Source: Acidobacteriota bacterium
GTDB lineage: Bacteria; Acidobacteriota; Terriglobia; Acidiferrales; UBA7541
Direction of reading: 5' to 3'
DNA: 32,506 nt
NCBI GenBank assembly: GCA_003223245.1
Contig: QHYI01000146.1
Location: 1 to 32,506 of the forward strand
The position numbers were made by a program, and so were the translations under genes. Positions 1 through 32,506 of this stretch are shown here, piece by piece (the first letter of the stretch is position 1; each line of letters opens with the position of its first letter). The notes beneath the pieces were generated by a model. The model worked only from the letters and a program-made list of their open reading frames with translations, had not been told where the DNA came from and made no database searches.

Positions 1-437
1 GAAATGGCAAAAAGTACCATCAACGACCGCTCAGTGGGCGATCAGACGAGTGATTAGGCGTAATGGATGCTTGCTTCCGCTTCGGGGCACGGACTCGGTG
101 GAGATTTCGAGCCGGGGCTACGGGCTATCGAGAATGACCACGCCTTGATCGTCGGCGAGCATGCGGAAGCTGGGGGAGATTTCGTAAAGTTCCTCGAAAG
201 AGCTTAGAGAGGATTCCAATGACGATGCTCCTGGAGCAAGACCTTGTTCGGGAGTGAAGAATGGCTACATGCTTGCTCAGGAAAAACCGCGGCCGGGTTG
301 AGGTCGATGAGAAGCCACGCGAACTCAAAGCAATTGCTTTGATCTTTCCGAGGAACACTTGCGCACCGCGATCTTAATTGACATCGGACCTCGTTAAGAG
401 AGAATGACGAGACCAACTGTCTTTCGAAGGAGGCCAA
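1..437. other. Left edge and upstream region of the first receptor; no confident gene
   Basis: No recognisable gene lies here. A plus-strand frame open from the left edge ends at a TAG at 55-57 and could be the last 18 codons of a gene outside the window. A 46-codon frame at 67-207 and a 38-codon frame at 261-377 (with GGAG at 251-254) are the only other short frames noted; neither resembles a known family, so they are not called. The stretch just before 438 must hold the receptor leader, but no convincing -35/-10 pair was found. Confidence 0.4.
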
Positions 438-440
438 ATG
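427..440 (+). promoter_or_regulatory. Shine-Dalgarno and start context of the first receptor
   Basis: AAGGAGG at 427-433 followed by CCAA and the ATG at 438 is a strong ribosome binding site and fixes the start of the receptor. The identical 14-base string from AAGGAGG through ATG recurs at 3622-3635 in front of the next gene. Confidence 0.8.
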
Positions 441-3400
441 AGACACGGATTGTGGATATGTCTATGCCTTCCGGTGTTGGCGGAGATACCGTTATTCGCA
501 CAGGTGGCCAACAATACGTCGTTGGTTGGCACGGTTACGGACGCGAGCGGACAAGCGGTACCCGGAGCGAAAGTCACCGCGGTGAACGTGGCAACCAACG
601 AACGCTATTCCGCCACAACGAATGAGGAGGGTGCTTACACTGTTACCTTCATTCGAGAGGGCACATATACCATCACCGTGGAGCACGCAGGCTTCGCGAG
701 ATCGGTTCAAGAGGGCATCGTAGTTGACATTAACCGAACCGCACGCACTGACGTAAGCCTCCGCGTGGGATCGGTTTCCGAATCCGTGACCGTTAATGCG
801 GGCACTCCCCCGGTTTCTACCGATGATGCCACGGTTGCGGAAACGCTAAGCACGCGATCCGTTGTGGACCTCCCGCTGAATGGACGTGACGCACTGAAGC
901 TCGCGGCTACAACCTCAGATGTCATCGTAGGGCCAAAGTCCAATCAAACAGGCATTCCTCCGGGTGAAGATTTCATTGGGGCCGGCCAACGCGAAATCAC
1001 GAATAGCCTGACGCTCGATGGAATCACAATCATGAACAACCTTATTACCGTCACGAACGTCCAGCCCAACGTGGACGCAGTTGGGGAGGTGCAAGTACAG
1101 AACGGAAACTACACGGCACAATACGGGAGCTACATGGGCGTGCATGTGAATCTCGCCACGAAATCAGGAACGAACGATCTCCACGGTGCTGTGTTTGAAT
1201 TCGTCAGGAATAGCCTGTTTGACGCACATCCTTTCTTCGATCCTCTGGGGAGCCCCAAAAAGCCGCTGCACATAAATCAGTTCGGAGCTGAGGTTGGCGG
1301 TCCAGTTTATTTGCCCAAACTGTACAACGGACGGAACAAGACATTTTTCATGGCGTCCTATGAGGGACTGCGCCAGATAAAAAGTCCATCGCAACTCGGC
1401 ACAACATTTACTCAAGCAATGCGCAGTGGAGATTTCTCAGCTCTGTGCACGGCGGGTTTCAATGCCTCGGGTCTATGCAATACCGCCAGCCAACAAATAC
1501 ACAACCCCATAACGTTGGCTCCGTACCCGAATAATCAGATTCCGTCGAATCAACTGTCGGGCGTTTCACAAACGTTGTTGCAATACTACCCCTTGCCAAA
1601 CATCCCCGGCACAGACACGTTCTCAGGTCCAGTGGCGGTCAACGTTTCAACGAATCAAACGCTGGAACGCATTGACCAAAATATCGGGGACAAGATTCGC
1701 CTGTTCGTCCGCTACGATTGGCAGAACACGAACATCTTTGGCGGTAGCATCACGCCCACCGGTGGGACCTACGGCCCGGCTTACAACAGGAACATTGCCA
1801 TTGGCTACACTCACGTCGTCACCCAAAACATTATCAACGATTTTCGCTTTGGCCGGAATCATCTGATGACGAACGCGCTGAACTACTGGGCGCAGAACAA
1901 CCTTTTGGACGCCGGGACCAAGCTTGGAATCCCGAGCTTCACGGGCGATACCACGTTCCACAATCCGGGCATCCCTGATATCACCGTGAGCGGTTTTATG
2001 ACGCTCGGCAACGCGGCGAGCAACTGGTACCAAGACGATACAACTTGGCACGGCTATGACGAAGTGAGCTATCGCCACGGTTCCCACAACTTCATGGTGG
2101 GAGCGGAGATTCGCAAGCTGATTACTGGTCGAGCGGCGGCGAACAATCCACGCGGCCTGTTCAACTTCACGGGTTCACGGAGCGGAAATGCGGCGTCGGA
2201 TTTCATGCTCGGGACTGCACAAAACGACATTACGCCGATTCAAGAGTTCAAAGGTGTTGTTGCGGAATGGCGCGACGGATTCTTTGGCCTCGATAATTGG
2301 CAAGTAAATTCGAAGTTGACGTTGAACTATGGCATGCGCTACGAATTGCCCACGGTTCCCTACAGCGTGAACGGCAACGCGAGAATCTTGAACGCACAAC
2401 AGACGGCGCTAATCCCCGCCACGATTCCCGATCCGGGGTTTTCATTCATTAATCCCCAGCATAGCGATTGGGCGCCGCGCTTGGGGTTCGCATATCGGGT
2501 TACGTCCAAGACGGCGATCCGTGGAGGCGGCGGCATCTACTACAATCCCAATCAGACGAACAGCTTTACGCTCGCAACAACGAATCCGCCGTTCGGCATA
2601 ACAACTACTTTCAACAATTCGGCCGCTACCCCCATCTCCTTCGCCAACCCAACTCCAGGCACGGGGACAACGCCAACAACGTTTTTGAGCGTGTTTACGG
2701 AGAACCCGGATTTGCTAACGCCGCGAATGTATCAGTGGAATTTAGGCGTCTCCCGCGAGTTGTGGAGCAATGCGGGTTTCGAGCTACAGTATCTTGGCTC
2801 GCACTCGATACATCTGGATCGCAGCTATTTCAACAACACGCCCGCGCCGGGCCCGGGCCCGGTCAACCCGCGCCGTCCAAATCAACTTTGGGGACAAATC
2901 CGCACCATCCAAAATGACGTGATTGCGAACTACCACGGGTTTACGGGGATCTTCCGGCAACGGATGAGCCACAACCTACAAATGTTGGCCAGCTATACGT
3001 GGTCCCACACTCTGGACGTGTCCACTGATTCCAACGGCGGCGGCGCGGCCATGAACGATTACGATTGGCATCTTGACTATGGCAACTCCAACTGGGACAT
3101 TCGGCATAGATTCGTAACGAGTTTCATCTACGATTTGCCGCGTTTTAATGGCACGAATTCAGTTTTACGGTGGACGCTCGACAACTGGCAAGCGAACGGA
3201 ATTTTTACGGCACAATCAGGGATCCCATTCAACGTGATAATCGGCCCAGACCAAGCAAACATAGGCCGTCCCAATGAGCGCCCGAATGTTGTTGGCATGC
3301 CGAGTGACAACTGCGGGTCCGGGCATCTCATCGGCTGCATCAATTCAGCGGCGTTTGCCTTGCCCGCACTGTTCACGTTTGGCAATGCCGGACGCAACAT

Positions 3401-3623
3401 CCTCTATGGACCCGGCCTCGTTGACGCGGACTTCTCGCTGTTCAAGGACTTCCCGATTAAAGAGCGAGCAAAACTCCAGTTCCGCGCCGAGATGTTTAAT
3501 ATCTTCAATCACCCGAACTTTGGCAATCCGAACACAACTTGGAACACCGGATCGTTTGGTAACATCACGCAAACCACTACGAATAATCGCGATATTCAGT
3601 TCGGCGCAAAGTTCATTTTCTAA
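438..3623 (+). CDS. Oar-like TonB-dependent outer-membrane receptor
   Basis: A 1061-residue outer-membrane protein of the acidobacterial Oar/TonB-dependent receptor family. It starts with a signal peptide (about residues 1-22, cleavage after LFAQ). A carboxypeptidase-regulatory-like Ig fold covers about 28-110 (GTVTDASGQAVPGAKV). A plug-like region covers about 130-245 with the family motif LPLNGRDA near 146. A long beta-barrel runs to the C-terminal FGAKFIF, whose final Phe is the usual barrel-assembly signal. Length is typical (1000-1200 residues). Such receptors are thought to bind and import oligomeric or small organic ligands using TonB energy; the ligand cannot be inferred. The start is set by a strong AAGGAGG at 427. 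The stop overlaps the ribosome binding site of the following amidohydrolase, so the two are almost certainly co-translated and may share a substrate. Confidence 0.93.
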   Translation: MRHGLWICLCLPVLAEIPLFAQVANNTSLVGTVTDASGQAVPGAKVTAVNVATNERYSATTNEEGAYTVTFIREGTYTITVEHAGFARSVQEGIVVDINRTARTDVSLRVGSVSESVTVNAGTPPVSTDDATVAETLSTRSVVDLPLNGRDALKLAATTSDVIVGPKSNQTGIPPGEDFIGAGQREITNSLTLDGITIMNNLITVTNVQPNVDAVGEVQVQNGNYTAQYGSYMGVHVNLATKSGTNDLHGAVFEFVRNSLFDAHPFFDPLGSPKKPLHINQFGAEVGGPVYLPKLYNGRNKTFFMASYEGLRQIKSPSQLGTTFTQAMRSGDFSALCTAGFNASGLCNTASQQIHNPITLAPYPNNQIPSNQLSGVSQTLLQYYPLPNIPGTDTFSGPVAVNVSTNQTLERIDQNIGDKIRLFVRYDWQNTNIFGGSITPTGGTYGPAYNRNIAIGYTHVVTQNIINDFRFGRNHLMTNALNYWAQNNLLDAGTKLGIPSFTGDTTFHNPGIPDITVSGFMTLGNAASNWYQDDTTWHGYDEVSYRHGSHNFMVGAEIRKLITGRAAANNPRGLFNFTGSRSGNAASDFMLGTAQNDITPIQEFKGVVAEWRDGFFGLDNWQVNSKLTLNYGMRYELPTVPYSVNGNARILNAQQTALIPATIPDPGFSFINPQHSDWAPRLGFAYRVTSKTAIRGGGGIYYNPNQTNSFTLATTNPPFGITTTFNNSAATPISFANPTPGTGTTPTTFLSVFTENPDLLTPRMYQWNLGVSRELWSNAGFELQYLGSHSIHLDRSYFNNTPAPGPGPVNPRRPNQLWGQIRTIQNDVIANYHGFTGIFRQRMSHNLQMLASYTWSHTLDVSTDSNGGGAAMNDYDWHLDYGNSNWDIRHRFVTSFIYDLPRFNGTNSVLRWTLDNWQANGIFTAQSGIPFNVIIGPDQANIGRPNERPNVVGMPSDNCGSGHLIGCINSAAFALPALFTFGNAGRNILYGPGLVDADFSLFKDFPIKERAKLQFRAEMFNIFNHPNFGNPNTTWNTGSFGNITQTTTNNRDIQFGAKFIF

Positions 3624-3635
3624 GGAGGCCAAATG
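3622..3635 (+). promoter_or_regulatory. Ribosome binding site overlapping the receptor stop codon
   Basis: The receptor stop TAA (3621-3623) shares its last two bases with an AAGGAGG at 3622-3628, and the next ATG is at 3633. The arrangement implies translational coupling. The 14 bases from AAGGAGG to ATG are identical to those before the receptor itself. Confidence 0.75.
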
Positions 3636-5033
3636 CGACATTTATTCACGGCGCTATTTGTGTTAGCACTTGTCATTCCCGCGCGAGCGCAGCAACCCGC
3701 ACAACAACCTAAGTACGATTTATTGCTCAAAGGAGGGCATGTTATCGATCCCGCAAACGGGTTGGATGCCAAGATGGACGTTGCGGTTTTGCTCGGTAGG
3801 ATCGCGGCTGTTCAAAAAGATATTCCAGCCAGTGACGCCGGAAAAGTGGTTGACGTATCCGGGCTGTATGTCACGCCGGGCCTGATTGATATTCACTATC
3901 ACATCGGGCACGGCGGTGCGCCGCTGAATTGGTTTGCGCCAGATTCATCAGACCATGAGATCGCGCTTTTGACCGCTCCCACCTCTACACAGATAGACCC
4001 TCATGCGGCGTTTGTGCCGTACGGTGTTCCAGCGGATTTGGCGTTGCAATCGGGCGTAACAACCATCGTAGATGCGGGGTCGGCTGGAGCAGATACGTTT
4101 TTGCAAGAGAAAGAAGAAGTCATCGAACACGCCAAAGTGCGGGTGCTGGCGTTCCTCAACATCGTTAGCAACGGTATGAAAGGGGGTCTCGAACAGACCG
4201 TAGATAACATGGACGTAAAGCGCTGCGCTGATACGGTCCTCAGATACTCGGATATCATCGTGGGCGTAAAAACAGCCCATTATTGGCCCCAGAAACCGCT
4301 AGACGAATTACATCCCACCTGGGCCGCCGTCGATCGAGCGCTCGCCTGCGGAGAAGCAGCGAAAGTTCCGGTGATGTTTGATTTCTGGCCGCGCCCGGAG
4401 AGGAGCTATGCGGACCTCATTCTCGAGAAGGCTAGACCCGGAGACATACATACTCATGTGTTTGCGCAACAGTTCCCGATCATTCTCGAGGACGGGAAGC
4501 TCAATCCCATCCTGCTACAAGCACGAAACCGTGGAGTGATTTTCGATGTAGGCCACGGAGCGGGCAGCTTCTGGTTCCGCAATGCCGTACCAGCGGTCAA
4601 ACAAGGGTTTGTGCCGGACTCCATGTCCACGGATTTGCACATAGGAGATTTCACCACCCTCAGCATGAGTAACGTCGTGTCTAAGTTTTTAAGCATGGGC
4701 GTTCCGCTGGCCGATCTTATACGCCGTTCAACGGTGAACCCGGCAAATGAAATTCACAGACCTGAACTCGGAACGTTGACGGTTGGCCGAGAGGCGGATA
4801 TCGCTGTGCTTGACGAACAGCACGGACATTTCGGCTTTGTTGATTGCGGATACGCCAAGATGGAAGGCACCTCGCGGGTTGTGGCGCAAATGACGATACG
4901 CGCCGGGAGAATTCTCTACGATCCATCGGGCTTGAGCATGGTCCAGTGGGAGAAAGCCCGTCCGCAGTATTTCAACATTCCGATGCTGCAGGGTTCACTC
5001 CCAGCAACCGCTGACAGCTACCCGAGGAACTAA
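3633..5033 (+). CDS. Exported amidohydrolase/deacetylase family metallohydrolase
   Basis: A 466-residue member of the amidohydrolase superfamily, in the 'amidohydrolase/deacetylase family metallohydrolase' group related to dihydroorotase-like TIM-barrel enzymes. Visible features are a signal peptide (residues 1-20, ending PARAQ), the N-terminal sandwich strand (LLKGGHVIDPANG, 31-43), the metal motif DIHYH (86-90), a Lys in GVKTAHY (K213) suited to be the carbamylated bridge, HTH at 273-275, DVGHG at 305-309 and an Asp (D334) in MSTDLH as the catalytic acid. The family hydrolyses cyclic amides, acylated amino acids or similar compounds; the substrate is unknown. The signal peptide places it in the periplasm. 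It follows the receptor by 9 bases with a coupled ribosome binding site, suggesting periplasmic processing of the imported ligand. The usual His of the VMVH-type strand appears as Asp (VPVMFD, D250), which may be a subfamily trait. Confidence 0.88.
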   Translation: MRHLFTALFVLALVIPARAQQPAQQPKYDLLLKGGHVIDPANGLDAKMDVAVLLGRIAAVQKDIPASDAGKVVDVSGLYVTPGLIDIHYHIGHGGAPLNWFAPDSSDHEIALLTAPTSTQIDPHAAFVPYGVPADLALQSGVTTIVDAGSAGADTFLQEKEEVIEHAKVRVLAFLNIVSNGMKGGLEQTVDNMDVKRCADTVLRYSDIIVGVKTAHYWPQKPLDELHPTWAAVDRALACGEAAKVPVMFDFWPRPERSYADLILEKARPGDIHTHVFAQQFPIILEDGKLNPILLQARNRGVIFDVGHGAGSFWFRNAVPAVKQGFVPDSMSTDLHIGDFTTLSMSNVVSKFLSMGVPLADLIRRSTVNPANEIHRPELGTLTVGREADIAVLDEQHGHFGFVDCGYAKMEGTSRVVAQMTIRAGRILYDPSGLSMVQWEKARPQYFNIPMLQGSLPATADSYPRN

Positions 5034-5139
5034 AGGAGGAACCGTGGCCTCCAGCGGCATCGCTCGTGCTTTTTGACAAAAAGAAAAAGGTGCTTTGGTC
5101 TGCGCCATGAATGCAGAAGGAAAGGAAGAGGTAGGCCAT
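5033..5139 (+). other. Short spacer with a Shine-Dalgarno sequence and a possible gene remnant
   Basis: Directly after the amidohydrolase stop there is an AAGGAGG (5033-5039) and a GTG at 5044 whose frame closes after ten codons. A different frame (5048-5110) reads ASLVLFDKKKKVLWSAP before TGA, which has the look of a conserved strand-turn-strand segment ending in WSAP. This may be the leftover of a third gene once coupled to the amidohydrolase. I cannot name its family. Confidence 0.2.
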
Positions 5140-6276
5140 TCATTTTTGGTTAAGTTTTTCTTCAAGTTGCCAAGGCTTGCGGAATCCCCAGATGAATCTC
5201 GCCAGAACAACGCCGATGAGCAGGACGTAGAGTCCCATGGTTATGTAGTCCATCAGCAGCGGAGCTTTTGGTGCACCTGCCGCCAACGGCGCTCGAATCG
5301 CCCATATAGCTAGAAAATACGCGAACTCGTTCAGTGTCAACTGTTTTGGGTCCGCACTCTTGGCGACCACCAGAATCCAAGCTACTGCAAGAATGCCGAA
5401 GAGCACGACGAAAAACTTTGGAAACAACGGACGTTCTAACACCAGGAGAATGCGGCCATCCTTCCAAAAGTCAGGCCTGTAGAGTCGAGCGAATTCCTTG
5501 GGGTCTTGTTGAAAGTACTTGGCCCAGTATTCCAGGTCGTTTGCTTTTATGTTTCTGACCATGAGATTGGGTATTTTGGGCAAAACCGTGTAACGGTCGT
5601 CGGGAATTTTGAAATACTGGTTCCAGTCGGAGGTTGCGACAATCGTAAGCTTTATTTGAGCCGCAACGACATATTTGTCAAATGGATAAAGCCATGGGTC
5701 TCCTAAGAGTCGAATGTCCGCCTGAGTAGACTTGGGGACGGATTCGGAAAAGGAAGCGGGAGGACGCTTTAATGGAACATTATTGGTCCACCCGCGCGGT
5801 CCGAAAATCCCGACCGAGAATTCGTTCGTGGCGTCAGAAATCTCAAATGGACTAAAAAATACCTGAACGGGAGCAGCATCGTTCTTACGGATTTCGTGGG
5901 TCTCAGGGGATTCATCTATGAACGTAAACAGTGGGGCTCGAATTAGCATGCTCGGGTCTGTTCCCCCTACGTACCGAAGGTCGGCTCGCAAGTGAGCCGT
6001 CTGGTATGTTTCATCGATAGATTCGAGCACCACCCTGTAGTACTTCACATAGACGGGAACTTGTCCAGGTGCAGTTATTTCCCTACCCAAGAGCCATTGA
6101 GCCGTATCCTGGTCCATCTGCGGTGGACGGTGACCCAAGTACACGGCGACAAACATCAAGGAGACGACAACCAGGAGAACGGCGATTGCTAGAATTTTCT
6201 GTCGATGCGCAAGAAACCTTTCAACAATCCTGGGAGGAATCCTTTTGATTTGTGACCCGAGAGAAACCGAACACAT
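5140..6276 (-). CDS. Hypothetical membrane-anchored protein with a large periplasmic domain
   Basis: A 378-residue protein of no recognised enzymatic family. One membrane segment lies at about residues 29-48. A soluble domain of about 220 residues follows, with WLYPFDKY near 196-203. Three further membrane segments lie in the C-terminal part (about 287-305, 318-335 and 345-365), and the tail is short and basic. This N-TM, outside domain, three-TM plan resembles DUF4436-type proteins, and the WLYPFDKY-like string is compatible, but I offer this only as a possibility. The gene converges on the receptor/amidohydrolase unit and has no close co-directional neighbour. The start ATG at 6276 is the first in frame; an alternative inside the first 28 residues cannot be excluded. 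Confidence 0.75.
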   Translation of the reverse strand: MCSVSLGSQIKRIPPRIVERFLAHRQKILAIAVLLVVVSLMFVAVYLGHRPPQMDQDTAQWLLGREITAPGQVPVYVKYYRVVLESIDETYQTAHLRADLRYVGGTDPSMLIRAPLFTFIDESPETHEIRKNDAAPVQVFFSPFEISDATNEFSVGIFGPRGWTNNVPLKRPPASFSESVPKSTQADIRLLGDPWLYPFDKYVVAAQIKLTIVATSDWNQYFKIPDDRYTVLPKIPNLMVRNIKANDLEYWAKYFQQDPKEFARLYRPDFWKDGRILLVLERPLFPKFFVVLFGILAVAWILVVAKSADPKQLTLNEFAYFLAIWAIRAPLAAGAPKAPLLMDYITMGLYVLLIGVVLARFIWGFRKPWQLEEKLNQK

Positions 6277-6875
6277 GAACGCATTGTATAGAGAAAAATG
6301 CTAGGCCCGTGACCTCGGAGCGGTTAGGTGCTTAAACAGACAAAGTGCCCGTAACTGTTTTTTGATTAGGGTTTCTAGCTTTTAGCTTTTAGCAAAATCT
6401 TTCAAATGCGCTAAATCACCTTCACCAAGGCCAGGTGCGCGACTCGATCACAAAAGCTCATCGAGGGGACGCGTTTCGTCGCGCTGATTTTCTTCCCGAG
6501 CCTCTTTGGCAAGCCGGCGCAATTTTTCCGGACCGCGTGCCAGCTTTTCCTTCCAGGCAGCTTCATCCGCCTCTTCGAGCAGTTCCGTCATAAGCCGAGG
6601 GTAACAGGTGAAGGACAGTCAGAGGCAATGGCAACGACATACAGGACATACATGTCAATCGCCGAGCCGATCGCGCAACTCCGACATTCCCATCACGAAG
6701 CCGAGAGATTGACGCTGATCGGCACGGGCACCGGTTGACCGAGCCGCATCGGCCGACCACGCTCGAACTGGATCAAGGTGCGGTCAAAGTTGCGCTCGAG
6801 CGACAGAGACCGCGAGCATCACGGCGCGCGCCCCGATGGAATCCAGCGAATGAAGTTGTTCTCCGCAGGTGCATC
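6277..6875. other. Intergenic stretch with one small ORF and otherwise no recognisable gene
   Basis: Apart from the 47-codon frame at 6448-6591 (listed separately), nothing convincing is encoded. Seven-base tandem units TAGCTTT occur at 6376-6393 (two and a half copies). Minus-strand frames between 6660 and 6875 contain protein-like strings but are interrupted by stops and show no clear family. The stretch is probably decayed sequence. Confidence 0.4.
6448..6591 (-). CDS. Small charged protein, possible antitoxin-like remnant
   Basis: A 47-codon frame starting MTELLEEADEAAWKEK and ending RPLDELL, almost entirely helical and rich in Glu, Arg and Lys. Strings of this kind occur at the C-terminal ends of Phd- and ParD-type antitoxins, but no DNA-binding part is present and no toxin gene follows. 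No good ribosome binding site precedes the ATG. It could be a small gene, the tail of a lost antitoxin, or a chance frame. It lies just downstream of the PIN/Phd module in the same direction. Confidence 0.3.
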   Translation of the reverse strand: MTELLEEADEAAWKEKLARGPEKLRRLAKEAREENQRDETRPLDELL

Positions 6876-7298
6876 CTACGCGACAAGATGCGGTGCCACT
6901 AAGCTGAGGAATTCGCGGGATGTGATGATCTTGGTTTTTTTCCAGAACTTGGGAAAGTGCCGAACGTTCCCTGTCACCAGGTAGTCTGTATGAGCAGCAT
7001 CGGCACACTCGAGAAACACATCATCGTCCGGATCGCTCGTCACCCACACGGTCTGCTCCGGAGCTACCAGATGGGCCCGTTTTCTAATGAGGTCCAGCAG
7101 CTGCTGTCGGAGGCCTTTTCGGATCTGGAATTCCGGGCGCGACAACACGTCCCGATATTCGTCGAGAATGACTTTCGTGACATAGAGCCGCGCCGGCTTA
7201 GTGATTGCTAAGAGAAGGACAATGCGTTGCAACCCGTCGGGCTTAAGCGCCGCAGACACCACAATGTTCGTGTCCACGACGAGTCGAAGCAAAATCAT
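6876..7298 (-). CDS. PIN-domain toxin (COG1569-type putative toxin component)
   Basis: A 140-residue PIN-domain ribonuclease of the 'putative toxin-antitoxin system toxin component, PIN family' (TIGR00305/COG1569). The acidic metal-binding residues are visible: D9 in LVVDTN, E47 in ILDEYRD, and the cluster DPDDDVFLECA at 89-99, followed by DYLVTGNVRHF, where many relatives have TGD rather than TGN. Length is typical. PIN toxins cleave RNA with Mg/Mn and are held inactive by the antitoxin. The ATG overlaps the antitoxin stop in an ATGA arrangement (7295-7298), standard for a co-translated TA pair with the antitoxin first. Confidence 0.88.
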   Translation of the reverse strand: MILLRLVVDTNIVVSAALKPDGLQRIVLLLAITKPARLYVTKVILDEYRDVLSRPEFQIRKGLRQQLLDLIRKRAHLVAPEQTVWVTSDPDDDVFLECADAAHTDYLVTGNVRHFPKFWKKTKIITSREFLSLVAPHLVA

Positions 7299-7594
7299 CT
7301 GCGCTTGGTTTTCTTGTGACGCGTAGCACTAATGACGCTGTCAATTTGCTGCGAAGTGAGAGTATCCATCCCCTTTGCCTTCGATTCTTCGCCGATGATC
7401 GTGAGAACCTCGGGTTCTGGGGCTGCAAGCCGTACATAGTCACGGATACTGAGCAGGATCGCGCGGGGCACGCCACGCTTCTCAATCACCAGGGAGCCAC
7501 GCTGATCCTCGATTCGTTGTAGGAGCTTGCCAAAGTTGGTGCGTGCCCGCAGGGCAGACACGACGATACTTTGCTTCTCTTGTCTGCTCGCCAT
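7295..7594 (-). CDS. Phd/YefM-type antitoxin
   Basis: A 99-residue antitoxin of the Phd/YefM group. The N-terminal half (about 9-57) has the DNA-binding and dimerising pattern: SALRARTNFGKLLQRI, then the strand-turn-strand VIEKRGVPRAILLSIRDY. The C-terminal part (about 60-99) is charged and would be the segment that wraps the toxin. The gene overlaps the PIN toxin by four bases and is transcribed first, so it should repress its own promoter alone or with the toxin. Two matched 12-base elements directly upstream (7601-7612 and 7623-7634) are the likely operators. The ATG at 7594 begins MASRQEKQS; no strong ribosome binding site is visible. Confidence 0.85.
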   Translation of the reverse strand: MASRQEKQSIVVSALRARTNFGKLLQRIEDQRGSLVIEKRGVPRAILLSIRDYVRLAAPEPEVLTIIGEESKAKGMDTLTSQQIDSVISATRHKKTKRR

Positions 7595-7600
7595 GAAATC

Positions 7601-7634
7601 AACTCATCAGTTAGATTGTACGAACTGTGCAGTT
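7601..7634 (-). promoter_or_regulatory. Candidate twin operator of the Phd/PIN module
   Basis: Two copies of AACT-N4-AGTT (AACTCATCAGTT at 7601-7612 and AACTGTGCAGTT at 7623-7634) sit 22 bases apart, two helical turns, starting six bases upstream of the antitoxin ATG. Each is an imperfect palindrome suited to an antitoxin dimer. Binding is inferred from position and symmetry. Confidence 0.55.
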
Positions 7635-7880
7635 AAATTGCAACGACTGTCCGTAGGGAGCTTCGGCGTGCGAACCGCTGCGCGCTACAAAGTCGATCCC
7701 TTCACGATTGCCGCTGCCATGGTCACGGCTGAACTGTCGGCGAAAAAGAAAGGCGGCAAGGCACGAGCTGGACATCTAAAATTCCCAGGTATACCCTTAC
7801 GGGACTGTCCCCCACGGATATCCCTTTCAGAAGATCATCACTGGCAGTGTGCGGATTCTTTGTGGAACTGAGGGGGCAAA
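7635..7880. other. Region before the DUF3892 gene with an unplaced lysine-rich frame
   Basis: A plus-strand frame running to 7871 contains a protein-like run around 7690-7770 (YKVDPFTIAAAMVTAEL followed by SAKKKGGKA). It resembles the charged tail of a DNA-associated protein, but neither a start nor a family can be assigned. It may be the end of a decayed gene. Confidence 0.25.
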
Positions 7881-8210
7881 ATGGCTCGATACCTACGCAT
7901 ACGGCACGTCGTCAAGACTGACCGACCGAGCGCCCATGAACGAATCCAGGCGATCTGTGGGATCAAGCCGGACAGGAGTCATTGGTCACTCACGCAGGAC
8001 GAGGCTATTTCACAGGTAGAGGATGGGACTTCCATGTTCTATGTAGAGCGTGCTGGCAGACGGTTTGACGTGATCGTTAGCATGGATCTTCACGCCCGCA
8101 AATACCTCAAAACCGTCGCGGATAGAGAACAGCCTGACGAGCTTCTCTATCTGCCGAATTGCCAGAACCTCGCGCACGAAATAAGGAGTCGATCTGCGGC
8201 GGCTGGATGA
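7881..8210 (+). CDS. DUF3892 family protein
   Basis: A 109-residue protein whose first 95 residues match the DUF3892 pattern: a short N-terminal strand (LRIRHVVKTDR), an Ile-rich middle (ERIQAICG), then EAISQVEDGTSMFYVE, VIVSMDLHARKYLKTVAD and LLYLPNC. The biochemical role of the family is unknown; members are small and often lie among mobile or accessory genes. A GAGGGGGC stretch seven to ten bases upstream serves as ribosome binding site. The last 14 residues (from NLAHEIRS) exceed the usual end of the domain and lead directly into a fragment of a cold-shock gene, so the C-terminus may have been altered by a deletion junction. Confidence 0.78.
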   Translation: MARYLRIRHVVKTDRPSAHERIQAICGIKPDRSHWSLTQDEAISQVEDGTSMFYVERAGRRFDVIVSMDLHARKYLKTVADREQPDELLYLPNCQNLAHEIRSRSAAAG

Positions 8211-8294
8211 CATCGCGTCGAGTTCGAAATCGTGCAGGGACCAAGCGGTCGTCCGGACGCGGCGAACGTCGTGGCCAGCGATGACCGTGACTAG
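8211..8294 (+). pseudogene. 3' remnant of a cold-shock (CspA-like) gene
   Basis: Immediately after the DUF3892 stop codon the same frame reads HRVEFEIVQGPSGRPDAANV and continues to a TAG at 8292-8294. This matches the C-terminal strand of CspA-family proteins (…G-x-V-x-F-E-x-x-Q-G-P-x-G-P-x-A-x-N-V). No start, RNP1 or RNP2 motif is present, so only the last third of the gene remains. The preceding bases in another frame (DLRRLDD) could be a frameshifted continuation. Confidence 0.6.
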
Positions 8295-8407
8295 GCCGCT
8301 TGCCCTCGGCCTGGTGGCGATCGTTCGCGTTGTGGGCTGCATTGGGATGATGGTAACGCGGATTCTCAGCGTGACTTCAAGCGGTTGGAGGCGCGGTTTC
8401 GCAATCC

Positions 8408-8590
8408 TCACTCCGCCTTGCGAACGAGATCGCAGCGCCTCATTCCCAGCGCGCACCCCAGCGTGCGAGCAATCTCAATGCCCATGCAGACTTGCCCAGT
8501 TCAAGCTGACGTGGTCCCGGTGAACGGTTCGCCCGCTCGGCAAATTCCTCTTGCGATAGTCCCAGTCCAGCGCGGTCATAACTCACCGTG
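8408..8590 (-). pseudogene. Frameshifted Xre-type helix-turn-helix regulator
   Basis: Read on the minus strand, this stretch spells a Cro/CI-type HTH in pieces. DRAGLGLSQEEFAERAN (helices 1-2) is in one frame, HRDHVS (recognition helix) in a second, LELGKS back in the first, and GIEIARTLGCALGMRR to CDLVRKAE with its stop at 8408-8410 in a third. The order and spacing match the HTH_3 fold of small Xre regulators, so at least three frame changes have occurred and no functional product is expected. Upstream (8591-8814) no further gene is recognisable. Confidence 0.65.
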
Positions 8591-8814
8591 CGACTCGGCT
8601 CCAAACGGATTCTCCTTCGCTACGCGAAGAAGATCACGAGCTTCGCAAATCACGACTTCCGCTTCGAATGGCAGTTTGCACGGCAACGCAGCGCGGAATT
8701 TTCCTTTTTGATCCAGGCCTGCGAACGACAAACGTATCGGCAGTGTCGTGTCCACATTTACGACACCATAATCGCTCGGTCTGCGGGCGTAGAGGCTCGG
8801 GCGAAACGATAGGC

Positions 8815-8874
8815 ATGGCGCTTGTCGTTTTCCTTCGAGATGTCAATGTTGGCGGACATAGGACTCACCGAGTC
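8815..8874 (+). pseudogene. N-terminal remnant of a DUF1697 gene
   Basis: From an ATG at 8815 the frame reads MALVVFLRDVNVGGHRTHR, closely matching the conserved start of DUF1697 proteins (…LLRGINVGG…). Homology stops after about 20 residues, just before the 3' end of the convergent acetyltransferase gene at 8879. The rest of this normally 150-180 residue protein is missing. Confidence 0.6.
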
Positions 8875-8878
8875 GCCG

Positions 8879-9550
8879 TTAACGGCGATCCTTCAACGCC
8901 GATCGAATTGTTCTTTGCATCAGCACGTTGCTTTCGCCGAGACGAGCGACGATCCGGAATCCCTCCCTCTCGAACATCGACACCGTCCCTCGGTACTTCT
9001 GGTAAGCTGCCCAGCGTCTGACCGGAAAAGCCTCGACCAAACCTCCTCCCTGATCTCGGATGGCGGCCAGTGCTGCCTTTAGAGCGGTACGCGCCACTCC
9101 GCGAAGGCGAAATTTCTTGTGAACCAGAAAGCAGGCTATCCTCCATCTCGCCTTCTCGTGTCCACTGACGAGCTTGCAGTATTTAGGATTGTTATCCATG
9201 CGAGGCAGTTCCTGGCTTAGCCCATATTGACACCACCCCACCGGCTCTCCGCGCGCGTAGACAAGTATGCCGTGTGAGCGCCCTTGCTTCACGAGCGCCT
9301 TCTTTTCCCGCCGGTTTCCTTCGATCTGGATCGCTCTCGAGCTCCCTTTCTTCTCCGGCGCAGATCCACGCCGGTGATTGTACATACACCAGCATGAATA
9401 CGCGCCTGGCGCCGGATGGGTCTCGAAAAGGCACTCGAAATCGCTCAACGTTCCTTCGGATAGCCGCTTGGTCGAGTACTCTGTATCTCGCGACGGTTTG
9501 AACTGCAAGCTCGGTTTTTTACGATTCCGTGTCATGGCATACCTAGTCAT
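8879..9550 (-). CDS. GNAT family N-acetyltransferase
   Basis: A 223-residue acetyltransferase-like protein. The N-terminal part has ECLFETHPAPGAYSCWCMYN, a Cys/Trp-rich motif known from a GNAT subgroup annotated only as 'GNAT family N-acetyltransferase'. The central strand VYARGEPVGWCQYG and the motif A region CFLVHKKFRLRGVARTALKA (about 139-158) provide the V/I-x-x-x-x-R-x-x-G-x-A acetyl-CoA pyrophosphate loop. The C-terminal YRGTVSMFEREGFRIVARLG is the closing strand pair. The substrate is unknown. Three ATGs lie close together (9550, 9535 and others); the third gives MTRNRKKPSL with AGG nearby and is about as likely as the first. Its 3' end sits against the DUF1697 remnant, suggesting that insertion or deletion created this junction. 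Confidence 0.8.
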   Translation of the reverse strand: MTRYAMTRNRKKPSLQFKPSRDTEYSTKRLSEGTLSDFECLFETHPAPGAYSCWCMYNHRRGSAPEKKGSSRAIQIEGNRREKKALVKQGRSHGILVYARGEPVGWCQYGLSQELPRMDNNPKYCKLVSGHEKARWRIACFLVHKKFRLRGVARTALKAALAAIRDQGGGLVEAFPVRRWAAYQKYRGTVSMFEREGFRIVARLGESNVLMQRTIRSALKDRR

Positions 9551-9592
9551 GGAATCGACATAGTGAGGCCAACCTTCGTTCTGTCCCGCTTG

Positions 9593-10564
9593 TTACTTGC
9601 GCTCCCTCAGAATCTCTTCAATTCGGCTTTTCGGAAATGGTAAATGGTCTTCATTTTGCTTCAGCCACTGGTAGTAATCCTGCTCGATCGGATCAGTCCA
9701 GCGGGCGTCAATTTGACCTGCGGTGTACTTGCCTTCTTGCAGGCGCAGGTGTCCAAAAAGATCGCGCAGATGCGTTTCTTCTGAGTATTTGACCACTTGC
9801 TCCGCCAATTGTGGTGGGATAAAGATGACTCCGCCGTTGCGTCCCAGCACGACGTCTCCGGGCACAACCATCACGTGACCTATGCGGGTCGGCGCATTGA
9901 TGCTCACCATCGTGGAGTTCAGAAGCCTGCCGGACTTCAGCGATCCATAGTGGTGCGAAGGATCGTATGCACGAACAAAGGCTACAAAGTCCGGAAGTTC
10001 GTCAAGGCCGTTGATGTCTCGGACCGCACCATCATAAACAATTCCATTTCCAGATTTCGCATAGATCGCATTTCCAACATTGTCGCCAACGGAAGGTCCG
10101 CCCTCTTTCAGTCCGAAGTGATCGCACGTATAAACATCGCGCTTTTGCAACATATCCACGGGCCAGGCGTTCATTCCTCCGACCCTGTGCATCTTCGCGC
10201 CTTCATCTTCCAGCACCTTTTGCACATCAGGCCGGCCCGGCATCCAGGTGGCCGTGAGCGCACGTCCAACCAGCACCTTTTCCGGATGTATGGACAGCCA
10301 ACCATCCTCGTACTGATGCATGAAGCCGTTTTGCTGGAGTACAGCCCAAGCCTCTTCCAGTCTCACTCGCTTCATGCGGTCCAGGATGTCATCAGGTACC
10401 TTGGGGCGGCCATCTGGAAATCGCTCACCATGCCAGTCTGGCGTGTACTTGATCACATCCTCAGAAGTAAAGAAACCCTGCTGTGGGTGTGCGGTTGCCA
10501 CAGTTACCGCGATAAGAGCCAGGCACAGAATCCCGCAGGGAATCCGGTTACGTCCTCTTTTCAT
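9593..10564 (-). CDS. Exported RraA-like protein (dimethylmenaquinone methyltransferase-like fold)
   Basis: A 323-residue protein of the RraA / HMG-CHA aldolase-like family with an N-terminal signal peptide (about 1-28, cleavage near AHPQ). The family core is clear: GPSVGDNVGNAIYA (about 156-169) and GIVYDGAVRDINGL (174-187) with R182 and D183 of the divalent-metal/substrate site, then MVVPGDVVLGRNGGVIFIP (232-250). Cytosolic relatives are either regulators of RNase E or class II pyruvate aldolases / oxaloacetate decarboxylases. The signal peptide makes an RNase role implausible and favours an enzymatic role on a keto- or hydroxy-acid in the periplasm. It lies 26 bases downstream of the enolase-superfamily gene in the same direction, consistent with successive dehydration and aldol or decarboxylation steps. 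Length exceeds the usual 160-230 because of N- and C-terminal extensions. Confidence 0.85.
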   Translation of the reverse strand: MKRGRNRIPCGILCLALIAVTVATAHPQQGFFTSEDVIKYTPDWHGERFPDGRPKVPDDILDRMKRVRLEEAWAVLQQNGFMHQYEDGWLSIHPEKVLVGRALTATWMPGRPDVQKVLEDEGAKMHRVGGMNAWPVDMLQKRDVYTCDHFGLKEGGPSVGDNVGNAIYAKSGNGIVYDGAVRDINGLDELPDFVAFVRAYDPSHHYGSLKSGRLLNSTMVSINAPTRIGHVMVVPGDVVLGRNGGVIFIPPQLAEQVVKYSEETHLRDLFGHLRLQEGKYTAGQIDARWTDPIEQDYYQWLKQNEDHLPFPKSRIEEILRERK

Positions 10565-10590
10565 CCTTGCATTCCCTCCACTTATTCTCG

Positions 10591-11856
10591 TCAGGCTTTG
10601 TTGGATTCAAACCAAGTCGTTCCCGGGACTTGTGCTTTTCGCGCCACCTCTTCGTTCATGTCAATACCAAGGCCCGACTTATCGGTCAAGGTGACGTAAC
10701 CCTTCTGGATGATTTCGCCTTCCTTCACCCAGCCCTTCCAAAGATCAGGGAAGTTGATCCAGTGCCACTCGCAAACCAGGAAGTTGGGAACCGAGGCACA
10801 AACATGGGCCGAGGACATCATACCAATCGGTGACACCACACAATGCGGCGCAACTGGCACGTAATATGTCTGGGCCAGATTGGCGATTTTCCGGCCTTCT
10901 GAGAGTCCGCCAGTCTTTTGAATGTCCGGTTGGATAATATCCACGGCATTTTTTTGCAGGAGTTCACGATATCCCCAACGCATGTACAAGTTCTCTCCGG
11001 TGGCGATCGGGGTTGCCGTCGAATGGCGGATGTCCGCCATGGCATCAATATTTTCTGGTGGTACGACTTCTTCCAGCCAGAGCAACCGGAAAGGTTCGAG
11101 TTCCTTTGCGACCCGCTTCGCCGTCCCTGCGTCGTACCGGCCGTGCATGTCGCAGGCAAGTTCCATTTCCTTGGGAATCGATTCCCGGACATGCTTGACC
11201 CAGCTCACCATGCGGTCCACCTCGGCGTTATTGGCGGTCCAGTTCACCCTGTCGAACCGATTCGGATCGGTAGCATCATCCAAGTCGATCTTCATGGCCG
11301 TGAAGCCCTGGTCCTTAATCCAGGAAAGCTTCCGGGCAGACTCCGGACTCAGTGGATCATCCATATCGGAGTCGCAATAGATTCGCACTCGGTCGCGAAA
11401 TTTCCCGCCCAAGAGTTGATAGACGGGCAGGCCCAGAGCCTTTCCGGCCAAATCCCACAGAGCGATTTCGAGGCCCGATAACGCGGTGATATATTGCCCG
11501 CCCTGCGCACCGGCGAAGATTCCTGAAACACGGATTCTCTCCCACAGGGCATCAACGTTCAGCGGATCCTGTCCAACCAAAAATCGCCGGAACTGGCTCA
11601 CCAGGGATGCCGTGCCGACGGCGGCATCGGTTGATTCGCCTTGCCCGTAGAGTCCCTGATCGGTGTAAATGCGTACATGCGTCTGCAGCCCATGCACGCG
11701 GACCTGTGCCGTGCGCACGTCTGTGATCTTCAGTTTAGGACGTTGATACGGAGTACTCACATCCTGCACTGCCGCGGCCAAAGTAGGAAGCGCAAAGGTC
11801 CCAGTGAATGGCAACGCCGCGTTCTTAAGCATCGTCCTGCGCGAAAGTAGAATCAT
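10591..11856 (-). CDS. Exported mandelate racemase/muconate lactonizing enzyme (enolase superfamily)
   Basis: A 421-residue enolase-superfamily enzyme. It begins with a Tat-like signal (SRRTMLKNAALPF), an alpha+beta capping domain (about 42-150, including the LSGLEIALWDLAGKALG helix) and the TIM barrel. Metal ligands are D236 (CDMHGRY), E262 (WLEEVV) and E288 (ATGENLY). K189 lies in the MKIDLD motif, H238 is a possible general acid, and D311/H338 (QPDIQ, APHC) form the His-Asp dyad. The pattern is that of acid-sugar dehydratases such as galactonate or gluconate dehydratases, which remove water after abstracting the alpha proton of a carboxylate. The true substrate is not deducible. The start has AAGGAGG about ten bases upstream. 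It is the first gene of a unit with the RraA-like protein. Confidence 0.9.
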   Translation of the reverse strand: MILLSRRTMLKNAALPFTGTFALPTLAAAVQDVSTPYQRPKLKITDVRTAQVRVHGLQTHVRIYTDQGLYGQGESTDAAVGTASLVSQFRRFLVGQDPLNVDALWERIRVSGIFAGAQGGQYITALSGLEIALWDLAGKALGLPVYQLLGGKFRDRVRIYCDSDMDDPLSPESARKLSWIKDQGFTAMKIDLDDATDPNRFDRVNWTANNAEVDRMVSWVKHVRESIPKEMELACDMHGRYDAGTAKRVAKELEPFRLLWLEEVVPPENIDAMADIRHSTATPIATGENLYMRWGYRELLQKNAVDIIQPDIQKTGGLSEGRKIANLAQTYYVPVAPHCVVSPIGMMSSAHVCASVPNFLVCEWHWINFPDLWKGWVKEGEIIQKGYVTLTDKSGLGIDMNEEVARKAQVPGTTWFESNKA

Positions 11857-12255
11857 TCAGCAGACCCTCCTTGTAGGCATGATTTATGAATTTGAAGCCG
11901 TCTCGGCCCGCACTTGCTTCAATGCGGTAGACTTTAGTTGCTTGGTCCGAATCCACCATCAGCCAGGCAAGGGCGCCCGAAACACGAACCTACGGCTACC
12001 CGAAAAGACAGCACCCCATCCGAACGGTTCGCTACAAACAGTGTCAAACTCGCGGTTGTGGTTCCTCCGAGTTGTCCACGCATATGCGATTTTGAAAGCA
12101 CCGCACCAAAGCACCTAGCTCCCGATTAGTCAGCAAGAACGAAGCCGCTTGTGCGGCGGACGCTGCGCAAACCAGGAAGCAAATTCGGGTTCTCATATCT
12201 GCACTCGTCGCGTCATTATCCCCGGCCAGCGCTCATTGACGTAGCCAAATCGCCA
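11857..12255. other. Intergenic region between the divergent enolase-family unit and the antitoxin relic
   Basis: This stretch holds the leader and presumably the promoter of the minus-strand enolase-family gene (AAGGAGG at about 11866-11872) and the promoter of the short plus-strand antitoxin relic. No reading frame in it resembles a known protein and no strong terminator hairpin was seen. Confidence 0.4.
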
Positions 12256-12267
12256 TACACTATAGCC
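12256..12267 (+). promoter_or_regulatory. Candidate -10 element for a leaderless transcript
   Basis: TACACT at 12256-12261 lies six bases before the ATG at 12268, and TTGACG is found at 12236-12241. A -10 this close to the start codon would place the transcription start at or next to the A of ATG, so the message would have no ribosome binding site; none is visible. The spacer of 14 bases is short, so the -35 assignment is weak. Confidence 0.3.
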
Positions 12268-12514
12268 ATGGGTAGCTATAAGAAGCTGTCAGTTGGCGTC
12301 AAAGAGCTGAAGGACGGCGCATCGGAAATCATTGCGCTCGTCCAGCGCACTGGCCAGGCAGTGTCGATCATAAAGAATCACCGGGAAGGGGCGAGGATCA
12401 TGCCCCGTACCGGCCGACGCTCACGAGCGTCTGATCGCTGCCGGTCTTGTCCAACGCTTTGAGATTTGCCGCAGTCGTCGGCAACGGCCTGCTGTCAAAC
12501 ACTTGGCCGGATGA
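12268..12514 (+). pseudogene. Frameshifted Phd/YefM-type antitoxin
   Basis: The frame starting at ATG 12268 reads MGSYKKLSVGVKELKDGAS and continues through EIIALVQRTGQAVSIIKNH, matching the DNA-binding half of 'prevent-host-death' antitoxins (VxVRELKxxLSExLxxV…). After about residue 47 the homologous continuation is found one base out of frame: DAHERLIAAGLVQRFEI and RSRRQRPAVKHLAG up to a TGA at 12512-12514. That resembles the basic C-terminal segment (…RLIAAGLA…) of the same family. A single indel near 12400-12415 explains both halves. No PIN toxin follows, so the module has lost its partner. Confidence 0.55.
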
Positions 12515-12615
12515 TTGCATTCTGATAGTGGTGGCTATATGTTATCGGTCGACGGGGATCTCAAAAAAGGTAATTTGGGGTTTACTGGAGTCGTACGCTT
12601 AACGTTTCGATTGCG

Positions 12616-13335
12616 ATGCTGATGCAGCACCTGCTCTGCTTGTTTCTCCTGGTCGTTGCTCCTATTTGGGATTTGTACGACACGCGGAAGTTGAAGCGTA
12701 ATCCCAGTTCCGAACAGAAAATTCACTACTATAAGACGATTTGCACCTGGCTCTGGATTGCCAGTGCGCTCGCAGTTGTTGCCATTGGCTTCCGCCAGCT
12801 GTTCACCATCAGTCCTTCGCCCGGTGAAATCTCCTGGCTATTACGGCACCCTTGGGTTCGCTACCTGGTAGAAGCGCTGATCGCGATCGTAGTTATTATT
12901 TCTGTGGTGCTTCCGGTCGGCACAGTGATCTGGAAGAAGCTGACGAAGCGGCCACGCAAGTATTCCCCTGCCGTCCTGAAATCGTTCAGCTACTTCTTAC
13001 CCGCAACCTGGACCGAGCGCCGCTGGTGGGTGTTCGTCTGCATCACAGCGGGAGTTTGCGAAGAAGCTCTCTTCCGCGGCTTCATGCTGCACTACTTACA
13101 CGTTTTCCCTTGGACGCTGAATCTTACGCTGGCGCTGCTGATTTCCTCGGTGATCTTCGGATTTAACCATCTCTATCAGGGTGCTGGCGGAGTCGTGGGC
13201 AGTGCGATCGTCGGCTTTCTTTTTGGCCTATTGTTTCTGCTGACTGGAAATCTTCTGCTTCCGATTATCTTCCATGGCGTGATGGATCTGCGCATGCTGG
13301 CCATATTGCGGGCTCCGGCTGATACACCGTCCTAA
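12616..13335 (+). CDS. CPBP family intramembrane glutamic endopeptidase
   Basis: A 239-residue integral membrane protease of the CPBP (CAAX protease and bacteriocin-processing, ABI/Rce1) family. About six or seven hydrophobic segments are visible. The three catalytic motifs are present and correctly ordered: EEALFRG (E149, E150, R154), FGFNH (F181, H185) and HGVMD (H220, D224). These form the intramembrane glutamate/histidine site that cleaves peptides within the membrane. Roles in bacteria include bacteriocin self-immunity and peptide maturation; nothing nearby indicates a substrate. The start at ATG 12616 (MLMQHLL) has no clear ribosome binding site; the second ATG two codons later is equally possible. 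It converges on the truncated hydrolase gene. Confidence 0.9.
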   Translation: MLMQHLLCLFLLVVAPIWDLYDTRKLKRNPSSEQKIHYYKTICTWLWIASALAVVAIGFRQLFTISPSPGEISWLLRHPWVRYLVEALIAIVVIISVVLPVGTVIWKKLTKRPRKYSPAVLKSFSYFLPATWTERRWWVFVCITAGVCEEALFRGFMLHYLHVFPWTLNLTLALLISSVIFGFNHLYQGAGGVVGSAIVGFLFGLLFLLTGNLLLPIIFHGVMDLRMLAILRAPADTPS

Positions 13336-13358
13336 GAATCAACGATTCAATCACCCGC

Positions 13359-14102
13359 TTATTTGACCTGCTCTGCTGGACGGCCCGCCGGGAAAGTGTG
13401 GATGCTCACCCAATCGGCGATGATTTTGAGAGCTGTGGGGGACCTGGTCTCTTCGATGTCGTTGTATTCGCTCGGGGCACCAGTCTTAGAGTCCTGCAGT
13501 AGATGGTTCATACCCCGCAATTCGATGACCGTTGCGTTTGAGTTGTTTCTCAGTGCGTCGCGAGCAGCTGCGAGATTTTCCTTCGCAGGCACCTGTACGT
13601 CTAGTGAGCCATTGAGCACTAGAACCGGCGCTGTGAGTCGGGCCAACGCAGGCGCGGGATCATAGGCGAGGAAGTAGCGCTCCCAAGGTGTCGTATCATC
13701 TTTCGCTAAAGTCTCCGCCTCGTTGGCATCCACGAGCTTGTCGGCAACGCCCTGAGCAACCTTAGACTTAGCGCGGTCGAGCGCGGCAGACTCCGACGGC
13801 GCCGAAACAATGGCCCTGTAGAGTTCTTGATCGAACACTTTGCGCCTAGCGATATAGTCGTCCGGCGCGCCGTAAGCCTTCGCTGTCATTGCCGATTGCA
13901 GGACGAACAATCGGTCGCCGCGAATGCATGGACCGGCGATCATAACGACAAACGCAACGCTTTTGTCCGCGGCGGCAACAGCCGGCGCTATGATGCCACC
14001 TTCCGAATGACCGAGCACACCAATCCGGCTCGCATCAATTTGAGGTTGCGTCTTAAGCCAAGATACGGCCGCTTGAGACTGGCTGGGGGTGCGAGCCAGC
14101 AA
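13359..14102 (-). pseudogene. 5'-truncated alpha/beta hydrolase
   Basis: A 247-residue C-terminal part of an exported-type alpha/beta hydrolase. It keeps the nucleophile elbow GHSEGG (about 31-36), the acid in LNGSLDVQVP and the histidine in LRGMNHLLQ, so the catalytic triad is complete. Relatives have roughly 150-200 additional N-terminal residues containing the signal peptide and the first strands of the hydrolase core. Here homology begins abruptly at AAVSWLKTQPQIDASRIG. The only start is a TTG at 14102 without a ribosome binding site. The 3' end of sodC lies 39 bases upstream, in the place where the missing half should be. A deletion that joined sodC to the middle of this gene is the simplest explanation. 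Confidence 0.7.
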
Positions 14103-14141
14103 GTTCTACGACTGGCGACAGCGCTATGGGCGCGTCAAGGC

Positions 14142-14687
14142 TTATTGCGCGCCGGTTTGAATCACACCACATGCGATACGCGCGCCCGAGTTGCCTGCGG
14201 GATCAGTTTTGTAATCGTCCGCTTTCTCGTGAATCACCAACGCCGTGCCACCCTCATGGAAGAGAGAGTTTAACCCGTTGCCAAGCGTGACGCTTGGGTC
14301 TGAAAGCGACGCTTTGCCCGTTCCATCGGCGCCTACCTCGATATTCTGCAAGTCTCCACCGTGCGGTCCCTCGGGATTGTCTTTTCCGTGTTTCTTGGAC
14401 GTTGGATTGAAGTGCCCCCCTGCGCTTGCGAAGGCCGGCCCCTCACACTTTCCGACTGCGTGAATGTGAATACCATGAGCGCCCGGAGCCAGCTGAGACA
14501 CTTGCACATCAATACGAACGCCGCCATCGGAGGGATGGATGGTTGCGGAGCCGATCTTTTGGCCCTGCGCGTTGGCAATGTCCGCGTGGGCGGACTGCGG
14601 TGATTGCTGTGGGAGGGCGGATGCGGTGCTCGCCCCCGCTACGGTACATAGGCAGATGACGGCAGCCATGACCAAAAGTCGACGCAT
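14142..14687 (-). CDS. sodC: Periplasmic Cu/Zn superoxide dismutase
   Basis: A 181-residue Cu/Zn superoxide dismutase that converts superoxide to oxygen and hydrogen peroxide in the periplasm. A signal peptide covers about 1-24. The ligands are all present: Cu-binding H74 and H76 (GIHIHAVGKC), bridging H92 (GGHFNP), Zn-binding H100, H109 and D112, and Cu-binding H153 (LVIHEKADD). The disulfide pair is C81/C173 (KCEG, IACGVI) and the active-site Arg is R170 (GARIACG). Length is typical of bacterial SodC. The start is supported by an AAGGAGG at about 14698-14704, and a promoter-like TTGACA/TAGGCT pair lies further upstream. It precedes the truncated hydrolase, with no sign that the two form a natural operon. 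Confidence 0.96.
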   Translation of the reverse strand: MRRLLVMAAVICLCTVAGASTASALPQQSPQSAHADIANAQGQKIGSATIHPSDGGVRIDVQVSQLAPGAHGIHIHAVGKCEGPAFASAGGHFNPTSKKHGKDNPEGPHGGDLQNIEVGADGTGKASLSDPSVTLGNGLNSLFHEGGTALVIHEKADDYKTDPAGNSGARIACGVIQTGAQ

Positions 14688-14734
14688 GGAAGTCTACCTC
14701 CTTCGAAATTTCGGAGGCCACCCGATTCGCTCGC

Positions 14735-14764
14735 AGCCTATTCTTGTGTTCACATCAGTGTCAA
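14735..14764 (-). promoter_or_regulatory. Candidate sodC promoter
   Basis: On the minus strand TTGACA (14764-14759) is followed after 18 bases by TAGGCT (14740-14735). The -35 is a perfect match to the sigma-70 type consensus and the -10 fits TAnnnT. Transcription would begin near 14728 and give a leader of about 40 bases that includes the AAGGAGG before the ATG. Confidence 0.4.
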
Positions 14765-14885
14765 CCCTAATCTCTGTGTCCAGCCGCCGAAGACTCGTTC
14801 TCAAATGCTTACGAGCTCCAGGGGTGGGTTGGTGGCACGTATTTCGACCGCGTAACGACGACCACTGACAGGAAATATCGCAGAA

Positions 14886-15791
14886 TTAATTTCCCGATGG
14901 CGCTTGCTGCCCGATCGGTTTGAGCTGTCCTGGATGCGCACTCACCCACTGCTTGAATGTTGCTAACTCAGGCGTTTTGATCGATACCTGCAAGGTTCGC
15001 AGGAAGTGCACCAAATCCCAGGCTTCCTCGGGCTTGATGGTGTCAGCGAAGGACGGCATCGGTGTTCCGTCCAGGCCGGTCATAAAGATCCGGTAAAGAT
15101 CGCGGTTCGATACGCCGCATTTAAAGCGTTCGCCAGTGGTGAAGTCGTAGGGGCGAATCGGATTGCCCTTGCTGTCGGTCAGGGTCGCGGCCGAGGGACC
15201 GTCTCCCCGCCCTTCAGGCCCATGGCACTTCCAGCACTCCATCTTCTGAAACAGTTCCCGGCCATGCAGAATGCTCTCGATTTTGGCCGGAGGCTCCGGT
15301 GGAATGGCGATCGGCGTTCCCGCCTTATCGGTCTGCCATCTTAGAGAGAATGTCTTGATGAACGCCACCAGGTCTGCGCGATCAAGGCCCGAGAGAGGTC
15401 GCCACTCCGGCATGTTGGTAGTAACAAACCCGCGGGTCAAAGCATCAAAAAGATCCTCATCGGTCGGAAGCGTCCCGCTCGGTGTCGAGCGGCATTTGAA
15501 CACCGCCACCGTGAAATCCCGGGGTTTTGCAAACCCGAGAGTCGGATCGAACCATATTGCGTTTTCGCCGTTTCCGTCGCCACTGGCGCCGTGGCATCCC
15601 ACACAAAATCGACGGTAGAGTGCTTTCCCATCTGACGAGTGGCCCGTAAGGCCTCCAACGCGGGCTTCCATTGGTCCGGTCACCGCGTGAAAATGAATGT
15701 CGATCTGCGCAAAGCAAGGCGTGGTACCTGCGGCCAAGGCGAGCCCCAACGAACCGAAGAAGAATGCCACCACTGATGTGATTGATTTCAT
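14886..15791 (-). CDS. Periplasmic diheme cytochrome c
   Basis: A 301-residue c-type cytochrome with a signal peptide (about 1-28, ending CFAQ) and two tandem class-I domains. The first heme site is CVGCH (63-67) with a likely Met ligand in NMPEW (M127). The second is CWKCH (186-190) with GTPMPSF as its Met loop. The start ATG at 15791 is preferred over upstream codons because it begins the signal peptide. It lies 16 bases downstream of the cytochrome-porin gene, so the two are one transcription unit. A two-domain soluble cytochrome next to an outer-membrane cytochrome is the expected periplasmic electron acceptor or donor. The family recalls the diheme subunits of various oxidoreductases, but no catalytic partner lies nearby. 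Confidence 0.88.
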   Translation of the reverse strand: MKSITSVVAFFFGSLGLALAAGTTPCFAQIDIHFHAVTGPMEARVGGLTGHSSDGKALYRRFCVGCHGASGDGNGENAIWFDPTLGFAKPRDFTVAVFKCRSTPSGTLPTDEDLFDALTRGFVTTNMPEWRPLSGLDRADLVAFIKTFSLRWQTDKAGTPIAIPPEPPAKIESILHGRELFQKMECWKCHGPEGRGDGPSAATLTDSKGNPIRPYDFTTGERFKCGVSNRDLYRIFMTGLDGTPMPSFADTIKPEEAWDLVHFLRTLQVSIKTPELATFKQWVSAHPGQLKPIGQQAPSGN

Positions 15792-15807
15792 CGAAGGCCT
15801 CTGTCTC

Positions 15808-17268
15808 TCAAAAGTCGAAGTCGAATCCGAAAAGCAAGCTTTGACTCCACACCCCCGGGCACGTTGCTGTACACGGGATGCTGCCCACGCCATTGCCGCT
15901 CAGCGGAATAGACCCGGCGGTCTTCACTAACGAAAACTCGTTGTGCCAAGCAAGCCCCGCACGACTGAACATGATGGGATACCATCGGTAGCCAGCCGTA
16001 TAGGCATCAATGTCGCCTAAGTTGCTGGGGTTTGACGTGAGCGCTTGCCTTGACATGCGGATAATTTCGTAGCGCCCGGTCAGAACCAGTTGCGGGCTGT
16101 AGTAGTAGTGCGTTTCAATGAAGCCGCCGTTCCACTTTGGCGCTTGAGCGCCGGCCGGAAGCGGCACATTCGCGGGAGTTGCTGTGCCAAGAAATACGTT
16201 GTCATACCCATGCAGAAAAAATGGCAGGAACTCCCATTTCCCCTGAAGGATATAAAGATCTCCAGCGAAACCCACACGATAAAATGACTTATTCCCCAAG
16301 CCGGTACCTGGTATAGGCTCGCCGCCACCGAAGGTCTGCGAGAACGTTGGTCTCCGGCCAGCGTAGGCGTATCCCCCCAGCCTCTGGAGCCCCAGTCGCC
16401 CAACCTGGAACGCTTGGCTGAAAGTGACGTACCCGTCGTAGGTGCGGTTCGAGGGCAGGCCAGGGTTGCCACTGTTACTACTCACGAGCGACGCCGAATA
16501 GCGCGTGTAGCTGTTTGCGGAATGGCCCATCAATTCAACGCCAATCTGATTGTCTCCGAGTCCGAAATCGTTCGAAGCTCCCACTGGCACGAAGTGATAG
16601 GTCTGGTAGAAACCCCCGTTTGCGGATAGGAATAGGAATCGTTTTTCGGAAATCAGGTTGTCGAGCTCAAACTTCCCGAACTTTACATTCACCCATCGGC
16701 TGTTGAGCAAATTGTCAAAGCGCACGAATGCGTTTTCGAAGCCGAAGGTCCCATCCGAGTCCAAGGAAGGAAGCAAGGAAAAGGAAATATTCTTGTAGAG
16801 TGTCCCCGCCGTCCACACGTCCATTCCCGAGAGGTCAAAACCGTGTTGCTCCACGACGGAGCCGTTTGGCGGAGCGCCGTCGACAGGCTGATGATTCGTG
16901 CGTTCGCGGTGCCAATTCGGCGTCATCCGGAACGTTATCGGCCAATAGCTCGGATTCTGCCAGATGGGGGAGTCGCGATCGTTCATGAGCTGGTATCCGT
17001 TGTCGCGGAAGACTTGGCCAAAGTTGTTCAATTCGGGCCACGCTGTGTGGCACGCGGAACATGGCAGCCCGTACTTTCGCGCAAACGCAGGGATCGCACG
17101 GACATTGCCGCCCGGGAGAGGCTCGGCAGAAGCGGAACGACTATCCGCAAGGATGACGGCAAAGAGAAGAAGCCCTAGGAAAAGCGACAATGCCAGCCAC
17201 AAAATGCTCTTCTTCGCCAAATGTCTTGCACGTTCGCCCATATCGCCTCCTGAGTATTGGCTACCCAT
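15808..17268 (-). CDS. Outer-membrane monoheme cytochrome-porin with Cyc2-like architecture
   Basis: A 486-residue protein with an N-terminal export signal (hydrophobic core about 20-42), one c-type heme site CSACH (70-74) and a C-terminal beta-barrel of about 380 residues rich in alternating aromatic strands, ending in FGFDFDF, a barrel-type C-terminus. The heme environment IPAFARKYGLPCSACHTAWP and the following ELNNFGQVFRDNGYQL match the conserved N-terminus of fused cytochrome-porins such as Cyc2, the outer-membrane Fe(II) oxidase of iron oxidisers. Size (about 450-490) also agrees. Fe(II) oxidation is not proven: related cytochrome-porins occur in non-iron-oxidisers. The diheme cytochrome follows in the same unit. 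Tandem start codons, each with its own AGGAGG, lie at 17268 and 17241; a GTG at 17271 is also in frame. Confidence 0.8.
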   Translation of the reverse strand: MGSQYSGGDMGERARHLAKKSILWLALSLFLGLLLFAVILADSRSASAEPLPGGNVRAIPAFARKYGLPCSACHTAWPELNNFGQVFRDNGYQLMNDRDSPIWQNPSYWPITFRMTPNWHRERTNHQPVDGAPPNGSVVEQHGFDLSGMDVWTAGTLYKNISFSLLPSLDSDGTFGFENAFVRFDNLLNSRWVNVKFGKFELDNLISEKRFLFLSANGGFYQTYHFVPVGASNDFGLGDNQIGVELMGHSANSYTRYSASLVSSNSGNPGLPSNRTYDGYVTFSQAFQVGRLGLQRLGGYAYAGRRPTFSQTFGGGEPIPGTGLGNKSFYRVGFAGDLYILQGKWEFLPFFLHGYDNVFLGTATPANVPLPAGAQAPKWNGGFIETHYYYSPQLVLTGRYEIIRMSRQALTSNPSNLGDIDAYTAGYRWYPIMFSRAGLAWHNEFSLVKTAGSIPLSGNGVGSIPCTATCPGVWSQSLLFGFDFDF

Positions 17269-17280
17269 CACACTCCTCCT
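17246..17280 (-). promoter_or_regulatory. Tandem ribosome binding sites before the cytochrome-porin
   Basis: AGGAGG at 17280-17275 lies six bases before the ATG at 17268, and a second AGGAGG at 17251-17246 lies four bases before an in-frame ATG at 17241. Both could work; the shorter protein lacks nine residues (start MGERARHLAKK) and would still carry the full export signal. The better-spaced first site is preferred. Confidence 0.55.
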
Positions 17281-17459
17281 GGAAGATCGGGATTAACGGT
17301 ACATGGAACGGGGAGACACCCTCCAACCGACGAGCCCCGTGGTGCGTAGACAACCCAGGGGAAATTTTTGATGAAAGAAGCTGAATAGGCCCTGGAGAAT
17401 CCGCCGAGTCTCTCCCTTCGAAGAGACGACCTGTTCGGTTTCTCCGTGGACCGAACGCG

Positions 17460-17489
17460 AATCTACCGCGAGAAAAAAACCCATGTCAA
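17460..17489 (-). promoter_or_regulatory. Candidate promoter of the cytochrome unit
   Basis: Reading the minus strand, TTGACA (17489-17484) and TAGATT (17465-17460) are 18 bases apart, close to the sigma-70 consensus. Initiation near 17453 would give a leader of about 185 bases before the cytochrome-porin start. Confidence 0.5.
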
Positions 17490-17548
17490 GCGTTTTGTCA
17501 CTTTTGGAAATTTTTTTGAGCTTGAAATTCCGCTACTGGCGCGATTAC

Positions 17549-17581
17549 GTAAATTCGGCGTAAATTCGGCGTAAAGTCGGC
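17549..17581. repeat. Three tandem 11-base repeats
   Basis: GTAAATTCGGC is present twice head-to-tail (17549-17559 and 17560-17570) and a third copy with one change, GTAAAGTCGGC, follows (17571-17581). Eleven bases is close to one helical turn, so a DNA-binding protein would find its sites on the same face. The array lies in the divergent spacer, 60 bases upstream of the candidate cytochrome promoter and 300 bases upstream of the SH3-protein gene. Confidence 0.7.
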
Positions 17582-17881
17582 CGTTTTCTTTCGCAGATTT
17601 GCCGGGAAAGCCGAGGCTTTTCCGCAAAATGTTTGCAACCGTCGATCATGTTTTACAAAACCAGCTTTAGCCTTACAGTGGTCTCAAGCTGTGAACTGGA
17701 TGGTATGCACGATTTTCTCTGCCCAGACGGTAAGCATATCGAATTGCCTCACGCCTCCACCCCTCCCTAGCGCCGGTCGCTGGTCAGCAATTCGTTGCCC
17801 TACTTTTGAGGGTTGACATTCCTCTGCCCCGCGCGGTAGGAAAAGACCTGGACGCAATCGTCCCCCGGAGCAGAAGCAAAT

Positions 17882-18793
17882 ATGCGTGACACAGCACAAG
17901 GCGCAAAGCACGACTACGTTTGGCGCAAATCACCACCGATATCGGTGGGCTTCGGATTGGGCACCGCGATGCTCTGCGCGTTTTTGCTGGTACCGCGAGC
18001 ATACGCCTCGAAGGACCGTGACACACCCAGTCCAGGTTTCGTGACTGAATTCTCTGCTCCCATCGAAGACGTCATCGAGGCCTTACAGGAAGTGCTGCAG
18101 GATGGAACGATCCATGGAACACTCATGTTTGAAAAAGAGCCGGCGCTTACTGGGGCGATTGCTGTAGAGTCGACTCCACTGTTTGGAGCTTGGAAGGGTG
18201 CAGGCAAGGTCTTCTATAAGATTCGCAACGATGCCCTAGCTCCCCGGCATTTCCAGGGGAGTGCCGACCAAGGAACGATCGCCGTTCGTTATGTGGTCGC
18301 GGGTGTTAGCGCAGAACGGACGCGCTTACGCATTGACGCCATTTTTGTTGAAACGGCCCAACGCGCAACGCACCCCTCCGATGGCACAGTCGAATCCAGC
18401 GAATGCAAGGCGATTCAGGATCATCTTCAGGCGATGCAACTTGCCGAACGGGAAGCGGCAGACGCTCAGCGGCGTCGCGAGAGTGCGGACCTTGCCCGAC
18501 AAACCTTCATCCGGCAGCGCGAGGACGAAGCAGCTCTTCTAGCCTCGGCAAAGTCTTCCGCACAAGATCTCGAGCAGCGCATCGATTCTTTACGGCGCGA
18601 GATACAGAGACGGATTAAAGCACCCGGCGCCAGTTTGAAAGCGGCACCATTTCGCTCAGCAGCCACCCTGACCAATCTCACCCCCCAGACCGAGGTTGTT
18701 GTCCTGATCGTGACTCCCCACTGGTACGGCGTAGAAACTCCCAGCGGTCAGCACGGATGGCTTCCTCTAGACCAATTGGAACCCCTGCCGTGA
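17882..18793 (+). CDS. Exported protein with coiled coil and C-terminal SH3-like domain
   Basis: A 303-residue protein not assigned to a named family. After a cytoplasmic N-terminus a hydrophobic export segment (about 21-42, GFGLGTAMLCAFLLV) ends near AYASK. An N-terminal domain of about 110 residues follows (FSAPIEDVIEALQEVLQDG). A charged coiled coil (about 178-243, rich in Ala, Arg, Glu and Gln) leads to a C-terminal bacterial SH3-like domain (about 250-303) with TEVVVLIVTPHWYGVETP and HGWLPLDQLE. Bacterial SH3 domains usually bind peptidoglycan or protein ligands at the cell envelope. The next gene starts with a GTG that overlaps this stop by four bases (GTGA, 18790-18793) and encodes a protein with related parts, so they probably act together. 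An internal ATG at MLCAFLL could be an alternative start. Confidence 0.78.
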   Translation: MRDTAQGAKHDYVWRKSPPISVGFGLGTAMLCAFLLVPRAYASKDRDTPSPGFVTEFSAPIEDVIEALQEVLQDGTIHGTLMFEKEPALTGAIAVESTPLFGAWKGAGKVFYKIRNDALAPRHFQGSADQGTIAVRYVVAGVSAERTRLRIDAIFVETAQRATHPSDGTVESSECKAIQDHLQAMQLAEREAADAQRRRESADLARQTFIRQREDEAALLASAKSSAQDLEQRIDSLRREIQRRIKAPGASLKAAPFRSAATLTNLTPQTEVVVLIVTPHWYGVETPSGQHGWLPLDQLEPLP

Positions 18794-20100
18794 GAAAATA
18801 CAGATACGCCAAATGCAGCTTGCCATTTCTTACGTTTTGTGTGTTTTTCACTTGGGGCATTTCATCTCCGCTGCCGCTGATTGCCCAAGCCGTCCCTTAT
18901 GCTCGGACCTATGCCAAGTCGAATGAAGCAGTGGACAATGCCTTAAAAGAAATGCAAGCCTACACTGGCCAAAGACTACCGGTTCTTGACGGTTTCGTGG
19001 CCAATGCAGATCATCCCCTCGATCACTACCAGCGCGCCTTCTACCAATTCTCGATCGACCTTCTGCCTGCAGGGTCCGCCAGCACCGTTGTCCGCGTCAC
19101 CGCAAAAATCACGGCGTGGTATACCGACCGCGAGCCGTGGAAGTCGGGCTACCAAGTGCTGCCCTCGAACGGCCGGCTAGAGTTGGACCTTCTTGACAGA
19201 CTCAGCGACAAGCTCGGCGGGAAGCCCGCTGCCTCTCGATCCGCTTCGGAGGTCGAAGCTCCAAAAGCGAAGTTGGACCTCTCTGGCTTGGCGAGCAGTC
19301 CTCTCAAATCAAGCACCATTCCCGTCCCGGCTCCGACTCTCTCCGCAAGGACGGCGCCGGGCGGATCACACGATGAAGAAGTACCTGCCCTTCGAGCCCA
19401 GCGGGAGGAAGAAGAGAAGCGCATGCGACAGCTCAACGAAGAGCTCCAGAATCTTGAGGAGATCCGGCGCAGCCAAGCGCATCCTGTGAATCTTGTCGTG
19501 GTTAACAAGGCCAGCACGCCCGTACTCGCCCGACCCGCCGCGGACTCTCGCGTTCTCTTCCTGGCCGCGGTCGATGACGAATTCGAGCTTCTTGAGGCCA
19601 AGGGTGAATGGATTCACGTGGAGATTTCCGGTCCATTGCGTGGATATATTCGCCGAAGCAATCTGGATTTGCCCGAGTATCTCGCTTCGCGGTCAAAATC
19701 GCCAGACGGGACGACTGCCGATGAGAAGCCGGAGGTCTTCCGCGTGGAGCGCGAGGAAACCAGGATCTTCCCCATCAAATGGGAGCCGTTGACTGGGAAG
19801 TCCGTAAAGATATATACGGTCCGGCCGATTTCACAAGACTTGAAGGAAACAGATGCTGCTGCGAAGCTCAATTTCGCGTTTTCCCTGTTCCAGAAATTCT
19901 CAGAAGATTCAAGTGGCGGGGCAGCGCCGGGAGTCGAGGGGGTTGTCGTTACTTTTGATTTCGCCGATGGCGGCATCATAGGGACCACGTTCGCAGACCT
20001 AAAGCAGATGATGGCTGGCTCGCTCTCCCGAGACAATTTCTGGAAACTCTGTTATTTGGATCCTCCTGACGCCTTTCAGCCATCACCTCAGCCGCATTGA
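18790..20100 (+). CDS. Exported protein with coiled coil and SH3-like domain, partner of the preceding gene
   Basis: A 436-residue exported protein of no named family. The GTG at 18790 overlaps the previous stop (GTGA) and is preferred to an upstream in-frame codon at 18757 that would give an unlikely 37-base overlap. It starts VRKYRYAKCSLPF, with a hydrophobic signal to about residue 35 (PLIAQA). Next come an alpha/beta domain (about 40-135), a low-complexity linker, and a coiled coil (about 195-230, AQREEEEKRMRQLNEELQ). An SH3-like domain (about 235-300: VNLVVVNKASTPVLARP, EWIHVEISGPLRGYIRRS) precedes a C-terminal domain (about 320-436). Shared N-domain, coiled coil and SH3 order with the upstream protein suggests ancient duplication or heteromeric assembly. 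A role in the cell envelope is inferred from export and SH3 content only. Confidence 0.78.
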   Translation: MRKYRYAKCSLPFLTFCVFFTWGISSPLPLIAQAVPYARTYAKSNEAVDNALKEMQAYTGQRLPVLDGFVANADHPLDHYQRAFYQFSIDLLPAGSASTVVRVTAKITAWYTDREPWKSGYQVLPSNGRLELDLLDRLSDKLGGKPAASRSASEVEAPKAKLDLSGLASSPLKSSTIPVPAPTLSARTAPGGSHDEEVPALRAQREEEEKRMRQLNEELQNLEEIRRSQAHPVNLVVVNKASTPVLARPAADSRVLFLAAVDDEFELLEAKGEWIHVEISGPLRGYIRRSNLDLPEYLASRSKSPDGTTADEKPEVFRVEREETRIFPIKWEPLTGKSVKIYTVRPISQDLKETDAAAKLNFAFSLFQKFSEDSSGGAAPGVEGVVVTFDFADGGIIGTTFADLKQMMAGSLSRDNFWKLCYLDPPDAFQPSPQPH

Positions 20101-20309
20101 TCGCTTTGAGTTCAGAACTCCTGACATACCCTCGTAATGAAGAGAGATACCAAGAAATCCTGCGGGCGATGAAGCAGGCGATGCTGTCTCGTTTCAGCCC
20201 AAGCGATTTCCCTTGCCACGCAAAGCAGGTGAAGCAACAACGCCGTGGAGCAAGATGGCAGGCGCTGCCTGGATTCTTATCGTTGTTTCTTTTTCTCAGC
20301 CGCCATTGA
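20097..20309 (+). CDS. Possible third small gene of the SH3-protein unit
   Basis: A 70-codon frame begins with TTG at 20097, overlapping the preceding stop by four bases (TTGA), the same style of overlap as between the two genes before it. It has a helical charged half (PRNEERYQEILRAMKQAML) and a hydrophobic C-terminal stretch (LPGFLSLFLFLS), which could be a tail anchor. No family is recognisable and no ribosome binding site is needed if translation is coupled. It ends ten bases before the convergent aldo/keto reductase. It could equally be a chance frame. Confidence 0.35.
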   Translation: MIALSSELLTYPRNEERYQEILRAMKQAMLSRFSPSDFPCHAKQVKQQRRGARWQALPGFLSLFLFLSRH

Positions 20310-20318
20310 GATTGCACC

Positions 20319-21329
<1,011 letters not shown>

Positions 21330-21545
21330 TTACTTCGCGCTGTTACCGTCTATATCGCTACCAGGTTCCAACCAAACTGTTTTTCCCTTTTGAGTCGGGG
21401 TAGTTGCCAGATAGATAAAGCCGCTTGTCGGTGTTGCACCGTGCCAATGCTCTACACCCGTCCAAGGAAACGCGGCGAACAGAATATCAGCAAGTCTCAG
21501 TGGACTTAATATACGTCTGAAAGCCGGTCTCTCAAGCGATTGGCC
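21330..21545 (-). pseudogene. 3' remnant of a cupin-domain gene
   Basis: A minus-strand frame of 72 codons without a start, bounded by a stop at 21546-21548, encodes RLADILFAAFPWTGVEHWHG followed by ATPTSGFIYLATT, and ends near LEPGSDIDGNSAK. The HWHGATPT segment is the characteristic second-motif region of small cupins (…KHWHGAxPTT…). The first metal motif and the N-terminal half are missing. It precedes the aldo/keto reductase in the same orientation. Confidence 0.55.
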
Positions 21546-21904
21546 TTAGCGCGGACGTCGGCAAACAAGAAATCCATTCGATTCCGTGGGCTTGCCCGCG
21601 TTAACTCGGGTGCGATCCACGGTGATCCGTATTGCCAAGCGGCCGGCGAGTTTGACGAGTACTAAGCCATACACTCAAAACGCATACGTATGGTCCATTA
21701 TGTTTATCGTCATAAATTCCGTTTAGTAATTAATGCTTGACATGCGCGAGTAAGCGGGCGCAGAATCTCGCGCAGTCCCGGGGTTCCCTTTCTCAGTGCG
21801 CCTTCTGATGGGTTTTCTACACGTATTCTCAGGAGGCAGCGCATCACTCGTCAGCGAGCAGAGTCCGTTTGTGCGCGCTGCCGATGTGCTCAAGGAGAAC
21901 AACA
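21546..21904. other. Intergenic region with a candidate promoter for the Tat-exported protein
   Basis: No protein family is recognisable here; an AT-rich patch lies at about 21660-21735. TTGACA at 21737-21742 and CAGAAT at 21761-21766 are 18 bases apart and could be the promoter of the gene starting at 21905, leaving a leader of about 130 bases. AAGGAG at 21892-21897 is its ribosome binding site. Confidence 0.4.
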
Positions 21905-22873
21905 ATGATTGAAAAGGACTCTACTTCCTGGAGGAAACTTCAGTACCAGCGTCTAAGCCGGCGCAATCTCATTCGAGGGGCAGCCGGCACCGCGACCGGA
22001 GCTGGACTTGTGCTCGGCTCGGGATTGCGATTTCCGGCATTGGCACAAGAGGCAGAGGAGGAAACCTGTCGCAATCTTCCGCGGCCTATCCCCCATATCA
22101 CGACACCACCGGGGCAACACGTGTTCTTCCCCGGGCCGCCCGACGGCAGTGCGCCATCAACCTTTCCCCACTTCCCCAACGCTGGCTTTGATCCGTCAAC
22201 CGTCACCGACTTTCAGGGGATGATCGGCCAAGCCGACCTGTTTTTCACGGGGACGGGAACAAAGCTGGATACCGGCGAGAGTGCAACGTACGGATTCCAC
22301 ACCGACTGGAGGTTCATGACCGGCGTGTTCATTGGAGTAGACGGGCACCACCACAACGGCACGTTGTCGTTCATATGACTCGATAGTCTGCCGACGGGTC
22401 CGTCGGCAGGAAACCCGTTGGGTTTGCCAGGCAGCCCACTTGGATTCCATTCGTGGGACGCGGGGATTTCTGAGAGCCTGGTTTTCTGGACCACTCCACT
22501 GCCACCCGGCTCAGCCAAGGTGGATTTGGCCCGTGGCACAGCCAGCCTCAAGGCAAAAAACGTTTGCTCCGTCTTTGACGCTTTCACGGTTGCCAACAGC
22601 CTCAGCTCGGACCGCTCACTGGGATTTGCCAGCGGAATCATCAATTCGCTGGACATCGAGTGGAGCGGTGTAACCAAGAGCTTCCCGGGGATCCATGACT
22701 CCGCAAACCGCTTCATGGGCAACTTCTTCCAGATTGGCAGCGTGACCATCGCTGTCACGGCAACGACACCGGTGAGCACCGGGCAGGGCTTCCGGTTCGT
22801 CTCCGATCCAGCGTCGACGATCGTCAACTTTGCGCAAATCGGCAGCGAAAGTAACGGCGTTTTCTTTTCTTGA
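21905..22873 (+). pseudogene. Tat-exported hypothetical protein interrupted by a single in-frame TGA
   Basis: One continuous reading frame of 322 codons apart from a TGA at 22376-22378 (codon 158). The start at ATG 21905 has AAGGAG eight bases upstream. The N-terminus carries a twin-arginine signal (SRRNLIRGAAGTATGAG, then a hydrophobic stretch ending PALAQE), so export is by Tat. The mature part has CRNLPRPIPHITTPPGQH, a His-rich GVDGHHHNGTLSF just before the TGA, and after it LDSLPTGPSAGNPLGLPG and FHSWDAGISESLVFW with no shift in frame or codon quality. I do not recognise the family. A nonsense mutation (from CGA Arg or TGG Trp) or sequencing error is the simplest reading; the perfect hairpin nine bases after the TGA raises recoding as an alternative. 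It precedes the di-heme oxidoreductase. Confidence 0.65.
22388..22409 (+). promoter_or_regulatory. Perfect hairpin just downstream of the in-frame TGA
   Basis: CTGCCGAC (22388-22395) and GTCGGCAG (22402-22409) form an eight-base perfect stem closed by the six-base loop GGGTCC. It begins nine bases after the TGA at 22376-22378, and its loop begins 17 bases after the TGA. Because the region is otherwise coding, the hairpin could be accidental, a stop-associated element, or a recoding signal. Confidence 0.5.
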
Positions 22874-22915
22874 TGCTTCTGAGCTTCGTCGCACGAAGAA
22901 GCGGATCCAAACAAC

Positions 22916-22955
22916 GGCCACGGCGAGCCGCGTATTGATCCGGCTCGCCGTGGCC
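22916..22955 (+). terminator. Strong hairpin, probable terminator
   Basis: GGCCACGGCGAGCCG (22916-22930) is exactly complementary to CGGCTCGCCGTGGCC (22941-22955), with a ten-base loop. The 15-base GC-rich stem lies 43 bases after the stop of the Tat-exported gene and is followed by TTGTAAATTT, a weak T tract. It probably ends or attenuates transcription before the di-heme oxidoreductase, and the symmetric stem could act in both directions. Confidence 0.7.
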
Positions 22956-23004
22956 TTGTAAATTTCCACCGCATCAGGTCTTCAAAGAAACAGTGGAGGG
23001 CGTT

Positions 23005-24669
23005 ATGAGCCAGACTTCTCTAAAAATCTGCCGATCGCTTGCTTTTCTGTCTCCATTTCTGGTGGCCGTGGTGGCATGGTCCCAAAACCCCAATTCACAA
23101 GTCGGGCGGGAAGTCGCAATACCAAGCCATCTGCAAGACGGCGAGGAATTCAGCACGTCTGTGAGCCAGTTAATCCGCTACGGCGCGCAGCTTTTCAATG
23201 CCAGGTTCACAGTCCAAGAAGGAGCAGGCCGTCCCTTGTCGAAAGGAACTGGGGCTCCTCTCTCGGATCTCACTTCTCCGTTGGTGTTCCCACGGAACTT
23301 CGACCGAGTCTCCTCCCCAGATGCAAACTCCTGCTCTGGATGCCACAACGCTCCGCTCCCGGGAGGAGGCGGTGACCGTGTGACGGAAGTGTTCGTCTTG
23401 GCGCAGCGCTTTGATCGACTCACGTTCGATCACAGTGACGGCATCACGACCCGCGGCGCTGAGGACGAGTCCGGAAAGATGGTCACCATGGAGAATGCCA
23501 CAAACGATAGGAAGACGATTGCTATGAACGGATCGGGCTTCATCGAAATGTTGGCTCGGCAGATGACCGCGGATCTGCAGAGAACGCGCGACGGGATCCT
23601 TCCGGGAAATAGCATGGCATTAATGTCGAAGGGAATTTCTTTTGGGGTTTTGTCACGCAAGGCGGACGGCACGTGGGATACGTCGCGAGTGGAAGGTTTG
23701 GCGGCACCGAGCCTCGGCAGCAAAGGCAGCCTGCCAAGCCTGATCATCCGACCGTTGCATCAAACGGGCAATGTGGTCTCCATAAGGCAGTTCAGCAACA
23801 ATGCGTTCAACCATCATCACGGGATGCAGTCGGAAGAACGTTTTTTTCCGCTCGGTCCCGACCCTGACGGCGACGGCTTTGCCAACGAGCTTACAACGGC
23901 CGACTTGACCGCGGTTTCTCTATTCCAGGCTACCCTGCCCGTTCCGGGCCGCGTGATTCCCAATGATCCGGCAGTGGAGCGCGCTAATCTCATGGGCGAG
24001 GCGCTGTTCAATAAGATCGGCTGCGCAACGTGCCATGCTACTCTGTCACTCACTTCCAATAACAATCCGGGTCTCCCGGAACAGCCCGGATGGATCTACT
24101 TTGAGCCTAATCCGTATAATCCGGCCACTGGTCCCAATGCTCCGAACTTGCAACTCGGGCCTGCGAGCTACCCGGTCAGCGCTCCTGCCCTTACCGTGGA
24201 CTTGACGAGCAATTCTTTGCCGCTTCCGCGGTTAAGTCCACAGGCCGGCGTTGTCGTCGTGCCCGCTTACACCGACCTCAAGCTGCATGACATCAGCGCC
24301 ACCAGCAACCCAGCGACAGATCCGGAGTGCGAACCGCTCGACCAGAACCAACCGGCCGGATCGTCCGGCTTCTTTGCGGGGAACTGTAAATTCATCACTC
24401 GCAAGTTATGGGGCTTCTACAACCAGGGCGGAGCCTTCATGCACCACGGGAAGTTTACCACCGCGCGCGAAGCGGTCGAGGCTCACTACGGCGAGGCTCT
24501 CGCCTCGGCGCAAGCATTCGCCAAGCTGACCGCCAAAGAGAAAAACGAGGTGATCGAATTCCTGAAATCGCTGCAGGTTCTGCCGCAGGGCTCGGAATCG
24601 CTAGTTATCGACGAACACGGAAAACCTAAGAATTGGCCCCCATCGACAGATTCTTCGCTGGAAGAATAG
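23005..24669 (+). CDS. Exported di-heme oxidoreductase (cytochrome c peroxidase-like)
   Basis: A 554-residue periplasmic protein of the di-heme oxidoreductase/putative peroxidase group (DHOR, PF06537-like). The ATG at 23005 follows GGAGGG and starts a signal peptide (about 1-26, ending AWSQ); an upstream GTG at 22993 is less likely. Heme sites are CSGCH (110-114) and CATCH (340-344). Typical later motifs include VPAYTDLKLHDIS, FITRKLWGFYNQGGAFMHHG and FTTAREAVEAHYGEA, the family's distal region. Relatives of this group transfer electrons to peroxides or have unknown oxidoreductase roles; the substrate here is unknown. It is preceded by the Tat-exported protein of unknown function and a terminator-like hairpin, and is followed by unassigned sequence. 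Length is larger than classic MauG/CcpA (about 330) but normal for DHOR. Confidence 0.87.
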   Translation: MSQTSLKICRSLAFLSPFLVAVVAWSQNPNSQVGREVAIPSHLQDGEEFSTSVSQLIRYGAQLFNARFTVQEGAGRPLSKGTGAPLSDLTSPLVFPRNFDRVSSPDANSCSGCHNAPLPGGGGDRVTEVFVLAQRFDRLTFDHSDGITTRGAEDESGKMVTMENATNDRKTIAMNGSGFIEMLARQMTADLQRTRDGILPGNSMALMSKGISFGVLSRKADGTWDTSRVEGLAAPSLGSKGSLPSLIIRPLHQTGNVVSIRQFSNNAFNHHHGMQSEERFFPLGPDPDGDGFANELTTADLTAVSLFQATLPVPGRVIPNDPAVERANLMGEALFNKIGCATCHATLSLTSNNNPGLPEQPGWIYFEPNPYNPATGPNAPNLQLGPASYPVSAPALTVDLTSNSLPLPRLSPQAGVVVVPAYTDLKLHDISATSNPATDPECEPLDQNQPAGSSGFFAGNCKFITRKLWGFYNQGGAFMHHGKFTTAREAVEAHYGEALASAQAFAKLTAKEKNEVIEFLKSLQVLPQGSESLVIDEHGKPKNWPPSTDSSLEE

Positions 24670-24824
24670 TAAGGTTTCGAAGGTAAGGCGCATGACACGT
24701 ACCAAGAGCGGATGAGCAGTGCCGATTAAAGGCGCGCTCTAGTCACTTGGATGCATTACGCCCAACTCGCGGAAGCGAAGCGGCTTCGGTTCCCGCGAGC
24801 CAGCTCCAGGAATACGGTTTGGCT

Positions 24825-24965
24825 TTATCGCGCCGGAAGCGACTCTCGAAGAAAGTTGACGTTTTGCTCGACGGTTCGGTGAGAGGTGTCGATGACAATA
24901 TGGTTGCGATTCCAAGGATCATATTCGCGAGAGATGGCCTCCTCCCAAGTCGGAAGTACCAACCC
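24825..24965 (-). pseudogene. C-terminal remnant of a P-loop kinase-like gene
   Basis: In one minus-strand frame the sequence reads VLPTWEEAISREYDPWNR, then NHIVIDTSHRTVEQNVNFL and RESLPAR before a stop at 24825-24827. The order (acidic helix, EPW-like turn, IDT strand, TVEQNV helix) is that of the last part of small P-loop kinases and AAA-type predicted kinases. The P-loop and start are absent. The assignment rests on pattern only. Confidence 0.35.
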
Positions 24966-25151
24966 GGAAACGCCGGTTGTTGACGCGTTGGGTTAAAAAC
25001 TCGTCTTGGTCGGTGCCATGAGCCAGAAATCATTGCTCTGTGCACGTTGATGATAAATCAGGCGCGGGAGGTCTTTTGCCAGGGGAGATTCCCGGCATCC
25101 TTAATATATGTGTATGTGATCGAGAGCCATCGCCCGCTGTCCAGTCGACCC

Positions 25152-25334
25152 TTATGCCGCTTCCCTCTCGTAATACAAACGTTTTGAAGGATCGCTCGTC
25201 TCAAACGGCCTGACCAGACCCTCCAGGCGGCAGTACCGGTACCTTTGAGGATTCTTGTTGTCGATTGCACATACCTTGATATAAATTCTCGGATTTCCAT
25301 TCCGAATCTTGGATTTTCTCATCTCATCCAACAC
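25152..25334 (-). CDS. Unrecognised small ORF
   Basis: A 60-codon frame beginning MLDEMRKSKIRNGNPRIYI and ending KRLYYEREAA. Basic and aromatic residues are frequent, which could suit a small nucleic-acid-binding protein. An internal ATG gives MRKSKIRN. There is no matching neighbour in the same direction and no good ribosome binding site, so it may be a relic or a chance frame. Confidence 0.2.
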   Translation of the reverse strand: MLDEMRKSKIRNGNPRIYIKVCAIDNKNPQRYRYCRLEGLVRPFETSDPSKRLYYEREAA

Positions 25335-25542
25335 CGAGTTTTTTCTCTCTTTCGGTTAACTATATTGATCCTGTTGAGATTAAAGGTTGACATCAGGGTA
25401 AGCTCAGTTTGGCTCGGGATTTGCTTGCTGGGTCGTCACCGGTATCATTCTCCCTTAAGTGGTATTGACCTTAGCGATCGAGTTGCAAGACGACGTTTAG
25501 CTGGTTGGCCTACGCTTCAGGTTGTGTTGACGGAGGCGCGTT

Positions 25543-28500
25543 ATGAAGAAGAAGTGGTCCAATAGTCTAATTCCCCTTGTGACTTTGTTACTGACGTTCG
25601 TAGCTGGCGCCAGCTACGGCCAAACCAGCCGTGGAACTCTGACCGGAATCGTCAGCGACAACTCCGGGGCAGTCATTACGAAGGCGACGGTAACGATCAA
25701 GCAGGAAGCAACGAACCTAAAGCGCCAGACCACCACCAATGAGGCTGGTGTGTACCGCTTTGATGCCGTGGACCTGGGGACTTATTCCGTGACGGTCCAG
25801 GCACCTGGATTTCGAACAAGCGATACCATGGGTGTCGCAATCCAAGCAGCTCACACCACCAACATTGACGTTCGTTTGGAAGTCGGAGAAACGACGCAAA
25901 CTGTGACCGTGGAAGCTTCGGCATTTGAGGTCGCCCTGCAGACCTCCGAGCAGGTGCGCGGGGCGAATTTTTCCGACCGCACGGTGGAAGACCTGCCCAT
26001 CGCGGCACTGGATAGCCTCACAGTCACACAACTGCTCCCCGGGGTGGTTACGGCAAATCAGGGCGCGGGCAACAACATCAACCAAGGTGGTACATTCGCC
26101 TACTCGGTGAATGGCCAACGCCCGCGCGGGAACAATTTCATGATTGATGGCGTCGAGAACAACGACATTTCAATCGCCGGCCCTGCCTTCACCATCACGA
26201 ATCCGGATGCCATCGAGGAAGTCAACATTCAGACCGCAGATTTCAGCGCGGAATTCGGCCGCGCTGGTGGCGCGGTCGTCAATCAAATCACCAAGTCAGG
26301 TACCAACAGCGTGCACGGCACGGCCACCTACATTTACACCGGCAGTGCCTTCCAAGCCCTTAGTAATGTGCAGAAAGCCGCCGCGTTTACTACTCCGCCC
26401 CGCGCCGTGGAAAACATCCCGGACTTCACGATTGGCGGCCCGGTTGTTATCCCCCATCTCTATAACGGGCACGACAAGACTTTCTTCTTTGCTGCCGCCC
26501 AGTGGGATCGGTTGTTCGGCGAAACGAGTGGCGGCAACTTGCGCCTGCCAACCGATTCCGGCGTGGCTACTTTGCAAGCCCTGGCCCCTCAGTGCCCAAA
26601 TGCCGCGCTCTATCTCAAGGTCCTCGGTGCCCTCCGCGGCGACCCGAATAACAGCTTTAAGACCATCCCCCTCGGCGTTCCCAGCGCCGCGGGCACTTGC
26701 GACAACTCGACCCGCGCGGGAATGGGATTGGACACCGGCCTCTTCGTTCGCGAACAATCGCATTCTTCGTTGGCCAACAACCACTTGGTACGCATCGATC
26801 ACAGAGTTTCGGACAAGCAAAACATGAGCTTCCGTTGGCTCTATGACAGTAGAGTGGTTGGTCCGACCCTGCACAATCTGCCTGGCTTCGACAACAACTT
26901 CACGGGTTCGACTCTGACCGGAAACTTCACAGATACGTACGTGTTTAACTCGCGATGGACGAACGAGTTCCGGTTCAACTATGGCCGCATCGGATTCAAC
27001 TTTCCCTTGGCCGCCCCCGACGCGTTCCACGCCGCTCTGGCGGCTTACACCATCTCCGGTGTGGCAGGTTTCGGCGGCGCCACGAACATTCCTCAGTTTC
27101 GCTTCGCCAACAACTGGCAATACCAAGACACCATGAGTTACGTGCGCGGAAGGCACACGTTCCGGTACGGCGCCGACTTCCTTAGACAACTCGCCCGACA
27201 ACACCCTCCGTTTAATGAACGCGGCTCCTTTGTCTATAACTCCAGCAGCGGCGTGAGCGCCTTCTCCAACTTCCTGGATGATTTCGGGGGCAATGGCGGC
27301 GGATTGAATCGGCAATTCGGCAGCTCGATCTATTATCCCAACCTGTTCCGGCAATCCTATTTCTTCCAGGATTCTTGGAAGACCACGCAGAACCTAACCC
27401 TAAACCTAGGCCTACGCTATGAAAATTTCGGTATGCCGGTAAACACCTTCACGGTGGCCGCTTTCACGAACTACGACCCGGTGAATTTTGCTGCTCCGAA
27501 TAAAGTCCCCGGCGACAATAACAACTTCGCGCCCACGGTAGGATTTGCTTGGAATCCCAAGGGCCATAACCTGATTGACCGGATGATGGGTGGCAAGCAC
27601 ATGGTGTGGCGCGGCGGATTCCAGGTGAGCTACGACACGTGGTTCAACAATCTGCTGTCTAATATTGCCGGCTCTTCACCCAATACACTGGGTGGTATCA
27701 TTCCGTCTGTTACCTCAGCGTCCGCCCCTCGGGGACTGGCAAACTTTAGCGCCCAGTTCGCCGGCATTCAGCCGACGCCTCCCACTGCGCAGTCTCCTCA
27801 GACGAACCTCTTCCTCCTGCCCTTCCGGAACCCCTACACGGACCGCTGGTCTCTAGGCTTTGAGCGCGAAATGCCTTACGGGTTAATTTGGGACAGCTCC
27901 TATGTAGGTTCGGTATCACACAGATTATTTCGCTCGATCGACATGAACCCGATTGCCGATCCGGCGACAGGCGCCCGCTTCATGCCACAGGTAGGAGTCC
28001 GCACAGTGCGCGCGACCTCAGCCAATTCCAACTACGAATCGCTTCAGTTGGAACTCAAGCGCCCATTCAAGTCCACTCCCGTTGGCGATCTTCAACTCGA
28101 GGGTTCCTACACTTACGCCCATTACCTCGACGAAATCAGTGACGTCTTTGGATTTGACTCCGATCCGACTTCTTTCCAATCAGTTTCTCAGGTCCTCGGC
28201 GCCAGCCGCCACTTAGACTACGGCAACTCCGATTTCGACCGCAGGCACGTCGGTTCTATCGCCGTAGTCTGGGGCCTTCGCGGTCCCAAGCAAGGTCTGG
28301 TCGGTTCGCTCGTGGGCGGATGGCAGCTTTCCGCCATCGCCACTTGGCAAACCGGCATCCCGTACACCTTGGCCAACGGTTCTGATCGCGACGGCGACGG
28401 CCAGCTCCTTAATGACCGTCCTGACATTGGTAACGCCTCCGCTCCCCTCAATACGCGCGCTATACTCGACCCGACTTGCACAACTGGATATCGCAATCCC

Positions 28501-28833
28501 GACCTGACCGGCACACCGTGCGTCAGTCCCACGAGCGTCCACTTCATTCAGGGTACCGGTCTTCCGAAGGCCAACACCGTCGGGCGTAATACGCTCACCC
28601 TGCCCGGTCTCGATAACGTCGACTTCGCGGTGGCAAAGGTATTCCGGTTCACCGAAAGCAAGAATCTGGAGCTGCGCGCAGATATGTTTAACGCGCTCAA
28701 CACGCTCAATCTCGGGTACACCACTCCGGGGGTTGGGCTGGGGCAGGCGGTGACCGATACGGACTTCTTAAACCAGAACCTAACCCGCGACAACCCTCGC
28801 ACAATGCGCGTCATGGCTCGGTTCAGCTTCTAG
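25543..28833 (+). CDS. Oar-like TonB-dependent outer-membrane receptor
   Basis: A 1096-residue receptor of the same family as the gene at 438. It has a signal peptide (about 1-26, AGASYGQ), a carboxypeptidase-regulatory-like domain (about 30-115: GTLTGIVSDNSGAVITKATV, then YSVTVQAPGFRTSD) and a plug (about 140-260: VNGQRPRGNNFMIDGVENND, then the family string EVNIQTADFSAEFGRAGGAV). The remaining 830 residues form the barrel, ending RVMARFSF with the terminal Phe. GGAGG lies six bases before the ATG. It probably imports an organic ligand with TonB/ExbBD energy; the ligand is unknown. It stands alone: no co-directional enzyme follows within 300 bases, unlike the first receptor. The two receptors are clearly diverged paralogues, not a recent duplication. 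Confidence 0.93.
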   Translation: MKKKWSNSLIPLVTLLLTFVAGASYGQTSRGTLTGIVSDNSGAVITKATVTIKQEATNLKRQTTTNEAGVYRFDAVDLGTYSVTVQAPGFRTSDTMGVAIQAAHTTNIDVRLEVGETTQTVTVEASAFEVALQTSEQVRGANFSDRTVEDLPIAALDSLTVTQLLPGVVTANQGAGNNINQGGTFAYSVNGQRPRGNNFMIDGVENNDISIAGPAFTITNPDAIEEVNIQTADFSAEFGRAGGAVVNQITKSGTNSVHGTATYIYTGSAFQALSNVQKAAAFTTPPRAVENIPDFTIGGPVVIPHLYNGHDKTFFFAAAQWDRLFGETSGGNLRLPTDSGVATLQALAPQCPNAALYLKVLGALRGDPNNSFKTIPLGVPSAAGTCDNSTRAGMGLDTGLFVREQSHSSLANNHLVRIDHRVSDKQNMSFRWLYDSRVVGPTLHNLPGFDNNFTGSTLTGNFTDTYVFNSRWTNEFRFNYGRIGFNFPLAAPDAFHAALAAYTISGVAGFGGATNIPQFRFANNWQYQDTMSYVRGRHTFRYGADFLRQLARQHPPFNERGSFVYNSSSGVSAFSNFLDDFGGNGGGLNRQFGSSIYYPNLFRQSYFFQDSWKTTQNLTLNLGLRYENFGMPVNTFTVAAFTNYDPVNFAAPNKVPGDNNNFAPTVGFAWNPKGHNLIDRMMGGKHMVWRGGFQVSYDTWFNNLLSNIAGSSPNTLGGIIPSVTSASAPRGLANFSAQFAGIQPTPPTAQSPQTNLFLLPFRNPYTDRWSLGFEREMPYGLIWDSSYVGSVSHRLFRSIDMNPIADPATGARFMPQVGVRTVRATSANSNYESLQLELKRPFKSTPVGDLQLEGSYTYAHYLDEISDVFGFDSDPTSFQSVSQVLGASRHLDYGNSDFDRRHVGSIAVVWGLRGPKQGLVGSLVGGWQLSAIATWQTGIPYTLANGSDRDGDGQLLNDRPDIGNASAPLNTRAILDPTCTTGYRNPDLTGTPCVSPTSVHFIQGTGLPKANTVGRNTLTLPGLDNVDFAVAKVFRFTESKNLELRADMFNALNTLNLGYTTPGVGLGQAVTDTDFLNQNLTRDNPRTMRVMARFSF

Positions 28834-29181
28834 GGCGGCCTCAGATAAAAGAGGCGCTTGGCTAACAGTTAGATTCAGAGCAAATCACACAAGCGGGTAA
28901 GGCTGCGTTGAAACAGGGTACGGGCGGCTTGGGCCCTCTTTTCCCGGTTGGGCATAAAACTACGCGGCTGCGTACTCCACTCAGAACTCCCTACTTTTTT
29001 GTGCTACTCATTGCATTATTTAATGTTAGGTCAATAGGATATCTCACGAGACTGTTCAAGTCCCGTTGGAGGACATTACCAGTGATCTCCTCGAAGCCCG
29101 TCATTTGACCGTGGATGAGCGAAACATTTGGAATTCTTTGCCTTCTTTCTTAATCGACACCGCACCGGCATCCACAACAAG
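28834..29181. other. Spacer downstream of the second receptor
   Basis: No intact gene is recognisable. A plus-strand frame without a start codon (29030-29215) encodes LEDITSDLLEARHLTVDERN and then IWNSLPSFLID, protein-like but unassigned; it runs into the decarboxylase relic in another frame. No strong terminator was seen after the receptor. Confidence 0.35.
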
Positions 29182-29486
29182 GGAGGAAGTGAGAAGCAAA
29201 GCTCGCGGCGAATGAATGCGGATTCCGCGCCACAGCACCACATGCTGTTTATGCCTCGACGGAAGCCCATATGTCGATTGCCAAGGCTGTCAGTTTACCG
29301 GCCGAGACAACTTGCGGCTTATTCCGGTGGATGAAGCTCCCCGAAGCTCTAGAGCAAAGAATGAGGAGCGACGAGGAACTTGGCATTACGCCATTGGCGG
29401 TGGTAGCGACGGCGGGCGCCGTGAATACAGGCGCAATCGACCCCTTGGCAGAGATTGCGGAGATTGTTCGCCTGGCAGGGACTCTA
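29182..29486 (+). pseudogene. Internal remnant of a PLP-dependent (group II / aromatic amino acid) decarboxylase
   Basis: Pieces of a pyridoxal-phosphate-dependent decarboxylase are found in order across two or three frames. GGSE (29182-29193) corresponds to the TSGGSEAN motif; KLAANECGFRATAPHAVYAS then TEAHMSIAKAVSL corresponds to the VYASEQAHSS-type PLP-stacking region. GRDNLRLIPVDE follows in a second frame, then LGITPLAVVATAGAVNTGAI and DPLAEIAEIVRLAG back in the first. The last is the ATAGTTNTGAIDP signature. Homology stops at about 29486, exactly where the stop codon of the convergent VapC begins (29484-29486). The HVDAAYGG and PLP-lysine regions are missing. Confidence 0.7.
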
Positions 29487-29894
29487 AATTGCGATTGTCC
29501 AGTTTTCCAACGCCAAATTACGCACTCGTCCGAATTCTCGCGTATTGTTCGTAACCAGGGTCAATCCGAGGCTACTTGCATGAGCGGCAATGAAAAGATC
29601 GTTTGCTCCAATCATCGCCCCGCGCCTCTGCAGGGCCGCACGGATCCTTGCATAGTGCGGTGATGCTTCGTCGGGGAAATCCAGGACCTCCGAATATCGC
29701 AGGAACGCGTTCAAAGCCTCATCATCCTGCTTTCGTCGCGCAGACATCTCGACCCCAAACAAGAGCTCCGCCTTCGTAACAACGGAAATGCACACATCAC
29801 TGACCAAGACTTTTCGTAGTCGCCTGAGAACCTCATCGTTCGAGCGCTTCATGATGTAAGAACAAGTATCTGTGTCCAACATGTAGCGAGGCAT
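29484..29894 (-). CDS. vapC: VapC-type PIN-domain toxin
   Basis: A 136-residue PIN ribonuclease of the classic VapC/FitB kind. The acidic residues are D7 (YMLDTDTCSYIM), E43 (VVTKAELLFGVE) and D99 (IGANDLFIAAHA), and the closing motif is TLVTNNTREFGRVRNL, where relatives have N or D after TNN. The C-terminus NWTIAI is typical. It should cleave tRNA or another RNA when freed from the antitoxin. The ATG overlaps the last base of the antitoxin stop (TAATG at 29892-29896), the standard co-translated order with antitoxin first. Its 3' end abuts the decarboxylase relic. Confidence 0.9.
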   Translation of the reverse strand: MPRYMLDTDTCSYIMKRSNDEVLRRLRKVLVSDVCISVVTKAELLFGVEMSARRKQDDEALNAFLRYSEVLDFPDEASPHYARIRAALQRRGAMIGANDLFIAAHASSLGLTLVTNNTREFGRVRNLALENWTIAI

Positions 29895-30097
29895 TACGGC
29901 TCACGCTCCTGCACCGGGAGGTCTTCGATACCTTCCATGAAGAACTGAGAGGCGACGGGGCCCTCAGCCAAGTAAAGAGACCAGTCCAGTGGTCGGGGCG
30001 ATAACACTACGTCGCTCCCCTCCTTCCTGATGAACACTTCCTGGGTATCGAACTGAAACTCCTTGGGCAAGCGGACAGCTTGACTGCGATTATTCAT
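29894..30097 (-). CDS. vapB: VapB-type antitoxin of the AbrB/SpoVT family
   Basis: A 67-residue antitoxin whose core [16 protein letters not shown] and [17 protein letters not shown] is the swapped-hairpin AbrB-like DNA-binding domain of VapB. The C-terminal part ([16 protein letters not shown], then EGIEDLPVQ) is the toxin-binding tail. The start is uncertain. Relatives begin with a short strand AKIFxNGRSQAV, and the preceding codons here (RKAKIF) fit it, yet no ATG lies in that position; a GTG at 30148 would give a longer product. The ATG at 30097 with AAAGG about 12 bases upstream is chosen conservatively. It is divergent from a second vapBC-like module, with 129 bases between the start codons containing a palindromic operator. 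Confidence 0.82.
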
Positions 30098-30190
30098 GAA
30101 GATTTTGGCCTTTCGCTGCTGCCAGTTGCAACGGTATACACCACTCACGTTGGAAGCCAGGCGGACAAAGCGTAGGAATGCGTATGCAGT

Positions 30191-30227
30191 TGACATACGT
30201 ATGTCACATAGAATATGGTTTGACATA
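30191..30227. promoter_or_regulatory. Palindromic operator between two divergent TA modules
   Basis: TGACATAC (30191-30198) and GTATGTCA (30199-30206) form a perfect 16-base palindrome. A third TGACATA half-site lies at 30221-30227, ending on the A of the antitoxin start codon at 30227 and exactly 30 bases from the first half-site. TTGACA at 30190-30195 could be a -35. Position and symmetry point to autoregulation of the plus-strand module, and possibly of the divergent one. Confidence 0.6.
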
Positions 30228-30472
30228 TGCGAACCACCGTCCGCCTGGATCCCGCGCTCATGGCCAAAGCGAAGGAAGAGAGCGCTCGTACAGGCGAGAC
30301 GCTTACGGCGATGATTGAACGCGGACTTCGTCTAGTCCTTGCCCGGCCGCGGCAGAGCCGGCGTAGGACGATCATTCGCATTCCAGTATCACGGGCGGCG
30401 GGTGGCCTGCGTCCGGGAGTGAATCTGGATGACTCGGCCGCTCTCCTGGACATTATGGAAAAGCGCGGGTGA
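30227..30472 (+). CDS. vapB: VapB-type antitoxin of the ribbon-helix-helix kind
   Basis: An 81-residue antitoxin. Residues 1-40 form a ribbon-helix-helix DNA-binding domain ([33 protein letters not shown]). The tail [20 protein letters not shown] is the conserved toxin-binding end of this VapB group. The start codon is at the third half-site of the upstream palindrome, leaving no room for a normal ribosome binding site, so the message may be leaderless or nearly so. The stop overlaps the toxin start in a GTGA arrangement (30469-30472). Confidence 0.88.
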
Positions 30473-30894
30473 TTCTCCCCGATGTCAACGTTTTGCTGTA
30501 TGCCTTTCGGCGGGATTCGCCCCGTCATGCGGAGTACCACCGATGGCTGGAAGCGCTGGTCAACGCCCAGGCAGCCTACGGTATCGCCCCCCAGGTGCTT
30601 GCTTCTGTGATTCGCATCAGCACTCATGCGCGCATCTACGCTCAGCCCAGCACGCTCGACGAGGCGGTCGAGTTCGGCCGCATCTTGCTAACGCCGGATA
30701 CCTGCACGGTCATAGACCCGGGCGACCGCCACTGGGACATTTTCGTAGACCTCTGTGCCAAATCTGGGGCCACCGGAAATCTCATCCAGGACGCCTGGTT
30801 CGCCGCTCTTGCCGTTGAGTCTGGATGCGAGTGCGTGACGACAGATCGTGACTATAGTAGATTCCCGGGGCTCAGATGGCGGACACCATTTTAG
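30469..30894 (+). CDS. vapC: VapC-type PIN-domain toxin (TIGR00028-like group)
   Basis: A 141-residue PIN ribonuclease starting with GTG at 30469, four bases inside the antitoxin gene. It shows the group's start [20 protein letters not shown] (D5), the helix YGIAPQVLASVIRISTHARI, where the acidic residue usual in this region is replaced by Ala-Ser in LASVIRI, DAWFAALAVESGCECVTTDR (D122/D139 region) and the closing DYSRFPGLRW. It belongs to the PIN group common in mycobacteria and acidobacteria. It forms a pair with the RHH antitoxin in front. Apparent loss of the second acidic residue, if confirmed by alignment, could reduce activity. Confidence 0.88.
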   Translation: MILPDVNVLLYAFRRDSPRHAEYHRWLEALVNAQAAYGIAPQVLASVIRISTHARIYAQPSTLDEAVEFGRILLTPDTCTVIDPGDRHWDIFVDLCAKSGATGNLIQDAWFAALAVESGCECVTTDRDYSRFPGLRWRTPF

Positions 30895-31043
30895 CCGAAC
30901 CGACTCTCAATCGTCTGGTTGAAGACGTTGGGGCGATCATAGCCCGGAGTTCGCGGCGAGTACGTCCGTGGCGGGAGAAACGTACGAAAGAGTTCTCTGA
31001 AATCGTTCTCTGGACGCAATTAGGGATCGAGGTCGCAGCCTGA
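30876..31043 (+). CDS. Small unrecognised ORF overlapping the end of the PIN toxin gene
   Basis: A 55-codon frame starts with ATG at 30876, 19 bases before the end of the toxin gene, and reads MADTILAEPTLNRLVEDVGA, then IIARSSRRVRPWREK and FSEIVLWTQLGIEVAA. It is helical and basic in the middle. No family, ribosome binding site or partner is visible. It may be a small gene carried with the TA module or a chance frame. The following sequence to 31199 shows nothing else recognisable. Confidence 0.25.
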   Translation: MADTILAEPTLNRLVEDVGAIIARSSRRVRPWREKRTKEFSEIVLWTQLGIEVAA

Positions 31044-31199
31044 GCGGAACAAATACTCTCAGCTTTTTGGGTCTGATGGACTCAATTGAGCTGCGCGGCG
31101 AAGCCCCTGAGGCCGGCTATTTGACCGCTCCGTTCGCAAGCAGGCACGCATAATGGCGGTATGAAGTGGAATAACCCATTTGTCGATGCTAGACCCGAC

Positions 31200-31640
31200 T
31201 CAAATAATGACAACTCTGCTCCTTTCCGAACTCTTCTCTGGCAGCAGCGTCAAAACGCCCCGATCCAGAGTCGCCAGCCTTCCTTTCCGGTGTATTGCGA
31301 GTCCAAGGAGGTAAGCATCGGAAACTTGCTGGTGTCCGAAAAGTCTTTCCGCGAACGGTTCAACCGCTCGTGGAAAACTAATATCGTCTGCCCAGAAGCG
31401 ATGAGCCGGATGACCTAAATTGGCCCGCAGTAGGCTAAGCGCATCGACAGGAGTGAGGGCGTTCGGCGAAAACACCGGGTTCGACAGAATGCGGACGAAG
31501 GCGGTCTCGGTGAAGGGGCACGTTGCCCACCCGTCGGTTGCATAACGAGCGATCCATTTCTGGACTCTTTGGTGCGCCAGATGGGCAGGCCAAGCGACAG
31601 CGATCAGAACATTGACGTCCAGTAAGAAACCGGCACTCAA
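31200..31640 (-). CDS. vapC: VapC-type PIN-domain toxin (TIGR00028-like group)
   Basis: A 146-residue PIN ribonuclease with FLLDVNVLIAVAWPAHLAHQ (D8), the central acidic position in CPFTETAFVRILSNP (E45), an acidic position in FWADDISFP and VSDAYLLGLAIHRKGRLATL with D107 and the closing LDRGV. It belongs to the same broad PIN group as the toxin at 30469 but is clearly diverged from it. It overlaps the antitoxin by four bases (ATGA, 31637-31640). The start MSAGFLLDVN is set by that overlap. Confidence 0.9.
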   Translation of the reverse strand: MSAGFLLDVNVLIAVAWPAHLAHQRVQKWIARYATDGWATCPFTETAFVRILSNPVFSPNALTPVDALSLLRANLGHPAHRFWADDISFPRAVEPFAERLFGHQQVSDAYLLGLAIHRKGRLATLDRGVLTLLPEKSSERSRVVII

Positions 31641-31864
31641 TCGAGCTCTTCCTCAAGCTTCTCGATATGTTCGCTTGTAACCACGGGGGATCCCGTCGGC
31701 AACTCGACGACGTGGAATCCGTTGACCATGCGAGTCCGCAAAGGTGCATGCAGCCCTCGGCGAGCCAACTCGGATACGGCCTTCCCAAGCGTGATATCCC
31801 GGCTCTCGGCATACCTTTTCACCTGGGGCACCAGATCGTCGTCCAAGGAAAGTGTCGTTCTCAT
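31637..31864 (-). CDS. vapB: VapB-type ribbon-helix-helix antitoxin
   Basis: A 75-residue antitoxin. The first 40 residues (MRTTLSLDDDLVPQVKRYAE, then ITLGKAVSELARRGL) are a ribbon-helix-helix DNA-binding domain, followed by a short toxin-binding tail (NGFHVVELPTGSPVVTSEHI, EKLEEELD). It is the first gene of the pair and should repress the module. Two 9-base direct repeats lie directly upstream (31871-31899). Its leader is only a few tens of bases from the broken end of the UnbV gene on the other strand. Confidence 0.9.
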   Translation of the reverse strand: MRTTLSLDDDLVPQVKRYAESRDITLGKAVSELARRGLHAPLRTRMVNGFHVVELPTGSPVVTSEHIEKLEEELD

Positions 31865-31870
31865 CGCAAT

Positions 31871-31899
31871 ATGATGTCATAGCAGACAAAATGATGTCA
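31871..31899 (-). promoter_or_regulatory. Direct-repeat operator of the third VapBC module
   Basis: ATGATGTCA occurs at 31871-31879 and again at 31891-31899, 20 bases apart (two helical turns). On the coding strand of the antitoxin these are TGACATCAT repeats, the distal one extended to TTGACATCAT and so overlapping a -35-like TTGACA. Direct repeats suit a ribbon-helix-helix dimer pair. Confidence 0.55.
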
Positions 31900-31944
31900 A
31901 TCGGAGCACTCTAACATCAACGATTGCTCGAGCGACCAGGAATT

Positions 31945-32469
31945 CGCAACAATGGCGACGGAACTTTCGCGGAGGTGGCCGCCGAAGCCGGCGCGCCCTT
32001 GATGGTGCCGCGTGTGAGCCGCGGCGCTGCTTTCGGCGATCTTTTCAATGACGGCCACATCGATGTGGTCATCAACAACCTCGACGGTAAGCCCACGATC
32101 CTCCGCAATGACGGCGGCGACCACAACAATTGGATCACTCTGAAGATGGTGGGTGCAGGGAAAAATCCGGACGCGCTCGGAACACGCGTAAAAGTGGCAG
32201 CGGGGGATATGGTCGAGTGGGATGAAGTGCGAAGCGGTGGCAGTTATCTCTCTTCGAGCGACTTGCGCTTGCACTTCGGCCTAGCCCGCCGAACGCGCGT
32301 AGATCTGATCGAGGTCCACTGGCCCGACGGCAAAGTCGAGACCGTTAAGGACGTGCTGCCTAACCATTTTTTGACCATTCAGTACGGCAAGGGCGTGGTG
32401 GAAACAGTTCCTCCGCGTTCGAACACGCCCGATATGCGCAAAAAGAATCCGGAGGGACCGGCCCGTTGA
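31945..32469 (+). pseudogene. 5'-truncated CRTAC1/ASPIC-UnbV protein
   Basis: The C-terminal 174 residues of a normally 500-600 residue exported CRTAC1-type protein. The remaining part begins in the last FG-GAP/VCBS repeat (RNNGDGTFAEVAAEAGAP, SRGAAFGDLFNDGHIDVVIN) and contains the complete ASPIC/UnbV domain (GTRVKVAAGDMVEWDEV, SGGSYLSSSDLRLHFGL, IEVHWPDGKVETV). The domain is associated with outer-surface or secreted beta-propeller proteins in acidobacteria; its molecular role is unsettled. Homology starts at about 31945, 45 bases from the VapB repeats, and no start codon with a ribosome binding site exists; a TTG at 31924 is the only in-frame candidate. The 5' part is missing and the TA module stands in its place. 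Confidence 0.75.
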
Positions 32470-32506
32470 TGGCTAGCTACGCTAGATTCGCGACACGGTC
32501 GATGAA

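Follow-up and report, generated by a model that had tools for sequence, protein, structure and literature searches.

A Cyc2-family porin-cytochrome and its diheme partner in an acidobacterial genome: an apparently truncated copy of a candidate iron-oxidation cluster

Acidobacteriota are abundant in soils. The locus described here, lying on a contig of 32,506 nucleotides (the window), raises the question of whether a member of this phylum encodes a Cyc2-type electron conduit and whether such a conduit is the compact two-gene module proposed in a first-pass annotation, i.e. a cytochrome-porin followed by a soluble diheme cytochrome. In the survey excerpts considered, acidobacterial Cyc2 homologues were only counted as hits, and no title or abstract opening among open-licence PMC papers on Acidobacteria and Cyc2 or porin-cytochromes described the gene cluster presented below.

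The larger gene occupied positions 15808 to 17241 of the minus strand and coded for a protein of 477 residues. The ORF finder placed its start at GTG 17271 (487 residues); ATG 17241 was preferred since, as read from the sequence, it is preceded by AGGAGG (17246-17251, minus strand), a likely ribosome-binding site. The N-terminus was hydrophobic and signal-like by eye, and the protein contained FARKYGLPCSACH. The published Cyc2 signature, AXPXFAR[Q/K][T/Y]...CXXCH...PXL (excerpt of PMC8406198), was recovered as AIPAFARKY-GLP-CSACH with PXL shortly after (CSACH-TAW-PEL), and the protein is longer than the 365 residues regarded as the minimum for Cyc2. Its single CXXCH, the CSACH that had already been read as a c-type heme site in a Cyc2 context, corresponded to residues 61-65 (17047-17061, minus strand) within AIPAFARKYGLPCSACHTAWPEL. 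Residues F14-Y18 and C22-H26 (mature numbering) were invariant in all 47 rows of alignment A1, comprising the window and 46 of 51 related loci (L020, L030, L043, L056 and L058 were omitted); the 51 loci were retrieved by means of six peptides taken from the window protein and thus represent close kin.

Behind the heme domain, the AF2 model of this protein (pLDDT 78.5, pTM 0.80) displayed a barrel matching PorB (Z 25.4, 302 residues, 2.9 A) as well as Omp32 (Z 24.3) and OprO and OprP (Z 23.2 and 23.1, respectively), the match to porins spanning about residues 60-438. OprO and OprP are also the structural homologues named for Cyc2 PV-1 (excerpt of PMC8406198). DSSP delimited 18 strand pieces, one strand being apparently split, and the count of 16 strands rests on the fold match. 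A beta-barrel ending in FDFDF and enclosing the heme domain had been foreseen: the ending and a general-porin barrel were both found, and a position of the heme inside the barrel would depend on residues 1-60, whose mean pLDDT was 55 or less in each ten-residue block of a model devoid of heme. In profile searches, the protein matched six Cyc2-like plasmid proteins (probability 98.3%, E 2e-14), the match being limited to 128 columns on the N-terminal side that cover the heme domain and the first strands. These references, one of which is from A. ferrooxidans, are homologues and not characterised Cyc2 proteins; two of them (L115 and L117) displayed FAAQT instead of FARQT. Neither Pfam nor NCBIfam contained a hit for the porin-cytochrome with E of 1 or below, and searches of the PDB gave one row by sequence (E 0.26, taken as chance) and none by profile up to E 1. 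A tree was composed of the window protein, 17 of the 51 loci, 24 other acidobacterial proteins and the six plasmid ones, to the exclusion of characterised Cyc2 proteins and of a paralogue on contig C75, omitted for its stop. The window protein fell inside an acidobacterial clade of 23 of the 48 rows (support 100/100), and its relatives are in keeping with the acidobacterial host assumed earlier. The protein agrees with the published description of Cyc2 in its motif, its length, its number of hemes and the porin fold predicted for it, and is assigned to this family on its sequence and model.

Sixteen bases (15792-15807) separated the stop codon of the Cyc2-family gene from a second gene of the minus strand running from ATG 15791 to 14886, exactly where a diheme cytochrome had been annotated. 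Its product, a likely periplasmic class-I diheme cytochrome c of 301 residues, contained two PF00034 stretches with heme sites CVGCH (residues 63-67; 15591-15605, minus strand) and CWKCH (residues 186-190; 15222-15236, minus strand). Across 48 aligned diheme homologues, conservation of both sites and of Met127 (NMPEW) and Met245 (PMPSF) reached 97% or more, and these methionines are the likely axial ligands of the first and second heme, respectively. The best PDB match, 6h5l_B (E 3e-54), covered both class-I heme domains over residues 53-267. This chain is probably Kuenenia kustc0457, the partner of a hydroxylamine-oxidoreductase-like protein. Assignment to the c4-type dihemes was rejected at the sequence level, the only c4 row being 8uf3 (E 1.3, one stretch).

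As a general description, a self-contained two-gene module was not supported by comparison with other genomes, since in most relatives examined the pair heads a cupredoxin and cytochrome oxidase cluster. According to tblastn maps, 48 of the 50 related loci that could be tested had the diheme gene next to the Cyc2 gene, no more than 300 bases away; this adjacency and the invariance of the motif residues argue that the pair observed here is not due to chance. A cupredoxin gene occurred downstream in 43 of 44 testable loci and CoxB-CoxA genes in 32 of 38, followed by CoxC and Cox4, and gene order was kept in all 36 loci holding three or more cluster genes. Likewise, two divergent SH3-domain genes, both on the plus strand of the window (gene d, 17882-18793, and gene c, 18757-20100), travel with the pair and were present together in 36 of 46 loci; apart from their SH3 domains, structure and function searches with their products gave nothing above noise. 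Within the same genus, a Cyc2-type gene was recorded in 16 of 25 genomes, including that of the window. All 15 others carried the diheme gene and 12 of these the cluster through CoxA, four of the 15 contigs repeating loci of the 51-locus set. In 11 additional regions taken from other genomes, no diheme gene was found beside six more distant Cyc2-like genes (L123-L128), L128 ending right after its Cyc2-like gene.

The proteins of the larger cluster displayed the expected metal ligands. Using the numbering of locus L009, the closest relative, the cupredoxin carried copper ligands H132/H135, C169, H172 and M175, and CoxB the conserved CuA set C233, C237, H241 and M244. Three further alignments comprised 23 cupredoxins (A2), 37 proteins (A3) and 33 proteins (A4). 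The cupredoxin appeared amicyanin-like inside a transthyretin-like fold. Its profile retrieved a purple cupredoxin and amicyanins at E up to 10 and no row named rusticyanin or AcoP, the latter being perhaps absent from the database searched. Its model matched plastocyanin and purple cupredoxin at Z 7.9-8.3, near the level regarded as common, so that the ligand pattern is the stronger evidence for a cupredoxin.

Several known systems invite comparison. Like A. ferrooxidans Cyc2, Mariprofundus Cyc2 PV-1 and Leptospirillum Cyt572, the window protein has an N-terminal monoheme domain with the family signature, and it shares with characterised Cyc2 proteins the general-porin fold and a length over 365 residues. 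Most relatives examined also share the part order of the Acidithiobacillus rus operon (cyc2-cyc1-cup-coxBACD-rus-ctaTBA), namely Cyc2, diheme, cupredoxin, CoxB, CoxA, CoxC and Cox4. Yet, neither the diheme cytochrome nor the cupredoxin could be recognised as its Acidithiobacillus counterpart, the former being nearest to 6h5l_B and not to c4 and the latter amicyanin-like in its transthyretin-like fold; furthermore, the divergent SH3 genes are added, no rusticyanin occurred among the genes mapped, which were sought without a rusticyanin query, and the window copy is truncated (see below). With Leptospirillum Cyt572/Cyt579 the pair shares a Cyc2-type outer-membrane cytochrome and a soluble partner; this partner, however, is a diheme protein and reached 45 bits with the Cyt579 model against a cut-off of 280. 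Cyc572 has been traced back to a cluster containing acidobacterial and Nitrospira homologues (excerpt of PMC10654088). As in MtrAB, MtoAB and PioAB, electrons would cross the outer membrane via a barrel, but in these systems a separate decaheme cytochrome serves as the wire within a 26-strand barrel (same excerpt), in contrast to one heme fused to a general porin.

These features suggest that the pair is part of an Fe(II):O2 electron-uptake chain, the window holding the outer-membrane and periplasmic end of an acidobacterial system; we consider this probable, in line with the candidate outer-membrane conduit first proposed from family, fold and diheme partner. The N-terminal heme of the Cyc2-family protein would accept single electrons, at the porin or within it, from a soluble donor that is most likely Fe(II), and pass them to the periplasmic diheme cytochrome. 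Most of the relatives examined encode a cupredoxin and a CuA-containing heme-copper oxidase directly downstream, and there the diheme cytochrome would reduce the former and, through it, the latter; the whole would thus be an Fe(II):O2 chain whose parts are ordered as in the rus operon. In A. ferrooxidans, electrons pass from a diheme cytochrome to the cupredoxin AcoP, which copurifies with the oxidase (excerpt of PMC5982212). We infer the outer-membrane location, the direction of electron flow, the iron donor and the oxidase used in the window genome. Counted against the Fe(II):O2 reading were the low pLDDT of the heme domain, the profile match confined to the N-terminal side, the missing cupredoxin and cox genes beside the window pair, the lack of RuBisCO and the lack of a diheme gene in L123-L128. 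The same anatomy and linked oxidase would equally serve a Cyc2-type conduit feeding oxygen from another donor (Mn(II), other reduced metals, humic substances or another cell), and further functions of Cyc2 are deemed possible; but the three Cyc2 proteins tested biochemically, one per cluster, all oxidise Fe(II) (both statements from an excerpt of PMC8406198), and we regard a donor other than Fe(II) as unlikely.

The window copy itself differs from the larger cluster. Its only stretch alignable by blastn with the 17.4-kb locus L009 (14836-20098, 85% identity) comprised genes c and d, Cyc2 and diheme; similarity ended about 50 bases past the diheme gene, at 14836, where L009 continues with the cupredoxin and cox genes. 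Of the rus-like run, the window retained only Cyc2 and diheme, without adjacent cupredoxin or oxidase genes, which points to a derived, truncated version of the larger cluster. Elsewhere in the genome, contig C78 carried a relic in rearranged form (cupredoxin together with a piece of coxB and pieces of the diheme gene) and the C75 paralogue an in-frame TGA. Mere relocation of the cluster's own cox genes within the assembly was rejected by low CoxA identity: the nearest CoxA (C93) consisted of two broken pieces, 63% and 60% identical to that of L009, versus 69.7 to 86.8% for 29 relatives. With 237 contigs and a completeness of 95.8%, the assembly may lack a contig that holds cox genes. Adjacency to the oxidase being lost, the diheme protein presumably delivers electrons to oxidases encoded on other contigs (C119 and C4). 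RuBisCO was not found in the genome, which thus gave no sign of Calvin-cycle autotrophy. At the block ends, the search for mobile-cassette repeats gave no direct repeat and, among inverted ones, two weak pairs attributed to chance; no empty site was found in relatives, G397 having the flanks on one contig but in another order. Neither Rfam (gathering scores) nor the tRNA search gave a match in the window.

The end of synteny at 14836, the relic on C78 and the interrupted paralogue on C75 would also suit a decaying remnant whose original role was gone once cupredoxin and oxidase were lost, or, as a variant, a pair confined to iron or redox detoxification alongside the Cu/Zn superoxide dismutase. 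The two window genes are intact, however, and 85% and 91% identical to their L009 counterparts, and in six other relatives the pair is retained although no cox genes were found over the next 7.5 kb; remnant and detoxification, even taken together, seem improbable. The remnant explanation is compatible with an Fe(II):O2 chain in the clade. Outward flow, in which the pair helps deliver electrons to extracellular Fe(III) or other acceptors, is very improbable, for although FeGenie gives Cyc2 cluster 3 as 'probable iron oxidation and possible iron reduction', with occurrences in iron reducers such as Geobacter (excerpt of PMC7005843), and the window copy has no neighbouring oxidase, the CoxB-CoxA genes of the relatives, with their conserved CuA ligands, are a sink that fits inward flow better. 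The FeGenie listing would count against Fe(II) oxidation only if the window Cyc2 belonged to cluster 3.

On the Fe(II):O2 reading, a conserved Cyc2-cupredoxin-terminal oxidase cluster replaces the statement that these bacteria 'may oxidise iron' with a pathway that is defined and can be tested, and offers a second lineage for comparing the layout of the rus operon. Tentatively, and with somewhat less than even confidence, the acidobacterial operon may have been built independently of the rus operon from the same kinds of parts in the same order, but drawing on another diheme family, on a cupredoxin of amicyanin type in a transthyretin-like scaffold and on two envelope proteins with SH3 domains; single genomes, that of the window among them, would have shed the oxidase half and kept the outer one. 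As a caution, when cyc2 and a cytochrome gene stand alone, they can represent a larger system that has been truncated.

The promoter-like TTGACA-18-TAGATT pair that had been proposed to precede both genes was present upstream (17489-17460, minus strand), at a frequency expected by chance (two sites versus 1.8 in shuffles). It is at most a putative promoter because a looser pattern occurred upstream in only 3 of 49 loci versus 1.4 expected, and with such counts it was rejected as evidence for an operon, beyond its conservation in L009, where the element is exactly kept.

The gene pair at 14886-17241 (minus strand), proposed in the first-pass annotation to code for a Cyc2-like cytochrome-porin and a diheme cytochrome, is genuine and belongs to an already known family. 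The single c-type heme site of the larger product (477 aa) sits in AIPAFARKYGLPCSACHTAWPEL. In PMC8406198, Cyc2 proteins are recognised by AXPXFAR[Q/K][T/Y], a motif given there as unique to Cyc2, ahead of CXXCH and by PXL behind it, together with a porin domain and a minimum length of 365 aa. All these features were found in the window protein, a general-porin fold being predicted, and its membership of the Cyc2 family is very probable. In an AlphaFold2 model (47-row alignment, pLDDT 78.5, pTM 0.80), the barrel began near residue 60 of the mature protein and ran to the C-terminal end. The top solved matches to this barrel in VIA-align were general porins (PorB, Z 25.4 across 302 residues; Omp32, 24.3; OprO, 23.2; OprP, 23.1), while Foldseek alone ranked porin BpsOmp38 first and also retrieved AlgE. 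In PMC8406198, OprO and OprP are given as the structural homologues of Cyc2 PV-1. Residues 1-60, heme site included, were modelled at low confidence, so that a heme plug seated in the barrel stays putative.

The smaller gene, on the same strand and separated by 16 bases, codes for a 301-aa protein with two class-I cytochrome c domains, in agreement with the diheme partner initially claimed. Each domain carries a conserved methionine, likely the axial heme ligand judging from the sequence. The nearest solved relative of the whole protein was 6h5l chain B (E 3e-54).

A scan of the genome_contigs collection yielded 51 related loci, 48 titled as acidobacterial groups. The same genes occurred in three loci (L016, L023 and L026) from MAGs titled Gemmatimonadetes or Verrucomicrobia, which reflect either transfer or mislabelled bins. 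Aligned Cyc2-like relatives displayed 52-87% identity with the window protein. In a 48-row tree, the latter grouped with that of L009, the closest relative, inside a 23-row clade (support 100/100) separate from six Cyc2-like proteins of proteobacterial plasmids. The profile search suggested in the first-pass annotation did connect it to these six (probability 98.3%, E 2e-14), the match being limited to the heme domain and first strands. A c-type cytochrome gene lies no more than about 3 kb from each of the six plasmid genes (L060, L061, L062, L115, L116 and L117); the copy of A. ferrooxidans YQ-N3 adjoins a transposase gene and scored equally to the Acidiphilium cryptum plasmid match. Within the genus, 16 of 25 genomes, source genome counted, displayed a match at 1e-30 or better, as did none of 16 other genomes sampled from the same order or class. 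Phylum-wide, 87 of the 396 genomes sampled matched at 1e-10, most matches listed covering the heme domain alone; three genomes assigned to a different family within the class (G073, G084 and G210) matched strongly along the full length.

The part deserving further work is the conserved rus-like cluster behind the pair, ordered in most relatives examined as Cyc2, diheme cytochrome, cupredoxin, CoxB, CoxA, CoxC and Cox4. According to tblastn maps, and counting loci with enough sequence, the diheme gene was no more than 300 bases away from Cyc2 in 48 of 50 loci (exceptions: L027, where it is 2.6 kb off, and L030), a cupredoxin-like gene was present in 43 of 44 (exception: L030), and both CoxB and CoxA in 32 of 38 (all but L010, L018, L020, L021, L026 and L037). 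Gene order was conserved in all 36 loci holding at least three cluster genes. Two divergent genes, d (17882-18793) and c (18757-20100), both adjoined Cyc2 in 36 of 46 testable loci; SH3 was the only domain type recognised in these conserved proteins (window 17882-20100, plus strand). Pfam recognised COX2, COX1, two COX3 and COX4_pro in L009, and a UbiA-family enzyme in L035. All 15 other Cyc2-bearing genomes of the genus carried the diheme gene, and 12 had the run through CoxA together with d and c; two displayed cupredoxin alone after the diheme gene and one had it upstream. Four of these 15 contigs, going by their length, coincide with loci of the 51-locus set. In the other family, the run was complete in L118 and L119, and in L120 Cyc2, diheme, d, c and cupredoxin were present but cox genes absent from the region taken. 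Among more distant Cyc2-like genes, a diheme gene was found at L121 and L122 but not at L123-L128, L128 stopping right after the Cyc2-like gene.

The profile of the third gene (23 rows) retrieved blue copper protein, weakly amicyanins, and transthyretin-like domains. H132, H135, C169, H172 and M175 were conserved, in the spacing known from the copper ligands of amicyanin. In the model (pLDDT 81.2), a cupredoxin domain at about 99-182, matched by purple cupredoxin 5fc9 (Z 8.3) and plastocyanins (7.9-8.2), is enclosed by a domain of transthyretin-like type (matches with Z up to 11.2). CoxB kept the CuA set C233, C237, H241 and M244.

The acidobacterial cluster shares parts list and order with the Acidithiobacillus rus operon. 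Yet, the rus diheme protein is a c4 cytochrome, whereas the acidobacterial one had no detectable c4 likeness (sole c4 row, E 1.3), and neither rusticyanin nor AcoP was named among matches of the cupredoxin profile. In A. ferrooxidans, AcoP, a cupredoxin copurifying with the oxidase, is reduced by diheme cytochrome c4 (PMC5982212). Both clusters have the same parts and order, but their diheme and cupredoxin proteins seem, from sequence comparison, to belong to different families, which points to deep divergence or else to independent assembly.

Linkage to a CuA oxidase argues for electrons flowing inward to oxygen, and three Cyc2 proteins, one per published cluster, oxidise Fe(II) (PMC8406198); Fe(II) uptake is the probable role of the clade. 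Against this, Cyc2 of cluster 3 has been found in iron reducers as well (PMC7005843), and PMC10654088 traces Leptospirillum Cyc572 to a cluster with acidobacterial homologues, where this clade may therefore belong. Surveys already record acidobacterial Cyc2 homologues (PMC11312239, PMC9769843); the gene cluster was not found described in the literature searched, mostly titles and beginnings of abstracts.

The window was alignable to L009 solely at 14836-20098 (c, d, Cyc2 and diheme). Immediately downstream of the diheme gene, at the cupredoxin position of L009 and relatives, lies a Cu/Zn superoxide dismutase gene (14142-14687, minus strand); the assembly may be chimeric at 14836. Contig C78 of the source genome (L082, 3138 bases) is a rearranged relic of the cluster, with an open cupredoxin frame 88% identical to the L009 copy, part of a coxB gene, pieces of the diheme gene on the opposite strand, d and the start of c. 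On C75, the stretch 4658-8739 (plus strand) of L067 (G000:C75:75000-92000) holds a second Cyc2 copy, with an in-frame TGA, preceded by cupredoxin and followed by a diheme protein with an extra AMIN domain. CoxA genes occurred on C119 and C4 and, in broken form, on C93, each less close to the cluster type than the CoxA of relatives. RuBisCO was not found in this genome. In L068 (G000:C143:124000-143500; 6118-14811, minus strand), the first gene of a run codes for a more distant Cyc2-like protein (IPAFSRKYQTACTTCH), and the run also includes genes for a plastocyanin-like protein, an FAD/4Fe-4S oxidoreductase, a Rieske protein, cytochrome b and an eight-heme cytochrome. The window also carries a di-haem oxidoreductase (DHOR, putative peroxidase family) at 22993-24669 on the plus strand.
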